A stretch of DNA of 64,000 nt, from contig JACYLU010000002.1 in the NCBI GenBank assembly GCA_015272325.1, forward strand, positions 124,001 to 188,000, given 5' to 3'. The stretch's first letter is position 1. Every line of letters starts with the position of its first letter. The notes beneath the pieces are model-generated. The model worked only from the letters and a program-made list of their open reading frames with translations. It had not been told where the DNA came from and searched no databases. The translations under genes and the position numbers were made by a program. Of this stretch, positions 1-64,000 are shown piece after piece. This DNA comes from Synechococcales cyanobacterium C42_A2020_086 (lineage in GTDB: Bacteria > Cyanobacteriota > Cyanobacteriia > Elainellales > Elainellaceae).

Positions 1-84
1 CAAACCCACCAGAAATACCGGAGCCAAAAAGCTGAAGATACAGGTCAAGAGCAGAGAGCGCAATAAGTTGGGCAGGGTGCTCAT
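1..84 (-). CDS. N-terminus of a membrane protein (partial)
   Basis: An open frame on the minus strand starts with ATG at 84 and runs off the left edge after 28 codons. The visible residues begin MSTLPNLLRSLLLT and continue with a hydrophobic stretch ending in APVFLVGL, which looks like a signal anchor or first membrane segment. The opening resembles a conserved cyanobacterial hypothetical protein, but too little is visible to name a family. It is divergent from the MlaE permease gene at 511. Confidence 0.5.
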   Translation of the reverse strand, partial: MSTLPNLLRSLLLTCIFSFLAPVFLVGL

Positions 85-510
85 GTTAGCGAAAAATCCT
101 CCAACAACTGAACGTCAGACCATCAGACAGCGCGTATCCGCATCGCCATTTGCAATCGCTATGTGCAATCGTCATATGCGATCGCCATTTCCAAGATAGA
201 GGGCTGGTGCTGTATGGTCCAACGAGATGTGAAAAATCTTAAGTTAATATTAAAAAGCTTATTGAAGACCCGTAAATAGGAGTCTCAGAAAAGAAGCAGC
301 CTTGGTGGGGAACAAGTACCTGAAAGTGCTATTCCATCTGAAATTTCTCTCCTCATTTAAGTGGAACCCAAAAGCCAATCTTCCGAGTAGACTCCAGACG
401 CGGATGTTGCAAAAATTCGCTATGGTTTACAGTGACCCAGCACATCCTTCACCAAGCTATGATGGCCGTCTCGCCTACCGCCACCACTTGCCGCTACAAG
501 GACGAAGCGC
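85..510. other. Intergenic region, no gene recognised
   Basis: This divergent intergenic stretch holds a run of related short words (CATCGCCATTT, GCAATCGCTAT, GCAATCGTCAT, GCGATCGCCATTT) at about 130-192, one of which is a HIP1 octamer at 178-185. An open frame at 302-514 has no family features and is treated as spurious. Promoters for both flanking genes are expected here but no clear -10/-35 pair was identified. Confidence 0.4.
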
Positions 511-1287
511 TTGAATAAATCGGTTCAAAAGTCGCCGTTTAGGGCATGGAGTCAGCGGGCACTGGCAGCCGCACTGCTCGGAGGACAAGTCATCGTTCAC
601 CTGCTGAGGGGCAACATTCATCGCCGCAATACCTTAGAGCAACTCACGGTTGTTGGTCCAGATTCGCTGCCCATTATTCTCCTCACTGCTACGACGATCG
701 GCATGGTGTTTACGGTCGAAGTCGCGGCTGAGTTTTTGCGCTTTGGCGTTGGCTCGGCAGTTGGCGGTGTGCTGGCGATTGCGTTGGGACGGGAACTGGC
801 CCCGTTGGTGACGGCAGTGGTGTTGGCAGGTCGGGTCGGGTCGGCCTTTGCGGCAGAATTGGGCACCATGCAAGTTACTGAGCAGATCGACGCGCTCTAT
901 ATGCTCAAAACAGACCCGATTGACTACCTTGTGACTCCCCGCGTTATTGCCTGCTGTGTCATGACTCCCGTGCTCACGATTCTCTCGTTTGTCACAGGGA
1001 TGTTTGGCGGCATGCTGCTGGCAGATTGGCTGTTTAACATCTCGAATGCGGTCTTCTTAGATTCGGCACGTTCGCTGCTCACCTTGCGCGATCTCATCTG
1101 CGGCATGATTAAAGGAGCGGTGTTTGGCTGGCTGATTGCGGTAATTGGCTCAAGCTGGGGCTTGACTACCAAGGGAGGTGCTAAAGGGGTCGGGCAATCT
1201 ACGACAACGGCCGTGGTGACTTCCCTACTGATGATCTTTATCAGCAATTTTTTCCTGTCCTGGCTGATGTTTTCTGCCCTGAAATAA
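511..1287 (+). CDS. mlaE: MlaE-family ABC transporter permease
   Basis: A 258-residue integral membrane protein of the MlaE/YrbE permease family, the membrane subunit of an ABC system that moves phospholipids or other lipids between the inner and outer membranes. It shows the family blocks GRELAPLVTAVVLAGRVGSAFAAELGTM (residues about 92-119) and TEQIDALYMLKTDPIDYLVTPR, followed by three to four hydrophobic segments. The only start in this frame after the upstream stop at 460-462 is TTG at 511. In cyanobacteria the ATPase (MlaF) and MCE (MlaD) partners are usually encoded elsewhere, and none is adjacent here. Family assignment is secure; the substrate is not known from sequence. Confidence 0.9.
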   Translation: MNKSVQKSPFRAWSQRALAAALLGGQVIVHLLRGNIHRRNTLEQLTVVGPDSLPIILLTATTIGMVFTVEVAAEFLRFGVGSAVGGVLAIALGRELAPLVTAVVLAGRVGSAFAAELGTMQVTEQIDALYMLKTDPIDYLVTPRVIACCVMTPVLTILSFVTGMFGGMLLADWLFNISNAVFLDSARSLLTLRDLICGMIKGAVFGWLIAVIGSSWGLTTKGGAKGVGQSTTTAVVTSLLMIFISNFFLSWLMFSALK

Positions 1288-1521
1288 ACGCTTGCAAACT
1301 TCAGGCTGGTCAACTGCCAGCAGGGCGAGTCTATCCTAGGGCAGCTCCCTCTGTCCTCAGCCCTTAAAATAGGGATAGGCTAGATCTCAACTTTTCTTAA
1401 GCAGCTCTCGGGGGCAGACTCCTGAGCCTGTGTTTAATCTGTGTTGAGTGAACCTGTATTGAGCGTTTTTCAAGCAGCTGTTGCTAGCTGGCTTTAGTCG
1501 AATTCTTAGAGAGACAACCCA

Positions 1522-1920
1522 GTGACCACGACACCCACTTCCAGTGTTCCGGCTACCACCGACGTTGTACAGCTTGCTCCAAGCTACGCCATCCCAATCA
1601 CGCTGGCCCTAGTTGCCCTGCCGGTATTTCTGTTGCAGCCTTGGGTGAGCGCCGCACTAGCCATATTTGCAGTGTTTTTGCTGTTTCAAGCAGCTACTTT
1701 GCGGCTCTACTTTACCGAAACTGCGCTCGATATCTACCGAGGGCAAACCTTGATTCGCCACTTTCCCTACCAAGATTGGCAAAACTGGCGGATCTTCTGG
1801 TTTAATGTGCCCATCCTGTTTTACTTCAAGGAAGTGAAGAGCATTCATTTTCTACCTATCCTGTTTGATCCCAAGCTGCTGAAGGTCTGTTTAGAGCAGC
1901 GTTGCCCATACAGAACTTAA
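1522..1920 (+). CDS. DUF3119 family protein
   Basis: A 132-residue protein starting with GTG at 1522. It has two hydrophobic segments near residues 24-60 and the block YFTETALDIYRG followed by FPYQDWQNWRIFW, the pattern of the cyanobacterial/plastid DUF3119 family. It lies 66 bp upstream of the DUF3086 gene and in the same direction as that gene and plsY, an arrangement I know from other cyanobacteria. The function is not established. A membrane role is likely from the hydrophobicity and the link to phospholipid acylation is inference from context only. Confidence 0.85.
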   Translation: MTTTPTSSVPATTDVVQLAPSYAIPITLALVALPVFLLQPWVSAALAIFAVFLLFQAATLRLYFTETALDIYRGQTLIRHFPYQDWQNWRIFWFNVPILFYFKEVKSIHFLPILFDPKLLKVCLEQRCPYRT

Positions 1921-1986
1921 AGGAGACTTTCTTTTGATCCAACCCGTAGCCCAAGAGTAGCCCAAGATGAGTTTTGATTTGGTTCT

Positions 1987-3138
1987 ATGAATTCCGACGA
2001 GTCGCAAGTTCCTGAGTCCTCTCCACTGCCGAGTGAACCGTCCCCTGCGGCACCTGCCCCAGCGAGCAGTCCCTCAACTAGCTCTGTTTTAGGGAGCACG
2101 CCATTCCCGCCGTCTGCGACAAACTTCCTGCAGCTTGAAGCAGACCGCTTAGCGCAGCGGGTTGAAGAGTTGCGTCAGCAGGAAAAAACCCTCAGCCAGG
2201 AGGTGGCGTCGCTGCAAAGCTCCTATAATGCAATGCTGCAACAGCAAATCGCTGAAGCCCAGCTTGCCATTGGGCGGCTCGTCAAGGAAGGACTGGCCGA
2301 TCTGGAACAACGCAAGCAAACGCTGCAACTCTCGGTGGAACAGCTTGAGCGGCGGCAGGAACGGATTCGCAACGAAATGCGGACTACCTTCGCGGGCGCT
2401 TCGCAGGATTTGGCAATCCGGGTACAGGGGTTTAAGGACTATTTGGTGGGCAGCTTGCAGGATTTGGCTGCTGCGGCTGAGCAGTTGCAGTTGAGTGCTG
2501 CCGTCCCCGAAGAACCAAAGCGTTCTGCCAAAACGGAAGCCCCTTCTCAAGCCCCTGCCCAGCCTGCCACAGAGTCTGCCCCGACGCCTCGCTTTGCCGA
2601 GCAGGGCTTTCAGGAGCAGGCCAAGATCATTCGCAAATTGCTAGACCAGTACCGCACTCGCCCCGACTACTACGGTCCGCCGTGGCAGTTGCGCCGCACC
2701 TTTGAACCAATTCATGCCGAGCGCGTCTCGAATTGGTTTTTTACGCAGGGGGGTCGGGGTGCCATTCGCACCATGGGGTCGCGGCTACAGAATATTCTTG
2801 TGGCGTCTGCTATCATTTCCGTGCTCAACGAGCTATATGGGGAGCGATTGCGGCCGCTCATTTTGGGCAACTCGCCCGAGCGCCTTGGAGAATGGCGACG
2901 AGGATTGCAAGACTGCCTCGGGGTTTCTCGGGCCGACTTTGGCGCAGACGAAGGAATTGTGCTGTTTGAAGCGCCAGAACCCCTAGCTCAACGCGCCGAC
3001 CGCTTAGTGAAGCAAAAGCAGTTGCCGCTGATCATCATTGATGAAACTGAAGAAGTGGTGAATGTCTCCTTGCTCCAGTTTCCGCTCTGGTTAGCTTTTG
3101 CGGCGGACCCGCTGAATCCCAACCCAATGACCTATTAA
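1987..3138 (+). CDS. DUF3086 domain-containing protein
   Basis: A 383-residue soluble protein. Residues about 1-40 are rich in Ser, Pro and Ala. Residues about 50-165 form a long predicted coiled coil (repeated LRQQEKTLSQE, LEQRKQTLQLSVEQLERRQERI). A second Pro/Ala linker follows at about 175-205, and the C-terminal domain (about 210-383) carries the conserved block YGPPWQLRRTFEP typical of DUF3086. It sits between the DUF3119 gene and plsY. Function is unknown; the coiled coil suggests an oligomeric scaffold, which is inference. Confidence 0.85.
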   Translation: MNSDESQVPESSPLPSEPSPAAPAPASSPSTSSVLGSTPFPPSATNFLQLEADRLAQRVEELRQQEKTLSQEVASLQSSYNAMLQQQIAEAQLAIGRLVKEGLADLEQRKQTLQLSVEQLERRQERIRNEMRTTFAGASQDLAIRVQGFKDYLVGSLQDLAAAAEQLQLSAAVPEEPKRSAKTEAPSQAPAQPATESAPTPRFAEQGFQEQAKIIRKLLDQYRTRPDYYGPPWQLRRTFEPIHAERVSNWFFTQGGRGAIRTMGSRLQNILVASAIISVLNELYGERLRPLILGNSPERLGEWRRGLQDCLGVSRADFGADEGIVLFEAPEPLAQRADRLVKQKQLPLIIIDETEEVVNVSLLQFPLWLAFAADPLNPNPMTY

Positions 3139-3239
3139 CTACTCTGTGTAATTACTCTGTTGCCTTGATCTGTTGCGGATTGAACCTTGATCGTCGAACC
3201 TTGATAGACTGATACTGCTTCCAGTCGAGGAATAGAGTC

Positions 3240-3896
3240 ATGTGGGTTGCTTATGTCGCATTCGTGCTTGGGGTTGCCTATCTGCTAGGGGCTATTCCCA
3301 CGGGATACTGGTTAGGGCGTGCCCTCAAAGGCATTGACATTCGCCAGCACGGATCCAAATCGACAGGAGCAACCAACGTGCTGCGGACGCTCGGCAAAGG
3401 TCCTGCCTTGGTTGTGTTACTGGTGGATGTGCTGAAAGGCGTGGCGGCGGTTCTCTTCACTCGCTGGTTTTATGCCTTGCCCGTGGTTGTAGAGGCAGCC
3501 CCAACGCATCTGCCCGACTGGCTCCCCTGGCTAGTGACGCTTTCGGCCTTGATGGCGATTCTCGGGCACAGTCGCTCCATCTGGATTGGCTTTACGGGCG
3601 GTAAGTCGGCAGCAACGGGTCTGGGCGTTTTGCTGGCGATGGCTTGGCCCGTTGGTTTGGGGATTCTGCTGGTGTTTGCTGGGGTGCTGGCGGTGTTTCG
3701 GATTGTTTCCTTGGGATCCATCGCAGCGGCGGTGTCTGCCAGCATTCTCATGTGGATGTTTCAGCAGCCCCTAGCTTATCAGTTGGTGGCTCTGGTAGGG
3801 GGGCTGTACGTCATTTGGCGACACCAGGCTAATATTCGGCGGCTGCTAGACGGGACGGAACCCCAGTTGGGACAAACCCATTCGGAACAGCCCTAA
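3240..3896 (+). CDS. plsY: Glycerol-3-phosphate acyltransferase PlsY
   Basis: A 218-residue multi-pass membrane enzyme that transfers an acyl group from acyl-phosphate to the sn-1 position of glycerol 3-phosphate, the first step of membrane phospholipid synthesis. Diagnostic blocks are AIPTGYWLGR (residues 18-27), the catalytic motif HGSKSTGATNVLR at about 38-50, and GHSRSIWIGFTGGKSAATGLG at about 114-134. Five or so hydrophobic segments are visible and the length is normal. It is the last gene of the DUF3119-DUF3086-plsY run. Confidence 0.95.
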   Translation: MWVAYVAFVLGVAYLLGAIPTGYWLGRALKGIDIRQHGSKSTGATNVLRTLGKGPALVVLLVDVLKGVAAVLFTRWFYALPVVVEAAPTHLPDWLPWLVTLSALMAILGHSRSIWIGFTGGKSAATGLGVLLAMAWPVGLGILLVFAGVLAVFRIVSLGSIAAAVSASILMWMFQQPLAYQLVALVGGLYVIWRHQANIRRLLDGTEPQLGQTHSEQP

Positions 3897-4155
3897 AGCA
3901 GTCATCGCGCCACTTTCTTCCTCAATCCTGCTCAGTCCTGTCCTACTCGCTGAATTCACTCAGTAGGTTTGGGGAGACTTCTGTAAACGCTAGAGCAAGT
4001 TCGTTTGAATTGTCCGTAAAACTGCAGACGCTATAGGAAATAGAATGCGGCACTACTGTAGATGGATTTAGCGCCCGCTCTCTGAAGTCTCTTAATCTTA
4101 AGTTTCCTAATTAAGAGCAGCGCCTTCGATAAGTTTTCCACCTACGTTTTTTTCT

Positions 4156-4971
4156 ATGTCGTCTAATAACGCGATTTCGGCTTTGCTCGTTTGGCTTCCC
4201 CTCACTACCGGGCTGTGGGGCAACTTGGCTAACGGCAGTTACGCGGCTACAGGCTCCGAAGTTCCTACGGCTGCGTCCTCGCCGTCCCCATCGGTACAGC
4301 ATGTGGCTCAGGCGATATCCCGTGACCGGACCCTTGGCGTTACTGGATTGGGTCAAGTCAGCGCTCCGGCCGATCAGGCCATCATTTTGATGCTGTTCTA
4401 TGCCAACTACACACCTGACTATTCGGATCCAGAAGCAGCATTCCTGCCGCCGACTGTGCCCAAGCCATCGGAACTGCAGGACGTGGTCGATGCCTTGACG
4501 GCCGCAGGGGTCCCCGCAAGTAACCTGAAGGTGACGCCAGACTTTACCAGCTCTAACGGGCTGCGGGTGCGAGTGATGCTCAACCAACCCAGCCAATCTC
4601 AGGTGGAGCAGATTGTAACAACGGCTACCACGGCTGCTGTTAAAGAGAATCGATTTACCCTCAGCACGGTTTCGGTTGGATACACAACCAATGACTGCCA
4701 AGCTATAGAAAATTCTGCTCGACAAGCTGCAATCGCAGATGTGCAAAATCGAGCGGCAGCCCTAGCGACGGCAGCAGGGGCAGAAGTCGGTGAGCTGATT
4801 TCGCTATCAGACAGTACGGTTTGGGGAACCTATGGCTCGACGAGCTGCCCAGCCAATAACGACCCGGTGCTGCTATCCAATCCCTATGGTCTTCCTCCCT
4901 ACGATCCCAGTGTGCCGGCGGTCGTTAATGTGCAATACCAAATCATAGCCACCTACGAGCTGCGCAATTGA
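4156..4971 (+). CDS. SIMPL (DUF541) domain exported protein
   Basis: A 271-residue protein with an N-terminal hydrophobic signal (about residues 5-30, ending near SYAATG) and a SIMPL/DUF541 domain starting at the block GVTGLGQVSAPADQAIILM. SIMPL proteins are periplasmic or outer-membrane proteins with an SH3-like/dodecin-like fold whose function in cyanobacteria is unknown. Two Cys pairs late in the protein (NDCQAI and SCPAN) could form a disulfide. It converges with murF: the stop is 3 bp from the murF stop. Confidence 0.8.
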   Translation: MSSNNAISALLVWLPLTTGLWGNLANGSYAATGSEVPTAASSPSPSVQHVAQAISRDRTLGVTGLGQVSAPADQAIILMLFYANYTPDYSDPEAAFLPPTVPKPSELQDVVDALTAAGVPASNLKVTPDFTSSNGLRVRVMLNQPSQSQVEQIVTTATTAAVKENRFTLSTVSVGYTTNDCQAIENSARQAAIADVQNRAAALATAAGAEVGELISLSDSTVWGTYGSTSCPANNDPVLLSNPYGLPPYDPSVPAVVNVQYQIIATYELRN

Positions 4972-4974
4972 CCT

Positions 4975-6330
4975 TCATCGACCCCAAGCCGCGCAAAACT
5001 GCTCTACAACCCGATCCAGTCCCACGGCTCGCGAGGCTTTGAACAAAACTCGGTCGCCGGGTTGGACTAGCGTTTGCAGTCGCTGCCCTAGTTCTGCCGC
5101 GCTGGCAAACTGTTCTGCCGCTAGGGGGTGTGCTCCAGTTGCCATGGCATCGCTCTCGGCGGGATCAGCCAGAATCAGCAGGGCATCGAGCCGAAGCTGT
5201 TGCGCCACTTGACCTACCTGATGATGGAATTCGGTGGAACGGTCGCCGAGTTCTTTCATGGTGCCGAGGACGGCAATCCGCCGCTGCCCAGGGGTATCTG
5301 CTAGTAGGCGCAAAGCGGCAATCATTGACTCTAGACCGGCGTTGTAGGTTTCATCCAAAATCACCACATCGTTGGCTAGCTCGTAGCGACGGGCGCGCCC
5401 CTGCGGCAACTCCAGCGTCAGGCCCTGCTGTAGGGGGGCCCAGTCTAGATGCAACGCCTTGGCAACGGCTAGGGCCGCCAAGTAATTGCTGGCATTGTGC
5501 TGACCGGGTAAGGGTAAAGAAAACTGCTTGCCGCCTACGTCGAGGGTCGTTGTATCTACCAAGCGGCCTTGCACATCGCCTCCATGCAGCCCGTAGGTGA
5601 TCACATCTCCTGACCAAACCCGCTCAGCAGTATCCAGCAACCGTTGGTTATCGTAATTTAAGATGGCAATGCCTTGAGCTGGCATGACCTGTAGCAGTTC
5701 ACATTTGGCGTCGGCAATCGCCTGTTCGGATCCCAATCGTCCGATGTGAGCTGTACCCACATTGGTAATCACAGCAATGTCAGGGCGGGCAATCTGGGTC
5801 AGCAGCTCAATTTCGCCCGCAGCCCGCATCCCCATTTCAATCACCGCGAAGTCGTGGCTGGTATCTAGCTCGAGTAGTGTCTTGGGGACTCCAATCTCGT
5901 TGTTGTAATTAGCCTGAGTTTTGAGCACTCGTCCTTGGGTGGTAAGCACGGCGGCAATCAGCTCTTTGGTGGTGGTTTTACCGACCGAGCCAGTCACGGC
6001 AATGACGGGAATGCTAAACTGCTGTCGCCACCAGCAAGCTAGGGTTTGGTAGGCTACCAGCGTGTCGGGCACCTGCAGCAGTGGCAGCGTTACATCACCA
6101 ACCGACTGCTCGACAATCGCGGCAACGGCTCCCCGCTGCATCGCAGCATCAACAAATTGGTGCCCGTCAAATCGTTCTCCTCGCAAGGCGACGAACAGGT
6201 TACCCGGCTCCACGGTGCGGCTATCGGTACTCACTCCTGTCGCGAGCACCACTGAGGTAGGGAAATGCCAATTAAGGGGCTGGGCAGCTAGCAGAGCCGG
6301 CAGGGAGCGGAGGTCAACCTGAAACGACAT
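4975..6330 (-). CDS. murF: UDP-N-acetylmuramoyl-tripeptide--D-Ala-D-Ala ligase MurF
   Basis: A 451-residue cytoplasmic Mur ligase that adds D-Ala-D-Ala to the UDP-MurNAc tripeptide, the last cytoplasmic step in peptidoglycan precursor synthesis. The N-terminal MurF domain carries STDSRTVEPGNLFVALRG (residues 34-51). The ATP loop VTGSVGKTTTKE is at about 113-124, TQANYNNEIGVPKTLL at about 137-152, and the C-terminal ligase domain carries LDETYNAG (about 318-325) and GTMKELG. Length is normal and the start ATG at 6330 gives a complete N-terminal domain. Confidence 0.95.
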   Translation of the reverse strand: MSFQVDLRSLPALLAAQPLNWHFPTSVVLATGVSTDSRTVEPGNLFVALRGERFDGHQFVDAAMQRGAVAAIVEQSVGDVTLPLLQVPDTLVAYQTLACWWRQQFSIPVIAVTGSVGKTTTKELIAAVLTTQGRVLKTQANYNNEIGVPKTLLELDTSHDFAVIEMGMRAAGEIELLTQIARPDIAVITNVGTAHIGRLGSEQAIADAKCELLQVMPAQGIAILNYDNQRLLDTAERVWSGDVITYGLHGGDVQGRLVDTTTLDVGGKQFSLPLPGQHNASNYLAALAVAKALHLDWAPLQQGLTLELPQGRARRYELANDVVILDETYNAGLESMIAALRLLADTPGQRRIAVLGTMKELGDRSTEFHHQVGQVAQQLRLDALLILADPAESDAMATGAHPLAAEQFASAAELGQRLQTLVQPGDRVLFKASRAVGLDRVVEQFCAAWGR

Positions 6331-6848
6331 AATGTGAAATAACGGCGGATACTGAACGAGATTCGCTGCTAATGATACCCTGTTGCCTTTGCTCGGATGC
6401 GCTTGGCGTTCAAAGAGAGCAGTTGCCCAGATCGGCCGTCAGGATCAGGGGGAGCACGGTCCTGATGGCATAGGCCGGAGCGAGACACTGGATCGAAACA
6501 GAAGCGGGGATGCAGAGTTGAGGAGAATTTGTCTCTTGGGGTATGGTAGAGAGTGACAGGCTAGGCGATTGCTCCATGCCATCCCACTCAAAATGGAATG
6601 GGCAGCAGCCCGGAAGCAGCGTTGAGGAGTGAGCCGAAAGCCCGGAAAACTGCTAGTTCTTCTAGAATTTGCCTAAGCAATTTGATGAAGTGCTGCCATT
6701 TGTGATTTGATGGAAGACGGTTCAGTACTCTGGAGTGAGTTCTGGAGGAAATTGTGGTGGAACGCTAAGGGGTTCTCCAGCACATTGAACACTTTACCGT
6801 CTGTTTAGATTCAACTCGTTGAGGTACTTGAAATAAGGAGAAAAAAGC
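6331..6848. promoter_or_regulatory. rpsU upstream region with leader hairpin
   Basis: This 518 bp stretch separates murF and rpsU, which diverge. A hairpin with arms CTGGAGgAA (6742-6750) and TTCTCCAG (6773-6780) lies about 70 bp before the rpsU start. It has no T-run, so it is not a classical terminator and could be a leader element. The word AGCCCGGA occurs twice near 6608 and 6640. No open frame or known RNA was recognised. Confidence 0.3.
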
Positions 6849-7028
6849 ATGACCCAAGTGGTCTTAGGAGAAAATGAGGGAATTGAATCAGCTCTGCGTC
6901 GGTTTAAGCGCCAAGTGTCCAAGGCTGGCATTTTGGCAGATGTCAAGAGCCATCGCCACTTTGAAACACCATTAGAGAAGCGGAAGCGGAAGGCCATCAT
7001 GGCCCGACGGAAGCGTAGATTTCGCTAG
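6849..7028 (+). CDS. rpsU: 30S ribosomal protein S21
   Basis: A 59-residue basic protein beginning [20 protein letters not shown] and ending in the Arg/Lys-rich tail MARRKRRFR. This is the S21 pattern: an acidic N-terminus, the [11 protein letters not shown] helix and [15 protein letters not shown]21 binds the 3' end of 16S rRNA in the small subunit and helps initiation. A strong ribosome binding site (AGGAG, about 6835-6840) precedes the ATG. A hairpin follows at 7087-7109. Confidence 0.95.
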
Positions 7029-7086
7029 ATGCTGTGCGGACCTCTCTCCAACTGCACTAGCGTCTTAGCTCATTCTTTAGGATCTA

Positions 7087-7109
7087 GAGGGCATCAGTGG
7101 CATGCCCTC
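7087..7109 (+). terminator. Hairpin after rpsU
   Basis: An 8 bp perfect stem (GAGGGCAT at 7087-7094, ATGCCCTC at 7102-7109) with a 7-base loop, 59 bp after the rpsU stop. No T-run follows directly, so it is a candidate terminator or 3'-end stabiliser only. Confidence 0.45.
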
Positions 7110-7660
7110 CTGCAGTTATATAGGGCTGCTTACACTAGGCTGCCTGCAGCGAGAGGGCTGGTTGCCTCAGGATGAGGAGACTGGCTCGACATTAGCAGGA
7201 AAGACCTATTTGCTCCGTTGCGTCTGTAGGCTAGTGCGTAGCACATGCACATTTGCTCTGTAGATTTGGATCAGATTTGGATTGCTTGATGGAGTCTAGA
7301 TCCAGTCATGCCGCTGGCTAGGAACTTCCCTACACTCCCCTGTAAGAGGAAAGCCGCTGATCTAGACAAGTTCCAATCCAATTCAATTGATTTAACCTAA
7401 ATAAATTAAGTCTTACCTAAGCTCGATCTATTTATTTCGCTTCAACAAATCATTAATAATTATTTGATCATCTTTGATTATCCACACTGCTCTAACCGTT
7501 CAGCTGAACTTCTCTCGGTACTGGCTGAGCTGCCGCCGATCGGAAACCGAGGGTTAGCCGCTGGGAACGCTTTCTCTCTGGCTGCCTCCCGTCTCTTCCC
7601 CTCGCTTTCGTCGATTGTCTTGTAAGTTGTTCAGTAAGTTATCTCGTTCTATTGCCTGCT
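7110..7660. other. Intergenic region, no gene recognised
   Basis: About 550 bp between the rpsU hairpin and the amidase gene. Its middle part (about 7375-7500) is markedly AT-rich (TTTAACCTAAATAAATTAAG and similar), consistent with a promoter region for the downstream gene. No open frame or RNA gene was recognised. Confidence 0.4.
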
Positions 7661-8473
7661 ATGAAGTCTTATCGTGCTGCTGCTGCCCAAATGAATAGTC
7701 TGCCGGATCTCGACCATAACTTGGCTCAAGCCGAGGATCTCATTGAACTGGCAGTGCGGCAAGGAGCAGAGTTGGTTTGCTTGCCGGAAAATTTCTCCTT
7801 CTTGGGAGATGAAGCGGCCAAGATGGCTCAAGCACAAACTATTGCTGAGCACAGCGAAAAATTCCTTAGAACCATGGCTCAGCGCTACCAGATTACCCTG
7901 CTGGGCGGTGGGTTTCCGGTGCCAACAGTAGCAGGAAAAGTGCACAACACTGCCCTTTTGGTGGGAACGAGCGGTGAAGAATTAGCTCGTTACGAGAAGG
8001 TGCATTTGTTTGATGTGAACCTACCGGACGGCAATACCTATCGAGAGTCGGAAACGGTGTTAGCTGGGGTGCAACTGCCGCCGGTTTATCCCTCCAAAGA
8101 GTTAGGGCATCTAGGACTATCGGTGTGTTACGACGTCCGTTTTCCTGAACTGTATCGCCATCTGGCGCAGATGGGGGCTGAAGTCTTGTTCGTGCCGGCC
8201 GCTTTTACGGCTTACACCGGTAAGGATCATTGGCAGGTGTTACTGCAAGCCCGAGCCATTGAGAACACCTGCTATGTGATTGCGCCTGCTCAGACCGGAC
8301 GACACAACGCCCTGCGCCAATCCCATGGGCATGCCATGATCATCGACCCTTGGGGCATCATTTTGGCGGATGCTGGCGATAAATCTGGGGTGGCTATCGC
8401 CTCGATTGAACCGTCGCGGCTGGAACAAGTGCGGCGTCAGATGCCATCGCTACAGCATCGAGTATTTGTGTAG
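7661..8473 (+). CDS. Nitrilase-family carbon-nitrogen hydrolase
   Basis: A 270-residue cytosolic amidase of the nitrilase superfamily, Nit1/NitFhit branch. The catalytic triad is visible: Glu in CLPENFSF (about residue 43), Lys in YEKVHLFDV (about 111) and Cys in GLSVCYDVRFPELYRH (about 147). HLFDVNLPDG and the length fit enzymes that hydrolyse deaminated glutathione or act as omega-amidases, and I favour that over a plant-type nitrilase. ATG at 7661 is chosen over an in-frame TTG nine bases upstream. It converges with the gene at 8481 with only 7 bp between the stops. Confidence 0.85.
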   Translation: MKSYRAAAAQMNSLPDLDHNLAQAEDLIELAVRQGAELVCLPENFSFLGDEAAKMAQAQTIAEHSEKFLRTMAQRYQITLLGGGFPVPTVAGKVHNTALLVGTSGEELARYEKVHLFDVNLPDGNTYRESETVLAGVQLPPVYPSKELGHLGLSVCYDVRFPELYRHLAQMGAEVLFVPAAFTAYTGKDHWQVLLQARAIENTCYVIAPAQTGRHNALRQSHGHAMIIDPWGIILADAGDKSGVAIASIEPSRLEQVRRQMPSLQHRVFV

Positions 8474-8480
8474 CTAGCCA

Positions 8481-9005
8481 TTACCACAGGGCCGGGACCG
8501 GAGCGCGCTCGGTGGGGGGCGGGGCCACTCCGGGTGGTGGCTCGACAACGTTGGGCTGCCGCACTGGCGGGAAGGGAAGGGGCGGGGGAATCGGTTCTTC
8601 GCGGATCACTAGGGGCGTGGTTAGCACGGAGCCACTGAACGGGTTGGGTAGATCTGGAGTGCGGATGGTTGGATCACTAGCCACCTGTTGCTGGAGCACA
8701 TCTCGATAGAGACGATGCACTCGGTGACCATCCCGGGTAATAGCATTCTCGGGATAGTGAGGAATGCCAAAAATTAGCCCTAGGCTGGGCAAAATACCGT
8801 GACTATCAAAGAACGAACCAGAGTTGGAAAAGAAAGCATCCTCAAACGCCTCGGGAATGGTAGGCGGCACCTCAACGGCACGGCGGGTGCGAGCTTGCGC
8901 CACCTCTTGAGCGGACGCGGCATCCATCCATCCAACCGCAGTTATAGGAACAGCGGCAACGGCCAAGCTGAGAATCCCCAAAACACCATAAAACCTTTTA
9001 CCCAT
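8481..9005 (-). CDS. Exported proline-rich protein of unknown function
   Basis: A 174-residue protein if started at ATG 9005. Residues about 1-33 form a signal peptide with cleavage likely after ASAQEVAQA. The middle carries the block PEAFEDAFFSNSGSFFDSHGI, and the C-terminus (about 135-174) is very Pro-rich (PPPLPFPP, PPPGVAPPP). Upstream in-frame ATGs at 9017 and 9098 would lengthen the N-terminus without improving the signal peptide. I do not recognise a named family. The Pro-rich tail suggests a periplasmic or wall-associated location, which is inference. Confidence 0.6.
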   Translation of the reverse strand: MGKRFYGVLGILSLAVAAVPITAVGWMDAASAQEVAQARTRRAVEVPPTIPEAFEDAFFSNSGSFFDSHGILPSLGLIFGIPHYPENAITRDGHRVHRLYRDVLQQQVASDPTIRTPDLPNPFSGSVLTTPLVIREEPIPPPLPFPPVRQPNVVEPPPGVAPPPTERAPVPALW

Positions 9006-9738
9006 AGCCAAACCCATAGCCAATTTCCTCACAAACTTGAGAACGAATATCAGGGAGGTTGATGCCTTGAGGGAACATCCCTCCCGCAGGTGCATCAAGG
9101 AGGCTGTTTGCTCCTCACAGGGAAGCCGATGGGTTGCTAGCCCTTGCCTTCAAAACTAGAAGACGAAGCTCCCTCGTCCTTGGAGAGGAGCCGGAAATGA
9201 GGGCAACCCAACTACCAAGGCAACCTGCTTTTGTTTTGGGGCTTACCGACCACCGCTCAAGGATGGCAATAACCCACCTTCAGTTCAACGGATACTGCCT
9301 TGAGAGGGCAGCGAAGAGCAAGTTTTAGAAAAGCGATTTGCATTTCATAAACAGCTCTAATTCATCATAGAAGCTGCCAGTAAAATTGGCCCATTGATTC
9401 GCGAAAGTTGACCTTTGAAATAGCAGGTGAAAAGCTTGCCTATCAAGGAGGTGTTGCCATTTAACCTAACAATTCACTCAGCATTTCTGTGTTGATCTGT
9501 CAACGCAGCTTCCCAACTTGATAAGGTGACTTAACGATTTTTTCGTGAAAGCAAGCAAAATTCTATAGAGCTAGAATCAGTGGCTATGACTATGACAACT
9601 CTGTTGCCGGCTCACGGGAGCAGAAAATCATCGTTTCAGATTAGGCTTGAGAGAGAATGATATAGTATCCATGACCTGCCAGCCATTCTGCATTGCTGTT
9701 TACCACTATTTCCCGGTCACTCTTGCTCTCTTAAATTT
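9006..9738. other. Intergenic region, no gene recognised
   Basis: About 730 bp between the divergent exported protein and pyrE. Open frames here (for example 9134-9328 and 9647-9886) show no family features, and the second overlaps the pyrE start in another frame. A weak hairpin (CTGCC..GGCAG) lies near 9296-9312. I see no RNA gene that I can support. Confidence 0.35.
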
Positions 9739-10332
9739 ATGTCCGTCTCCTCGCCTGCCCAGCTTGAACTACCCGCCCTCCGCCACTACCTACTCGATCT
9801 CTTTTGTGACGTTGCCTACCAGGAAGGGGATTTTTTACTGTCGTCTGGGCAGCGCAGCTCTTACTACATCAACGGCAAACAAGTAACGCTACATCCGCAG
9901 GGTGGGCTAGCCGTCGGACGAGTGCTGCTGTCGCTGCTGCCTCCAGAAACGCAAGCGGTAGCAGGGTTGACTTTAGGGGCCGACCCGCTGGTCACCGCTA
10001 CGAGTGTGGTTGCTGCCTACGAAGGCCGCTCGATTACGCCGCTGATTGTGCGCAAAGAAGCGAAGGGGCACGGCACCCAAGCCTACATTGAGGGACCGAC
10101 GCTAACGGCAGGCAGCCCAGTCGTGGTGTTGGAAGATGTGGTGACAACCGGGCAATCGGCGTTGAAGGCAGTGGAGCGGCTGCGGCAGGCAGGATATACG
10201 GTGACAGCCATTGTGGCATTGGTCGATCGGCAGCAGGGCGGGGCAGACCTCTATCGGCAGCAAAACTTACCCTTTCAGGCGGTGTTTTCGATTCAGGATT
10301 TACAGACCCGCTGGCGGCAACTGCATTCATAG
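9739..10332 (+). CDS. pyrE: Orotate phosphoribosyltransferase
   Basis: A 197-residue enzyme that joins orotate to PRPP to give OMP in pyrimidine synthesis. The PRPP loop VVVLEDVVTTGQSALKAVE is at about residues 129-147. The catalytic loop region RKEAKGHGTQ is at about 104-113 and SGQRSSYYINGKQ at about 37-49, all standard PyrE positions. Length is normal. It is followed in the same direction, after 71 bp, by an alpha/beta hydrolase gene with no clear metabolic link. Confidence 0.95.
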   Translation: MSVSSPAQLELPALRHYLLDLFCDVAYQEGDFLLSSGQRSSYYINGKQVTLHPQGGLAVGRVLLSLLPPETQAVAGLTLGADPLVTATSVVAAYEGRSITPLIVRKEAKGHGTQAYIEGPTLTAGSPVVVLEDVVTTGQSALKAVERLRQAGYTVTAIVALVDRQQGGADLYRQQNLPFQAVFSIQDLQTRWRQLHS

Positions 10333-10403
10333 CTTGCTGTCAATAACTTGGCATTGGTAAAAGGCAGTCCGGATGAGATACTAATCCCGAGATACTAATT
10401 CCT

Positions 10404-11354
10404 ATGACTAGCCACCCCTTTCCTCTGCCTCTCGATGATCTGACGGAACCAACCTCAATTGCCTTGGCGCAGAGCATTCGCTGTCAGAATATAATGACGC
10501 CGCTCAGCCAGGAGCCAATTCCTACGACCTTTGTGCAGCAGGGAACTGCCGCAGATGGAACTGCACCGCTGCTGCTGCTGCATGGCTTCGATAGCTCGGT
10601 GTTTGAGTTCCGTCGCCTCTTGCCGCACCTGTCGCCCCATCGCGCCTGCTGGGCCGTAGACCTGCTGGGGTTTGGTTTCACCCGCCGTGTTCCCGGAATC
10701 ACCCCAAGTCCCGCTACGATCAAGACCCACCTTTACGCCTGCTGGCAGACCTGGATCCAGCAGCCAGTGGTGCTAGTAGGGGCTTCGATGGGTGGCGCTG
10801 CGGCGATCGACTTTACCCTCACCTACCCCGATGCGGTGCAGCAGCTCGTCCTGATCGACAGTGCCGGCATCGGTGTTGGCCCAGCAATAGGCAGGTTTCT
10901 GGTGCCGCCCCTGAGCAACTGGGCAACGGCATTTCTAAGGAATTTGAAAGTGCGGCAGTCGATCAGCTTGAGAGCCTATCACAATCCTAGCTTGGCCTCA
11001 GCAGACGCCTTGCGCTGCGCTGCGTTGCACCTGGAGCAGCCGGGCTGGGCCGAGGCGCTGATTGCCTTCACCCGCAGCGGCGGTTATGGCTCCTTTCGGC
11101 AGCAGCTCGCTCGCCTGCAACAGCCCACGCTGATTCTCTGGGGACGCCAAGACCGGATCCTGGGCACAGCCGCTGCTGAACAGTTTCGGCAGGCGATTCC
11201 TCGGAGTCAGCTTGTGTGGCTGGAGCACTGTGGGCATGTGCCTCACTTAGAATGCCCGCAGCAGACCGCTGAGGCGATTTTGCAGTTTACAGCGGCTAGT
11301 TCCACAGCAGGCGATGCCTCTTATTCGGCAACCCATTCGGTTGAATCGGTTTAA
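10404..11354 (+). CDS. Alpha/beta fold hydrolase
   Basis: A 316-residue serine hydrolase. The oxyanion block LLLLHGFDSSVFEFR (about residues 57-71), nucleophile elbow GASMGGAAA (about 128-136), acid region WGRQDRILG (about 247-255) and histidine GHVPHLE (about 275-281) give a complete Ser-Asp-His triad. The closest resemblance is to cyanobacterial and plastid hydrolases of the epoxide hydrolase/haloperoxidase-like group. The substrate cannot be told from sequence. No signal peptide is evident. Confidence 0.8.
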   Translation: MTSHPFPLPLDDLTEPTSIALAQSIRCQNIMTPLSQEPIPTTFVQQGTAADGTAPLLLLHGFDSSVFEFRRLLPHLSPHRACWAVDLLGFGFTRRVPGITPSPATIKTHLYACWQTWIQQPVVLVGASMGGAAAIDFTLTYPDAVQQLVLIDSAGIGVGPAIGRFLVPPLSNWATAFLRNLKVRQSISLRAYHNPSLASADALRCAALHLEQPGWAEALIAFTRSGGYGSFRQQLARLQQPTLILWGRQDRILGTAAAEQFRQAIPRSQLVWLEHCGHVPHLECPQQTAEAILQFTAASSTAGDASYSATHSVESV

Positions 11355-11501
11355 TTGCTATTTGTGACTCGAGAGTTGCAGGTCGATCAATTATCTCGAT
11401 TTATCTCGATCAATTTATCGCGATCAATTCTTGGGGGCAATCTGCGGTTAATATCTAGCCAATTGGATTCCTGCTCGCCCTAGATCTTTCGGAGGTCGTC
11501 T

Positions 11502-12161
11502 GTGCCAGCCGCATCTATCGCGCCCCGAACCCTCGTGCCTCGTGTGTTAGTTATCCTCAATGGCAAAGGAGGTGTCGGTAAGACCACTACAGCAGTCAAC
11601 TTGGCGGCGGCTTTGAGTGAGTCTAAACGGCGGGTGCTGCTCGTTGATGCCGATCCCCAAGGCTCTGCGACGTGGTGGGTCGAGCGCAGCGGCGGCATGG
11701 GGTTTGATTTGGCCCAAGAGCAAGACCCCACTCTGCTGGGGAATCTACGCCAGATCCGCGACTATCCGCTGATTGTGGTTGATACACCGCCAGCCCTCAA
11801 TTCTGAAACCTTGGCGGCCGTGATTCCCGCTGCCGACTATCTGTTGCTGCCAACTCCGCCCGCCCCAATGGATTTGTCGGCTCTCATCGAAACCGTGAAA
11901 CGAGCCGTGATTCCCGCTGGGGTTGCCCATCGCGTGCTGCTAACCCGGGTCGATCCGCGCAGCCAAAACGAAGCCAACGAGGCCCGCAAAACCCTCGTCG
12001 AGATGGGAATTCCAGCCTGTAAAACCGTTATTCGCGCCTATAAAGCCCACGAACGGGCCGCCTTGGAGGGACAGTCAATTTTGCAGTGGCGCGGTCGCAA
12101 CGCGGGGGAAGCCCGAGCTGATTATCAGCGAGTTGCTCAGGAAATTCAGCAGGATTGGTAG
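11502..12161 (+). CDS. ParA-family ATPase, probable McdA-type carboxysome positioning protein
   Basis: A 219-residue deviant-Walker ATPase. The Walker A motif [16 protein letters not shown] (residues 21-36) keeps the signature lysine K22, followed by [15 protein letters not shown] and the Walker B-like [12 protein letters not shown] at 11502 is chosen because a GGAGG site lies 8-10 bases upstream. The next gene, 146 bp downstream, encodes a disordered Gln-rich coiled-coil protein with a C-terminal Trp. That pairing matches the type 2 McdA/McdB arrangement described for beta-cyanobacteria, where McdA on the nucleoid spaces carboxysomes. A general ParA partitioning role is the alternative. Confidence 0.75.
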
Positions 12162-12307
12162 GGCAACGGCCGATGAAGCGACCTCAAGAGGAGCCAGCGA
12201 ACTGAGAAAGTTTTGTTACAGTGAGACCAGTGAACAGGAGACAGGATTTAGAGTGAACAGGGTGGGGATGCGCGGTATAGTGCGCAGCGGCAGAATGGGA
12301 GGATGTC

Positions 12308-13045
12308 ATGGCTAGAAAGCGGCTGTCAGATCTATTACGAGAAGAAGCAAATAAATCGCCTGCCGATGCTTCGCTGAGCGAAACTCCAGCCAACGAGTCC
12401 CATGCCCAGCCCGCTGCTCCAGCCAGCACCAAAGAAACTCACCGTCAAGAAGCGATACCGGACGCTGAGGCAACTGAGCACAGCAGTCTTAACAGCAGCA
12501 ACGGAACGCCAGCAGGGGCAATAGCCGCTGCCCCCTCAGACCCTGCTACTTCTCGTCGCCATAGCCCCACCAAGGCAGAGCTAGAAGCAACGATTGCGGA
12601 ATTACGATCCACGCTGCAGCAAACCCAGGACGCGGCTCAGCAGCAGGAAGCAACCTTGCAACAGCAGATTACTCACCTCACGTCAGAGTTGGCGTCGCAG
12701 CAGGCGCTGATCGAGCAATTGCAAACCGAGGTGCAGCAGGTGCAGTCGCTCAAGGCACAGCTTGAAGAAGCCCGCAAGGTCATTTTGCAGCTCTCTCAGG
12801 TGAATGCCCAGCCTGCACCGCCTCTGAAGGCATCCCCAGCCTCTCCAGGCTCATCGCCAGCGGCAGAGCCAGAGTTGGAAACGACTCAGCCAGTTCGTCC
12901 TGTTCCCAAACCGACCTCAACGCCGTCTAAGCATCAAATTGCGCTCCGGCAGATGCTTGCTCACCCCACGCAGCCTGGCTCGCTGCCCAAGATGTCGTCT
13001 GAGGAAAGCAAACTCTCGGAAACCGACATGGGCTGGGTGGATTAG
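12308..13045 (+). CDS. Gln-rich coiled-coil protein, probable McdB-type partner
   Basis: A 245-residue protein without a catalytic domain. The N-terminus is short and charged (MARKRLSDLLREEANK). Residues about 20-95 are low-complexity and probably disordered. Residues about 95-165 form a Gln-rich coiled coil (TLQQTQDAAQQQEATLQQQ). The tail is again disordered and ends SETDMGWVD, with a single Trp three residues from the end. A charged N-terminus, Q-rich centre and terminal Trp are the features I recall for McdB proteins, which load McdA-driven positioning onto carboxysomes. It follows the ParA gene directly. Confidence 0.65.
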   Translation: MARKRLSDLLREEANKSPADASLSETPANESHAQPAAPASTKETHRQEAIPDAEATEHSSLNSSNGTPAGAIAAAPSDPATSRRHSPTKAELEATIAELRSTLQQTQDAAQQQEATLQQQITHLTSELASQQALIEQLQTEVQQVQSLKAQLEEARKVILQLSQVNAQPAPPLKASPASPGSSPAAEPELETTQPVRPVPKPTSTPSKHQIALRQMLAHPTQPGSLPKMSSEESKLSETDMGWVD

Positions 13046-13209
13046 GCTCGCTTCCTTCCCATTGCGGTTTTGCTACCCTGGAGAGCGGCACTGACTCAAT
13101 GCTTGACTCGATGCCATAGATTCGGTCGGGTTTCAACGGGAGGCGGCTGGTTTTGACTGTAACGATTAAGATAGTTGAAGAAAGTACTGGCCAACCTAAA
13201 ATAAACTGC

Positions 13210-14499
13210 ATGACATCCACCCTGATTAATTCCGCCCTGCCTCGGCTGAATGCTCCAACGCTACACCGCCTGCCCAATGGGCTGACCATCATCGCCGAGC
13301 AACTGCCGGTGGAAGCCGTGAATCTGAGCCTGTGGCTGGGAGTGGGTTCCGCTGTGGAAAGCGATGACATTAATGGTATGGCGCATTTCCTGGAGCACAT
13401 GATCTTTAAGGGCACTCAGCGCCTCCAGAGTGGTGAGTTTGAGCAGCGCATCGAGCAGCGCGGGGCAGTCACAAATGCGGCCACTAGCCAAGATTACACT
13501 TACTACTACATCACGACTGCACCCCAAGACTTTGCGCAGCTAGCTCCGCTGCAAATCGACGTGGTGCTGAATGCGGCCATTCCCGATGATGCCTTCGAGC
13601 GCGAGCGGCTGGTAGTGCTAGAGGAAATCCGCCGCTCTGAAGATAATCCTCGCCGTCGGACTTACTATCGCTCGATGGAAACGGCCTTTGAACGCTTGCC
13701 CTACCGTCGTCCGGTATTAGGTCCGGCTGAGGTGATCGCAGGGCTGAAACCGCAGCAAATGCGAGATTTTCATGCCACCTGGTACCGCCCTCAATCAATG
13801 ACCGCCGCCGTTGTGGGCAATCTGCCCGTTGAGCAGCTGATCGATATCGTCGCTGAAGGATTTGCTCACTGCGATGTGGCTCACTCAACAGAGGTTTTTC
13901 CTCCTAAGCTACCCGATGCTAGCCCCGAAAGCGCCTTTACTGAAATCACTCGCCAAGAGCACATTGATCCTAGCCTGCAGCAAGCCCGTTTGGTGATGAT
14001 GTGGCGTGTCCCTGGAATGGTTGACCTGCTCCAAACCTACGCGCTGGATGTGCTGGCCTCGGTGCTGGGTTACGGGCGCACGGCTCGTCTGGTTTGGGAT
14101 CTACGAGAGGAGCGTGGTCTGGTTTCGAGCATTTCCGTCAGCAATATGACCTACACACAGCAGGGGGTGTTCTACATCTCGGCGCAATTGCCGGTGGAAC
14201 ATCTAGAGGCAGTAGAGGCGGCGATTGTGCAGCACATGCGGAAGCTGCAAACTGAGCTGATTACCGAAGCGGAGATTCAGCGGGTGCGGACTTTGGTCGC
14301 GAATCGCTATATCTTCAGCAACGAAACGCCGAGCGACCGTGCCGGGCTGTACGGTTACTACCATGCCGTCATGGGCGATCTCGCTCCTGCACTGCTTTAC
14401 CCGGTCCACATCCAGGCATTGACTGCCGCCGATCTGCAAGCCGCCGCCCAGCAGTATCTATCGCCGGATGCCTATGGCGCTGTTATTCTTAGGCCCTAG
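13210..14499 (+). CDS. M16-family zinc peptidase
   Basis: A 429-residue processing-peptidase-like protein. The inverted zinc motif HFLEHMIF (HxxEH) is at about residues 60-67, with the downstream Glu in the RERLVVLEEIRRSEDNP block about 75 residues later, as in pitrilysin/mitochondrial processing peptidases. The C-terminal half is the usual inactive M16 domain (SVLGYGRTARLVWDLREERGL). ATG at 13210 gives the normal N-terminus; a TTG start at 13153 would add 19 unlikely residues. Cyanobacteria often carry a second M16 gene next to this one, but none is adjacent here. Substrate unknown. Confidence 0.88.
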   Translation: MTSTLINSALPRLNAPTLHRLPNGLTIIAEQLPVEAVNLSLWLGVGSAVESDDINGMAHFLEHMIFKGTQRLQSGEFEQRIEQRGAVTNAATSQDYTYYYITTAPQDFAQLAPLQIDVVLNAAIPDDAFERERLVVLEEIRRSEDNPRRRTYYRSMETAFERLPYRRPVLGPAEVIAGLKPQQMRDFHATWYRPQSMTAAVVGNLPVEQLIDIVAEGFAHCDVAHSTEVFPPKLPDASPESAFTEITRQEHIDPSLQQARLVMMWRVPGMVDLLQTYALDVLASVLGYGRTARLVWDLREERGLVSSISVSNMTYTQQGVFYISAQLPVEHLEAVEAAIVQHMRKLQTELITEAEIQRVRTLVANRYIFSNETPSDRAGLYGYYHAVMGDLAPALLYPVHIQALTAADLQAAAQQYLSPDAYGAVILRP

Positions 14500-14514
14500 C
14501 CTCATGGGTGCAGT

Positions 14515-15387
14515 ATGTGGGACAGTATGTGGGAAGCGATTGCGGCAGACATTACGCGGGTGACGGGTCATCCCTTCCACCCAACGCAGCAGCGCTCGAT
14601 TGGCGGCGGCAGCATCAATCAGGCCTACTGTCTCACAGACGGGCAGCGCCGTTTCTTCGTCAAGCTGAATCAGGTTAGCCGCCTGGCCATGTTCGAGGTC
14701 GAGGCGCAAGGCTTGCAGCAAATTGCCGATACCCACACCATCCGCGTGCCGCTACCGCTCTGCTGGGGCACCACCGACCGTGCTGCCTACCTTGTATTGG
14801 AATGGCTCGATCTCGGCTCAAACAATCGGCAGGGATGGGCCGTCATGGGGCAGCAGTTGGCAGCCATGCACCGGGTGACGAGTCCGCAGGGCTTTGGCTG
14901 GGAGCGCAGCAACATCATTGGGGAAACCCCCCAGATGAATCCCTGGACCGCGAGCTGGGTCGAGTTCTTCAGTGAACACCGCTTGGGCTACCAATTTCGT
15001 CTAGCCGAACGGCGCGGCGGCCACTTTCCCCAAAAAGCCGAACTGCTGGCAGCCATTCCCGACTTGCTAGCTGGGCACGAGCCACCGCCCTCGCTGGTCC
15101 ATGGCGACCTGTGGACGGGCAATGCAGCGCTAACTCGAGACGGCGAACCCGTGATTCTTGATCCGGCGGTTTACTTTGGCGATCGCGAAGTCGATCTGGC
15201 CATGAGCCAACTTTTTGGCAGCCTGCCACCCGAGTTTTACCGCGCCTACGAGCAAGCCTATCCACTGCCCCCGGGTTATGCGCAGCGCCAAACGCTCTAC
15301 AACCTGTATCACATTCTGAATCACTTCAATCAGTTTGGCGGCGGCTACGCGGCTCAAGCCAACCGCATGATCGCTTCGCTGCTGTGA
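14515..15387 (+). CDS. Fructosamine kinase family protein
   Basis: A 290-residue kinase-like protein of the fructosamine/ketosamine-3-kinase family, which phosphorylates sugar adducts on protein amines so that they fall off (deglycation). Visible motifs: the Gly-rich loop IGGGSINQAY (about residues 28-37), the ATP-binding Lys in FFVKLNQ, the catalytic loop LVHGDLWTGN (about 194-203) and the metal site ILDPAVYFGDREVDLAM (about 213-229). It starts 15 bp after the M16 stop, so the two may be co-transcribed. Confidence 0.88.
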   Translation: MWDSMWEAIAADITRVTGHPFHPTQQRSIGGGSINQAYCLTDGQRRFFVKLNQVSRLAMFEVEAQGLQQIADTHTIRVPLPLCWGTTDRAAYLVLEWLDLGSNNRQGWAVMGQQLAAMHRVTSPQGFGWERSNIIGETPQMNPWTASWVEFFSEHRLGYQFRLAERRGGHFPQKAELLAAIPDLLAGHEPPPSLVHGDLWTGNAALTRDGEPVILDPAVYFGDREVDLAMSQLFGSLPPEFYRAYEQAYPLPPGYAQRQTLYNLYHILNHFNQFGGGYAAQANRMIASLL

Positions 15388-15412
15388 CGTATTGGTGAAG
15401 GTTACTGATCTA

Positions 15413-16111
15413 CTACTGATCCAAAATTGTTTTTTTGAGAATCGCACCCTTGGCATCGAGATCATAAACAATAGGGATGCCGGTGGCGAGTTCGAGCCGC
15501 GGCACTTCCTCAGGCGACAGGTTTTCTAGCTTCATGATAATTGCCCGGAGGGAATTGCCGTGGGCCGAAACCAGGACGTTCTCGCCGTTTATCAAGTGCG
15601 GCATAATCCGGTTCTGGAAATAAGGCACAACTCGCTTCTGAGTGTCTTCTAAGCTCTCGCCACCGGGCGGGCGCACGCTGTAGGATCGACGCCAGAGCTG
15701 CACCTGTTCTGCTCCAAACTTGGCGGCAGTTTGGGCCTTGTTTAGCCCTTGCAGTTCGCCGTAGTAGCGTTCATCGAGGGCAGCACTGGTGAAGATCGGC
15801 AGTTCTTCATTTGGATCGCCCTGATAGTGATCCCAGCCATGCCAGTCTTCGTCGTCTGCCTCGTGCTGAATCACGGGAATTTTGCCGCCGCAGATGTCGT
15901 CACATTCGGTGAGGCAAATGACGGCCGTTTCAATTGCCCGAATCAGCTTGCTGGTGAAGCAAACATCGACGCGATAATCCTTGAGCTTACAGGAGGCAAT
16001 GGTGGCTTCTGCCCGACCGCGCTCGCTGAGGGGAACATCTACCCAGCCGGTAAATTTATTGGCGGCATTCCACAGGCTTTGGCCGTGGCGAATCAGGATC
16101 AATTGAGACAT
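15413..16111 (-). CDS. gpmA: 2,3-bisphosphoglycerate-dependent phosphoglycerate mutase
   Basis: A 232-residue cofactor-dependent phosphoglycerate mutase interconverting 3- and 2-phosphoglycerate in glycolysis. It shows the phospho-histidine motif LIRHGQSLWN (residues 5-14), GWVDVPLSERG, LDERYYGELQGLNK (about 118-131), RPPGGESLEDT and the second histidine VSAHGNSLRA (about 184-193). Length is close to the usual 230-250. It converges with the fructosamine kinase gene and lies downstream of pyruvate kinase on the same strand, with 280 bp of repeat-bearing DNA between them. Confidence 0.92.
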   Translation of the reverse strand: MSQLILIRHGQSLWNAANKFTGWVDVPLSERGRAEATIASCKLKDYRVDVCFTSKLIRAIETAVICLTECDDICGGKIPVIQHEADDEDWHGWDHYQGDPNEELPIFTSAALDERYYGELQGLNKAQTAAKFGAEQVQLWRRSYSVRPPGGESLEDTQKRVVPYFQNRIMPHLINGENVLVSAHGNSLRAIIMKLENLSPEEVPRLELATGIPIVYDLDAKGAILKKTILDQ

Positions 16112-16257
16112 AACGCAAACCTTTCATTCAGCTTAGTTACATCGGGTTGAAGTTTAGATGCTGCTCCCGTAATTTCTCAAATTTCATCGGCATTATCTTT
16201 TGCCACTCCTCATCAGCCTTCCTCAATACGCCTCCAACGTATTTTTGGAGTAGTTTC

Positions 16258-16326
16258 AGAATATTCTCAGAGAATTTCCAGAAAATTTTAGAGAACTTTC
16301 GGAATACTTTACGGAATACTTTATCC
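16258..16326. repeat. Six phased GAA..TTC-like repeats
   Basis: Six degenerate units follow each other with a period of about 10-13 bases: AGAATATTCTC, AGAGAATTTCC, AGAAAATTTT, AGAGAACTTTCGG, AATACTTTACGG, AATACTTTATCC. Each carries a GAAxxTTC-like palindrome, so the block puts similar sites on about the same face of the helix. It lies 147 bp upstream of the gpmA start and after the pyk stop. It could be an operator array or merely decayed tandem duplication. Confidence 0.5.
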
Positions 16327-16393
16327 AGCATTATCCCGAGCTTGCTTACTCTAGTGTAGTTCTACCACCTTTTTAGCAGTCAATCCATAGCAC

Positions 16394-17821
16394 TTAGGCT
16401 TTCGTAATTGTGTGGATTTTCAGGAAGTTGGTTCCGCCAGGCGTCTGCATTGGGATTCCTCCCATGACTAGAATTCGGTCCCCTGGTGCGACCCAGTTGC
16501 GCTTTCGCAGTTGGGTTTCCGCCTGTTGGACTGCCTCTTCAAAGGTATCCACCTGAGTATCAATCAGCAGGGGTTTCACGCCCCACACCAAGTTCAACCG
16601 ATGGTAAACCCGCTCATTAGGGGTAATGGCGATCACGCCGGCCCGCGGACGTTCGGAAGCTGCCAGCAGTGCTGAATAGCCGCGGCTCGTAAAAGCCACA
16701 ATTGCCTTAAGATCCAGCGTGTCATCAATAGCGTTGAGGGCTTCGCTAAGGGCGTGGGCTGCGTCTGTCTTAGTTGGCGGATTGTTGACGTAGCGGTGCT
16801 CTTTTTCCACCTCATGGGCGATGCGCGACATCATGGCAGTGGCCTCCACGGGATAGGCTCCCACCGCCGACTCGCCAGACAGCATCACGGCATCGGTACC
16901 GTCTACAATGGCGTTGGCTACATCACTGGCTTCTGCTCGGGTGGGGCGAGGATTTTGAATCATGCTTTCCAGCATTTGCGTGGCTGTAATCACCGGAATA
17001 CCCAACTGGTTACAGCGGCGGATAATTTGCTTCTGGATCATCGGCACCCGCTCCGGCGGCAGTTCCACCCCCAGATCGCCCCGCGCCACCATGATGCCAT
17101 CACACTCTGCCAAGATGCTCTCCAGGTTGCGCACCGCCTGCGGCTTCTCGATTTTGGCTAGAACCGGAACATCAGCACAGCCTTTTTCGGCCAAGAGCTG
17201 CTTCAGGGTTTGCACATCCTCGGCACGCCGCACAAAGCTGAGGGATACCCAATCCACATCGTGAGCAATGCCGAACTCCAGATCCTGGAGGTCTTTTTCG
17301 GTGAGAGAGGGCAACCGCAGGCTGAGACTCGGTAGATTTACGCCTTTGCGGCTCTTGAGCACACCGCCTTTAACCACCTGGCAGCGCACGGCTGTTCCTT
17401 CAATTTGCTGCACCTGTAATTCCATCAGCCCGTCATCGAGTAACACCTGCGTGCCGGGTTCGGCTTCCTCGGCTAGATAGGGATAATCAATGGCAACCGT
17501 CTGCGGCTGGTGGTTAAATTCGCTGATTGGCACCAAGTTTAGCGGCTGCCCCTCCACTAACGGCATACCGCCATTCTGCATCTCGCCGACGCGAATTTTT
17601 GGTCCCTGCAAATCCTGCAAGATGGTGATCGGAGTATCAAGCTCTGCGGAAACAGCACGGATCAAGGAAATTGTTTCGGCGTGATCGTCGTAGCTGCCGT
17701 GGGAAAAGTTGAGGCGGGCCACACTCATGCCGGCCTGAACCATTTGCTTGAGGATGTTGGCGTTACGGCTAGCGGGCCCAATGGTTGCCACAATCTTTGT
17801 CCGATGGGAAGGAGCTAGCAT
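16394..17821 (-). CDS. pyk: Pyruvate kinase
   Basis: A 475-residue glycolytic enzyme making pyruvate and ATP from phosphoenolpyruvate and ADP. Standard blocks are [14 protein letters not shown] near the N-terminus, [26 protein letters not shown], the active-site [12 protein letters not shown] and the signature [13 protein letters not shown], then TQMLESMI and [20 protein letters not shown]. The final ~130 residues form the allosteric domain. ATG at 17821 is preferred over an in-frame TTG 24 bases upstream. A longer pyruvate kinase with an extra PEP-utilising domain is common in cyanobacteria; this is the short form. Confidence 0.95.
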
Positions 17822-18141
17822 AGTCAGTAAGGAATGAGGAGACAACGACGAACGGTAAAAAAGGTTGCCACGGTATAGTCAGGAGATGAGTTAGAGATCG
17901 GCTGTGGCAATGGTCGATGGGATCGGAGACCAAATTCCTCATCACCATAGAGCTTCCCTTCCTAGAAATAAAGCAAGCAAGCTTACAAATTGGGGATTTC
18001 TGGGGTGATATCTCCCGCTATGTCGCCGAGGCTACATCTATCTTGTTATCTTGACTACTGCAAGGGCGGCAGCCGGTCGGTTGTCCGAGCTGCGAGTACG
18101 CTACCATCATTCCTGTACGCCTCAGCCACAAGCACCCCATC
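17822..18141. other. Divergent intergenic region pyk/pmbA
   Basis: About 320 bp between the divergent pyruvate kinase and PmbA genes; both promoters should lie here. I see no open frame with family features and no clear operator or RNA. Confidence 0.35.
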
Positions 18142-19470
18142 GTGAACGACTCTATTCTGGAGACTATTCTGAATTTGACCAAGCCCCGCACTCAGGCGGC
18201 AGAGGTCTACTATCTTGCCGGTCAGGATACGCCAATTGAGTTTGAAAACAATCGCTTAAAATCGCTGCAAACGAAAGCCACTCAAGGTGTGGCGCTACGG
18301 GTGATCCGCAACGGGCGGCTAGGGTTTGCTAGCTCCACCGATCTCACCCGACTAGAAGACCTTGTTGAAGCCGCCATTCAAACGTCCGACATTGGCAGCC
18401 CCGCCGAGTTTGAGTTTGCTGCCAACTTTCATAGCTGGGATGGAGCGGTGAATTTGCCCAATCCGGCACGCCGGCACCAGCCTGCGACTCAAGCCGAACT
18501 AGTGGATCTCGGGCATGCCTTGATTCATCAGGTGCACGACTACAATCCCGATATTCTGGTGGATGTGTCCTTTCACCTCTACGATCGCACGGTGCGGATT
18601 GCTACCAGTCAGGATGTCTACGCCGAGCGCACCAGCCAAACCACGAGCGTTGGGCTATCGGGCAACCTAGTTCGCGGCGAAGACTTTTTGCAAGCCAGCA
18701 GTTTCGACGTGGCCCGCGACGCCTCACCCGACTACGACCGTGTTCTTCAGGAGTTGCTGCGCAAATACCGCTGGGCCGAGGAATCAGCCAGCATTCGCAG
18801 CGGTCTTTTTCCGGTCCTGTTTTTACCCAGGGCGGCGGCGATCACCTTTGGCAGTTTGTTTACCACGGTGTTGTCCGGGCAGTCGGTAGTGCAGAAAGCG
18901 TCTCCACTGACCGATAAAGTTGGGCAAACGCTGTTTGATTCCCGGCTAACGCTGTTTGAAGATCCGCAGGTTGGTGTAAATGCCTGTAGCTTCGACGATG
19001 AAGGTACACCCACTAGCCGCAAAGCCTACATCGAAGGGGGAACGGTGATGGGCTTCTACTGGGACCGCCGCTGGGCTGCTCGGGCTGAACGGTCAACCAC
19101 CGGCAACGGCTTCCGGGGAGGCTTATCGCGACCAGCTCCGGGAGTGGTGAACTACTGCATTGCGCCGGGCAGCACCGCCACCGAGAATTTAATCGCCCAG
19201 ATGGACGAAGGGTTGATTGTCGATCAGGTGCTGGGAGCCGGACAATCGAATCAGCTTGCCGGAGAATTTTCTGTCAACCTAGATTTGGGCTATAAGGTAG
19301 AGAACGGTAAGGTCGTGGGTCGCGTCAAAAACACGATGGTGGCAGGCAGTCTGTTTGAGGCCTTTCAGCATCTGGTCGATTTAGGCGATTCCCCCGAGTG
19401 GATTGGCGGCAGAGCCTATATGCCGAGTTTGGCGTTTGCTCAGCTAGGGGTTGCGGCACGGCAGGTGTAA
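18142..19470 (+). CDS. pmbA: TldD/PmbA family protein, TldE (PmbA) type
   Basis: A 442-residue protein of the TldD/PmbA peptidase family. TldD/TldE form a heterodimer that degrades unfolded peptides and matures some natural-product peptides. The N-terminal domain carries IEFENNRLKSLQTKATQGVALRVIRNGRLGFASS, as in the family. The HExxxH zinc motif of the TldD subunit is absent, which assigns this copy to the non-catalytic PmbA/TldE subunit. GTG at 18142 is used. No tldD gene is adjacent. Confidence 0.85.
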   Translation: MNDSILETILNLTKPRTQAAEVYYLAGQDTPIEFENNRLKSLQTKATQGVALRVIRNGRLGFASSTDLTRLEDLVEAAIQTSDIGSPAEFEFAANFHSWDGAVNLPNPARRHQPATQAELVDLGHALIHQVHDYNPDILVDVSFHLYDRTVRIATSQDVYAERTSQTTSVGLSGNLVRGEDFLQASSFDVARDASPDYDRVLQELLRKYRWAEESASIRSGLFPVLFLPRAAAITFGSLFTTVLSGQSVVQKASPLTDKVGQTLFDSRLTLFEDPQVGVNACSFDDEGTPTSRKAYIEGGTVMGFYWDRRWAARAERSTTGNGFRGGLSRPAPGVVNYCIAPGSTATENLIAQMDEGLIVDQVLGAGQSNQLAGEFSVNLDLGYKVENGKVVGRVKNTMVAGSLFEAFQHLVDLGDSPEWIGGRAYMPSLAFAQLGVAARQV

Positions 19471-19524
19471 CGTCTGAGAGCCGTTTGGGGATCAGTTGAT
19501 TCAGTTAATCAGTCGAGACGATCC

Positions 19525-20415
19525 GTGAACAGGATCACCAGCGATGAATCCATGATGAAGCAACGACGTCGTTATCCCAGAGAACTGCTGTATCCGTATC
19601 CGTCGTCGCGACCCAAACCGACTGCGCCAAGCGGGCTGCTGGGGCTGCGCTGGACCGTGCGGCTGCTGGTGAAGCTGCGGCTGCTGTGGATTATTTTAAT
19701 TGCCTTCTTGTTTCTCTCGGGCTGTGTGCGCTACGACGTCGGTATTACGATGGCAGACGCCAATCACGGCGAGTTTGTGCAGCAGATTCGCCTCAGCGAG
19801 CAAATTACCGGCATCAACCGATCGCTAGCTACGACTTGGCTCACTCGCCTGGAGCAGCAGGTGCAGTCTCTGGGCGGCCGCACGCGCCACCTCTCGGAGG
19901 AGGAATGGCAGATGACGGTACCGTTCTATAACGCTCGCGATTTGGAGACCAAATTCAATCAACTGCTGCACTTTTCGTCTGCTGTAAATCACTCGAGCGT
20001 TCCCACCTCGCAACTGCAGATCCGCACCCAAAACTTCGTGTTCTGGCAGCGTCATCACCTGAGTTACGATCTCGATCTGCGGTCACTGGGCGTGCTTCCT
20101 AGGGCGGGCAACCGTTCAACCCTGCTGCCGCCTGTTAGTCTAAGAGATTGGCTAGAGCTAGAATTCCGTCTGAATACGCCGTGGGGTGCTCGTGCCGACT
20201 TTCCGGGTAGTTTAGCCGCGCAATCTCAGGGCAAGCAGCTAATTTGGCAGCTCCAGCCTGGTGAGATCAACCACCTAGAAGCGCTGTTTTGGGTTCCCAG
20301 TCCCCTAGGCATTGGCGCAGGCGTGATTGTCGTGCTAGTCGGGCTGGGAATGGCAAGCAAAGCCTGGATGTCTCACTTCCCGCCTGAGGAAATGCGTTCT
20401 AGTCTGGGCGATTGA
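19525..20415 (+). CDS. DUF3153 family membrane lipoprotein
   Basis: A 296-residue cyanobacterial protein with a hydrophobic stretch ending in the lipobox-like LFLSGCVRYDVGI (about residues 60-75), a conserved soluble domain, and a C-terminal membrane segment (GIGAGVIVVLVGLGMA). This layout is typical of DUF3153. The GTG at 19525 is one possible start and ATG at 19552 is another; both lie well before the lipobox. Function is not known. It is 54 bp downstream of pmbA on the same strand. Confidence 0.75.
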   Translation: MNRITSDESMMKQRRRYPRELLYPYPSSRPKPTAPSGLLGLRWTVRLLVKLRLLWIILIAFLFLSGCVRYDVGITMADANHGEFVQQIRLSEQITGINRSLATTWLTRLEQQVQSLGGRTRHLSEEEWQMTVPFYNARDLETKFNQLLHFSSAVNHSSVPTSQLQIRTQNFVFWQRHHLSYDLDLRSLGVLPRAGNRSTLLPPVSLRDWLELEFRLNTPWGARADFPGSLAAQSQGKQLIWQLQPGEINHLEALFWVPSPLGIGAGVIVVLVGLGMASKAWMSHFPPEEMRSSLGD

Positions 20416-20603
20416 CGTCAGCTTCCCATCCCAAACCGGTTAGATCCTGAGGGGTTCTGAGTCGAGTGATTATTCTCTAAGAAATAACTAAGATTACTCA
20501 TAGCGACCAGCTCAGTTTTTTACGTCTTGCCTTATTGACTTTCTCCGAAATCACATATACTGAAGCGTCCTTTATCAAAATTGGATGTCAGAGGCTATCG
20601 ATA

Positions 20604-21116
20604 ATGATCGGAGAACATACTTATCGAGCAACCACCATCTGGACAGGAGCAAGCAAGGGGGCGACCACCTCCTACGAGGCATACTCGCGAGAATACATTG
20701 TTGCTATCGATGGCAAGCTGTGTCTGGTTGGGTCAGCAGACCCCACCTTTCGTGGCAATCCGGCCCTGCACAACCCCGAGGATTTGCTGGTATCGTCCCT
20801 GTCGGCGTGCCATATGCTGAGCTATCTCGCGCTCTGTGCTCGGGCAGGCGTGCGGGTGGTATCCTATGTCGATGAGGTTAAGGGCACGATGTCTACTCAG
20901 GATGGCAAAGTTCGCTTTACTGAAGTGACGCTAAAACCGCGCGTGCTGATTGAAGCCGGGGACGATATCGAGAAAGCCCGCTCGCTGCATCACGATGCTC
21001 ACGAGATCTGCTTTATTGCTAATTCGGTGGCGTTTCCGGTGCGTCATGAGTCGTCGGTGCTGCATGCGAGTGAAGCCGAAGAAGCGTGGGAGCGCTTTGA
21101 AGAACTTGCCTCTTGA
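20604..21116 (+). CDS. OsmC family peroxide-reducing protein
   Basis: A 170-residue OsmC/Ohr superfamily protein. The two redox cysteines sit in the expected places: SSLSACHMLSYL (about residue 72) and AHEICFIANS (about residue 138). Such proteins reduce organic hydroperoxides using thiols. ATG at 20604 removes a weak N-terminal extension of 23 residues. The 3' end overlaps the convergent menE gene by about 98 bp. Confidence 0.85.
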   Translation: MIGEHTYRATTIWTGASKGATTSYEAYSREYIVAIDGKLCLVGSADPTFRGNPALHNPEDLLVSSLSACHMLSYLALCARAGVRVVSYVDEVKGTMSTQDGKVRFTEVTLKPRVLIEAGDDIEKARSLHHDAHEICFIANSVAFPVRHESSVLHASEAEEAWERFEELAS

Positions 21117-22515
21117 GCAGCTCGATCGCGATTTTCCCTTGGGGCGTTCGCGGCAGAGCAGCCATCGCAATCCACTGCTTAGGATGTTTGAACTTACTGA
21201 GACGAGGAGCTAAGGCGGCTTTCAGGGCAGATGCGTCCACTGCCGGTGAAGCAGGAACATACACCGCCGTCACTACCTCTCCCCATGTCTGATCGGGCAT
21301 ACCCACGACGCACACATCCGTGACGAGACCTGTTGAGCGAATGGCAGCCTCAACCTCGCTCGGAAACACATTTTCTCCACCTGTAATAATCTTTTGGCTG
21401 TGCCGTCCCACAATATGCAAGCCGCCCTCACCATCGAGAAATCCTAGGTCATCGGTTGCAAAGGCAGCCATATTGGATAGTCCACCCGCAGACGGCTCGG
21501 CCGCCCTATAGCCCAGCATCAGTGAAGTTGCTCGAATTGCAATTGTGCCCATCACTCCAGCAGGCACTAGCCGACCCTGGCTATCCCAGATTTCCACCGT
21601 CGCATGGGGCAAAATTCGATAGCCCGAGGACGTTCCCTGCAAAAAGGTCTCTGGGGGCAGAGTCGCTATCTGAGCCGCCGTTTCCGTCATGCCATAGGTG
21701 GGGGCAAGCCGCAGATGATGGTGACGCGCCTGTTGCAGTAGCGAGGTCCAGGCTGGTGCTCCGCCCAGCAGCACGGTTTGAAACGCCGCTAGCCACGGCA
21801 CCGCGTCGGGAATTAGTAACAACCGCTGCAACTGCGTTGGCACCAGCGACAGAAAGAAAGGACCAGGATCAAACTGGTCACGATACGCCGCCAAATTCGT
21901 TTCCAGCGCCTTGAAGGGCAGCAGCGCGAATTGACCGCCGGAGATAAAGGAGCGCACAAACTGCATCAACCCGCTAACGTGATACAGCGGTAACACGCAG
22001 CAAGAGTGAATCGACTCGAGTTGGAAAAATTGACGAAATCCTGCGACAGCCGCCGCCAACGTTTCCCACGTATGAATTGCAAAGCGAATCTGCCCCGAGG
22101 AACCACCGGTAGGAATCAAAATCCACCCCGGCTGAAGCACTGGAGCAGCGCAGGAACTAGCAGAAACGGTACCCAACAAATCAGGATCTCCCCAAATCTG
22201 GTGCGGCTGCACGAGACGAACCACCTGCTGCCATTCTGCCGCTGCCCAGTGAGGATTGCCCAACACCAGCGGACACCTCGCCGAAACCGCCGCCACAAGC
22301 CCAGCTAGAAACTCAGCCGGATCAGCAGCGGCCAGCAGCACGGTGGGCAAATTGGCATGACCCAAACTCTGGGCATACTGCAGCGCTCGTACTATCACCT
22401 GCTGGGAGTCCAGCCCAATTAGCCAAGATATGGACGCCCGCTGCTGCAACTCTGCCAGCACCGCATCCGGTCCCAAATTAAGCCTAGAATTACGCTCAAC
22501 ATCTAGAAGCCCCAT
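21019..22515 (-). CDS. menE: 2-succinylbenzoate--CoA ligase MenE
   Basis: A 498-residue AMP-forming acyl-CoA synthetase. The P-loop LIPTGGSSGQIRFAIHTW is at about residues 132-149, the APTYGMTETAAQIATLP block at about 270-286, the hinge DDLGFLDGEGGLHIVGR later and the catalytic Lys in RTPQGKIAIELL near the end. The length and divergent N-terminal half fit cyanobacterial MenE, which activates o-succinylbenzoate in phylloquinone synthesis. The start lies one base after the stop of the GNAT gene upstream, so the two are an operon. The C-terminal tail overlaps osmC. Confidence 0.85.
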   Translation of the reverse strand: MGLLDVERNSRLNLGPDAVLAELQQRASISWLIGLDSQQVIVRALQYAQSLGHANLPTVLLAAADPAEFLAGLVAAVSARCPLVLGNPHWAAAEWQQVVRLVQPHQIWGDPDLLGTVSASSCAAPVLQPGWILIPTGGSSGQIRFAIHTWETLAAAVAGFRQFFQLESIHSCCVLPLYHVSGLMQFVRSFISGGQFALLPFKALETNLAAYRDQFDPGPFFLSLVPTQLQRLLLIPDAVPWLAAFQTVLLGGAPAWTSLLQQARHHHLRLAPTYGMTETAAQIATLPPETFLQGTSSGYRILPHATVEIWDSQGRLVPAGVMGTIAIRATSLMLGYRAAEPSAGGLSNMAAFATDDLGFLDGEGGLHIVGRHSQKIITGGENVFPSEVEAAIRSTGLVTDVCVVGMPDQTWGEVVTAVYVPASPAVDASALKAALAPRLSKFKHPKQWIAMAALPRTPQGKIAIELLKRQVLQSAPTLLRLHSHAAPTTHDAPETPPN

Positions 22516-22516
22516 G

Positions 22517-23179
22517 TCAGGATTGTGTCACGGATGGAGCATTCTTGAAATCCTGATTTGGGTATCGCACCAGCAGCAAATAGGTTGGACGATGCGCCAA
22601 CCCCAGTTGAACCCGAATCGCTGCTGCCACCTGCCAAGGCGGGACCACCTCGAACCCAAGGCGACGGTAGAACTCCAGATGTCGAGGAGCGGTCAACAGG
22701 TAAAGGGGGTGGGGCACTCGCCGCGACAACTCCTTAACCAAAAAGGAGCCAATACCTTGCCGTTGCCAGGGTCGCGCCACCACCACATCACTAAGGAGCG
22801 AGTAGCCCCCAGGATAAGCCATACAGTTGCTGAGTTGCCCGCAGGCTAATAGGCGTCCCCGATGCTCCACCACCCAGAAGCGACTGTACTCAAGGCTGAT
22901 CGGCGGATAGAGCCAGATTGCCACCCCCAATAGTGCAACAGCTAGCAATCCATACAGCATCACTCGTAGCCCAACAAGCGCACTCAGCCCATACAGTCCG
23001 AGGGCGATCAACAGTCCCCCCATGAGCTTGAGTTGCCACGATATCTTGCGGGTCAGTAACCGCTCTTCACGCTTCGCAAGGCGAAGTAAAGACCGCAACT
23101 GCCAGCCATCTTGGAGACGAGCACGCCGCAGGACGAATGCGGTAGCAGGCGATGGAAACCAATCGGGGTTTGGACCCAC
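22517..23179 (-). CDS. GNAT acetyltransferase with membrane insertion
   Basis: A 220-residue GNAT-fold protein starting with GTG at 23179. The acetyl-CoA loop VVVARPWQRQGIGSFLVKEL (about residues 131-150) and the C-terminal FYRRLGFEVVPPW are typical. Unusually, about 50 hydrophobic residues (SWQLKLMGGLLIALGLYGLSALVG.. to ..IWLYPP, about 47-95) interrupt the fold and look like two membrane helices, so the enzyme is probably membrane-bound. It is translationally linked to menE. The acceptor substrate is unknown. Confidence 0.75.
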   Translation of the reverse strand: MGPNPDWFPSPATAFVLRRARLQDGWQLRSLLRLAKREERLLTRKISWQLKLMGGLLIALGLYGLSALVGLRVMLYGLLAVALLGVAIWLYPPISLEYSRFWVVEHRGRLLACGQLSNCMAYPGGYSLLSDVVVARPWQRQGIGSFLVKELSRRVPHPLYLLTAPRHLEFYRRLGFEVVPPWQVAAAIRVQLGLAHRPTYLLLVRYPNQDFKNAPSVTQS

Positions 23180-23215
23180 ACTAATCTCATTGCAAACGTT
23201 TCGGCTACTTAGATG

Positions 23216-23596
23216 CTACTGCACCACTACCTCATTGATGATCTCAAAACCAGGAGCCGTTTGATTGGCAATCTGCTCAGCTAGCGCTCTCTGCGACTCG
23301 TTCTGTACTCGTCCTTTAATGACGATAGCATTGCCGCGGTCATCGGCATCCAGGTCAAAGGGAGCAAGGGTCGGGTCATTTTCCAGGGCATTCTCAACCC
23401 GCTCAGCTGCATTGTCAGCGCTCTCGTTGGGATTGGTTTGCGCTGTCGTTGCGGGGGCCGTTGGAGTAACCGTTGTCGCTGGTGCCTCAGCTTGGGGACT
23501 GGGTGCCACTACACGCTCTTGTGGTTGAGCACAAGCAGTCGTTGCCGCCAAAATAATTCCCAGACCGAACATTCGCATCATCATCGGTGAAATCAT
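23216..23596 (-). CDS. BON-domain lipoprotein
   Basis: A 126-residue exported lipoprotein. The signal ends in the lipobox AATTAC with Cys near residue 22, followed by a Pro/Ala/Thr-rich linker and a single BON domain at the C-terminus (NAIVIKGRVQNESQRALAEQIA.. VVVQ). BON domains bind phospholipid surfaces or pack in periplasmic proteins. ATG at 23596 gives a proper signal peptide; an upstream in-frame start at 23638 would spoil it. Confidence 0.8.
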   Translation of the reverse strand: MISPMMMRMFGLGIILAATTACAQPQERVVAPSPQAEAPATTVTPTAPATTAQTNPNESADNAAERVENALENDPTLAPFDLDADDRGNAIVIKGRVQNESQRALAEQIANQTAPGFEIINEVVVQ

Positions 23597-23873
23597 TTTA
23601 ATTCCCTCCAGAAAACAGCAGATTACACTGCATTGCATCAGCGTTTGCTTTGTCTTGTTATGCCATGTTAACTACAGCCTCTTCACCTGTCTGCTGAGGG
23701 AAGCTCATCTCTAGCTGAGGAGAGAAAGAGACGCCAAATGGCTCAGGAGATCACCTAGTTTGACTGCTGTGAACCACAGGCAGCCCGAGTCTTTTCAGAA
23801 TGGTCGTTCAGAAATAATGCACCCCAAAGCGTCGCAAATAGATAGATAGACAAAATAGAGGCATAGACAACTA

Positions 23874-25139
23874 TCAAGCTAGAGCAGCAGTTGTGCGACC
23901 AGATCTCAGATCGGCTGCGGCAGCAGGAGACAGGGGGGCATCTGCGACCAGATAGCGCGGCACAGAGGGATGAATCCGGGCAACCACCTCGTAGTTGATC
24001 GTCCCCATCCAGTTGGCGAGCTGTTCGGCACTGATCCGCTCATCGCCATCGCTGCCCATTAGGGTGGCTACTGTGCCCACCTGCACATTCGGGATCGGCG
24101 TCACGTCCACCATCATCATGTTCATGCAGATGCGGCCGCAGACGGGTGCCCGCAGACCGTTGATCAGCACATAGCCCAAGTTAGAGAGGCGGCGATCGTA
24201 GCCTTCGTGGTAGCCCAGCGGCAGCACCGCAATCTGCATCGGCTGAGTCGCTCGGAAGGTACGACCATAGCCAACATAGCCTCCTGCCGGCACTGATTTC
24301 ACCTGCACCACCCGCGCCCGCCACGACAGCACCGGCTGTAGGTTGGGCAGAAAGCCTTCGCCGCGCTCGGCAAACGTTTGCAGCACCTTGGCATAGGTTT
24401 CCTTCGAGGGCCACAGCCCGTAGGCGGCAATGCCTACCCGCACCATCGAGGCATGGGTCTGATTCCAGAGAATCGTCGCGGCCGAATTAGCCGACTGCAC
24501 GATCGCCAGATCATAGCCTGCCTGCCGAAACGCCCGCTCCGCTTGGTTTAGTAACTCCAACTGCTGATGGGCAAAGCGGTGATCGGTCGTGTCTTCGATA
24601 TCGGCATAGTGGGTGGAAATGCCTTCCAGAACAATTCCGTCGAGCTGCGATACCGTTGCTGCCAGCTCCAGCGCTTCTTCGATTGTCAGCCCCTGCCGGT
24701 GGGTGCCCGTCTCGATCAAAATATGCACGGGAATCACTCGTCCTGCAGCGCGAGCGGCGGCCGCAGCGGCGCGGGCCACGTCGGCATCGTAGAGCGCCAT
24801 GCGGATATCTGGATAGGAGGCAATGGTGGCCACCTGCGCCGCAGATACATTGCCGCAAATATAGATAGGGGCCGTAACACCCGCCTGCCGCAGCTTCACC
24901 GCTTCATAGGCGAAGTTAACAATTAGCCAGTCTGCTCCTGCTGCCACAAACTCGCGAGCGCACTCGACCAATCCATGCCCGTAGGCATCGCTTTTCACAA
25001 CAATGCCGAGAATCACCTGGCTGCCAACCCGGTGCCGCAAGATTTCGACATTCGACCAGATAGCACGCTGGGAAACCTCGCACCAGAAGGCTTCTTGAGC
25101 AATAGATTGAGCAAGGGGCTGAGGACAGGCTGAGTTCAT
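23874..25139 (-). CDS. alr: Alanine racemase
   Basis: A 421-residue PLP enzyme supplying D-alanine for peptidoglycan. The PLP lysine lies in VVKSDAYGHGL (about residues 46-56), the second half has SWRARVVQVKSVPAGGYVGYGRTF, and the catalytic Tyr region is followed by CGRICMNMMMVDVT. Slightly longer than the usual 360-390 because of N- and C-terminal extensions. It is monocistronic here and on the same strand as the BON lipoprotein, 235 bp away. Confidence 0.93.
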   Translation of the reverse strand: MNSACPQPLAQSIAQEAFWCEVSQRAIWSNVEILRHRVGSQVILGIVVKSDAYGHGLVECAREFVAAGADWLIVNFAYEAVKLRQAGVTAPIYICGNVSAAQVATIASYPDIRMALYDADVARAAAAAARAAGRVIPVHILIETGTHRQGLTIEEALELAATVSQLDGIVLEGISTHYADIEDTTDHRFAHQQLELLNQAERAFRQAGYDLAIVQSANSAATILWNQTHASMVRVGIAAYGLWPSKETYAKVLQTFAERGEGFLPNLQPVLSWRARVVQVKSVPAGGYVGYGRTFRATQPMQIAVLPLGYHEGYDRRLSNLGYVLINGLRAPVCGRICMNMMMVDVTPIPNVQVGTVATLMGSDGDERISAEQLANWMGTINYEVVARIHPSVPRYLVADAPLSPAAAADLRSGRTTAALA

Positions 25140-25327
25140 AACACGTCTCTGCGGGAGGTGAAATAGGGTTTATGTTGTTTTACCACACTCTTTTGGGACC
25201 CGACGATTGCCTTTGACGATCACCTTTACAGCTATTACAGCCAAAGGGAGCGACGCCGAGATGGGGCTGTTGCAGAGCGTCTCCTTGGCAGGGAGATAAA
25301 TATGGAAAAAACGGTAGATTGAAATCG

Positions 25328-26035
25328 ATGGATTCGATGCAGCATCGGCTCGGTATGAGAATTCTATTGGTAGAAGATGATTGCGAGCAGCTGATCCCGC
25401 TTCATGAAGCCTTGTCTAAAGTGGGGCATATCGTAGACGGGGTCGCAGACGGAGAAACTGCTCAATGGTTAATGGCTGAAAAAGAGTATGACCTGTTGAT
25501 TCTAGACTGGATGTTGCCCGATATCAGCGGCATTGACCTGTGCTGTTACTATCGACAGTCTGAGCACACAGCTCCCGTTTTGATGCTCACCGCCAAAGAT
25601 ACTATTCGCGATCGCGTCACCGGACTCGATGCCGGAGCTGATGATTATTTGGTCAAGCCAGTAGACCTCATGGAGTTTCTGGCGCGAGTGCGGGCCCTAG
25701 GCAGGCGATCTCCGCTTTGGCTGGGAGATAGCTTAAGCCTAGGGGACTTGAAGCTGCACCTGACCACTCTCACGGTAGAGCGGCAGCACCAGAGCGTACA
25801 ACTCTCCAGTCGGGAATTTCAACTGATGGAATACTTATTGCGTCATCCTCAGCAGATTCTAACCCGCGAGCAAATTGAGCTGTCACTCTGGGAATGGGGA
25901 GCAGCACCAGAAAGTAATGCCGTGGCGGCTCTAGTCAAACGATTGCGGCAGCGGTTGCAAAAGGTGGGGGCAGAAGACTGGCTTGAATCGGTGTACGGCA
26001 TTGGTTACCGTATTCATCTGCCGGACGTCCCATAG
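25328..26035 (+). CDS. OmpR/PhoB-type response regulator (RppA-like)
   Basis: A 235-residue two-component regulator. The receiver domain begins [11 protein letters not shown]; the phospho-acceptor Asp is in [13 protein letters not shown], Thr in MLTAKD and Lys in YLVKPVD. The C-terminal winged helix carries [26 protein letters not shown] and ends VYGIGYRI. It resembles RppA of Synechocystis, a redox/nickel-responsive regulator. Starts at 25319 (TTG), 25328 (ATG) or 25355 (ATG, closest to the family) are possible. The stop is 7 bp from the kinase start. Confidence 0.85.
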
Positions 26036-26042
26036 AACTGCC

Positions 26043-27485
26043 ATGCTGCTTGGTCCATTGCTCTACCGATTCCTAGGCAGGTTACCCATGCGCCCGCGAG
26101 GTATGCTGATTCTTGCCATTCCGCTCGCCTGCCTATTTACTGCCCTAGCAACATTTGCCGGTTTGAGGGCAAGCATGGTTGCCAATGATCGGGAGGTGCA
26201 GGAAGCGCAGCGGGTACAAATTGAAACCAAGCAACTGCTGACCGCCCTACTACAGGCAGAAGCGAACATGCGAGCGTTTGGGCTAACTCGACGCCGGGAG
26301 TTTTTGCAAGACTATCAGGGGTCTTTGCTCAGTGTGACCGAGTCTTTAGCTGATCTAGAGCCGCTCGTGCAGGACAACCCACTACAGCAGCAACGGCTGA
26401 ATCAGGTTCGCCAGTTCGTTCATCAAAGCGTTCAGTTGCTCGACCAAAAGCTCACTCAACGGCAGGAGCTAGGCACCATCAGCGATCGGGAAGAACTTGT
26501 GGTGCCAACGGCTCTACTGTATGAGTGGCTAGAAGCAGGCGAATCTACGCTAAATGCCACCTACGAGCAGATCCACCAATTTGCTCAAGACGAAGAACAA
26601 TTCCTAGAGGAACGGAAGCAGCACCAAGAATCTCACCGCCATAGAACTTGGATTGTCCTTTGGGGGATGGCTATTGTGGGCACAGGCAGCGGTCTGCTGG
26701 CAATTTTGCTGTTTCGGCAGCTTGAACAGGAGCTAGCCACCCAGCACGTGACGTTACACCGAATTAATCAACAGTTAGAAAAAGCCTGCGACCAATTGCA
26801 GCGCTTCACCGCCAACGCATCCCATGAGTTACGGGCACCTCTGGCAGCAATACTGAGCACAGCCCAAGTTGGGTTGCTCGATCCGCCCGAAGAGACGAGC
26901 GCCCTCCGCCAGCGGCTAGAGAAGATTGCGAATCTGACAAAATCGATGAGTACGCTGGTCAACGATCTGCTGTTTCTGTCGCGGCAGGAAGGTTCCATCA
27001 ACCCTGAATTTCTCGAACCAACGAATCTGGTGAGTCTGCTCCAATCTCTGGTTGACGAGTGGACCGCTCATGCTTCGGCCCGATCGCTACGATGGAGCAG
27101 TCAGTTGCCTAGGTCACCCGTCTGGGTGAATGCCGATCCTGCCTTGCTCAGACAAGCCGTGATCAACCTCCTCAGTAATGCTTGTCAGTACACGCCTGCT
27201 GGAGGCAGCATTCATCTGCAACTGTCTACTCAAGCTGCCCACGCCATGATTGACGTTCAAGACAGCGGAGTGGGCATTGCCGAACAGGACTTACCTCATA
27301 TTTTCGAGCGCTTCTACCGAGTGGATAAAAACCGCAGCCGAGCCGAAGGACGATTTGGGCTAGGATTGGCAATCGTCCAACAAATTGTTCAGTCCCATAG
27401 GGGCAATATTTCCGTAGAGAGTGTTTTAGGACAGGGATCCACATTCCGCATTGTGCTGCCATTGGCAACCGCAGTTCAGAAGTAA
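26043..27485 (+). CDS. CHASE3 sensor histidine kinase (RppB-like)
   Basis: A 480-residue membrane kinase and the cognate partner of the preceding regulator. A first membrane helix (about residues 20-42) is followed by an extracytoplasmic CHASE3-like helical domain, a second helix (about 202-224), a dimerisation box with the phospho-His in [16 protein letters not shown] (about 257-272), and an ATPase domain with [12 protein letters not shown] (N box), [21 protein letters not shown] (G1/F) and FGLGLAI (G2). The signal is unknown. ATG at 26043 follows the regulator stop directly. Confidence 0.88.
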
Positions 27486-27801
27486 TTGGCAAGTGATTGA
27501 CAAATGATTGGCGTTCTGAGGTTTTTGCCTTCTAAGAACTGTCATTTTTTTGTCATAGTTTCTTGCTACGCTGCAAATCTCCTGCAGCAACGATAGCATT
27601 GGCGCTCGTTTTCTGATTCCTTAGCAGGGTAGGCGCGAGTCTACTGCATGTCTTACTTGAGCTGCGCTCGATGTTCTACCAAGCTGTTTCAAGTAGCCAC
27701 CGCAGTGCTGGTAGGGCGACTTTCCTGCTCCTAATGGTGCTGTAACAGCAATCCTATCCAGCTTGCTGCTATGGGGTGAGTTGATGCAATTGTGACGCAT
27801 T
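27486..27801. other. Intergenic region, no gene recognised
   Basis: About 315 bp between the kinase and the redoxin/dioxygenase gene. The stretch just after the kinase stop repeats GATTGRCA-like words (TTGGCAAGTGATTGACAAATGATTGGC), and a T-run follows GTCAT near 27541-27551. No gene or clear hairpin seen. Confidence 0.35.
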
Positions 27802-28995
27802 ATGGTGTTTTTTTCGGTTGGCGACCCTGTCCCTTGGTTTACGCTTCCCTCTACCTCGAGTCCTGCCTTTCATTTTGATACGGTGGGCGGATACTATATT
27901 GTGCTATTTTTCTTTGGCAGTTCCAAGTATTACAAGGCAGCCATACCATTGCAGGGATTCTGCCATCAGCAAGCCCAGTTTTCAGCGCTCCAGATCCCTT
28001 TCTTTGGGATCAGCATTGATTCCGACGACGTAGCGCTGGCAGAGCAGGTGGAACAACCCACCTTCTTCAAGTTCATGTGGGACTTTGATGGCGAGGTCAG
28101 CACCCGCTATGGCGTTTGTCAAATTATCGAAGATGCAGTTGTTTATCAACCGGTCACCTTGGTTCTGGATCCGAATCTGCGCGTTTTAAACATTTTCCCT
28201 GTGACTGATCCAGCAGAGCATGTGCCCCAGGTGATGTCCTTTTTGGATACCTTGCCTGACTTGGGAAGTCATCATTTAGCAGAACGACAGGCTCCTGTTT
28301 TGTTAATCCCAAGGGTGTTTGAGCCAGAGTTTTGTCAACATTTAGTTCAGCTCTTTGAAGCGGACGGCGGAGAAGATTCTGGGTTTATGCGTGAGCAAGA
28401 TGGCAGGACCGTTTGTATTACAGACTATGGGTTCAAGAAACGGCGAGACTTGAATTTGGCAGAGGGGGATCCGGCCATCCTGCAAGAGATCAACGAGCTA
28501 GTGCTGCAACGAGTCAAGCCCGAGATTGAAAAGGCTTTTCAGTTCAGCATCACTCGCTTCGAGCGGCACATTGTCGCTTGCTATGAAGGAAAAGACGGTG
28601 GCTTTTTTAATCGTCATCGCGACAATACCACCAAAGGAACTGCTCACCGCCGTTTTGCCATGACCATTAACCTCAATACCGGAGACTATGAGGGTGGCTA
28701 TCTGTGGTTCCCCGAATATGGCAAACAGCTGTTTCGGCCCGAGGTAGGAGAAGCCGTTATTTTCTCCTGCTCGCTGCTCCACGAAGTGACTCCTGTTACC
28801 AGCGGGCGACGCTTTGCGTTGTTGTCCTTCTTCTACAACGATGAAGATGCCAAACTGCGCGATCGAAACCGTAAGTACCTAGCTGTATCAAGCAACCACT
28901 CAACTGCATCTTCAAAATCTTCAAATCAATCTCGATCTACGAAGGCACAAGGGTTTCAGAGCAAGTCGGAGAGCAAGTCAGGGAAGAAGCGCTAG
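27802..28995 (+). CDS. Redoxin-like / 2OG-Fe(II) dioxygenase fusion
   Basis: A 397-residue two-domain protein. Residues about 1-155 have an AhpC/TSA thioredoxin fold (VGDPVPWFTLPS, FFFGSSKYY), but the peroxidatic Cys expected at the SSKYY position is missing. Residues about 165-360 form a prolyl-4-hydroxylase-like dioxygenase: iron ligands in NRHRDNTT (HxD, about 271-279) and LLHEVTP (about 332), with the 2-oxoglutarate Arg in TSGRRFAL. The last ~35 residues are a Ser/Lys-rich tail. A protein hydroxylase role with a redoxin-like sensing or docking domain is inference. Confidence 0.8.
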   Translation: MVFFSVGDPVPWFTLPSTSSPAFHFDTVGGYYIVLFFFGSSKYYKAAIPLQGFCHQQAQFSALQIPFFGISIDSDDVALAEQVEQPTFFKFMWDFDGEVSTRYGVCQIIEDAVVYQPVTLVLDPNLRVLNIFPVTDPAEHVPQVMSFLDTLPDLGSHHLAERQAPVLLIPRVFEPEFCQHLVQLFEADGGEDSGFMREQDGRTVCITDYGFKKRRDLNLAEGDPAILQEINELVLQRVKPEIEKAFQFSITRFERHIVACYEGKDGGFFNRHRDNTTKGTAHRRFAMTINLNTGDYEGGYLWFPEYGKQLFRPEVGEAVIFSCSLLHEVTPVTSGRRFALLSFFYNDEDAKLRDRNRKYLAVSSNHSTASSKSSNQSRSTKAQGFQSKSESKSGKKR

Positions 28996-29423
28996 CTCTT
29001 GACACTTTACAACTTGGCATGGCGTTGTGGCATGAAAGCGGGGCTGCGGTTAGGAACTGCATCCCTGCCAACCCAGCGGGCTTGGAGCGGTTTCCCCAGA
29101 ATTGAGGTTGAGGATTGAGGTTGAGGACACACGCTCCTTGGTGTGTAAGTGCGTAAAAGTGTGTGTAAAAGGCAACCTTGGACAGAAGAAATGACTCAAG
29201 GACAAGAGCATGAGCTTACGCAGCATGATTGGCTCTCTCTTAATGACTCTTAATAACTACAGTTATTTCTTTCTGAATTATTTTGCTTTATAAGCTATAG
29301 CGAGTTTAGAAAATCATCAGCGGCGTACATGGAGTGATTTCGTTGCCGGTGTGGTGTGTGTTCAACGGATTGATCGACTACCAAGTTACCATTGTGATCT
29401 CTCAATTTGGCATTCGTTTCCGC
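28996..29423. other. Intergenic region with short tandem repeat
   Basis: About 430 bp containing two tandem copies of a 13-base unit ATTGAGGTTGAGG (29101-29126) followed by a GTGTGTAA-rich stretch (about 29139-29170). No gene recognised; a short open frame at 29334-29528 opposes the DUF2949 gene and is treated as a shadow. Confidence 0.4.
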
Positions 29424-29654
29424 TCAGGCGGCAGATTCCAACCAGTCGAAGGTTTGGTCGAGTTGCTCAATCGTGATCAGCCCGTATTGCCAGAGCACAA
29501 CGGGCAGCAGGCTAGGAGGCAAGGTTGAACTGTCGTCTTGTTGACGTAGTCCGATATCAATGGCGCTATCGGGAATTGCCAGTTCGGTTTGCAAGTAGTG
29601 GATGAGGCGCTGTTGGAGCGGTGCTTGCATGGAAGGGGAAAAATGAATTTGCAC
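29424..29654 (-). CDS. DUF2949 family protein
   Basis: A 76-residue cyanobacterial protein. The pattern LIHYLQTELAIPDSAI, then LPVVLWQYGLITIEQLDQTFDWLE, is the one I recognise as DUF2949. It is soluble and mostly helical. Function unknown. It lies alone, with no close neighbour on the same strand. Confidence 0.75.
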   Translation of the reverse strand: MQIHFSPSMQAPLQQRLIHYLQTELAIPDSAIDIGLRQQDDSSTLPPSLLPVVLWQYGLITIEQLDQTFDWLESAA

Positions 29655-30132
29655 GACCAGAGAGTGTAAGTTAGTTCACGTACGTTCCACATGACGGAGA
29701 TCACCGATCCCGGTAACTGAATCACCGGGTTGTTCCGGAAAAACCGCATGACGTAAGAGTGTATCACGGAGATAGTACAGTGGCTCTGGTTGTTTTATTT
29801 CTTAAAGAAAAAATTGCTGAATGCATCAGCGCCTTGCCCAGGGCAGGTTGGGGTAACCGGTTCAATCGGAGGAGTGACGGCACCCCTTCTTAAATGTTTG
29901 CCATGTTTGTCTAGCTTACGTTTGAGAGTGAGGGTTACAAGATGAGCGAGCACCGAGCGGCAGAAACAGTGGCAAAGGTCTAACCTTTTCCAACTCAACC
30001 TCTAACCTTTTCCGACTGCGCGGCTGCCAACCATTGCCTAGAGTGGATGTCAGGTAAGAGATACAGGCACTGACGCACCTCTGCTAATGGGTCTCTTCCT
30101 GACCGTTTCCAGAATTTGAGGAGCCGCCCACC
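29655..30132. other. Intergenic region, no gene recognised
   Basis: About 480 bp between DUF2949 and the small gene at 30133. A hairpin with arms CCCGGT and ACCGGG lies near 29709-29728. An open frame on the minus strand (29795-29998) shows no family features and is not called. Confidence 0.35.
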
Positions 30133-30291
30133 ATGAAGACCCGCCGCAAAACCCTTTGGCTAGAAGTCTTGCTCTGGCTTGCTGCCGAGATTGTGCTCAA
30201 CCCATCTGGACTCGACATCCTCGCAGACTACAGCGAATTTGTCTTCCACCCCAAAACCGCCGTCGCCGCTGAGGTTCAGGTCGTGGATTGA
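30133..30291 (+). CDS. Small conserved cyanobacterial protein
   Basis: A 52-residue open frame beginning MKTRRKTLWLEVLLWLAAEI and continuing with the block LDILADYSEFVF. This is the pattern of a short conserved cyanobacterial hypothetical protein that I have seen in other genomes. The first half is hydrophobic and may be membrane-associated. It is too short for usual length cut-offs and would be missed easily. It converges with the DMT exporter at 30333. Confidence 0.6.
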   Translation: MKTRRKTLWLEVLLWLAAEIVLNPSGLDILADYSEFVFHPKTAVAAEVQVVD

Positions 30292-30332
30292 GGCTCCTAG
30301 ACGCAACTAGACCCCCAACGAATTTAGGCAGG

Positions 30333-31241
30333 CTAAGAGCGCAACTGCCAATAGAGCAAAGCAATTGCCCCGACCAGCAGCACCGATCCAACAATCCCAA
30401 GACCACCTAGCTGCTCCTGAAAGACTATCCACGCCAGCAGCGTTGCCGTCAGCGGCTCGATCATCGTCACCAAGCTAGCGACTGTGGCCAGGGTGCGCCG
30501 TATACCCAGCCAGTAGAGCACATAGGCCGCCGCTGTGGGAATCGCACCCAGATACAGCAAGCATAACCAGCCTGCCACCGGGTAGCGAATGACCAGTCCG
30601 GTCGCTAGGGCAAAGGGCAGCAACAGCAGAGCACCCGTTCCAAAACCCAGCACCAAAGATTGCAGCGGATGATAGCGTTGAGCCAATGCCCGACTGCAGA
30701 GAGTAACCACCGCGTAGCCCAGCGCCGATCCGAGAGCCAGCCCCACTCCCAACCCCGTCGAGGCAGTTGTTGGACTAGCAGGCTGAGGACCCACCAGCAG
30801 CATCGTGCCAAACATCGCGCAGACGCCAGCAATCGCTACGCTCCAGGTCAGGCGTTCCCGTAGCCAAACTGCTGCCAGCAGTGCTACCCACAGCGGAGCC
30901 GCACAGAGGGTGACCAGCGTAGCAGCCGCCACCCCGATCTGAGGAATCGCCCCAAAGTAGCAGACTTGATAGAGCGCCGTCATTGCGCCAATCAGCAGCA
31001 TCAGCCAAACATCGCCCCGCGCAATCTGCACTATCTGCCAGCCTAGGGTGCGCCATCCCACCGACAGCAGCAACGGCACCGACAGCGTCAATCGCCAAAA
31101 TCCAATTGATAGCGGCGTGGTGTCCGTCATTTGATAAATCATCTGAGCAACGATACCCACGGTGCCCCAGAGCATCGCCGCTAGCAGAAGCGCCAGCAGC
31201 CCAAAGGAAGCGCTCGTTTGAGCGATCTTCAACACTTGCAT
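30333..31241 (-). CDS. EamA/DMT family transporter
   Basis: A 302-residue drug/metabolite transporter with ten predicted membrane helices in two EamA repeats (first: LLALLLAAMLWGTVGIVAQM; second starting near GVGLALGSALGYAV). Members export amino acids or other metabolites; the substrate cannot be told. Glu in WLRERLTWSV and FQEQLGG sit at the usual positions before the last helix of each repeat. Confidence 0.85.
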   Translation of the reverse strand: MQVLKIAQTSASFGLLALLLAAMLWGTVGIVAQMIYQMTDTTPLSIGFWRLTLSVPLLLSVGWRTLGWQIVQIARGDVWLMLLIGAMTALYQVCYFGAIPQIGVAAATLVTLCAAPLWVALLAAVWLRERLTWSVAIAGVCAMFGTMLLVGPQPASPTTASTGLGVGLALGSALGYAVVTLCSRALAQRYHPLQSLVLGFGTGALLLLPFALATGLVIRYPVAGWLCLLYLGAIPTAAAYVLYWLGIRRTLATVASLVTMIEPLTATLLAWIVFQEQLGGLGIVGSVLLVGAIALLYWQLRS

Positions 31242-31920
31242 AAAAGTCCTACCTCACGATTCAGTCAGTTCGTTAGCGCGCGATTCTGAGGCAGGATCCA
31301 TCAATTAGCTTTCCTATCAAGACTGCATCCACGCAAAAACGCGACTCGTTCATGAGCCGGATGAAGCGATACAACCCTCCTGCCTCAGCAGGCAGCAGGC
31401 GGTGGCAGTCGGTGGTTATGCAGTGACGTTAGCATTGGGTCAACATTGGCTCAGCCAATGAGCAGACTCTGTTTACCCTAGCTCAATTAGGGAACGAGCG
31501 CTAGGTCCTATCGCCTGCCCCCACGGTTGAACTCACGGCTGAACTCACGGCTGAACTCGCGCTGGAGTCAGTATGCTGGGTGCGGGTCTGTCCTGCGAGT
31601 CAAACGGTGTCAAAGAATTGATTGAACTTCCAAGTCATTTTAGTGTCACCTTCTATTCCATCAACTTTAGGAGTTAAATTGATAGATTAGTTTGACATAA
31701 ATGAAGAAATCCATCATAAAAAAGTGACGTAATTGAGAATGACGATAAAGATGGCTTTCAGTTTTGCCAGAAGTTCTGCCAAGATTCTGTGATTGACTTG
31801 GCTTCCCGAAATCTATTAAAAAGATAAATTGTGGATAAGCCTAATAGATTGACAAGCCGGTGTTGCGCAATCATCACGGGTTGAGACGGTGTCCTCAGCT
31901 GTAGATTCTGGTTTACGACT
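31242..31920. other. Intergenic region with palindrome and 12-base tandem repeat
   Basis: About 680 bp between the divergent DMT exporter and hpxO. It holds a 15-base perfect palindrome ATTGGCT-C-AGCCAAT (31445-31459) that could be an operator, and three tandem copies of a 12-base unit (consensus ACGGCTGAACTC) at 31523-31558. The stretch before hpxO (about 31620-31840) is AT-rich. No open frame with family features. Confidence 0.45.
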
Positions 31921-33081
31921 ATGCAAAACCTGAAGGTTGTGATCATTGGAGCCGGCATCGGCGGACTGACTGCCGGAATTGCGCTCAAGCAGGCCGGATA
32001 CGAGGTTGAGATTTACGATCGCGTTAAGGAATTGCGTCCCGTTGGAGCAGGAATTTCTCTCTGGTCGAACGGGGTGAAGGTGCTGAATCGACTGGGTCTA
32101 GGTGACCGCATGAGCCAAATTGGCGGCAGAATGGACCGCATGGAATATCGCAGCAAAACCGGCGATCTCCTGAATCGCATCGATCTGATGCCACTGATTC
32201 ATAGCGTCGGGCAGCGCCCCTATCCAGTGGCTCGTCGCGATCTCCAGCAAATGTTGCTCGATGCCTTTGGTGACGCAGTGCAGCTTGAGCATCAGTGCAT
32301 CGGCATTCAGGAAGACTCCACCGGGGTCACCGCTTTGTTTGAAAACGGGAAGCAGGCGCGGGGCGATGTTGTGATTGCAGCAGATGGAATTCGCTCGGTG
32401 GTGCGCAAGTACGTGTTGGGGCGAGAAGCTGAGCTGCAATATGCTGGCTACATTAACTGGAATGGACTGGTGCCAGCCGATCCAGATCTTGCACCGCAGG
32501 ACTGCTGGATCATCTACGTCGGCGAGCACAAGCGGGCGTCGCTAATGCCAGTCGCAGGCGATCGGTTCTATTTCTTTCTAGACGTGCCGCTGCCCAAGGG
32601 CACTCCTGCTGACCCTAGCACCTACAAAACGCAGCTGCGGCAGCATTTTGCGGGTTGGGCAGAGCCAGTGCAGCAGTTGATCGAGCGGTTTGATCCCGAA
32701 ACCGTGGCTCGTCCCGAAATTCATGACCTGAAGCCGATTGAGCGGTTTGTGCGAGGGCGAGTGGCGCTGCTTGGTGATGCGGCTCATGCCACCTGTCCGG
32801 ATTTGGGGCAGGGCGGCTGCCAGGCCATTGAAGACGCGCTGGTGTTGACCAACTACCTCACCAGCACTACGATCAGCGTCGAAGATGCTCTGCGGCGCTA
32901 CGACCAAGAACGACGAGTTCGCGCCAATGCTGTGGTCGAGAAAGCCCGCAGACGTGCCGAGCAGATCCACGGTAAGGATCCGCAGGTCACACAGCAGTGG
33001 TACGAGCAACTGGCGACCGAAAAACCCACCGACGTCACAGACGCGATTGCCAAAGTCATTCTGGCAGGACCGCTGCATTGA
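31921..33081 (+). CDS. hpxO: FAD-dependent urate hydroxylase HpxO
   Basis: A 386-residue flavoprotein monooxygenase that converts urate to 5-hydroxyisourate. The FAD loop VVIIGAGIGGLTAGIALKQAG is at residues about 6-26, the GVAG-like block RPVGAGISLWSNGVK at about 40-54, the DG motif VIAADGIRS at about 151-159 and the GD motif RVALLGDAAHATCPDLGQGGCQAIEDA at about 279-305. The YINWNGLV, VGEHKRASLMPV and C-terminal ILAGPLH blocks match the Klebsiella HpxO sequence closely as I remember it. The next gene encodes the enzyme for the following step, which supports the call. Confidence 0.88.
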   Translation: MQNLKVVIIGAGIGGLTAGIALKQAGYEVEIYDRVKELRPVGAGISLWSNGVKVLNRLGLGDRMSQIGGRMDRMEYRSKTGDLLNRIDLMPLIHSVGQRPYPVARRDLQQMLLDAFGDAVQLEHQCIGIQEDSTGVTALFENGKQARGDVVIAADGIRSVVRKYVLGREAELQYAGYINWNGLVPADPDLAPQDCWIIYVGEHKRASLMPVAGDRFYFFLDVPLPKGTPADPSTYKTQLRQHFAGWAEPVQQLIERFDPETVARPEIHDLKPIERFVRGRVALLGDAAHATCPDLGQGGCQAIEDALVLTNYLTSTTISVEDALRRYDQERRVRANAVVEKARRRAEQIHGKDPQVTQQWYEQLATEKPTDVTDAIAKVILAGPLH

Positions 33082-33176
33082 CCCTGACTGCCAACCCCAA
33101 TGGGTTGATGCGAACACTGCCCTCTCCCTGGCCTTTTTATGCAGATTTATGAGAGAGCTGAACCCGGCTCTGAAAG

Positions 33177-33229
33177 CTTTCTTGATTACATTAAGTCATC
33201 TACATCTTTCTTGATTACATTAAGTCATC
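33177..33229 (+). repeat. 29-base tandem duplication before hiuH
   Basis: The 24-base sequence starting CTTTCTTGATTACATTAAGT occurs at 33177-33200 and again at 33206-33229, a period of 29 bases. The second copy ends 5 bases before the hiuH ATG, so the duplication covers its ribosome binding region. Confidence 0.85.
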
Positions 33230-33233
33230 CACT

Positions 33234-33596
33234 ATGGCAGGTAAACTCACCACCCACGTCCTCGATACGGCCCACGGTTGTCCCGCTCCCAATCTCACCA
33301 TAACCCTTTGGTCGGTTGATCCGCAGTCGGGCGAGAAGACGCTACTGAAGACCGTGACTACAAATGCCGATGGTCGCACCGATGCTCCGCTGTTGGTCAA
33401 CGGCGAACTCAAAACCGGCATCTATGAACTGGTGTTTTTCGTGGCAGACTACTTCGCGCAGTATCAGCCCCACAATCCGCTGATTCCGTTTCTCAGCGAG
33501 ATTCCGCTGCGGTTCGGCGTGGCAGATTCAGAAGCCCACTATCATGTGCCGCTTTTGGTTTCGCCGTGGTCCTACAGCACCTATCGCGGCAGTTGA
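33234..33596 (+). CDS. hiuH: 5-hydroxyisourate hydrolase
   Basis: A 120-residue transthyretin-like enzyme that hydrolyses 5-hydroxyisourate to OHCU, the second step after HpxO. Diagnostic features are the N-terminal [14 protein letters not shown] with the active-site His, the Arg-bearing [11 protein letters not shown], the [19 protein letters not shown] end and the exact C-terminal YRGS signature. It lies 152 bp after hpxO. OHCU decarboxylase (UraD) and allantoinase are not in the window. Confidence 0.95.
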
Positions 33597-33724
33597 ATCT
33601 TAAAAAAGATGACATTTTGTAAGGCTTTGCAACCCTGCATCTAAAGAAGGCTAACGAAGCCAGCGACCCAAAAGATTCGTTTTATACTAAATACTATTGT
33701 TTCTGTTTGTAGGAGCTGTATCCC

Positions 33725-33952
33725 ATGAAGAAGTGGACCTCCTGTCAGTACGATGATTCTCTCCATCTCGTAAGCGTGACCATTGTGGAAGGAGGAATCA
33801 ACCCGCGACAACAAGTGATCCGCCGCTCGCAAGAATACGAGAACGACCATAAGGGTTGCGCTGCCATCGAAGTGGAAGGTGGATTTGAAAACTGCCCGAT
33901 TGGTATTCAGACTCAAGACATTGATCAATTTCACTGCACTAGAGGAAAGTAG
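33725..33952 (+). CDS. Small hypothetical protein
   Basis: A 75-residue protein with an AGGAG-like site (TAGGAGCTG) before ATG 33725. It has four cysteines (TSCQY, KGCAA, ENCPI, FHCTR) and an acidic middle. I do not recognise a family. Its stop is 1 base before the first HIP1 octamer of the island, so it may be the left-most island gene. An overlapping minus-strand frame (33641-33982) looks like its shadow. Confidence 0.5.
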   Translation: MKKWTSCQYDDSLHLVSVTIVEGGINPRQQVIRRSQEYENDHKGCAAIEVEGGFENCPIGIQTQDIDQFHCTRGK

Positions 33953-34065
33953 GCGATCGCTTGCTTTCCTTTTTAGTTCCATGGAAACCCATAAAGATAG
34001 ACAAAAGAGACAGACAAACTGCTAGAGGAGAAACCATAGCAAAGTTCTCCTCTTTACTTTGACTC

Positions 34066-34080
34066 GGCGTTGTTGCACGA
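34066..34080 (+). mobile_element. Possible IS903-like terminal repeat, left edge of island
   Basis: GGCGTTGTTGCACGA matches 13 of 15 bases of GGCTTTGTTGCATGA, the inverted complement of the sequence at 46760-46774 behind the transposase remnant. GGCTTTGTTG is the usual end of IS903-group elements. No transposase remains beside this copy. Confidence 0.35.
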
Positions 34081-34373
34081 AGGAGGGGTTGCGGAGGGGA
34101 GCGACATGGTAAGTTTCAATTACCACACCAAAACCTGCCATAAAGCTCAATACCGCATCCGCAACTGGTCTGAGAACGCTGGCTGCCAACAATAGGGCAA
34201 CGCCGCAATGTGTTCCCCACTGCTCACGTCTTTAACAGAGACATTCATTGTCACAGCAGGAGAGGTCGTCCAGAAACATCCCCTCTTGTCGATAGCTATC
34301 CAGAGGGGTGCAGTCGATACCAAGGCGTTGGGCGATCGCATTAGCAACAACGGCAAAACGCTGGCGAAACTTA

Positions 34374-34431
34374 TAGATAAAGCAGAAGATGACCTTGCCA
34401 TGTAGATAAAGCAGAAGATGACCTTGCCATG
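34374..34431 (+). repeat. 29-base tandem duplication
   Basis: Two exact copies of a 29-base unit beginning TAGATAAAGCAGAAG (34374-34402, 34403-34431). The length is not a multiple of three and shifts the reading frame of the oxidoreductase pseudogene. Confidence 0.95.
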
Positions 34432-34642
34432 GCGCACGGAAGGCCCGACTACAAATAATCCTGGAGTAATGGTAGATTCATCCTCTTCAGTTAATCTGGC
34501 GTAGCCCTCAGACCAGTTAAACAAATGGGCAATTTGCTTCAAGCTACCCTCAAATCCAGTGCAGAGAATCGGTTGAGTTGGGCTGACCCACTGGTTGTAT
34601 TTGCTGTAAACGACGTAACCACCAGGAACTGCTTCTACTGCT

Positions 34643-34686
34643 TCAATGGCGGCATTTCCAATCATCAATGGCGGCATTTCCAATCA
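34643..34686 (+). repeat. 22-base tandem duplication
   Basis: Two exact copies of a 22-base unit beginning TCAATGGCGGCATTTCC (34643-34664, 34665-34686). It also shifts the frame of the oxidoreductase pseudogene. Confidence 0.95.
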
Positions 34687-34810
34687 AGTCTAACCGCCCT
34701 GTGGAGTAGCAAAGCTCAATCCGCTGTAGCGTATAGGGAGATAGAGAAATACTGGGATCTGTGTCGGGAGCAGAAATCCGATGGCATCAATCACGACAGG
34801 TATTCCTTCC

Positions 34811-36268
34811 CTATCGATGCCAGAAGGTACTGCCGTCGGGCTGGTCGATGACAGTGATGCCAGCGGCTTGCAATTCATGACGAATGCGATCGCTCTCGGT
34901 ATAGCGTTTTTCCTGACGAGCTTGTTGTCGTTGTTGCAGCAGAGATTCAATCCAACTAACATCAATGTCTGGCTTAGGGATGGATGCTGGCTGAATGTCT
35001 AAACCGAAGACTTGTGCCAGGTAAGTCAGGGTTTGTGATTTCTGTTGTAACTGTCTATCGGCTAGCTCTGACGAGCCTTGATAGCTGCGTAAATTGGACT
35101 CTCGCTTTAGAGACTTAGCTAACTCAAATAGTACGGCTAATCCTGCTGCCGTATTCAAATCATCATCCATTGCGGTTTGAAAGCGATGAACTGATTCAGC
35201 ATCCAGTTCACCAGGAATTGGCATCTGAGCAGATAGATTAAGTTGTTGTCAATCTAATGTCAGCGCCTCTTTCAGTGTTTGCCAACCCTTCTCAGCGGCA
35301 ATAATGGCATGTTTTGTGAAATCCAACGGCTTACGGTAGTGGGCTTGCAGCACAAACAGCCGGATTGCCATGGGATCGATTGGTTGTGGGTATTCTGACC
35401 ACTTGCCCTCCAGCAAATCCTGAATCGTGGTGAAATTGCCCAGAGACTTGGACATCTTTTCGCCGTTCACCGTCACCATGCCATTGTGCAACCAGTAGTT
35501 TGCCAGAGGTTTTCCTGTCAACACTTCCGATTGAGCGATTTCATTGTCATGATGGGGAAAGACCAGGTCACCTCCTCCCCCATGGATGTCGATCGTTTCT
35601 CCCAATCGCGCTCGAATCATTGCCGAGCATTCGATATGCCACCCCGGTCGCCCCGGCCCCCAAGGTGACTCCCACGCGGGTTCACCCGGTTTTGCCGCTT
35701 TCCAGAGGGCAAAGTCAAACGGGTCTCGCTTCTGACGTTCTGGATCGTCGGGGTCAACTCGTCCGCCTGCCCCTGCTTGCATCTGCTCAAGTTGCCGTCC
35801 CGAAAGTTTGCCATAGTCTGCAAACCGCCGCACGTTGTAGTAAACATTGCCTGCGATGGCATAGGCATATCCCTTCTCTTCCAGCGCCCGAATCAATTGA
35901 TGAATGTCTGAAATATGTTCCGTCACACGGGGATACTCATCGGCATCCAGAACATTAAGTCGCCGAATATCTCGAAAATAGGCAGCAATGTAGCGATCGC
36001 TGACTGCCTGCATGGTTGCTCCCTCTGCTTGAGCGCGATTCAGAATCTTGTCATCAATGTCGGTGAAGTTTTGCACGTAGCGTACCTGATAGCCACGCCA
36101 TTGCAGATATCGCCGCACCACATCCCAATTGATGTAAGAGCGGGCATGCCCCAAATGGCAGTCGTCATACACGGTCACCCCGCAGCAATACATCGTGACC
36201 TTCCCCGGTTCATGGGACGTAAACAGTTCTTTGCGGCGAGTCAACGTGTTGTAGAAGATAAGGCTCAT
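34811..36268 (-). pseudogene. cysS: Cysteinyl-tRNA synthetase with in-frame TGA
   Basis: A 485-codon class I aminoacyl-tRNA synthetase frame (ATG 36268 to stop 34811) interrupted by one TGA at 35249-35251, codon 340. The catalytic part before it is complete: the CHLGHA (HIGH) motif, zinc ligands in [16 protein letters not shown] and FPHHDNE, and the KMSKSLGN loop. After the TGA the same frame continues through the anticodon-binding part (ALDAESVHRFQTAMDDDLNT) to STFWHR. Only one base change would restore it. It shares a Zur-like operator with the divergent ccmM paralogue. Read literally it makes a 339-residue truncated protein without the tRNA-binding end; a sequencing error is possible. Confidence 0.75.
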
Positions 36269-36330
36269 AGAGGTGGAGGGAGAGTTTAGAATAAGCGGTC
36301 TGGCGATCGCATTTTTGGGTAGAATAAATA

Positions 36331-36350
36331 TGAGAATGATTATCATTTTA
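36331..36350. promoter_or_regulatory. Zur-like box, divergent cysS/ccmM
   Basis: TGAGAATGATTATCATTTTA contains the palindromic core AATGATTATCATT and fits the cyanobacterial Zur consensus TGATAATnATTATCA as I know it. It lies 10 bases before the ccmM-like ATG and 62 bases before the cysS ATG, so one site could repress both. Confidence 0.75.
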
Positions 36351-36357
36351 ACAAATT

Positions 36358-37296
36358 ATGGATGTTCATACTCTTCCTGCACCTCCCACGCCCTGGGCAC
36401 AGCAACTCGTTGAACCCACCATTGATCCAGGTGTCTATATTCATCCGCTGACCAATGTGATTGGCGATGTGCGGATCGGGGCGCAGGTACACATTGCACC
36501 CGGAGTTTCGATTCGGGCCGATGAGGGGATGCCATTTTACATTGGGGCAAATGTCAATATTCAAGATGGTGTGGTGATTCACGGATTAGAGCAAGGACGG
36601 GTTACTGGTGATGACGGTGAATCTTACTCTGTTTGGATTGGAGACAACGCTTCGATTACCCACATGGCGCTAATTCATGGCCCTGCCTATGTGGGAAAAG
36701 GCTGCTTCATTGGTTTTCGTTCTACGGTGTTTAATGCTCATGTTGGTGATGGCTGTATTGTCATGTCCCATGCGTTGATTGAACATGTGGAAATTCCACC
36801 GGGTAAATATGTGGCATCGGGATCGGTTATCGTGCACCAGCAACAGGCCGATCGCCTGCCGAATGTGCAGGAAGCAGATTCCCAGTTTGCCCGTCACGTG
36901 GTCAGCATCAATCAAAAACTGCGCCAGGGATATCTGTGTGCAGAAGATGACGTATGCCTTGCCAGCATTCGCAACGAACCGAATGGACACCTCATGATTC
37001 GGGCTAATTCTGGCAACGGTTATCACCCATCCTCACAGCTCGATCCTCAAGCGATTGCCTGGATTCAGACGATGTTGAACCAGCGATTTTACATTGGGGT
37101 GGAACGAGCAGATACGCGGCGATTTCGCGCTAACTCCTGGACAGAGTGTGGAGTGATCAAAACAATCCAGGAAAGAGATGCAATTGCTACGGTGGGGCAA
37201 CTTTTACGAAACCATCCGCAGCAGTATGTGCGTTTGTTTAGTATCAATCCGGTCACACGACAACGCGGTAATGTCTTATTGATTCAGCATCCTTAA
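36358..37296 (+). CDS. ccmM: Short CcmM paralogue: gamma-carbonic anhydrase plus one SSUL domain
   Basis: A 312-residue protein. Residues 1-200 are a left-handed beta-helix gamma-carbonic anhydrase domain of the CcmM type; metal-ligand histidines are at 75, 102 and 107, and a C194/C200 pair matches the disulfide cysteines of active CcmM. Residues about 226-312 form one Rubisco-small-subunit-like (SSUL) module with [14 protein letters not shown]. Normal CcmM carries three to five SSULs, so this copy could bind Rubisco but crosslink it poorly. It sits behind a Zur-like box among zinc-related paralogues, which suggests a back-up or alternative-metal carbonic anhydrase. That role is inference. 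Confidence 0.85.
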
Positions 37297-37324
37297 GTAA
37301 GCGGGCAGTGAAGAATCAACTACC

Positions 37325-37708
37325 TTATCGCCTTGTAACTTCGTTGGAGGTTATGCTAGTTGGAAGTGAAGCTCGATTAAAGAAACAACTTCTGGCTCCT
37401 GTGTGACAGGCAACATTTCCAACTTGCTCAATTTTGAGCAAAAGGGTGTCAGCATCGCAATCGTAATACACCTCCTTTACTTTTTGAACATGACCGGAAG
37501 TTGCTCCCTTGTGCCAAAGCTCATCACGGGAGCGACTCCAGTAGTAGGCTTCTCCCGTTTCTAAGGTTCGCTGAATTGCTTCCCGATTCATCCAGGCCAT
37601 CATCAAGACAGTGTGATCTCGATAGTCTTGAGCGATCGCTGGAATCAAACCTTGACTGTTAAACTTGAGTTGTTCTATCCATAAAAAACTTGAATTCATT
37701 TTTACCAT
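37325..37708 (-). CDS. hisI: Phosphoribosyl-AMP cyclohydrolase HisI (stand-alone)
   Basis: A 127-residue enzyme for the third step of histidine synthesis, opening the purine ring of PR-AMP. Key blocks: [18 protein letters not shown] (residues about 28-45), [22 protein letters not shown] and the zinc cysteines YDCDAD and [11 protein letters not shown]. Cyanobacteria usually have a fused HisIE; this copy has no HisE domain, which fits a second, condition-specific copy. Its start is 14 bp after the COG0523 stop, so it ends a likely sufE-COG0523-folE-COG0523-hisI operon. The zinc ligands are kept, so it is not a zinc-free replacement. Confidence 0.88.
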
Positions 37709-37721
37709 TTGGTTTAGATCA

Positions 37722-38684
37722 TCACTTGGTTAAACAATTATTCAAAGACTGAAGCAGAAATAGGGCATCCAGTTTACGGCCAATTAACACGATTTGATTC
37801 TTAGGAGCAGTTGTCCATTCGCTGTCATCAATTGTGAATCGTTTACCACTAAGTTGGAATAAATGACGCTTGGGACTTTCGGCAAACCAGAGTACCCCTT
37901 TTGCTCGAAACACAGTGTCAGGCAATTGATAATCTAAAAACTGCTGAAATTTCTTCAAGGCAATGGGGCGATCGCTCTGGAAAGATACAGACATGAATCC
38001 GTCGTTGTTTAAGTGCTGGGTATTGGGGTTGAGTTGTGTGCCAGCATCTAAAGCACTATCGAGGGTAGAGAGATTGATATCAAGAATGAGCGACAAAGGG
38101 ACTTTACCATGCTGCGATCGTAAAATTCGAGCACCGTTTTTTACAGAGTAAAAATACTTTTCTAGCGCCTCTAATTTTCGTTCAGATACTAAGTCAGTTT
38201 TATTCAGTAGAATAATATCTCCATACAGGATTTGGTTCATCGCTGCGCCACTGTTGTAATGTTCATCCGGCGTAAAAGTTTCAGCGTCAACCACTGTCAA
38301 GATGGCATCTAGCTGAGTCAAGTCTCTTAAGTCTGTTCCTAAAAATGTCAGGGCGATTGGCAGGGGATCGGCAACTCCAGTAGTTTCAACGACCAAATAC
38401 TCAATCCGGTCACGCCGTTCTAAAACCCGATAGACTGCATCAGACAAACTATCATTAATCGTGCAACAAATACAGCCATTCGTCAGTTCAATCATGTCCT
38501 CCTCAACGGTAATGAGGAACTGACTGTCAATGTTAATATCACCAAATTCATTGACTAAAACAGCAACTTTGTAAGCTTCAAAGTTTTGCAAAATATAGTT
38601 CAACAGGGTTGTCTTGCCACTACCCAAAAATCCAGTGATGATAGTGACAGGGAGTTTCTGATCAGCGGTTGAGAGATTAGACAT
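37722..38684 (-). CDS. COG0523-family GTPase (putative zinc metallochaperone)
   Basis: A 320-residue G3E GTPase. The P-loop [13 protein letters not shown] (residues about 18-30), the metal motif [10 protein letters not shown] (CxCC, about 69-78), [12 protein letters not shown] (switch) and NKTDLV (NKxD) are complete, and the C-terminal CobW domain follows. These proteins use GTP hydrolysis to deliver metal to client enzymes. Next to hisI and folE, two zinc enzymes, and under a Zur-type operon, a zinc-delivery role is likely. It lacks the His-rich stretch of its neighbour at 39502. Confidence 0.88.
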
Positions 38685-38764
38685 GGATTGTAAGAGAAGA
38701 AGTAGGGAGTAAAGAAATCAAGGGGTAAAGAATTCCTTCACCTCCTACTCCTTAGACTAACGGC

Positions 38765-39403
38765 CTAATGAAAAGATGGAGTATGACGAATCAGATCCAG
38801 AAACTCCTGGCGGGTTCTGGCATCTTCAGCAAATACGCCTTGCATTGAGCTAGTCACTGTCCAAGAACCTGGCTTTTGTACACCGCGCATTACCATACAC
38901 ATGTGGGTTGCTTCTACTACAACAGCGACCCCCTGGGGCTTGAGCAAGCCTTGCAAAGCATCAGCAATCTGCTGAGTCAGGCGTTCCTGGACTTGCAGAC
39001 GACGGGCATACATTTCACAAATTCGAGCGATTTTAGATAGCCCAATCACTTTGCCGTTGGGAATGTAGGCAACATGGGCACGCCCCAAAACTGGCAAAAT
39101 GTGATGTTCGCAGGAGCTGAATAGATCAATGTCCCGCACAAGCACCATTTCATTGGTATCTTCGTGGAAGACAGCGCCATTGAGCAACTCATCTAGGGAT
39201 TGTTGATAGCCAGAGGTGAGGAATTTGAGGGCTTTGACAACTCGCTTAGGAGTGTCGCGCAATCCTTCACGATCAGGGTCTTCACCCATACCTAATAGCA
39301 GGGTGCGAACGGCTTGCTGCATCTCTGCTTCAGAAACACGCGGCTTAGATTCTGTAATCACCGCTTGCTTGCGCATATCATTCGGAAAAACGGATAGTGT
39401 CAT
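38765..39403 (-). CDS. folE: GTP cyclohydrolase I
   Basis: A 212-residue FolE (type IA) that makes 7,8-dihydroneopterin triphosphate for folate. Diagnostic blocks are [36 protein letters not shown] (zinc Cys and His), [23 protein letters not shown] and [18 protein letters not shown] (third zinc Cys). ATG at 39403 is preferred; an upstream in-frame start at 39484 adds a poor extension. All zinc ligands are present, so the paralogue is zinc-dependent, and flanking COG0523 GTPases may load it. Confidence 0.9.
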
Positions 39404-39501
39404 GGGTGAAATTGGATGAAGGACATCAGTTGTAAGGATAAGGGGCGTGGTCAGCAATCCCCTCCCTCCAGCAGAAAACTGCACTGCTGAAAGAATTCGG
39501 A

Positions 39502-40569
39502 TCAGGCAAGGCAGGCGGCTAACTGTTGTCGCAGTTCATCTGCATCCAGATTGCGCCCAATCAAAACCATCTGGTTTTTGCGTGGTGTGCGCCATTCGTC
39601 TCCTTGAAGGTCAAACCGGGGACCGCTGAGCTGGAAGATATTACGGAGATCACTTTCTGCAAACCAGAGAATCCCTTTGGCTCGGAATACCTCCTTTGGC
39701 AACTGCTCTTGCAAAAACGTTTCAAACTTTTTCACGTCAAAGGGGCGATCGCTCTCAAAGGAAATAGATACAAATCCATCATTCTCTAGGTGAGCTGAAT
39801 GGTGATGATGATGTTCATGGGGATGATGGGGATGAGCTTCATGGGGAGCATGGGAGTGATGATGGTCGTGCTCATGTTGGGTTTGCTCAATCTCTTCTTG
39901 AACAAGATCCGCATAGGCTGCTGGATTGTTATAGCCCACATCTAAAATGAGGGGCAGCGGCACTTTCCCATACTGGCTATGAAGAATCCTGGCTCCCACC
40001 TTTACTTCACTGATATAAGCTTCTAGTTCTTTGATTTTCTCAGGCAATGCCAGATCGGTTTTGTTTAAGATCACGACATCGCCGTAAGCAATCTGCTTAA
40101 ATGCAGCTTCGCTATCAAAATAATCAGGCGTAAAAGTTTCGGCATCAACAACGGTGATAATTGAATCTAGTCGAGTGAAATCGCGTAATTCAGTGCCCAA
40201 GAATGTGAGGATAATGGGCAGGGGATCGGCGACTCCCGTGGTTTCAATTACCATGTAATCTACGCGATCGTCCCGCTCCAGCACGTTATACACCGCATCC
40301 ACTAATCCATCATTAATCGTACAGCAAATACAGCCATTGCTCAGTTCCACCATGTCCTCATCCATCGAAACGAGCAACTGGCTGTCAATGTTAATGTCGC
40401 CAAATTCATTCACTAAGACAGCAACTTTTAAATCCTGACGGTTATTCAGAATATGATTCAATAAAGTTGTTTTTCCACTGCCGAGAAACCCGGTGATGAT
40501 TGTGACAGGCATGCCTCGCTTGGGGATATCCAGATCGGCGGGTTTGGAAAGAGTCGCTGTGTTAGTCAT
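39502..40569 (-). CDS. COG0523-family GTPase with His-rich metal loop
   Basis: A 355-residue G3E GTPase with the same core as the gene at 37722: [38 protein letters not shown]. Residues about 225-270 insert a metal-binding stretch rich in His ([17 protein letters not shown] and HEHHHHHS) before the CobW C-terminal domain. His-rich COG0523 proteins of the ZNG1/YeiR/YciC group bind several zinc ions. The two GTPases are clear duplicates, differing mainly in this loop. Confidence 0.9.
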
Positions 40570-40767
40570 ACTAAGTTCCTCAAAAAATTTGGCTAGACTT
40601 CAAACAAGGCTGCAATCAATTCATCTTTCTCAACAGGTAAAACATCCAACGAGATTGGCGAGAAGATTTCTAGTTAGGAGTTTCTTAATCCAGCTTTATA
40701 CGTGCGGATACGGTAGTGGACGACCAATCCAGAACAGGGTTATAAGCTAGCTTTCTCTAGGAAGACC

Positions 40768-41223
40768 TCAGCATTCGTCATAGAGAGCCTGCACCTTCTG
40801 CTGCATCGTGTGAAAAATGTTGTAAAAACCATTGGCACGAGAAGAAGTCAAGCTGACATCGAGTCCAGTTCGCTGAATGAAATCGGGTTTTAGCTGCATG
40901 ATTTCCGCAGGTGTTAATCCGCTCAATCCCTCGACCAGCAGCCCCACTAATCCCTTTGTCAGTTGAGAGTCGGAATCACCCTGAAAACTGACTTTGCCTT
41001 GTTCTAGACCAGCCGTCACATACACTTGAGACACACAACCCGGCACGCGGTTGGCCGCTACCTTCTGAGTGGCAGGAAACGGTGGCAGGTGCTTGGCAAA
41101 CCAAAGCAGGTACTCATAGCGCCGCTTCGGTTCCGAAATCTGTTGGAACCGTTGGACAATCTGCTCAAGCGAGGCAGGCAAGGGCTGGGAGACAGTCGGC
41201 ATATCAGTTCCAAGATCAAGCAT
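40768..41223 (-). CDS. sufE: SufE family protein
   Basis: A 151-residue SufE-like sulfur acceptor. The conserved blocks RYEYLLWFAKHLPPFP and NRVPGCVSQVYV, with the sulfur-accepting Cys near residue 63, are present, with SRANGFYNIFHTM at the end. SufE takes sulfur from cysteine desulfurase SufS for Fe-S assembly. It heads the likely zinc operon, with a Zur-like box 8 bases before ATG 41223 (29 bases before an alternative ATG at 41202). Why SufE is in the regulon is unclear; some SufE-like proteins cooperate with metal transfer. Confidence 0.85.
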   Translation of the reverse strand: MLDLGTDMPTVSQPLPASLEQIVQRFQQISEPKRRYEYLLWFAKHLPPFPATQKVAANRVPGCVSQVYVTAGLEQGKVSFQGDSDSQLTKGLVGLLVEGLSGLTPAEIMQLKPDFIQRTGLDVSLTSSRANGFYNIFHTMQQKVQALYDEC

Positions 41224-41230
41224 TCATTAA

Positions 41231-41247
41231 AATGATAATCATTCTCA
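41231..41247 (-). promoter_or_regulatory. Zur-like box before sufE operon
   Basis: On the minus strand this reads TGAGAATGATTATCATT, identical over 17 bases to the boxes at 36331 and 43980. It probably controls sufE and the genes downstream to hisI. Confidence 0.75.
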
Positions 41248-41469
41248 TAATACAGGATCTTTAATGATCTGGACGGAGCTTGTAGAGCGTTTATCGAGTT
41301 ATCTGTCAATTGATGGGGCGCGATCGCACGGGCGTTACTCAATTGCCCAAGTCCCATGCATTAAGTGACAGGTGCTGTCGTCACCGTTCGACATCCCAGG
41401 CAAAACCAATAGACCCTGGAGCCACGTCACTGAGCCAATCAGTGATTCATACCCCTGTTTGCAACAGGA

Positions 41470-41661
41470 CTACGGTTCACGGTAGGGGCATCCGACATTT
41501 CCGTAAGAACAAAAAACGCAACAATCCCCAAGTAAGGGCTTGAGTTGCCGTCCACACCCCTCACATTTGTAAACGTAAACACAGACACCGAGAGGAATTT
41601 CCTCAGCCTTTTGATAGCCACAGGATGGACAGGTGATCGTGGATATGCGATTGGTCACCAT
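41470..41661 (-). CDS. GDCCVFCSYG zinc-ribbon protein
   Basis: A 63-residue cysteine-rich protein. It has CPSCG, then CEGCG, then the signature GDCCVFCSYG and a final Cys-Pro (GCPYREP), eight cysteines in the main motifs. This GDCCVFCSYG family is small, conserved and commonly found near metal-resistance or metal-homeostasis genes. It ends the thrS operon. It probably binds one or two zinc ions; its job is unknown. Confidence 0.75.
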   Translation of the reverse strand: MVTNRISTITCPSCGYQKAEEIPLGVCVYVYKCEGCGRQLKPLLGDCCVFCSYGNVGCPYREP

Positions 41662-41689
41662 TAGAGAGACCAGAATTCAACCGCATCCA

Positions 41690-42091
41690 TCATAAGGTAA
41701 TCACCTGATCTGGCGGATTGCTGCTTAATGCTGTGTATAAATCGGGAAAACAACCAACGGTCACGCCTTCCACCACCTCTTTGACCGTACAGTTTCCAGG
41801 TTCTTTGCGTCCGGTTCCGTCTGGATTGCACCAGCGTGGCTCACCTTCTGCCAGATTGCGTTCCAGGGCACACATGTCGCACATCATTAACAGAATGGTT
41901 TGTTCCTTGGCTACCTTGGCCAGTCGTTCTCCAATCGGATCGCCCTTTCGCAACACAAAGCAGTTGTCATCAAAGAAAAACATTCCGACCACTTCAACGC
42001 CATGTACGCCTACCTCTAACTGGGGCAGAATCATTTGCCCTAGCTTGTAGGTGCCACCGCGAGGATGGGCGAAAACGTATGCAACTTTCAT
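41690..42091 (-). CDS. DsrE-like protein
   Basis: A 133-residue protein with the DsrE/DsrF-like fold pattern: an N-terminal VAYVFAHPRGGTYKLGQMI strand-loop, LLMMCDMCALERNLAEG with two Cys, a loop with WCNPDG and NCTVKEVVEG, and the C-terminal VGCFPDLYTALSS.. ending DQVITL. It resembles a DsrE-related group (SaoD-like). DsrE proteins carry sulfur on a Cys. It is 12 bp downstream of thrS and upstream of the zinc-ribbon gene, so it belongs to the same putative Zur operon. Confidence 0.7.
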   Translation of the reverse strand: MKVAYVFAHPRGGTYKLGQMILPQLEVGVHGVEVVGMFFFDDNCFVLRKGDPIGERLAKVAKEQTILLMMCDMCALERNLAEGEPRWCNPDGTGRKEPGNCTVKEVVEGVTVGCFPDLYTALSSNPPDQVITL

Positions 42092-42103
42092 AGGTCTCCT
42101 GCC

Positions 42104-43966
42104 TCAAATTTGTTGTTTTGTTTGAATCGCGTGTTGCATTTTTTCCTGAAGTTCTGACAGCGTTAATGAGCCAAGTTCTCCCGATTGGCGGGTTCGCACA
42201 CTTAAGGTCTGGTTTTCCACCTCTCGCTTACCAACCACCACAACGATGGGAACTTTTTCAAGTTCTGCGGTGCGAATTTGTTTTCCTAAACGCTCTCCAC
42301 TCGCATCAACTTCTGCTCGATAGCCCAGTTGTTTAAGGTGTTGGGCGATCGCAGTTGCATAGTCCCGCTGTTCATCACTGACAGGCAAGAGTCTCGCCTG
42401 GACTGGAGCTAACCAGAGGGGAAAGTCTCCCGCATAATGCTCAATCAAAATACCGAAGAACCGTTCCAGTGAGCCGAAGATAGCCCGGTGAATCATAATC
42501 GGACGCTGCCGTGAACCATCGGCTGCTACATATTCCAACTCAAAGCGTTCCGGCAAGTTAAAGTCCACTTGAATAGTGGAGCACTGCCATTGACGGGCGA
42601 TCGCATCTTTGATCTTGATGTCGATTTTGGGGCCATAAAATGCACCACCGCCCTCATCCGTCACATAGTCCCAACCCTTGGTATCTAAGGCCTGAACCAG
42701 CGCATTAGTGGCTAGTTCCCAAATGTTGTCCGTACCGACCGACTTGCCAGGACGAGTGGAAAGGTAGACCTCATATTCAGTGAAACCAAAATCCGACAAA
42801 ATCTGCTCAGTCAAATTCAACACGCCCAAAATCTCGTCTGCCACCTGTTCTGGCAAACAGAAAATGTGAGCATCATCTTGAGTGAAGCCGCGCACCCGCA
42901 TCAAACCGTGCAACACACCCGATCGCTCGTAGCGATACACGGTGCCCAATTCTGCCCAGCGAATCGGCAGTGCCCGATAGGAGTGCAAATGACTTTGATA
43001 GGTCAACACATGAAACGGGCAATTCATCGGCTTTAGCTGGTACTGCTGTGCCTCAATCTCCATCTGGTCAAACATATTTTCGCGGTAAAAGTCAAAGTGA
43101 CCCGATGTTTTCCAGAGATTGAGATTGGCAATATGGGGCGTGTAAAGCAGTTCATACCCGGCATCCAAATGCGCTTTGCGCCAGTAATCTTCAATCAAGA
43201 GCCGCATCCGTGCCCCTCTGGGATGCCAGAAGACAAGTCCACCCCCTGCATCCTCCTGAATACTAAACAGATCCAGATCTTGTCCCAATCTGCGATGGTC
43301 GCGGCGCTTGGCTTCTTCTTTTTGGGTGAGATACGCCTGGAGTTGTTCTTGAGTTTCCCAGGCTGTGCCGTAAATCCGCTGCAACTGCGGTTTAGTTTCA
43401 TCACCACGCCAATAGGCTCCCGCTACACCCTCCAGGGCAAAAGCATCGGGGTTAATTTCACCCGTCGAGTTGAGATGTGGTCCGGCACACAAGTCCCACC
43501 AACACTCCTTGCCTATTCGCTTCTGGGTCAGGGTTTCTGCTGTGATGTGAAATAAGGAAGCTTCTGACACTCCTTTGAGTGTATCAACATAGCCAATGAA
43601 GTAGCGCGTGATGGGTTCATTCGCGGGAATGCTATCGAGGATTTCTAGCTTGTAGGGTTCGTTGAGCTGTTCAATCTCTGCGCGAATTTGTTCGCGATCG
43701 ACGACTTCTCGAATGATCGGCAGATTTGCACAAATAATGCGCCGCATCTCAGCTTCAATCTGAACGAGGTCATCAGGGGTAAAGGGTTCTGGACGGTCAA
43801 AGTCATAGTAGAAGCCAGTGTCTGTCCAGGGTCCAATCGTCACCTTTGTCTCTGGAAACAGTGCTTGTACTGCCATTGCCAGCACATGAGCGCAGGTATG
43901 CCGAATCCGTAGCAGCGTTTCAGTACTGGTTTGATTGGAAGAGGACTGAAGGACAGAACCCATCAT
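42104..43966 (-). CDS. thrS: Threonyl-tRNA synthetase, Zur-associated second copy
   Basis: A 620-residue class II synthetase. It begins with the editing (N2) domain ([17 protein letters not shown]), without the TGS domain of the E. coli enzyme. The catalytic core shows the zinc ligands in [27 protein letters not shown] and [15 protein letters not shown], and the last ~100 residues form the anticodon domain. A Zur-like box lies 14 bases before ATG 43966. In Anabaena a second thrS induced by zinc shortage has been described, and this gene's setting fits that. Zinc ligands are retained, so it still needs zinc. Confidence 0.92.
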
Positions 43967-43979
43967 TGCAGGCGAAAGG

Positions 43980-43996
43980 AATGATAATCATTCTCA
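43980..43996 (-). promoter_or_regulatory. Zur-like box before thrS operon
   Basis: Minus-strand TGAGAATGATTATCATT, 17 of 17 identical to the boxes at 36331 and 41231, 14 bases from the thrS start codon. Confidence 0.75.
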
Positions 43997-44229
43997 ATTT
44001 AGCATGAGTAATGCAGAATTCTGCAGTGATATCAATGCTGTGAAGTAGGGATCTGAAATAAAGTTGCTGGAAGCCCTGCGGACTTGTGAGAGCACTGGCG
44101 ATCCAAAATCGCACATCCAAAACCGAGACCTGATTTTAAGGAGAAGCTCTCTAGTGAGGGTGTGTTGATGTCCGGTAAGGGGAGACCTGTTATAGTGAAC
44201 GGTGTGCAGCGATTTTGGGGATTGATTCT

Positions 44230-44940
44230 ATGGTACGCGGGTTTTTGCCTCAGATGCCATCCAAGCAGGAGCAGAACAGCCCTCCCCTGCAAAGTGGCGA
44301 TCGCCTAACTCGCTCTGAATTTGAGCGCAGGTATGCTGCCTCTCCCCATATTAAAAAAGCAGAGCTGATCGAAGGAATTGTATACGTGGCATCTCCCTTG
44401 CGACATGAGCAACATGGTAGACCTCACAGTCGAGTCACGACGTGGCTAGGGGTCTATCAGGCGATGACGCCGGGAGTGGATTTGAGTATTGAACCAACGG
44501 TTAGACTTGATTTGGATAATGAGCCACAACCAGATGTTGTTCTATTTATAGAGGCTAGTGTAGGCGGACAAACTCGAATCAGCCCGGATGGTTACATTGA
44601 AGGAGCACCAGAATTAATTGTGGAAATTGCTGCGAGTAGTGCTGCCATTGATACTGGGAGCAAGAAGCAAGTCTATTGTCGCAATGGGGTGCTGGAGTAT
44701 GTGATTTGGCAGGCCTATGAGAATCAACTAGAGTGGTTTTGGCTGACGGATGGCGAGTATCAGTTACTCTTGCCTGATGCCGATGGCATCATTCGCAGTC
44801 GGGTGTTCCCAGGGTTATGGTTGGCGGTGGAGGCGTTGCTGAGTCATCAGATCGCACAGGTGCTGGAGGTGTTGCAGGAAGGGTTGCAGTCATCTGAGCA
44901 TAGGGCGTTTGTAGAGCGATTGGGGAGTAAGCTTGTGTAG
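44230..44940 (+). CDS. Uma2/DUF820 family putative endonuclease
   Basis: A 236-residue PD-(D/E)xK-fold protein of the Uma2 family, very common and multi-copy in cyanobacteria. The core is KAELIEGIVYVASP (Glu), then EPQPDVVLFI (Asp), then APELIVEIAASSAAIDTGSKKQVYCRNGVLEYVIW (ExK and downstream helix). ATG at 44230 is used. The biological role is not settled; many lie near transposon-like or variable regions. It carries a HIP1 octamer at 44297, so it belongs to the island. Confidence 0.8.
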   Translation: MVRGFLPQMPSKQEQNSPPLQSGDRLTRSEFERRYAASPHIKKAELIEGIVYVASPLRHEQHGRPHSRVTTWLGVYQAMTPGVDLSIEPTVRLDLDNEPQPDVVLFIEASVGGQTRISPDGYIEGAPELIVEIAASSAAIDTGSKKQVYCRNGVLEYVIWQAYENQLEWFWLTDGEYQLLLPDADGIIRSRVFPGLWLAVEALLSHQIAQVLEVLQEGLQSSEHRAFVERLGSKLV

Positions 44941-44966
44941 ATGGGAATTAAAACTTTTCCTTCAGC

Positions 44967-46075
<1,109 letters not shown>

Positions 46076-46159
46076 TAATATAGAATACTGATCGTGAAAA
46101 CTGACTGGTCATTTCAAGAAAATTCAACCCCTAGACCGCGCTTAACTCGCATCAGCAGG

Positions 46160-46720
46160 CAGTGCTGGATGTGCTGTATCAACCCGACAGCATGGCATCA
46201 GCAAGCAACGGACGTGGCGAAAGCTCCACTTGGGTGTGGATGAATCAACTGGAGAAATCCTGGCAGCCGTTGTCACCACCAATAATGTTTATGATGGTGA
46301 GGTCTTAAATGATGTCCTAGAGCAGATTGAAGGTGAGATTGAACAGGTGACAACCGATGGAGCCTACGACCGTAGGCATTGTTACGACGAGATTGCCGAA
46401 CGAGGCGCTAAAGCGGTGATTCCTCCTCGTAGAGATGCCCCGTCATTTGGCAGCATGGCAACTGTAAGATTCCCCCTCATCTAGGAGATGAGAATCTGCG
46501 CTATCTCCGCAAGCATGGGCGTAAAAAGTGGAACCGAGATAGCCACTATCATCGTCGCTCGCTAGCAGAGACAACGATGTTTCGCCTCAAGGTGATCTTT
46601 GGCGGCAATTTGAGTTTCCGTAAATTTGACAATCAGGCAATCGCATTATTCATCAAGTGTGTTGCTCTCAATCGCATGAGCCAAATTGCTCAGCCTGATA
46701 GCTATGCAATTGAAGCTTAA
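46160..46720 (+). pseudogene. IS903-like (IS5 family) transposase remnant
   Basis: The C-terminal two thirds of a DDE transposase. Readable blocks are RQHGISKQRTWRKLHLGVDES near 46186-46245, TTDGAYDRRHCYDEIAERGAKAVIPPRRDA, then after a frameshift near 46450 KKWNRDSHYHRRSLAETTMFRLKVIFGG and a stop at 46718-46720. The SLAETTMFR block (the catalytic Glu) and DGAYD (an Asp) are typical. The N-terminal third is missing. A terminal-repeat-like sequence follows at 46760. Confidence 0.85.
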
Positions 46721-47030
46721 TCTCAACTGAGTTTAGGATGGATTTGTCTCAATTCGTAATCATGCAACAAAGCCCTTTGAAAAGTTAACTATAAACAGAA
46801 GAATGCAGCAAAACCTACAGGCAATGCTATAGATGATGCCTAGGAGAGACTCAGAAAAGACATTTTGAACGATGTCAAGATAAAGATATGAATCAGTGTT
46901 AAAATCAACAACTAATATTTAATGCACTCTTACCCGCTCTCCAATGGTTAGAAAAAATGATCAGGAAAGATTGTTGAGCGATATTGTGATTAGAGATAGG
47001 GGATTAGAGACAGGGGATTAGAACAGGGGA
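46721..47030. mobile_element. IS end and tandem repeat, no gene
   Basis: About 310 bp. TCATGCAACAAAGCC at 46760-46774 is the inverted complement of an IS903-type end and probably the right end of the transposase remnant. The AT-rich middle has no gene. At 46988-47033 a GGGGATTAGAGACA-like unit of about 14 bases is repeated three to four times. Confidence 0.5.
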
Positions 47031-47654
47031 TCAGCGCAGCCATTGCCGACAGCCCGGTGAACGCAGGCTAATCCAAATTGCATAGCGTCGAGATGAAACG
47101 GTAAGCACAAACGGAACCTGCTGCTGTGCCAAGGATGAGAGGAAAGGAGTTAAGCCATTGACTGCGGTGGGCAAACATTCCGCCACCCAGCCATAAAGCT
47201 CCTGTCCATAGCGGATGCCCTGCCGCAACCGACCGTTGAGAAAAAACCGAAACACAGCTCCAGCCTCTTCCTGCACCAGAGTGGGCTGAGTCGCAGGGAG
47301 AGGGTAGGCACCAGGGAGCCACACCCCCAACAAGGCAAAGAGGCGTTGCTCTAGCTCCGCGAGTAGATACCCATTATGGGATTCCTGCTGATGCTTGAGG
47401 TGAAGCTGAACGAGTGTATTGATCTGTTCTATGAGCGTTGACCGCTGAGAAGCACCCGCGTTGTGCAGAATTACGTTCAAATCCTGTGAGAAGTAGCGTT
47501 CCAGACCAAGCGGCTGCAGCCTAGGGCTGTCGAGCATTTTGAGACGTTGGCGCAGCAGCTTGCGAATGTAGTATTGAGTAAAGCTAGACAGCTGTCGAGA
47601 AGAGGGTAGAGGGGAAGGGGCGTTGACGGCGACGCAAAGCCGCGTTTCGTTCAT
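47031..47654 (-). CDS. Hypothetical protein
   Basis: A 207-residue soluble protein starting with ATG at 47654 (an in-frame start at 47669 is also possible). It is rich in Leu, Gln and Arg and predicted mostly helical, with a C-terminal patch VLTVSSRRYAIWISLR. I do not recognise a family. Base composition is like the host sequence to the right rather than the island. Confidence 0.45.
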   Translation of the reverse strand: MNETRLCVAVNAPSPLPSSRQLSSFTQYYIRKLLRQRLKMLDSPRLQPLGLERYFSQDLNVILHNAGASQRSTLIEQINTLVQLHLKHQQESHNGYLLAELEQRLFALLGVWLPGAYPLPATQPTLVQEEAGAVFRFFLNGRLRQGIRYGQELYGWVAECLPTAVNGLTPFLSSLAQQQVPFVLTVSSRRYAIWISLRSPGCRQWLR

Positions 47655-48037
47655 GCAGGGTGTAGCCACAGCGGTACAGAAGAATTGAAGTTGCTGGAGG
47701 TAAAATTGGCACGAGTCGCAAGAATTGCCTTATATGAATAGATTGGAAGAAGAATTTAGGCCAGCATTAGCCCAACTCTTCACAACTAAAGGCAGCCTTG
47801 TCAACTGATATCTCATACTGATACCTCAGTTAACGTCAACACTTCTGTGATAACGATCAAATTTCCTCAGTATTTCGATCAGATTCTCTCAATATTTAAT
47901 GCTTATAGGTCAAGTTAAGACATCCCTCTGCTTTTTCAAGCCCTACCCTAGTTTGGACTCTCTAGATCCTTCGGATGTCTGAAGAATCCATTTCTGCACT
48001 CGCTCGAACCGGGCTGAAGCCAGCTCAATCCGGTCAA
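47655..48037. other. Intergenic region, no gene recognised
   Basis: About 380 bp, AT-rich around 47830-47920. No open frame with family features, no hairpin I would support. Confidence 0.35.
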
Positions 48038-48892
48038 TCAGGTGCGCGTGCCAAACCGGGATGCTCCCGCTGCGGCTACCGTCACTAGCCCAATGGCCAA
48101 GCTAGCCCGCAGGTCTAGGGTTTCCCCGAGCAGTACCAACCCAATCACCGCTGCTGCTACAGGTTCCAGGCTCAAGAGCACGCCAAACACCCGCACCGGC
48201 AGCCAGCGCAGTGCCTCTAGCTCAAAGGAATAGGGCAACGCCGACGACAGCAGCGCCACGCCGAAGCCGAGCAGCAGCAGTGGCGGCGACACCAGTGCTG
48301 TTCCTCCTGCCATCAGCCCAATCGGCAGCAGCACAATGGCTCCCACGCTCATCGCCAGCGCTAGACCTGTGCCGCCGGGAAAGGCTCGCCCCACTCGCGC
48401 CGAAAGCAGAATATAGGCTGCCCAGAAGCTGCCCGCCACTAGCGCCAGCCCCACCCCAACCGGGTCAAGAACCGAGCCACCAATGGGAGCGAGCAGCCCA
48501 ATTCCCACTGCCGCCAGCGCTACCCACAGTCCATCCAGCCAGCGGCGAGAGTTGGCGACCGCCACCCCCAATGGACCGATAAACTCCAGCGCTACCGCTA
48601 CGCCAATCGGGATTCGCTCGATCGCCAGATAGAAGGTTAGATTCATCAGGGACAGCGACAGCCCAAATCCGATCAGCGCTACCCGTCCCCGGCGGCTCAT
48701 ACCCGTCAGTCGCGGTCGCCAGAGCAGCAGCAGTACGATAGCGGCAAACCCGACCCGCAACAGCGCCATGCTGTAGGGATTGAGCTGCTGAAACAGACTT
48801 TTTGCCAAGGCAGAACCGAGCTGCGTCGAGACAATCGACAGTAGCACCAGAGCGGTGGGCGGCAGAACCGGCAGTGAACGAACAGACTTCAT
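48038..48892 (-). CDS. EamA/RhtA-type exporter
   Basis: A 284-residue ten-helix transporter of the DMT superfamily. LVLLSIVSTQLGSALAKSLFQQLNP, then FYLAIERIPIGVAVALEFIGPLGVAV and PYSFELEALRWLPVRVFGVLLSLEPVAAA, resemble the RhtA threonine/homoserine exporter. Substrate is inferred only. It is a second DMT protein in the window, not closely similar to the one at 30333. Confidence 0.85.
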   Translation of the reverse strand: MKSVRSLPVLPPTALVLLSIVSTQLGSALAKSLFQQLNPYSMALLRVGFAAIVLLLLWRPRLTGMSRRGRVALIGFGLSLSLMNLTFYLAIERIPIGVAVALEFIGPLGVAVANSRRWLDGLWVALAAVGIGLLAPIGGSVLDPVGVGLALVAGSFWAAYILLSARVGRAFPGGTGLALAMSVGAIVLLPIGLMAGGTALVSPPLLLLGFGVALLSSALPYSFELEALRWLPVRVFGVLLSLEPVAAAVIGLVLLGETLDLRASLAIGLVTVAAAGASRFGTRT

Positions 48893-49029
48893 TAAGGCAA
48901 CTCGCGGCTAGGCTGGAATCATGCAGGCAGCATCTCGCTTCTGCTACCCTACGGCTTTTGATTGCGCGGAAACAACGGATACCACTAATGATTTCTATTG
49001 ACAGAAACGATGGAACGGCGAGTCAGTCT

Positions 49030-49887
49030 TCAATTCCACAGCCGTTCGGCATGGTGGCGGAGGTGGTCTTCCATGAAGGTGGCGATGAAGTAGTAGCTGT
49101 GGTCGTAGCCCTGCTGCATCCGTAGGGTCAGGGGTTGACCTGCCTCGGCACAGGCCTGCTGAAACACCTGCGGCATTAGCTGTTTGTCCAGAAAGGCATC
49201 GGCGGTGCCCTGATCAATCAGAATGGGAGAATCAAGCTGGGTGGTCCGCACGAGTTCGCTGGCATCGTAGGCGCGCCATGTCGCCTGATCGCTTCCCAGA
49301 TAGCCAGTGAAGGCTTTTTGGCCCCAGGGGCAGCGCATCGGAGCCACAATCGGCGCAAAGGCCGACACCGAGCGATACTGCCGCGGGTTCTTGAGGGCGC
49401 AGATCAAAGCCCCATGCCCACCCATCGAGTGTCCAAAGATGCCCTGCCGCTCTGGGTTGCCAGGAAAGTGGTCCGCAATCAGGGCTGGCAATTCTCGCGT
49501 GATGTAGCTGTACATCTGGTAGTGGGTTTGCCAAGGTTGCTGAGTGGCATCCACATAAAAGCCGGCACCGCTGCCAAAATCCCAGTCATCGTCTTCTCCG
49601 GGAATGCCGGTTTGACGGGGGCTAGTATCGGGCGCTACGAGCATAACGCCGTACTTCGCGGCAAACTGCTGTGCCCCGGCCTTGGTCGTGAAGTTCTCCT
49701 CGGTGCAGGTGAGTCCCGACAGGTAGTACAGCACCGGCACAGTTTCAGTTTGGGCTTGCGGCGGCAGATAGACCGCAAACTTCATCGGGCTGCGGCAGCA
49801 GGTTGAATCATGCCGATAAAACCCAACCGTACCGCCAAAGCAGGCGTATTGATTGAGAGACTCTAAGGTGGAGGTCGTGGCAGTCAT
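49030..49887 (-). CDS. fghA: S-formylglutathione hydrolase
   Basis: A 285-residue esterase-D-type serine hydrolase of formaldehyde detoxification, releasing formate and glutathione. The block [20 protein letters not shown], the nucleophile [11 protein letters not shown] (about residues 139-149), the acid region [12 protein letters not shown] and the histidine GYDHSYYFI (about 258-266) are as expected. ATG at 49887 gives the usual N-terminus ([13 protein letters not shown]). The partner glutathione-dependent dehydrogenase is not in the window. Confidence 0.92.
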
Positions 49888-50307
49888 GGCAGAAATCCTA
49901 GCGGCGGAAGGCACTGTCTGCCATTATGCCGTCGGCGGAGTGTTGGCGGAGCATGCTTGCCAAAATTTGCTGTGTATGGCTAAGCTGCGCATGGCTAAAT
50001 TGATGCCCTGCGATCGGTCCAATGTTCACGTTCACCTGTCCACGTTCACCCGCCGCAGTACCCTTTCGGATTTAGCCGAATTTTATACGGCTGGTGTACC
50101 GCGGAACGCTAGGCAGCGGCAGATGGCTTCCTAATCTGCACCAGCCATTCTCAACTGTCCGCTGCCAATAACCCGACAAACTGTCAGGCGAGGATTCCGG
50201 ATACAAGGCTGTCCATTCATGTGATTGGGATTGCTCGTAATGCAATCAAGTTTCATAGGAGTCATCCTGGTTCCTGACGTTTTCTGATCTCCAAGCTAAT
50301 ACCCAAG
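49888..50307. other. Intergenic region, no gene recognised
   Basis: About 420 bp. Contains short duplicated words (AAGCTGCGCATGGCTAA, GTTCACGTTCACC..CCACGTTCACCC). An open frame at 49853-50134 has no family features and overlaps the fghA start on the other strand, so it is not called. Confidence 0.35.
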
Positions 50308-52515
50308 CTAACGAGGTCGCCAGCATACGAGCTGAGCTTCCAGGGCCGCCTGCGGATTCAGCACCTGCACCTGCTGACTCTGGCAGAGCCGCTGTACCTG
50401 TTGGCTGACCCGCTCGATCTCAATGTAGGGAAACTGCCGCTGTGCATGGTGCAGCAGAGTTTGCAGCCCAATCACCGGATGCGTCTGTACCAGACTGAGT
50501 AGATATTCTTCGAGTTGGCGCATTAGTCGCGGATCGAGATCTGAGGCAGACTCTGGTTTCTGGGCATCCTCTGGCACTGCTGTATCTGCTGGATGGATCA
50601 CCCCGAGCTGCTGGAGCAGGGTGCAGTCGTTGAGTAGTCCTGAGTCTTGGATCAGCATTTGGAGTTGCTTCAGCCCGACCGTTTGGCTGCCAATCACCAG
50701 ATCGCCTTCGCGGGCATCTTTCACCAAGTTGTAGTAGGTAGCAAGGTACTGCACCGAGAGCAAATCTGGCGTGATGTGGTAATGGGGAACACCGGTAAAA
50801 ATCTGGCGATAGAGCTGATGCCCCTTCAGCGCTCCATGACCTACGGTTTCCGCCCGGATCAGGATCAGAGTCTGGCAGGCCCGCTGCTCCACGGCGCGCT
50901 GGCAGGCATCCATGATGTAAAAGAAGGTGTTCATCCCCTGATCCTCCGTCCAGACGATGCCGTAGCTCTCGGGGCGATCCGAATGCTCATAGCCAAAGGA
51001 GCAGCCGGCAAACTTGGTTCGCTCAAGCAGCGGCGCTTTGATCCGTTCAATGCCTAGGGCTAGCAGCACTTCCTTCAAGCTTTCCACGAGTTCCAGCGAG
51101 GTGAAATAGCGGATGCGGCTAATACTCTCCTGCACCTTCGTCAGCTCGTCGTGCCATTTCAGCCGAAAGGTAGCCAATCGGTCTGAGTCTGCCGTAGGGG
51201 TGGTCGTTCCATTGCCAGAACTGTGGTTCGTACTGTGGTCTATATAGGCACCATTCTGCACAGCAACGGGGAGGTCCAGAGAGGATGCTGCCGGAGCCAC
51301 CTCAGATTGCCTGGAAGCCGAGCTTGACAGCTGATCTGCAGACTGGCCAAGACCATTGGTTTCCGTTCGCTGCATCAGCCGTTCTTTGTGCTCTTGAAAC
51401 ACATCTCGTCCCAAACGCAGTGCATCGCGGGGGTTCGTGCGGCCGCCAGGGAAATAGTCCTCGAGATACTGCCCGCTCAGGGGGTAGATCACCGTATCGG
51501 GATGGGGGCTGGCTTGGCGATGCATTGGATTGAGGCGCGAAGCCCACAGCGAGGCCGCCTGCTCCAGGGTAATTAGCCGCAGCGGTACTTCCCGGTCGAT
51601 GCGGGCCCGGTGCGACTGGTCAATCCGGGTTTTGTAGTGCTCCCAGGTGTTGGTGAGGATGCTGATGATGATCAGAAAATTGGTGTCTTCGTCGTGAATT
51701 TTGGTGTTGACGTTGAACAGGGTTTGCAAATCCAGGGTGCCATCTGGCAGGCGGGCGATGCTCTCGAGCTGGTCAAAGCAGAGCACAATCGGCTGAGTAT
51801 TCAGCGCCACCCGCCCAAAATTAGCCAGAATTTCGCGGGCGGCTTGCTCGGTGTCAATCGAGCTTTTCAGGCGCAAGGCTTGCAGCGATTCTTCGCTGAG
51901 ATCATCTACCCGCAGCCATTCGCAGGCGAGGGAGTAGAGTTTGGCGTCAGTCAGGTCGTGCAAAAGGCCAAAAAATTTGTCGGCATTGTAGATGCTGTTC
52001 GGGCTGACTTGCTTGTAGATCTCCTTCAGTCGCTTGATGAATTGCTGGCGGTCGGTTTGCAGCAAATCGAGAATATTTTCCTTGAGCCGATCGCGTAGGC
52101 TGCGCTGTTTCAGGGTCAGCAAAACGTTTTTCAACCACAGCAGCAGCTGCGAGTATTTCTGTCCGGCTGGAACCTGTACCAAACTATCGACCGTGTAGCG
52201 CAGAATATGCCGCCAAATGTAATCGCTTTGGGGAAAAGGAGGAATATAGGCAAAAAAGGCTTTGTGATTAAAGGCTCGCTTCAGTCGCCCTAGCAAATAG
52301 GTTTTGCCCGAGCCGCTATCACCGTCAAGAATAATCGTGCGGGTGTAATGATCGCGACCGACCTGATCCAGGGTGGCTTCGATAACAGCAATCGCCTCTT
52401 GATGGATCGATTCCACAACCGGCTCCGGATCTTTTTGCTTGTGCCAAAAGTTGACAGAGCGGAGGTTATCGAAAGGATTTGTACTTCTGAGAATGAGGTC
52501 ATCGATCGATGCCAT
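50308..52515 (-). CDS. Uncharacterised P-loop ATPase, two-part protein
   Basis: A 735-residue protein. The N-terminal half is a P-loop ATPase: Walker A LDGDSGSGKTYLLGRL (about residues 63-78), Walker B PIVLCFDQLESIARL (about 252-266), and a C-terminal helical lid with arginine-rich RTNPRDALRLGRD, reminiscent of Orc/STAND-type ATPases. A Ser-rich linker (about 385-445) leads to a C-terminal mixed region (LLERTKFAGCSFGYEHSD; LILIRAETVGHG) that resembles a nuclease-like or sensor fold, then a terminal winged-helix-like part. I cannot name a family. It is just downstream of a multi-winged-helix gene on the same strand. Confidence 0.6.
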   Translation of the reverse strand: MASIDDLILRSTNPFDNLRSVNFWHKQKDPEPVVESIHQEAIAVIEATLDQVGRDHYTRTIILDGDSGSGKTYLLGRLKRAFNHKAFFAYIPPFPQSDYIWRHILRYTVDSLVQVPAGQKYSQLLLWLKNVLLTLKQRSLRDRLKENILDLLQTDRQQFIKRLKEIYKQVSPNSIYNADKFFGLLHDLTDAKLYSLACEWLRVDDLSEESLQALRLKSSIDTEQAAREILANFGRVALNTQPIVLCFDQLESIARLPDGTLDLQTLFNVNTKIHDEDTNFLIIISILTNTWEHYKTRIDQSHRARIDREVPLRLITLEQAASLWASRLNPMHRQASPHPDTVIYPLSGQYLEDYFPGGRTNPRDALRLGRDVFQEHKERLMQRTETNGLGQSADQLSSSASRQSEVAPAASSLDLPVAVQNGAYIDHSTNHSSGNGTTTPTADSDRLATFRLKWHDELTKVQESISRIRYFTSLELVESLKEVLLALGIERIKAPLLERTKFAGCSFGYEHSDRPESYGIVWTEDQGMNTFFYIMDACQRAVEQRACQTLILIRAETVGHGALKGHQLYRQIFTGVPHYHITPDLLSVQYLATYYNLVKDAREGDLVIGSQTVGLKQLQMLIQDSGLLNDCTLLQQLGVIHPADTAVPEDAQKPESASDLDPRLMRQLEEYLLSLVQTHPVIGLQTLLHHAQRQFPYIEIERVSQQVQRLCQSQQVQVLNPQAALEAQLVCWRPR

Positions 52516-52542
52516 GGCGTCAATCCTCTTGTGCACTGTCAG

Positions 52543-52575
52543 CGTTTTAGCTGTGTTTTAGCCGTGTTTTAGCCG
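52543..52575 (+). repeat. 11-base tandem repeat, three copies
   Basis: Three tandem copies of GTTTTAGCCGT-like units lie between the ATPase gene and its neighbour. Confidence 0.8.
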
Positions 52576-52622
52576 TTGAAGTAACCCGATTGGCGATGCC
52601 ATCCTAGGGCGATATGAGATGG

Positions 52623-53387
52623 TTATATCACTTTAATAAAAAACAGCGGACTGCCAGCCCGTTGCTCAATTCCGGCGCTGATTTGTTCGGGGGTATAGTC
52701 TTGAGTATGAACGATTGCCCGCAATTCAATTTTGTCATTTCGTTGCAGACGGTAAAGGATTTGATCTAGCTCCTCACGAGCCAGCGGCTGTAATTTTTGC
52801 CGCAGATAAAAAATGGGTAAATAGTTGTGGGTTGCTTCTTCTTGATCGAGCCGTTGAATCAGGGCTAACACCTCTTCATCACTGGGTTTGGAGTCGGGTA
52901 TTCCCTCAGGAAGCGCCTGCCGAATCGCTTGAAATTGATTCACCAATTGCGCCAAGCAATCTTGTCCCCGAGGGGTTAGCCAAACTTCGGCATTTTGGCG
53001 CTTGAGCTGTGTTTCCACTGTGATCAGTCCACGCTCTAGAAACTTTTGCAGCAGGGCATCGCGGGCGGCCGCCTTCAGGGTAGACGAGGTGAGCTGTGCC
53101 GGCGTGATTTTGCGGGCAGCAGCTAGTTTGTGCAGCACCTTCAGTTCCGCTGTGGTGATCGGCAAGGCGTGCTCGGGCAACTTTAATAACGCCTGACCGG
53201 CTGGCGTAATTTTTACGGTTGCAATTTCGCGGCTAAAGTCTACTAAGCCGGCTTTGTTTAGGTTCTGGCAAATCTTATCTTTTTTGGCAAACGATTTGAA
53301 ACTTGGGCTTGTCAAGGCAGCACGATGGTGGCGGCATTCCTGCAGCTTTAGCAAAAATTTCAGCTCATCTAAGGGATGGACACTCAT
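52623..53387 (-). CDS. Multi-winged-helix protein of unknown function
   Basis: A 254-residue protein, started at ATG 53387, built of several small helical domains that look like tandem winged helices: LVDFSREIATVKITPAGQALLKLPEH, then LITVETQLKRQNAEVWLTPRGQDCLAQL, then LQPLAREELDQILYRLQRNDKIELRA. The in-frame frame extends to 53561, but that part is low-quality and overlaps the ccmK gene. It probably binds DNA and may act with the ATPase 107 bp downstream. Family not identified; the pairing is inference from position. Confidence 0.6.
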   Translation of the reverse strand: MSVHPLDELKFLLKLQECRHHRAALTSPSFKSFAKKDKICQNLNKAGLVDFSREIATVKITPAGQALLKLPEHALPITTAELKVLHKLAAARKITPAQLTSSTLKAAARDALLQKFLERGLITVETQLKRQNAEVWLTPRGQDCLAQLVNQFQAIRQALPEGIPDSKPSDEEVLALIQRLDQEEATHNYLPIFYLRQKLQPLAREELDQILYRLQRNDKIELRAIVHTQDYTPEQISAGIEQRAGSPLFFIKVI

Positions 53388-53502
53388 GCCCGATATTGCC
53401 CTATCCAGGGGTATTGATTTTGGAGATTTGGAGCGCCTAGATTTTAACGTGAACTGACGAAAAGATTCCGCTTCTAGCTCCACCGAAGGCACCAGCGAGC
53501 AC

Positions 53503-53847
53503 TCAAGCCGACAACGGCGGCGGAAACCGGATCGGTTGAGCGAAGGTTCGCAGGTCGGCACTGCGGCAGATCGGCAGCGCGGCTTCTAGATTGTCGTGGG
53601 GCTGAGCAATGATATGGTGCGACAGCAACTCGCCCCCGTTGACCTGAGCAATAGCAGCCAATCCTGCCTGCACGGCTACCTCTACTTCAGCAACCGCACC
53701 GCGAATGAGTACGGTGATGCGACCGAGATCCGTATTCTCGAACCCCACTAGCGTTACGCTCGCACCTTTGCACATGGCGTCAGCCACCTCCAGTGCAGTA
53801 GGAATTCCCAAAACCTCAACCATGCCCAAGGCAACCGCCATACTCAA
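53503..53847 (-). CDS. CcmK-type carboxysome shell protein (single BMC domain)
   Basis: A 114-residue bacterial-microcompartment hexamer protein. AVALGMVEVLGIPTALEVADAM, VTLVGFENTDLGRITVLIRG, VAVQAGLAAI and VNGGELLSHHIIAQPHDNLEAALPI are the standard CcmK blocks. The pore loop reads FENTDLG where CcmK1/2 have YEKIGSG, so the pore should differ in charge and selectivity. The C-terminus carries an extra ~20 residues. It is an orphan, away from any ccm operon, like satellite ccmK genes of other cyanobacteria. It is followed on the same strand by the winged-helix and ATPase genes. Confidence 0.88.
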   Translation of the reverse strand: MSMAVALGMVEVLGIPTALEVADAMCKGASVTLVGFENTDLGRITVLIRGAVAEVEVAVQAGLAAIAQVNGGELLSHHIIAQPHDNLEAALPICRSADLRTFAQPIRFPPPLSA

Positions 53848-54032
53848 ACTGCCGCACCAAACGAGCCAAGCTACCTGCAGAATAGACCTGCGGTACTGCC
53901 CCTCGCAACTGGTTTTAGAGATTGACCTAATTCTAGAGTTTTAGAAATTGACCTAAAGAGATCGACTGCAGAGATTGACTGTTTAGAATTGGGGGAAGCA
54001 GACGCTCTAGTTCGGGAATCTAAAGGGCAATC

Positions 54033-55067
54033 ATGCGCAAGCGCACAATTTGGATGGCATTGTTTGGCATGGCATTGGGAATCGTGCTGCTCGGCTGGAG
54101 TGGCAACCGCCTGCCTGCCGCCTTGAATTTAGTCCGGCAGCCGGCCTCGACGGTGTCTGCTCCCATAGCCTCAAGAGAACAACAGCCTGCCCCAAACGTG
54201 AACTCGCAGCGGTTGCTCAACGATGTCCGGGCCCTCACCTTCCGTCGCTATGCTCCTACGGACCGCACCCAAGCCCGAGACTACATTATTCGGGAGCTAG
54301 AGCAGGTCGGCTGGTCGATCCAGTCCCATGCGTTCCAAGACGGGCTGAACCTCTACGCCGAACGTCCCGGCACCGACCCCAACGCGGGTACCATTCTTTT
54401 GGGGGCCCATTATGATACGGTGGAACCGTCGCCCGGAGCGGATGACAACGCCACGAGTGTCGCTACGGTGTTGGAAGCTGCCCGCTTGTTTGCCAGGCAA
54501 TCCACCCCGCGCGGACTGCAAATAGTCTTTTTCGATCTTGAAGAGCAGGGGCTGCTAGGCAGCAAAGCCTTTGTCGATGCCAAGGTGCAGCGCGACCAGT
54601 TGCGGGGAGCCATCGTGCTGGATATGCTGGGGTATGCCTGCTACACGGCGGGCTGCCAGTCCTACCCCTCGGTGCTGCCGATCGAGCCACCCACCAATCG
54701 CGGCGATTTCTTGGCGGTGCTGGGTGATCAAGGGCATCTGCCGCTGCTCAATAGTTTCGTGCAGGCAAGCCAAGCGGGTCTGCCGCCCGTGCAAACGCTC
54801 GCAGTGCCCACCTTTGGGGCTTTCACACCCGATCTGGTGCGCAGCGATCACGCGCCCTTTTGGAAGAAAAACCTAGGAGCCGTGCTGGTTACCGACACCG
54901 CAAACTTTCGTAATCCTCACTACCATCAGCCGAGTGATACCTTGGAAACAATTGATCCCCGCTTTTTCCAGGGTGCCGCTCAAATTGTGGTCAACGCTCT
55001 GTCAGATTTGCTGCAAGGGCACGATAGCCTGGCAACTCAGGATGCGCGTCAAGCATCGGGCAGCTAG
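54033..55067 (+). CDS. M28-family exported aminopeptidase
   Basis: A 344-residue zinc peptidase with an N-terminal membrane anchor/signal (about residues 6-25). The metal ligands appear in order: GAHYDTVE (His), GADDNATSV (bridging Asp), FDLEEQGLLGS (Glu pair), VLDMLGYA (Asp) and HYHQPSDTLETID (His). It should act in the periplasm on peptides. A Pro-rich segment and a Cys pair (YACYTAGC) are also visible. Confidence 0.9.
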   Translation: MRKRTIWMALFGMALGIVLLGWSGNRLPAALNLVRQPASTVSAPIASREQQPAPNVNSQRLLNDVRALTFRRYAPTDRTQARDYIIRELEQVGWSIQSHAFQDGLNLYAERPGTDPNAGTILLGAHYDTVEPSPGADDNATSVATVLEAARLFARQSTPRGLQIVFFDLEEQGLLGSKAFVDAKVQRDQLRGAIVLDMLGYACYTAGCQSYPSVLPIEPPTNRGDFLAVLGDQGHLPLLNSFVQASQAGLPPVQTLAVPTFGAFTPDLVRSDHAPFWKKNLGAVLVTDTANFRNPHYHQPSDTLETIDPRFFQGAAQIVVNALSDLLQGHDSLATQDARQASGS

Positions 55068-55225
55068 ACCTGCTTTGCTGGCGGGACAGGCGTTTTTCAA
55101 ATTTCTCTACAAGTTTCTCAAACTGATGCGAGGATATGAGGATGTTCACGATGCGCCCTTGGTCTGTCTCGCCTCTCCCAGTTTCATCGCAGGATGGTGT
55201 GAATTCTAACCCGTTTCACCTACCG

Positions 55226-56005
55226 ATGACTCCAACGCTAACCTGCCAATCGCCCTCTCCGCGAGGGATTTTGGACTTGGCGCGGCAGGGTCATCCGGTA
55301 GCACTGGCGACGCTGCTGAACTATGCCTTGCATCGGTCGCAGGTAAAGGCACGGGTGCAGCGTCAGGATCGACAGCTCCACATTCTTCTGGAGTCGCCAT
55401 ATTCACCCGATGCCCATTGGGCAAGAACTTGGCTCAGTGGCGGCATAGTTTATCTGCGTCCCGCGTCGGTGGAGCAAGTGGTGCTCTATGGGCGGGCATT
55501 GGGGGAGCGGGCAGCCCGCTGGCAGCAGGAGTTCGATCTCGGCATAGGCAACCAGAATGTGTCCCGGGAGGCATCCGCGCCGACCCCGACCGCCCTACCA
55601 TTAGCACAGGCGGCCCCTCCGGAAGCCGGACCTTCGCAGTTCGCTGTATCAGCGGCTGCTGTCCACTCCTTTGATTCTGATTCTTCTGATGCGGTTATGG
55701 TTCAGTCGTTAGAACACTCTGAAACGGCCGACTGGCTGAGACGCCCCGAAGCACTAGTGCTGCTGATCTTTGTCAGCCTACTCGTCTTTTGGGATACCTA
55801 TGTGTCGCTGCTGGAAGAAGTTGCAGATGAATCCGCCCTGACCAGTCGCCAGTTGGCTCAGCGGCTAGGCACGAGCCGCAAGGTGATTCGCCGCCAGAAG
55901 CAGCAGCCTGACTTTGCCGCTTGGACCCAGCAGCGAGACCCGGACGGTCTGGCTTGGACCTACAAGAGCGGCAGTGGTTTTGTGCCGCTGCAGGTGGCTT
56001 CCTAG
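55226..56005 (+). CDS. Conserved hypothetical protein with membrane helix and HTH-like C-terminus
   Basis: A 259-residue protein started at ATG 55226. The N-terminal ~100 residues (ILDLARQGHPVALATLLNYALH; VKARVQRQDRQLHILLES) are a conserved cyanobacterial domain. After a low-complexity linker comes a membrane helix (ALVLLIFVSLLVFWDTYVSLL) and then a short helix-turn-helix-like region (LTSRQLAQRLGTSRKVIRRQKQQPDF). Function unknown. A start 90 bp upstream (55136) is possible but adds no conserved sequence. Confidence 0.6.
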   Translation: MTPTLTCQSPSPRGILDLARQGHPVALATLLNYALHRSQVKARVQRQDRQLHILLESPYSPDAHWARTWLSGGIVYLRPASVEQVVLYGRALGERAARWQQEFDLGIGNQNVSREASAPTPTALPLAQAAPPEAGPSQFAVSAAAVHSFDSDSSDAVMVQSLEHSETADWLRRPEALVLLIFVSLLVFWDTYVSLLEEVADESALTSRQLAQRLGTSRKVIRRQKQQPDFAAWTQQRDPDGLAWTYKSGSGFVPLQVAS

Positions 56006-56144
56006 AGACTCCTAGCGAGTCAATCTCCCTCTTGCGGTAGTGGCGGACGTTGCCCCTACTGACGATAGTGGTGAAGAATCTAATGCTATTCCTGTTTTCT
56101 TCCTAACTTCATTACTTTACTAAACTTTACTGAGCGCTCTGGAG

Positions 56145-56651
56145 ATGCCAAGACCTTCCTACCCACCAGACGATGTCGAGGGCACGCGTAAGGCTCGCCC
56201 GCTGACCTATCTCGTTCATCGCCTAGTGATTGCCGTGGCGTTTGCCATTATTGCTGGGTTACTGCTCAGTTCGCTATCTCAGGCCTTTGCAATTGACCTG
56301 CAAACTGGGTCGCGCAGCCTAGCCGCAGCTGCTCTGCCCCCCATTGTGCTAGCCTATGCAACTTTCTTTTCCCGCACCTCCCGGACTCCACGCTCTGCCG
56401 GACAGGCGCTAGAGGTCAATCTTTACATCATTGCCCTGATCTGGACTTTGGTGCTGCTAATTCTCGTCGATTTCACTGGCTCTCGGTTCAATGGTCAGCT
56501 GCCGCTCGGCGAATTTGCGATTTCCTCGACCTTGAGCACTCTAGTGTTTCTAATGCGCCAAGTGTCGTTTGCGTCGTTGCTGTCCTGCGCCTACGGTATT
56601 TTGTCTGGCTTTCTCGTTCATATTTTGCTGTTTGGTCTATTTAGCCGCTAA
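56145..56651 (+). CDS. Hypothetical membrane protein
   Basis: A 168-residue protein with four predicted membrane helices (VIAVAFAIIAGLLLSSL; AAAALPPIVLAYATFF; LYIIALIWTLVLLILVDF; SFASLLSCAYGILSGFLVHILLFGLF). I do not recognise a family. It follows the gene at 55226 by 139 bp and may be co-transcribed. Confidence 0.5.
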   Translation: MPRPSYPPDDVEGTRKARPLTYLVHRLVIAVAFAIIAGLLLSSLSQAFAIDLQTGSRSLAAAALPPIVLAYATFFSRTSRTPRSAGQALEVNLYIIALIWTLVLLILVDFTGSRFNGQLPLGEFAISSTLSTLVFLMRQVSFASLLSCAYGILSGFLVHILLFGLFSR

Positions 56652-56869
56652 CACACTAGCTGATTGGGCAATTCGGGTAAGTCGGGCAACAGTCATAGCC
56701 CAAGCCCACTCGACACTCCTGAATCCTACTCCTCAATCTTGCGCGTCCGCAGTACACTAGCTGCGATAGGCCGTCCAATGTCTCGGGTGATACTTCAGCA
56801 CCCTTATGGCGTTGATTCGCTGCGAACTCCGGTCGGCCGATGAGTAGGCGTACCGATTGGAGCAGGACC

Positions 56870-58018
56870 ATGACGTCTTCCTATGATGCAATCGTGATTG
56901 GGTTGGGCGGCATGGGTAGCGCCACAGCCTACCAGTTGGCCCAGCGCGGCAAGCGAGTCCTAGGTATCGAACAGTTCACTTCGCCCCATGAGCGCGGCTC
57001 TAGCCACGGCAAATCACGGATTATTCGCCAGGCCTATTTCGAGCATCCTGCCTATGTGCCGCTGCTGCAGCGGGCCTACGAATTGTGGCAGCAGATCGAG
57101 CACGACACCCAGCAGTCGCTTCTCACCCTCACAGGGGGTCTGATGCTTGGCCCCCCAGAAAGCGCCACAGTAGCCGGTAGCCTGCACAGCGCCCAGCAGC
57201 ATGATCTGCCCCATGAAGTCTGGGATGCCGCCGAGATCCATCGTCGCGTTCCGCCGCTCTGTCCACCACCGGGCACGGTTGCCCTCTACGAGCGCAAGGC
57301 CGGTATTTTGCGTCCCGAAGTCAGCATTGCCGCCCATTTGCAGCGGGCCGCCCAACTCGGTGCCGATCTTCACTTCCAAGAACCCGTGCTGGACTGGCGC
57401 ACCATGGATTCTGGAGTAGAAGTCACTACGGCTCAAGGGCAGTATCACGCCGAACGCTTGGTGATTACCCCCGGACCTTGGGCCAGCCATCTATTGAAGC
57501 TGGATTTACCCCTTGTGGTGGAACGGCAAGTGCTGTACTGGTTTCAGCCTACAACCGGCATTGAGCCGTTTCTGTCCGATCGCCTGCCCATCTACATTTG
57601 GGAAACCGAAGACGGCGTGCAGTTCTATGGTTTTCCTGCCCATGATTCGCTCCACGATGGCGCTAAAATCGCCTTCTTTCGCATGGGGCAAGTTTGCACG
57701 CCAGACACTATCGATCGCACAGTCTACGATTCCGAAATCGCAAAAATGCGACATTACATAGATATCTACATCCCAACGCTAAATGGAATACTGCTGAATA
57801 CAGCTACCTGTATGTATACCAATACCCCCGATACGCAGTTTGTGATCGGGCTGCACCCTATTTATCCCCAGGTAGTCATTGCTTCTCCTTGTTCAGGGCA
57901 CGGCTTCAAGTTTGCTAGCGTGGTCGGAGAAATTCTCGCTGATCTAGCGCTATCGGGCACCACCTTACATCCGCTGGATCTGTTTGCTCCCGATCGGTTT
58001 CAAGGAACCCGAGGCTGA
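56870..58018 (+). CDS. solA: Sarcosine / N-methyltryptophan oxidase-like flavoprotein
   Basis: A 382-residue FAD oxidase of the monomeric sarcosine oxidase/SolA family. The FAD loop IVIGLGGMGSATAYQLAQRG is at residues 8-27, FTSPHERGSSHGKSRIIRQAY at about 35-55, and the covalent flavin Cys in SPCSGHGFKFAS near residue 342. Such enzymes demethylate N-methyl amino acids, yielding formaldehyde and peroxide. ATG at 56870 is used. The exact substrate is not certain. The formaldehyde-clearing fghA gene lies 7 kb away, a loose functional link. Confidence 0.85.
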   Translation: MTSSYDAIVIGLGGMGSATAYQLAQRGKRVLGIEQFTSPHERGSSHGKSRIIRQAYFEHPAYVPLLQRAYELWQQIEHDTQQSLLTLTGGLMLGPPESATVAGSLHSAQQHDLPHEVWDAAEIHRRVPPLCPPPGTVALYERKAGILRPEVSIAAHLQRAAQLGADLHFQEPVLDWRTMDSGVEVTTAQGQYHAERLVITPGPWASHLLKLDLPLVVERQVLYWFQPTTGIEPFLSDRLPIYIWETEDGVQFYGFPAHDSLHDGAKIAFFRMGQVCTPDTIDRTVYDSEIAKMRHYIDIYIPTLNGILLNTATCMYTNTPDTQFVIGLHPIYPQVVIASPCSGHGFKFASVVGEILADLALSGTTLHPLDLFAPDRFQGTRG

Positions 58019-58147
58019 AGAGCAGTCATCTCAAGTAGCCGCATTTCAGGATGATCGAAATTAAGATCGAATTAAGATCATACCAAACGCTATCCAGCAG
58101 ATGTGTCAGAGTTTTTAACTAGCTCGATAGGTTGCCACACAACGTGA

Positions 58148-58882
58148 CTAGCCGATGATATCCGCTCCCGTGATGCTGCGATCGAGAATCGTGGCAACTA
58201 GAACATCATCGGCATAAATGCCTGTGTCGAGACGGTCGGCGCGACCACCTAAATTTTTCGTTGTATTCAGAGTGTACATGGATGTAGCACTGAAGCCAGC
58301 AATCTCGATCTTGTCTCCCTGCTGCCGTTTGAAATCTCGAACAACGGAGCCGAAGCCGCCATCAGATTCAGTGACGACCACAAAGGTGTCTGCACCCCTG
58401 CCGCCGATGAGGAGATCGCGTTCATACCCATCTCCACCGTAGCCAATCAGCCGATCGTCTCCTCGACCACCATACAGCGTATCGTTTCTTAGCCCACCTT
58501 CTAGGACGTCATCACCCCTCATCCCATATAGCGTCTCGTCCATCGCGTTACCGGTGATCAGGTTGTCGAGATCGTTTCCATAAACCAGAAATCCTTCGGC
58601 GATGCTGAGATTCTCGATGTTGGCGGGCAGAACATAGCCACTAACAAATGTAACAACTTTATCGATGCCGCTATCTACGTCTTCCACAGCAGCATCGCCT
58701 CCATCGACAATGTAGAGGTCATCTCCTCGACCTCCATACAGGATGTAATCGTTGTAGTAGTTCCCTCCAAGCCCATCTAACGTATCATCACCATCTAAAC
58801 CATACATCACTCCACCGTCATCGCCTGCCACCAGATAGTCGGGGCCATCTGTTCCGATGATGATGTCTGGACCTATTGCCAT
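58148..58882 (-). CDS. RTX calcium-binding repeat protein
   Basis: A 244-residue acidic protein made of hemolysin-type nonapeptide repeats (GGxGxDxUx), for example DGLGGNYYNDYILYGGRGDD, LYGMRGDDVLEGGLRNDTL and YGGRGDDRLIG. Calcium binds between the parallel beta turns. There is no N-terminal signal, so secretion by a type I system from the C-terminus is likely. The C-terminal ~60 residues lack repeats (VVRDFKRQQGDKIEIAGFSA), as usual for the secretion/capping domain. Confidence 0.85.
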   Translation of the reverse strand: MAIGPDIIIGTDGPDYLVAGDDGGVMYGLDGDDTLDGLGGNYYNDYILYGGRGDDLYIVDGGDAAVEDVDSGIDKVVTFVSGYVLPANIENLSIAEGFLVYGNDLDNLITGNAMDETLYGMRGDDVLEGGLRNDTLYGGRGDDRLIGYGGDGYERDLLIGGRGADTFVVVTESDGGFGSVVRDFKRQQGDKIEIAGFSATSMYTLNTTKNLGGRADRLDTGIYADDVLVATILDRSITGADIIG

Positions 58883-59572
58883 ATTGTTCTTCCTAGTTTT
58901 GCTCTTTTTTACTCTCGATTGCAGTAGCAGTGTATCTAGACCGTGTATCTAGACCAAGTGATATGGGCGGCGAAATAAATCCGATCCGAAGATCAGATCC
59001 AGCCCAGAATGAAGCATTGATACAAGTACTAAAGTGATGACTCACAGCTGCTGATGCGCCCTGCAACCTCACTGGCCTGCCTGGGAGCCGCACTGGACTC
59101 GGTGGCACCATTTAGTGGATCAGTTGAGTAGATGCCAGTAGATGCCAGTAGATGCGAACACACACTAGTCGTAGCCAGCCACAGTCACTCTATCTACATC
59201 AGCAAGCTACATCAGCAAGGTGCCGTACTGCAGCCTGCCACGCTCGGTAGAAACCCGGCAGGGATACCCAATCCGGCTGCCTGTTCATAGAAATGTGGCT
59301 ACCCCAATTATAGGAAACTGTCGCAGGAATGTCGAAACGGTGGATTGGGGACGCTATCTTGCAATTGCAAGAACGGGGCGGCCAACAAATTCTGAGTATG
59401 ACTGGTTGCCTTCATTGGTTCTTCATATTTTTTCATTACTCTTTACTCATGCCTGCAAGCCGGCTGGATACAGCCAGTCATTCTTGCACCATTCATACTC
59501 GATCTCAGTCCAGCAGCATGTTGACTTGCTGGGATTGAGCAGCAGTTGTAGTTTTAATATTTGGCGATTCCT
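58883..59572. promoter_or_regulatory. Upstream region of the far-red cluster, short tandem repeats
   Basis: About 690 bp between the RTX gene and psbA, which diverge. It holds three short tandem duplications: GTGTATCTAGACC twice (58930-58955), GTAGATGCCA three times (59128-59157) and CTACATCAGCAAG twice (59194-59219). The promoter of the far-red psbA transcript must lie here. Open frames such as 59220-59576 have no family features. Confidence 0.5.
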
Positions 59573-60661
59573 ATGACTACTCTTCTCCAACAGCGTGGAG
59601 TGCGCACGCGGTGGGAACAGTTTTGCAATTGGGTCACCAGTACTGAAAACCGCCTCTATGTCGGCTGGTTTGGCGTCTTGATGATTCCGCTTTTGCTGGT
59701 TTCTACTTGCGTGTTCGTCATCGCATTCATCGCAGCACCTCCCGTCGATATTGACGGTATTCGTGAACCTATCGCCGGATCGCTTCTGTCTGGGAACAAT
59801 ATCATCACCGCAGCGGTCGTTCCGACGTCTAATGCCATTGGACTGCACTTTTACCCGCTTTGGGAAGCCGCCAGTGTCGATGAGTGGCTTTACAATGGTG
59901 GTCCCTATCAGATGATTGCCGCTCACTATGTTCCTGCGCTTTGTTGCTACATGGGACGAGAATGGGAGCTGAGCTATCGCCTGGGAATGCGCCCCTGGAT
60001 TGCTGTGGCGTATTCGGCACCCTTGGCGGCCACAGTATCGGTATTCTTGATCTACCCGATTGGTCAGGGCAGCTTTTCTGATGGTTTGCCCATGGGCATC
60101 AGCGGTACGTTTAATTTCATGTTCGTCTTTCAAGCTGAGCATAATATCCTGATGCATCCTTTCCATATGCTAGGGGTAGCTGGTGTTTTTGGTGGATCGC
60201 TGTTTTGCGCGATGCACGGTAGTTTGGTTACCTCTAGCTTGGTGCGGGAAACCACAGAATACGAGTCTCAGAACTACGGTTATAAGTTTGGTCAGGAAGG
60301 GGAAACCTACAACATTGTGGCAGCCCACGGCTATTTCGGGCGATTGATTTTCCAATATGCCAGTTTTACCAACAGCCGGTCGCTGCACTTCTTCTTGGCG
60401 GCGTTTCCTGTCATCTGCATCTGGGCCACGGCTCTAGGTATCAGCACAATGGCGTTTAATCTCAATGGCTTTAACTTCAACCATTCAGTGCTGGATTCTC
60501 AGGGGCGTATCGTGAATACTTGGGCTGATGTGCTGAATCGCGCCAATTTAGGTTTCGAGGTGATGCACGAGCGCAACGCCCACAATTTCCCACTGGATTT
60601 AGCTTCAGGAGATGCTTATCCGGTGGCAATGTCTGCCCCTGCACTTGCCCATTCAGGTTAA
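59573..60661 (+). CDS. psbA: Far-red photosystem II D1 protein
   Basis: A 362-residue photosystem II reaction-centre protein, ATG at 59573 (a TTG frame start 12 bases upstream is unlikely). TyrZ (Y161) and every oxygen-evolving ligand are present: D170 (SFSDG), E189 (FQAEHN), H332, E333, H337 and D342 ([12 protein letters not shown]). It is therefore not chlorophyll f synthase (ChlF), which lacks these. Tyr119 and Thr154 replace the usual Phe and Ala near the ChlD1 site, the substitutions reported for far-red D1 (numbered 120/155 there). E130 and A80 are also present. With apcE2 downstream this is a FaRLiP D1. Confidence 0.88.
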
Positions 60662-60672
60662 CGGCAGATGTT

Positions 60673-60702
60673 CCCCATCGCTGCCCGAGGACGGTGATGG
60701 GG
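60673..60702 (+). terminator. Hairpin after psbA
   Basis: CCCCATC (60673-60679) pairs with GATGGGG (60696-60702), with a 16-base loop, 11 bases after the psbA stop. A T-rich stretch (ATTTCCTCCCTT) follows. It could end or attenuate the psbA message before the apc genes. Confidence 0.5.
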
Positions 60703-60860
60703 ATTTCCTCCCTTAGATTCCGCTCTACCCAACGAAGCCATTCTAGATTTAGCAATCGTTTGGCTATAGGCTGCGTGAATCGTTGATCCTGAAACTTTGA
60801 ATTTGTGCGTAAAACTATTTCTTCAAATTCTTCTGCAATTTCTTCAACAAGGAACAAGTC

Positions 60861-61337
60861 ATGAGCGTGATCACCGAACTCATCCTGAATGCTGACAGCG
60901 AGGCTCGCTATCCAGCTCCCAAGGAAATTCGCATTTTCCAAGATTTTGTTAAATCGGGAGAGCAGCGGATTCGCATTGCTTCTACCCTCGCCGAAAACGA
61001 GCAGCGGATTGTGCAAAATGCGAGCGCTCGCTTTTGGGAACGCTGTCCGGTAACGCCGAGTAACAGTGGCAATCCTCGCAAGACGGCATCCTGTCAACGC
61101 GATCAGGGCTGGTATATTCGTTTGGTGGCCTACTCAGTCTTGGCGGGCAGCGAAAAACCGCTGGCGGAGATCGGTACCATCGGCATTAAGGAAATGTACA
61201 ACTCCCTGGAAATTCCGCTGAAAAACTTGGTGGAAGCAATGCGCTGCGTCAAGGAAGAAGCGGTGTCGCTCCTCAGCGAGGAAGATGCGGCAGAAGTCGC
61301 TCCTTATTTTGACTACATTCTGCGGGCTTTGTCGTAG
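60861..61337 (+). CDS. Far-red allophycocyanin alpha-type subunit (ApcD family)
   Basis: A 158-residue phycobiliprotein alpha-type subunit. The opening SVITELILNADSEARYP, the NPRKTASCQRDQGWY block with the bilin-binding Cys at residue 78, and VSLLSEEDAAEVAPYFDYI are typical. It is closer to ApcD (SNSGNP, WERCPVTPSN) than to ApcA. By position before apcB2 in the far-red cluster it would correspond to ApcD5; that number is inferred. It forms dimers with ApcB2 and absorbs beyond 700 nm in far-red phycobilisomes. Confidence 0.85.
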   Translation: MSVITELILNADSEARYPAPKEIRIFQDFVKSGEQRIRIASTLAENEQRIVQNASARFWERCPVTPSNSGNPRKTASCQRDQGWYIRLVAYSVLAGSEKPLAEIGTIGIKEMYNSLEIPLKNLVEAMRCVKEEAVSLLSEEDAAEVAPYFDYILRALS

Positions 61338-61477
61338 ATCGAGCTTCAACCCGCTGGCGATCGATCCCAGTGGTCTATCTTTCACACTCTCTTTCACTCT
61401 CTTGGCTCTCTCTTCTGAGTTTGGTTTGTTCGAATCATTTTTGTAAACATCTATCTGCACGCATTGGAGAATAAAAC

Positions 61478-61963
61478 ATGCAAGACGCAATTACCGCTTT
61501 GATCAACTCCTCCGACGTACAAGGTCGCTATCTGGATAATGCGGGCGTCGAAAAGCTGAGGGCTTATTTTCAAAGCGGCGAAATGCGCGCTAAGGCCGCA
61601 GTTGCCATCAGCGCTAACGCCTCCTCGCTGGTCACGCAGGCGGTTGCCAAGTCCCTCATGTATACCGATATCACCGCTCCCGGTGGCAACATGTACACCT
61701 GTCGGCGCTATGCAGCCTGCATTCGCGACTTGGACTATTTCCTGCGCTATGCTACCTATGCCATGCTGGCGGGCGATCCTTCGATTCTGGATGAGCGGAT
61801 TCTCAACGGTTTGCGTGAAACCTACAATTCGCTAGGAGTCCCGATTGGCGCAACCATCCGAGCAGTGCAGGCCATGAAAGAGGTGACCACCGATTTGATC
61901 GGAGCAGACGCCGGTCGAGAGATGGGGGTTTATTTTGACTACATCTGCGCCGGGTTGAGCTAG
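61478..61963 (+). CDS. apcB2: Allophycocyanin beta subunit, far-red cluster (ApcB2)
   Basis: A 161-residue allophycocyanin beta subunit. [20 protein letters not shown], the [23 protein letters not shown] block with Asn71 (usually methylated) and the chromophore Cys81, and [17 protein letters not shown] are standard. A GGAG site lies before ATG 61478. It lies between two apcD-type genes, as in FaRLiP clusters, and is the expected partner of both. Confidence 0.9.
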
Positions 61964-62149
61964 ATCCAGCGAAATGCCATCGGGATACAAAATCCCCTGC
62001 CCCCTCACTGGCGGCGTCAGCAATATGCACCTCGGAGAGGCCGTTCCTTGTTGGGACGTGGGGGGGCTTCCTTGTTCATTAGTGCATTTGATTCATTCTG
62101 ATGTATCCATCGGCTTATCCGTCGATGTCACTCGAAGCCAACAGAATCC

Positions 62150-62629
62150 ATGAGCGTTATTACTCAAGCGATTATTAGCGCCGACCGCGAAGCACGATAC
62201 CTAAGCGTCGGTGAACTCGAAGCCATTCGCGACTTTTACACCACTGGAGCCAACCGGCTGCGGATTGCCACCATTCTAACGGCCAACGAGCAGCAGATCG
62301 TGGAGAAGGGCAGTCAGGTGTTTTGGCAACGCTGTCCAATTACGCCGAGCAACAGCGGTAATCCCACCTATCGCGCTTCCTGCCTACGCGATCAGACGTG
62401 GTATGTGCGGCTAGTCGCCTATGCAGTTGTTGCGGGAGATACGGAGCCAATAGCCGCCAGCGGCACTCGCGGTGCCAAGCAGATGTATTCCTCGCTGGGA
62501 GTACCGTTAGAGAACGTGACGGAATGTATGTGCTGCTTAAAAGAAGCTGCTCTGTCCCTGTTGTCTTTAGAGGATGCTTCTGCGGTAGCTCCCTATTTTG
62601 ATTTTTTGATTCAGGGATTTAAGCCTTGA
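62150..62629 (+). CDS. Far-red allophycocyanin alpha-type subunit (second ApcD family)
   Basis: A 159-residue alpha-type subunit, clearly similar to the one at 60861: SVITQAIISADREARYL, ITPSNSGNPTYRASCLRD with Cys78, and LLSLEDASAVAPYFDF. By position before apcE2 it would correspond to ApcD2; that number is inferred. It differs by extra cysteines (ECMCCLKE). The next gene starts 19 bp downstream. Confidence 0.85.
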   Translation: MSVITQAIISADREARYLSVGELEAIRDFYTTGANRLRIATILTANEQQIVEKGSQVFWQRCPITPSNSGNPTYRASCLRDQTWYVRLVAYAVVAGDTEPIAASGTRGAKQMYSSLGVPLENVTECMCCLKEAALSLLSLEDASAVAPYFDFLIQGFKP

Positions 62630-62648
62630 GACGCAAGGAGAAGAGCGC

Positions 62649-62996
62649 GTGAAAACCATTGTCAATTTAACGATTCCAGCCATTGTAGAGGCAATCGAAA
62701 CCGTATTAAGTGAAGAGCCATACTGCTCTCATCCCCAGATTGCGGCTATTCCCAATCTACGTGAAGAGTTAATTACCTATGTGCTGCATCGTGTACGCAG
62801 CCGCTATCGAGTCGTGGATTCCAAAGACAAGATTTCTGTTGTCTTTCGTTCGCTAACTATTTCACCAGAAGAGAAACAAAGTATCGAGGCTGCTGTTTAT
62901 CAAGGTATTCGCGATTTAACCCAAGTGTTTGAACATTCGGTGTTGACATTTGCAGCTCAGTCGAGTGCTGAAGCCTATCTCACCCCATTGCGATGA
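62649..62996 (+). CDS. Small protein in the far-red apc operon, possibly ComFB-like
   Basis: A 115-residue protein starting with GTG at 62649, with AAGGAG 6-11 bases upstream. It is mainly helical, with LREELITYVLHRVRSRYRVVDSKDK and a later AAVYQGIRDLTQVFEHS. That order resembles the ComFB family, in which NRLPPxY lies in the place of HRVRSRY and a terminal AV-x-xGL helix follows. ComFB proteins bind cyclic dinucleotides in cyanobacteria. The match is weak, the Asn-Arg-Leu-Pro core is not kept, and I would not rely on it. It sits between apcD and apcE2 and so may serve far-red phycobilisome assembly or control. Confidence 0.5.
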   Translation: MKTIVNLTIPAIVEAIETVLSEEPYCSHPQIAAIPNLREELITYVLHRVRSRYRVVDSKDKISVVFRSLTISPEEKQSIEAAVYQGIRDLTQVFEHSVLTFAAQSSAEAYLTPLR

Positions 62997-63139
62997 TCGG
63001 GGATGAAAAACTGAGAACTGCTAAGTGCTGCTGTTCAAAATTGAAGCGAACTATCAAACCATTGAATCATTAGAACTCCTGAATCGATTTTGGTCTCCTA
63101 TTCTTTCTTTATTCTCTCTATTGAGGCAATTGAACGTCC

Positions 63140-64000
63140 ATGAGTGCTCATGCGAACGGTGGAAGCCCCATGGCTTACCCGCAACGATATCATACGCTAC
63201 CAACGGCTGTGCTCTCCCAAGCCGAGCAGCAAGATCGCTGTCTCAAAACGAGCGAGTTGCAAACACTGTCTAACTTTTTTCAAGAAGGTGCTAAACGGTT
63301 AGAGATTGCCGCCACGCTGACTCAACATGCCAACGAAATTATCTCGGCGGCTGCCAATCGCATTTTCTATGGCGGCGCATCTATGGCTTATCTGGAGCCA
63401 CCACCCAACCGCGAGAATTTGCCCGGATACACGCTGCCACCCCGTTTGGCTCCGTCTCGTCGCCCCAAAGAGCGGTTGAACTTGCAAATGTCCAGCTATG
63501 GTAACCCGCTGCGGGGATTGCTGGAGTGGATGCAAACTCAATTCAGCCAGGATCGCGATCCTTTGCCCGACGGGTTCCGCCCAATCAATGTGCGGCGCTA
63601 TGGCAGCGTGCGGATGCGGCGTTCAATGCGCGATATTAGCTGGTTTCTGCGTTACGTCACCTATGCAATTGTGGCGGGTGACTCCAGCATTCTTCGCGTC
63701 AACGCGCAGGGGCTGCGGGGTGTTATCCCTGAAGATGTCACGGAAGCCACAGTAGTCGCCATTCGAGAAATGCGCTGGCGTTCTCTCAGCTATTTCAAAT
63801 CCGATCCTGAAGCGGTAGCCATCATCCAGCAGCCCTTCGACGATCTGATTGCGGCCTATCTCGTAGAGAAGCCAACACCACGCCTGCGGCAGGGCATCTC
63901 GATCCATCAACAGGGGTTAGAACTGCCCGAGAGCTACACGCTGACGGCCTCCCGCCATCGCTTTGTGATGAAGCCGCAGTTAGCCGAGACCGAGAAGCAG
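63140..64000 (+). CDS. apcE2: Far-red core-membrane linker ApcE2 (5' part, runs off the window)
   Basis: The first 287 residues of a core-membrane linker, ATG at 63140, open to the right edge. The phycobilin domain shows NVRRYGSVRMRRSMRDISWF, LRYVTYAIVAGD and LSYFKSDPEAVAII. The chromophore Cys of normal ApcE is absent and is replaced by GVIPEDVTEA: VIPEDV at residues 195-200 is the published marker of ApcE2 from far-red strains, in which phycocyanobilin is held non-covalently. The N-terminus is distinctive too (ANGGSPMAYPQRYHT). The linker repeats lie beyond the window. Confidence 0.95.
   Translation, partial: MSAHANGGSPMAYPQRYHTLPTAVLSQAEQQDRCLKTSELQTLSNFFQEGAKRLEIAATLTQHANEIISAAANRIFYGGASMAYLEPPPNRENLPGYTLPPRLAPSRRPKERLNLQMSSYGNPLRGLLEWMQTQFSQDRDPLPDGFRPINVRRYGSVRMRRSMRDISWFLRYVTYAIVAGDSSILRVNAQGLRGVIPEDVTEATVVAIREMRWRSLSYFKSDPEAVAIIQQPFDDLIAAYLVEKPTPRLRQGISIHQQGLELPESYTLTASRHRFVMKPQLAETEKQ

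Follow-up and report, generated by a model that had tools for sequence, protein, structure and literature searches.

The locus considered here raises the question of why a cyanobacterium should carry, besides its regular CcmM, a shortened version of this carboxysome protein in the midst of a cluster of zinc-related genes. We addressed it in a stretch of 64,000 nucleotides, hereafter the window, from the Synechococcales cyanobacterium C42_A2020_086, in which the short ccmM gene occupies positions 36358–37296 of the plus strand and encodes 312 amino acids followed by a stop codon. Carbonic anhydrase (CA) makes heavy demands on the zinc supply of CO2-fixing cells, and an earlier note on this DNA had proposed that the short protein could replace a zinc-limited CA in the carboxysome, possibly with another metal. 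Our analysis makes it somewhat probable that the short CcmM is a Zur-repressed, low-zinc paralog of CcmM, which would serve as a backup CA anchored to Rubisco in the carboxysome.

The N-terminal part of the protein, residues 1–205 (36358–36972, plus strand), is a γ-CA domain by alignment with the Thermosynechococcus CcmM structure 3KWC, which was also its top match among solved structures (residues 2–207, E 5e-98). It is followed by a single SSUL module, the only one recovered in an HMM search, at residues 233–312 (37054–37293, plus strand), with the stop codon directly after residue 312; residues 228–312 also match the CcmM SSUL structures 6HBA and 9FWV. The earlier note's reading of the protein as a γ-CA domain with just one SSUL was thereby borne out, and the residues H75, H102, H107, C194 and C200 that it had named fell exactly at those positions in the alignment with 3KWC. 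The codons of the three metal-ligand histidines lie at 36580–36582, 36661–36663 and 36676–36678, and those of the cysteine pair at 36937–36939 and 36955–36957 (all plus strand). All 11 active-CcmM residues checked in this alignment are present (R53, D55, N67, Q69, D70, H75, H102, H107, N126, C194 and C200); that is, the three His ligands, the catalytic N, Q, D and R residues and the C-terminal Cys pair of an active γ-CA are in place. The protein scores 37.4 against the Pfam RuBisCO_small model, passing the cut-off of 27, and 475.7 against the NCBIfam CcmM model, below the cut-off of 550, and it is thereby recognizable as a CcmM, though a short one. Within the SSUL module the RRFR arginines are retained, while one of the two cysteines is retained and the second lost. 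Most of the island copies described below likewise have only one of these two redox cysteines, Gloeocapsopsis dulcis and L047 having both, and such SSULs, that of the window protein included, probably lack the disulfide switch found in CcmM. An AlphaFold model computed with 8 close sequences reached a pLDDT of only 56, and no conclusion rests on this poor model.

Like the CcmM of β-carboxysomes (M58, as in Thermosynechococcus (3KWC) and Synechococcus PCC 7942), the short protein has an N-terminal CcmM-type γ-CA/γCAL domain, with all catalytic residues, and a module that is an SSUL by sequence. It differs from M58 in possessing one C-terminal SSUL rather than three to five, an incomplete SSUL disulfide pair and a Zur-type operator, and in lying outside of the main ccm locus: its gene is part of the zinc island on contig C30, whereas the full CcmM is encoded on C22. 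The earlier note had regarded the lack of another ccmM in the genome as fatal to its proposal; the full-length gene on C22 was found, and encodes three SSULs. A γ-CA domain with one SSUL, occurring as a second copy beside a full CcmM, is the architecture of the single-SSLD satellite CcmMs of Leptolyngbya, Acaryochloris, Microcoleus and Rubidibacter, and we recovered the Acaryochloris marina member on a plasmid. Such single-SSUL satellites were reportedly described by Long et al. in 2011. Sommer et al. (2017) extended the set and suggested recruitment to Rubisco (PMC5853843). The accessible parts of these earlier accounts carry no mention of zinc, whereas here the satellite comes with an operator and a linkage to zinc genes.

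What the earlier note called a zinc-type operator is the sequence TGAGAATGATTATCA at 36331–36345, a Zur-type box 12 bp before the ccmM start that is common to ccmM and the divergent cysS. The 5.9 Mb genome contains three exact copies of it, all within the zinc island, the other two standing before the sufE-cobW-folE-cobW-hisI run (41233–41247) and before thrS (43982–43996); a weaker site with 2 mismatches precedes hemB (46056–46070). Allowing up to 3 mismatches, 26 matches were observed in the window against 6.6 expected. As in a Zur regulon, the box of the short ccmM stands in the promoter and is conserved in relatives: it lies 7–13 bp before the ATG in all 10 island copies with upstream sequence, those of the window and G. 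dulcis included. No such operator was found upstream of the four full ccmM genes checked, where the best matches had 5–6 mismatches.

The gene content of the island is consistent with this operator. On the minus strand, beyond the short ccmM, lie hisI (37325–37708), the last gene of its run, a COG0523/CobW-type GTPase (37722–38684), folE encoding GTP cyclohydrolase I (38765–39484), another COG0523/CobW-type GTPase with a His-rich stretch (39502–40569) and a SufE/CsdE-like gene (40768–41223), which is the first of the run. These are followed, on the same strand, by thrS (42104–43966) with a DsrE-family gene downstream (41690–42091), and by hemB (44967–46046). Further copies of thrS, hemB, folE and cysS each exist elsewhere in the genome, those of thrS and folE in the island being second copies. 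The other hemB is of the zinc type, with the zinc cysteines DTCLCEYTSHGHCG, whereas the island hemB lacks them and belongs to the zinc-free type; the thrS, cysS, folE and hisI of the island retain zinc ligands, as judged by eye from their translations. The Zur regulon of Anabaena comprises COG0523, hemB2, thrS2 and folE (PMC6103462), and the island has the gene set known from Zur regulons in cyanobacteria and proteobacteria (PMC6103462, PMC2770081), although no CcmM has been reported in the Anabaena thrS2/hemB2/COG0523 operon, which has the same kinds of paralogs under Zur. The short ccmM is under what appears to be a zinc-starvation switch.

In this genome the island shows decay at its left end. 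The second cysS (CysRS; 34811–36346, minus strand, likely true start near 36268) has an in-frame TGA at 35249–35251, where L043, L044 and L048 have Trp, with homologous open frame on both sides; this may be a sequencing error, a pseudogene or read-through, and an intact cysS copy is present at C30:53568. Next to it, at 34235–34765 (minus strand), is a frameshifted Pyr_redox_3 remnant of a flavin oxidoreductase, which is intact in related islands, being near full length in L042, L043, L046, L047, L054 and L120. Several related zinc islands also contain a divergent FeoB-like GTPase/Gate protein of ~545 aa that falls well short of the FeoB cut-off (L046 8272–9912, L120 5389–7026, L043 981–2597); its gene adjoins the short ccmM in L046, lies upstream of hisI-ccmM in L120 and is absent from the window. 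The presence of this gene and the flavin oxidoreductase in several islands is a lead for ferrous iron, no more.

The remaining carboxysome genes suggest what the short CcmM might be backing up. Matches to PF00101 in the genome comprise RbcS and an adjoining SSUL-bearing protein on C18, the full CcmM on C22 and the short CcmM. The C18 protein, a frame of 443 aa, is presumably a Rubisco activase; activases bearing an SSUL are, likewise, enzymes recruited to Rubisco by one such module, but they are AAA+ proteins and not carbonic anhydrases. In the full CcmM, Asn67 is replaced by Lys, Cys194 by Ser and Cys200 by Arg, changes that characterize CcmMs thought to be inactive. The Cys pair and the absence of CcaA go with CcmM activity, and the CcmMs thought to be inactive tend to co-occur with CcaA (PMC5472144). 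CcaA is indeed encoded in the same genome, as a β-CA with the C-terminal end ...PLWLSPEQAARIYRGSAVKR and the C2 peptide ...LSPEQAARIYRG, and this end looks like the peptide that binds the γCAL domain in Synechococcus (PMC8580825). Given that the full CcmM is devoid of Asn67, Cys194 and Cys200, and that a CcaA with a targeting peptide is present, one would expect the housekeeping CA to be a zinc β-CA seated on a non-catalytic full CcmM.

Relatives of the short CcmM, drawn from a sample of genomes of which many are MAG contigs, are about 53–84% identical to the window protein and, like it, have a single SSUL. The close ones detected in the genome scan (75–84% identical) come from Leptolyngbyaceae and other cyanobacterial MAGs; one is filed as Gracilibacteria, presumably owing to a binning error. 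The divergent cysS<>ccmM pair is common to most close relatives, those with enough downstream sequence have the order hisI-cobW-folE-cobW, with a different arrangement in L044, L046 and L047, and most islands have at least two COG0523 genes. The named isolate Gloeocapsopsis dulcis AAB1 carries the same cluster and operator on a plasmid of 307 kb. More distant relatives, with about 53–57% identity to the window protein, form a group that includes A. marina MBIC10699. Its short ccmM is located on pREC2, a conjugative plasmid, where it clusters with two folE genes and with COG0523, dihydroorotase, cysS, metH and znu-type zinc-transporter genes; this plasmid stretch has 7 distinct Zur-type sites against about 0 in shuffles. 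M23 peptidases, dacB and FetB-type genes also occur in the pREC2 cluster (L119, NZ_AP026077.1). In two further members, G418 and G421, the short ccmM is downstream of hisI with a Zur-type site ahead, and in these and A. marina the site precedes hisI-ccmM or a longer run. The G418 copy (L054 8033–8974, minus strand) is interrupted in frame by a TAA at codon 56 and is otherwise intact. Four species of the genus of G002, from another family, have a conserved Zur-like site 62–165 bp upstream of the short ccmM, with no zinc-related neighbors around the gene. The sole exception is G424, with no Zur-type site within its 19.5 kb stretch. As far as sequence can tell, then, the zinc link is nearly always kept with the short CcmM, in MAGs, on two plasmids and in another family.

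Like the window protein, each of the 17 short relatives tabulated has the full set of catalytic residues. Comparison of the window gene with its island relatives gave dN/dS of about 0.03–0.05 for the CA domain and 0.11–0.22 for the SSUL where computable, and across all comparisons the values were 0.03–0.08 and mostly 0.1–0.22, respectively, with some SSUL comparisons saturated at synonymous sites. The short ccmM is conserved under purifying selection. The island copies fall into a single clade in the trees (100/100), separate from the full CcmM of the family to which they belong, and the A. marina, G002 and G418 copies form a second (100/100). A chance ORF or a truncated full-length gene is ruled out by the same-length relatives, the low dN/dS and this separate clade, and a recent truncation of the resident CcmM by the trees, in which the short form does not join the full CcmM of its family. 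The two clades may go back to separate origins of the short form or to a single one: a tree that unites them stands up to the test (p-AU 0.45 and 0.55), and they have residues P30 and A258 in common. Full CcmMs with H75 replaced by Gln and the Cys pair lost occur in G002, G298 and G426 (L073, L074, L126). The full CcmM is itself intact in the carriers G406, G407 and G391, so that the short copy, from these sequences, is not always the sole active γ-CA of its carrier. The pairing of a degenerate full CcmM with a short copy is confounded by phylogeny, as the degenerate form also occurs in relatives lacking the short copy (G410, G412, G400, G207), and we make no claim of a statistical link between the two.

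For the short CcmM we infer Zur binding, induction, CA activity and carboxysome localization. As zinc falls, Zur would leave the operator before the gene, and the short CcmM would be expressed along with the other island genes. It would form a catalytically competent γ-CA trimer, which the single SSUL of each chain would anchor to Rubisco and hence to the carboxysome matrix, there to supply CA activity while the housekeeping CcaA, held by the degenerate γ-CA domain of the full CcmM, runs short of zinc. With an intact-looking second CcmM, a Zur-type box, zinc-related paralogs and both CcaA and the full CcmM present, the earlier proposal of a replacement for a zinc-limited CA appears reasonable, and the fact that the arrangement recurs in further cyanobacteria, plasmids included, points to a backup for the zinc-dependent carboxysome enzyme. 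Its companion claim, that one SSUL would bind Rubisco without crosslinking it, is doubtful: γ-CAs are trimers, and with one SSUL per chain three SSULs per particle are expected, making crosslinking possible. The engineered γCAL-1S of Synechococcus no longer homo-condenses and retains little of the ability to condense CcaA (PMC8580825), and since this construct has the same architecture, a role as a matrix client appears likelier for the short CcmM than one as a scaffold.

The same γCAL-1S result could be turned toward a structural role, in which trimers that are short or mixed, and so carry fewer SSULs, would dilute the scaffold and make carboxysomes looser or smaller when zinc is low, with catalysis being secondary. 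We regard this as improbable, since such a role would need neither the catalytic set found in all relatives nor the stronger conservation of the CA domain. It is improbable, too, that the protein provides Rubisco-tied extra CA activity unrelated to zinc, its place in the island being incidental. This has been proposed for the satellite single-SSLD CcmMs of Rubidibacter and others by analogy with the SSUL-bearing Rca (PMC5853843), but the operator, zinc genes or both accompany the short gene in at least four genomic arrangements, two plasmids included, and G424 alone lacks the operator in the stretch examined. A further alternative is that another FUR-family protein, such as an iron-type Fur, reads the operator, and that the island answers to iron instead of zinc. 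The genome does encode four FUR-family proteins and several islands have the FeoB-like gene, but the correspondence in gene content with the Anabaena Zur regulon of COG0523, hemB2, thrS2 and folE (PMC6103462) and the znu-type genes of the A. marina cluster render this very unlikely.

Within the preferred reading of a low-zinc backup CA, the enzyme could work with Fe(II), with Co(II) or with zinc that the COG0523 GTPases supply. The short CcmM may well keep zinc, though we hold this at somewhat less than an even chance, as an extra copy favored for scarce zinc and fed by the two GTPases of the island; this alternative concerns the metal only and overlaps in probability with the preferred reading. 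A precedent is the Zur-controlled ThrS2 of Anabaena, which works in low zinc and uses zinc but no other tested metal (PMC4787780), and the two or more COG0523 genes of most islands point the same way. As the metal ligands equal those of ordinary active CcmM, the sequence gives no pointer to a non-zinc metal. Against retention of zinc, the clearly zinc-free hemB indicates that other chemistry does replace zinc in this island, and γ-CAs can work with Fe(II) (PMC2770081). A tentative and on balance unlikely extension is a carboxysome metal switch, with CcaA functionally replaced in low zinc by a γ-CA that holds Fe(II) or Co(II) and acts as a Rubisco-tethered client, possibly also in mixed trimers with the degenerate full CcmM, in the manner of apo-ThrS1 pairing with ThrS2 in Anabaena, and with plasmids carrying the whole kit from one cyanobacterium to another.

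The two elements of this system, single-SSUL satellite CcmMs and Zur-linked γ-CAs of proteobacteria, are already known. The latter, the Cam paralogs of Haas et al. (2009), have been proposed for a low-zinc role (PMC2770081); they similarly occur in Zur/COG0523 clusters with cysS, hisI, hemB, folE and thrS paralogs, but have no SSUL and no reported carboxysome link. For their union, a Zur-linked CA addressed to the carboxysome and encoded on chromosome and plasmids, we found no earlier report, nor any zinc-ccmM link, in the literature searched, which consisted mostly of papers available without subscription. If the short CcmM is indeed a Zur-controlled backup CA, a definite gene would link zinc supply to carbon fixation, the puzzling single-SSUL satellites, on record since 2011, would gain a function, and nature would offer carboxysome engineering a model of a minimal enzyme tethered to Rubisco. 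Culturable carriers exist in G. dulcis and A. marina. Two of the short relatives (L118 14001–14954 and L119 14001–14936) are publicly annotated as 'ribulose bisphosphate carboxylase small subunit', a label that conceals their carbonic anhydrase part.

What the first reader, a model, noticed from the sequence alone, without database searches (positions are those of the whole stretch)
50308..53387. Uncharacterised winged-helix plus Orc/STAND-like ATPase module
A protein of several winged-helix-like units is followed by a large ATPase with Walker A/B, a lid, a linker and a second half of unknown fold (LILIRAETVG). DNA-binding plus ATPase pairs of this kind can be replication, transposition or defence systems. 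I could not assign it, which makes it the best candidate for an undescribed system outside the island.
Basis: inference. Interest (0 to 1): 0.6.

Follow-up and report, generated by a model that had tools for sequence, protein, structure and literature searches.

The report
Orphan Orc-like ATPase with winged-helix partner
Two neighbouring cyanobacterial genes look like the DNA-recognising half of a predicted DNA-degrading defence machine, kept intact in this genome although the DNA-pumping nuclease that normally sits beside them is missing.

Summary
In detail: a 254-aa protein of three winged helices (52623-53387, -) and a 735-aa ATPase (50308-52515, -) form one same-strand unit. The pair is a cyanobacterial family: 47 of 386 genomes carry the ATPase at E<=1e-50, and the winged-helix gene lies just upstream in 80 of 81 loci. 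The ATPase is an Orc/Cdc6-type AAA+, then a domain with restriction-endonuclease-like topology but no catalytic motif, then a winged helix. In most relatives the third gene is an exonuclease/PD-(D/E)XK/FtsK fusion with conserved active sites. That three-gene logic was predicted in 2024 as a 'HerA/FtsK capture' anti-invader system (PMC10853773, read in part). In this genome the fusion is absent, as in 14 of 16 further genomes chosen for lacking it locally. Fusion-less pairs of relatives evolve under constraint. The AAA+ catalytic glutamate is Gln or Asn in 106 of 110 copies, suggesting an ATP-locked DNA clamp. So: not housekeeping, not wholly undescribed; an effectorless variant of a known, experimentally untested kind. 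Its function without the nuclease is unknown; I favour DNA recognition/marking retained for a partner in trans.

The parts
52623..53387 (-). Triple winged-helix protein, 254 aa (wHTH1 about 5-69, wHTH2 about 79-150, wHTH3 about 170-254)
   Evidence: ORF; AF2 model with 65-row alignment, pLDDT 91.3; MarR-type winged-helix matches Z up to 10.9; upstream of the ATPase in 80 of 81 loci
50308..52515 (-). Orc/Cdc6-type AAA+ ATPase, 735 aa (ORF can be read from 52536, 742 aa; residue numbers here follow the 742-aa reading)
   Evidence: AAA+ core about residues 46-396, best solved match 7jgr_G Z 15.7, rmsd 3.1 over 238 residues
51181..51333 (-). Disordered linker of the ATPase, about residues 402-452
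   Evidence: pLDDT under 50 at 402-445
50581..51198 (-). Middle domain, residues 447-652: alpha-beta-beta-beta-alpha-beta core, restriction-endonuclease-like topology without D...(D/E)xK; invariant or near-invariant S513, W529, E531, R561
   Evidence: DSSP of model; conservation
50308..50532 (-). C-terminal winged helix of the ATPase, residues 669-742
   Evidence: helix-strand-helix-helix-strand-strand order in the model, pLDDT about 90
52541..52576 (-). Three near-identical 12-bp direct repeats (ACGGCTAAAACA-like) between the two genes, candidate regulatory site
   Evidence: seen directly in the sequence; not tested

Best explanation
The pair is the DNA-recognition half of a predicted 'HerA/FtsK capture' type anti-invader system whose nuclease-translocase gene is missing from this lineage, most likely by loss. 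In complete relatives the triple winged-helix protein selects a DNA feature, the Orc/Cdc6-like ATPase closes on that DNA as an ATP-bound ring or clamp and, through its nuclease-like domain and terminal winged helix, loads the third protein, an FtsK motor fused to a DEDD exonuclease and a Cas4/RecB-like PD-(D/E)XK nuclease, which pumps and degrades the DNA. In the window's genome the first two components remain and the third gene is gone; the pair probably still binds and marks DNA and either serves another nuclease in trans or acts as a non-destructive DNA-bound switch. Shown here: gene pair, predicted folds, family, conservation of active sites, absence of the fusion gene, constraint on fusion-less relatives. 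Inferred: DNA binding, ring formation, loading, anti-invader role, what the orphan pair does.
For: Conserved pair in 80 of 81 loci. The ATPase is followed directly by the FtsK fusion in 61 of the 110 copies in the tree. Fusion = DNA_pol_A_exo1 4e-26 + PDDEXK_1 5e-15 + FtsK_alpha 2.5e-6 + FtsK_SpoIIIE 6e-42, with exonuclease, ExK and Walker motifs conserved in 53 copies. Orc/Cdc6 fold: Z 15.7. The ATPase pairs with nucleases in other arrangements: fused to an RNase_T exonuclease (L077, L078, L164), next to DUF1802 proteins in 5 of 5 regions examined, fused to HerA next to a DUF559 nuclease in the window's own genome (L076). Same component set described in PMC10853773. A conjugative Pseudanabaena plasmid carries the three-gene unit. 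Fusion absent from own genome. The window copy nests with fusion-less Elainella (support 100) inside a set that also holds fusion-bearing rows. dN/dS 0.05-0.18 in fusion-less Elainella, Symploca and L141/L159 pairs where dS could be computed.
Against: No direct evidence of defence: no PADLOC match for the window pair beyond a weak P-loop hit, no mobile element or defence gene recognised beside it, ordinary chromosomal neighbours. The winged-helix protein is not fast-evolving, contrary to the published description. The nuclease-like reading of the middle domain rests on topology alone; the C-terminal part did not reach significance on its own in profile comparisons. Direction (loss versus separate gain of the fusion) depends on the root. 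dS is saturated between window and Elainella, so constraint on the window's own copies is only indirectly shown.
Confidence: 0.55

Rival explanations
1. A cyanobacterial chromosome-maintenance module: the Orc-like ATPase and winged-helix protein bind chromosomal sites and, with the FtsK-nuclease and neighbouring ParA/ParB-like genes, process DNA during segregation or double-strand break repair, much as HerA-NurA resects ends.
For: A ParA-like gene is present in the fetched DNA of 37 of 81 loci, ParB-like genes sit next to several units, and the fusion carries an FtsK_alpha domain. Pair and fusion evolve at similar, moderate rates. No relative found in viral contigs or phages.
Against: Patchy: 47 of 386 genomes. 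Congeners lie in distant parts of the tree (Brasilonema L084, L096, L133; Dolichospermum L114 against L113, L116, L125), pointing to transfer. Found on a conjugative plasmid. No ParA-like gene stands in the window's neighbourhood map.
Confidence: 0.25
2. A decaying remnant: the nuclease went first and the two remaining genes are on their way out.
For: Fusion gene missing in own genome; the downstream esterase gene is not the neighbour in Elainella, where it lies on another contig, so the site has been rearranged.
Against: Both ORFs are intact with the invariant residues. Window and Elainella share fusion-less pairs at about 70% ATPase identity, an old state. dN/dS well below 1 in fusion-less pairs.
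Confidence: 0.12
3. A replication-initiator or partition pair of an integrated plasmid (Orc/Cdc6-like initiator plus winged-helix centromere-binding protein), with iteron-like repeats between the genes.
For: Orc/Cdc6 fold; the winged-helix model also matches pNOB8 AspA, a centromere-binding protein (Z about 10, tied with many MarR proteins); three 12-bp repeats in the intergenic DNA.
Against: The repeats are not obviously shared with Elainella L085 or Symploca (by eye); the usual partner in relatives is a nuclease-motor, not replication genes; chromosomal position among ordinary genes.
Confidence: 0.08

Closest known systems
Orc/CDC6-coupled 'HerA/FtsK capture' systems (Rakesh, Aravind, Krishnan 2024, PMC10853773; abstract, sections 19, 22, 26 read)
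   Same: Orc/CDC6 AAA+ with a nuclease-like domain before a C-terminal wHTH; separate multi-wHTH protein; in relatives HerA/FtsK with FtsK-alpha, 3'-5' exonuclease and REase
   Different: Window pair has no HerA/FtsK and no nuclease gene; wHTH protein not fast-evolving; cyanobacteria are not named in the paper's main text
Own-genome cassette G000:C22 (L076 7794-13267): DUF559 nuclease + 358-aa protein + 1049-aa Orc-HerA fusion, beside brxL
   Same: AAA+ domain homologous (73 bits against the window family profile); same DQ Walker B
   Different: Fused motor, different nuclease, all present; its 358-aa protein does not match the window winged-helix profile significantly
wHTH-Orc-DUF1802 operons of cyanobacteria (L209-L212, L214)
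   Same: Same gene order; ATPase aligned over window residues 3-591 (hhalign prob 99.75, E 3e-27); winged-helix protein matches the window family profile at 20-31 bits
   Different: Third gene is a DUF1802 protein, in one case with a sub-threshold Mrr_cat match; Walker B keeps the glutamate (FDE) in the three copies read
DndFGH / SspFGH
   Same: FtsK part of relatives matches PADLOC SspH at 2e-67; DndG also has three wHTH (paper)
   Different: No SspH, DndF or DndG match for the window pair
BREX BrxC/BrxD ATPases
   Same: One relative (L036) passes the Pfam BrxC_BrxD cut-off (27.9 against 22.2 bits)
   Different: Window protein scores 10.9 bits; no other BREX gene recognised beside it

Membership tests
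Orc/CDC6-coupled HerA/FtsK capture system | Orc/CDC6-family AAA+ ATPase | tested here: met
   7jgr_G Z 15.7, rmsd 3.1, 238 aligned; archaeal Cdc6 and TnsC next; Foldseek best hits ORC/Cdc6, four with E<=0.001
Orc/CDC6-coupled HerA/FtsK capture system | Inactive REase domain between the AAA+ core and the C-terminal wHTH | tested here: inconclusive
   Topology alpha-beta-beta-beta-alpha-beta and no catalytic D/ExK seen; no solved REase matched; the fold search covered residues 1-509 only
Orc/CDC6-coupled HerA/FtsK capture system | C-terminal wHTH of the ATPase | tested here: met
   Residues 669-742 in winged-helix order; by secondary structure only
Orc/CDC6-coupled HerA/FtsK capture system | HerA/FtsK translocase in the operon | tested here: not met
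   None beside the window pair and no relative of the fusion in the genome apart from an RNase D-like protein, E 2.4e-8. Met in relatives
Orc/CDC6-coupled HerA/FtsK capture system | Active REase in the operon | tested here: not met
   None beside the window pair; relatives have PDDEXK_1 with conserved ExK
Orc/CDC6-coupled HerA/FtsK capture system | Subset: separate protein with 2-4 wHTH | tested here: met
   Three wHTH, pLDDT 91.3
Orc/CDC6-coupled HerA/FtsK capture system | Subset: that wHTH protein evolves rapidly | tested here: not met
   Mean identity over 300 locus pairs: wHTH 0.65, ATPase 0.59, fusion 0.69
Orc/CDC6-coupled HerA/FtsK capture system | Relatedness of the wHTH protein to DndG/SspB/FokI | tested here: inconclusive
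   No PADLOC match; fold searches list mainly MarR-type proteins
Orc/CDC6-coupled HerA/FtsK capture system | Anti-invader activity | not testable with these tools
   No experiment; the 2024 paper also infers it
BREX BrxC/BrxD | Pfam BrxC_BrxD at or above cut-off | tested here: not met
   Window ATPase 10.9 bits against 22.2
STAND/NACHT | Pfam NACHT at or above cut-off | tested here: not met
   18.2 bits against 26.7

The most novel reading that the evidence does not exclude
The triple winged-helix protein and the Orc-like ATPase are a free-standing DNA clamp that cyanobacteria have repeatedly coupled to, and uncoupled from, different nucleases (FtsK-exonuclease-PD-(D/E)XK, RNase_T, DUF1802, DUF559-HerA). 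Because the AAA+ catalytic glutamate is naturally Gln or Asn, the clamp would lock on DNA in the ATP state, and in nuclease-free lineages such as this one it would work as a stable mark or roadblock on selected DNA rather than as a shredder.
Probability: 0.25. Interest if true: 0.65.

Novelty: new variant of a known kind. Interest (0 to 1): 0.42.

Why it matters
Orc/HerA-FtsK capture systems are so far only a computational prediction in the papers read. The cyanobacterial family gives an experimental set-up: complete three-gene units in Nostocales, a plasmid copy, tandem-ATPase versions and natural nuclease-free versions, all with one conserved recognition pair. Comparing them would tell whether recognition and destruction are separable, and whether the Gln/Asn Walker B makes an ATP-locked clamp.

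Tried and rejected
Housekeeping family: rejected, 47 of 386 genomes at E<=1e-50, 11 of 36 in the window's own order. BREX, STAND/NACHT, KAP: scores under cut-off for the window protein. TIR or active nuclease in the ATPase C-terminal half: no catalytic motif seen, topology only. Phage or viral origin: no relative among viral contigs or phage records. Partner nuclease elsewhere in the genome: not found with the fusion or with the DUF1802 protein (an empty answer without a positive control). Homology of the middle domain to the own-genome Orc-HerA fusion by profile: no hit for the C-terminal part; to the DUF1802-linked ATPases: only within the full-length alignment, not alone (prob 1.2). Solved relatives by sequence: none for the single ATPase, only weak P-loop matches for its profile. 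Absent from the fold-search lists: FokI, DndG, SspB for the winged-helix protein; restriction enzymes for the ATPase; this excludes nothing. Kinship of the winged-helix protein with MksE: one of 65 members at E 0.01, dropped. dN/dS for window against Elainella: dS saturated. Counting rule: 62 of 81 loci carry something labelled FtsK fusion, but the label also takes stand-alone exonucleases of about 310 aa (L118, L123, L142), so I quote the 61 of 110 directly following copies instead; several of these are cut at a contig or locus end. L034/L035 count as fusion-less although L035 has a fusion-like gene three ORFs on, so the 8 label changes overstate independent losses. The unnamed-genome set (46 loci with the ATPase, 35 with the fusion cluster, 43 with the winged-helix gene) overlaps the named set and was not added to it.
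Full report
The thing itself. One search gives two minus-strand ORFs in the stated order: 52623-53387 (254 aa; a longer reading to 53561 is possible, but relatives begin at about the 254-aa start) and 50308-52536 (742 aa; relatives start at M8, so 735 aa is likelier). The window ATPase reaches no Pfam cut-off (AAA_16 32.5 bits against 32.6), no curated NCBIfam cut-off and only weak PADLOC and PHROGs P-loop matches, and no solved chain by sequence. The winged-helix protein matches nothing above cut-off.

Distribution. In 386 cyanobacterial genomes the ATPase has a match at E<=0.001 in 78 and, by my count of the table, at E<=1e-50 in 47; the rest are more distant relatives that match the AAA+ part only. 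In the window's own order 11 of 36 genomes are at E<=1e-50. The scan of 84,980 species genomes found 216 relatives; of the best 80, all are named as cyanobacteria except one MAG labelled Tatlockia, L097 (a mis-binned contig is my inference). No relative among viral contigs or phages. Of the two plasmid records hit, one, the conjugative plasmid of Pseudanabaena PCC 7367, carries winged helix, ATPase and an FtsK protein in a row.

Gene neighbourhood. Over the 80 best named loci plus the window, a winged-helix gene lies on the same strand within two ORFs upstream of an ATPase in 80 of 81 (the exception starts at an edge of the fetched DNA), median gap 58 bp. The gene directly downstream is, in 61 of 110 ATPases placed in the tree, a protein usually of about 850-930 aa with 3'-5' exonuclease, PD-(D/E)XK, FtsK-alpha and FtsK domains; the plasmid version lacks the exonuclease. 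In 53 copies over 640 aa the exonuclease residues (DxE, N..FD, YxxxD), the nuclease D/ExK, four cysteines of a Cas4/RecB-like cluster and the FtsK Walker motifs are conserved (the reading of those motifs is from general knowledge). In 15 cases two ATPases follow in tandem; first copies form one clade and second copies nearly so. A ParA-like gene occurs in 37 of 81 loci.

The window's version. Downstream of the window ATPase comes an esterase gene (49030-49914), which in Elainella lies elsewhere. The genome (99.99% complete by the tool's figure) has no relative of the fusion beyond an RNase D-like protein. I searched 16 further genomes, chosen because their loci lack the fusion beside the ATPase or have tandem ATPases: 14 of 16 have no match over the nuclease-FtsK part; G396 (L095) and G401 (L151) have one elsewhere. 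Several of these are draft or MAG assemblies, so some absences may be gaps. The window copy groups with two Elainella copies (support 100), inside a 15-row set of 8 fusion-less and 7 fusion-bearing rows (support 99). The fusion-less label needs 8 changes on the tree, but some such rows have the gene nearby or elsewhere, so this is an upper count of losses. In fusion-less relatives with usable dS, dN/dS is 0.05-0.18 (Elainella, Symploca, L141/L159), like the other pairs compared (0.05-0.33, one pair with near-identical genes aside); L034/L035, whose unit is interrupted rather than empty, gives 0.19-0.26. Between window and Elainella dS is saturated.

Folds. The winged-helix model (pLDDT 91.3) has three winged helices; matches are MarR-type proteins (Z up to 10.9 over 83 residues) and, tied, the pNOB8 centromere-binding AspA. 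The ATPase model (pLDDT 86.1) has an AAA+ core best matched by ORC/Cdc6 (7jgr_G Z 15.7, rmsd 3.1, 238 residues), archaeal Cdc6 and TnsC/MuB, a disordered linker (402-445), a domain with alpha-beta-beta-beta-alpha-beta order, and a winged helix. That the middle domain is an inactive nuclease fold is an inference from topology and from the published architecture; it was not matched to a solved structure.

Walker B. The residue after the Walker B aspartate, the usual AAA+ catalytic glutamate (general knowledge), is Gln in 63, Asn in 43, Glu in 3 and His in 1 of 110 copies; the window has Gln. Tandem first copies are all Gln (15 of 15), second copies Asn in 13 of 14. The own-genome Orc-HerA protein and the RNase_T fusions also have Gln; three DUF1802-linked ATPases have Glu, and in a fourth the pattern was not found. 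The clade therefore probably binds ATP and hydrolyses it slowly or only with help. The genome scan was seeded partly with a pattern that allows Q, N or E here, so the bias is small but not nil.

Relatives with other nucleases. The AAA+ part is also found fused behind an RNase_T exonuclease (L077, L078, L164), in 5 of 5 regions between a winged-helix gene and a third gene of about 485-510 aa (L209-L212, L214), which in the two tested is a DUF1802 protein, one with a sub-threshold Mrr_cat match (20.8 against 21 bits), and fused to HerA next to a DUF559 nuclease in the window's own genome beside brxL (L076) and in L213. So the recognition pair is constant and the nuclease varies.

Literature. PMC10853773 (abstract, sections 19, 22 and 26, and passages read) describes mobile neighbourhoods of an Orc/CDC6 ATPase with an inactive REase before its C-terminal wHTH, HerA/FtsK sometimes with FtsK-alpha or a 3'-5' exonuclease, REases, and a 2-4 wHTH protein, and proposes anti-invader capture. 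PMC12839542 (abstract and passages) repeats this. Neither main text holds 'cyanobact'; supplements were not readable. Searches listed no paper that I could see to test such a system or to describe the cyanobacterial form; this covers only the open-licence library. Other papers were seen as search listings only.

Verdict. The protein families belong with the published component set; the window pair is not a complete capture system because HerA/FtsK and nuclease were tested and are absent. It is best called an effectorless variant. Function is inferred, not shown; the patchy distribution, scattered congeners and plasmid copy favour a conflict role over chromosome maintenance, but the ParA neighbours and moderate conservation keep that rival open.

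Noticed in passing
window 53503-53847 (-): A single bacterial-microcompartment shell gene (BMC domain, 2.4e-23) lies directly upstream of the winged-helix gene on the same strand; no such ORF stands at that place in the Elainella maps.
   Followed up: no
L076 (G000:C22) 7794-15786: The window's own genome holds a complete-looking cassette: DUF559 nuclease, 358-aa protein, Orc-HerA fusion of 1049 aa, with a convergent BrxL gene.
   Followed up: partly
L209-L212, L214: Cyanobacterial operons of winged-helix protein, Orc-like ATPase and DUF1802-type protein, three of them at a similar chromosomal place; a match to that ATPase is found in 81 of 373 genomes, many of those matches being the other families. 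DUF1802 is in only one paper of the library (listing).
   Followed up: partly
L077, L078, L164: The same AAA+ type fused behind an RNase_T exonuclease, independent support for an ATPase-exonuclease link.
   Followed up: partly
window 52623-53387, residues about 169-251: The third winged helix gives the best profile match to a Z-DNA-binding Z-alpha domain (1sfu E 0.003; Pfam z-alpha 0.057 for the window); Y212 (63 of 65) and D208 (57 of 65) are conserved. Weak.
   Followed up: partly
L121 and L122: Two Calothrix MAGs with nearly identical winged-helix and ATPase genes (dS 0.011 and 0.002) but diverged fusion genes (dS 0.13), suggesting exchange of the nuclease gene.
   Followed up: no
window 37722-43966: By eye, two CobW-like GTPases and a threonyl-tRNA synthetase gene in the low-GC stretch, resembling a zinc-limitation gene set (recalled, not searched; ORFs).
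   Followed up: no
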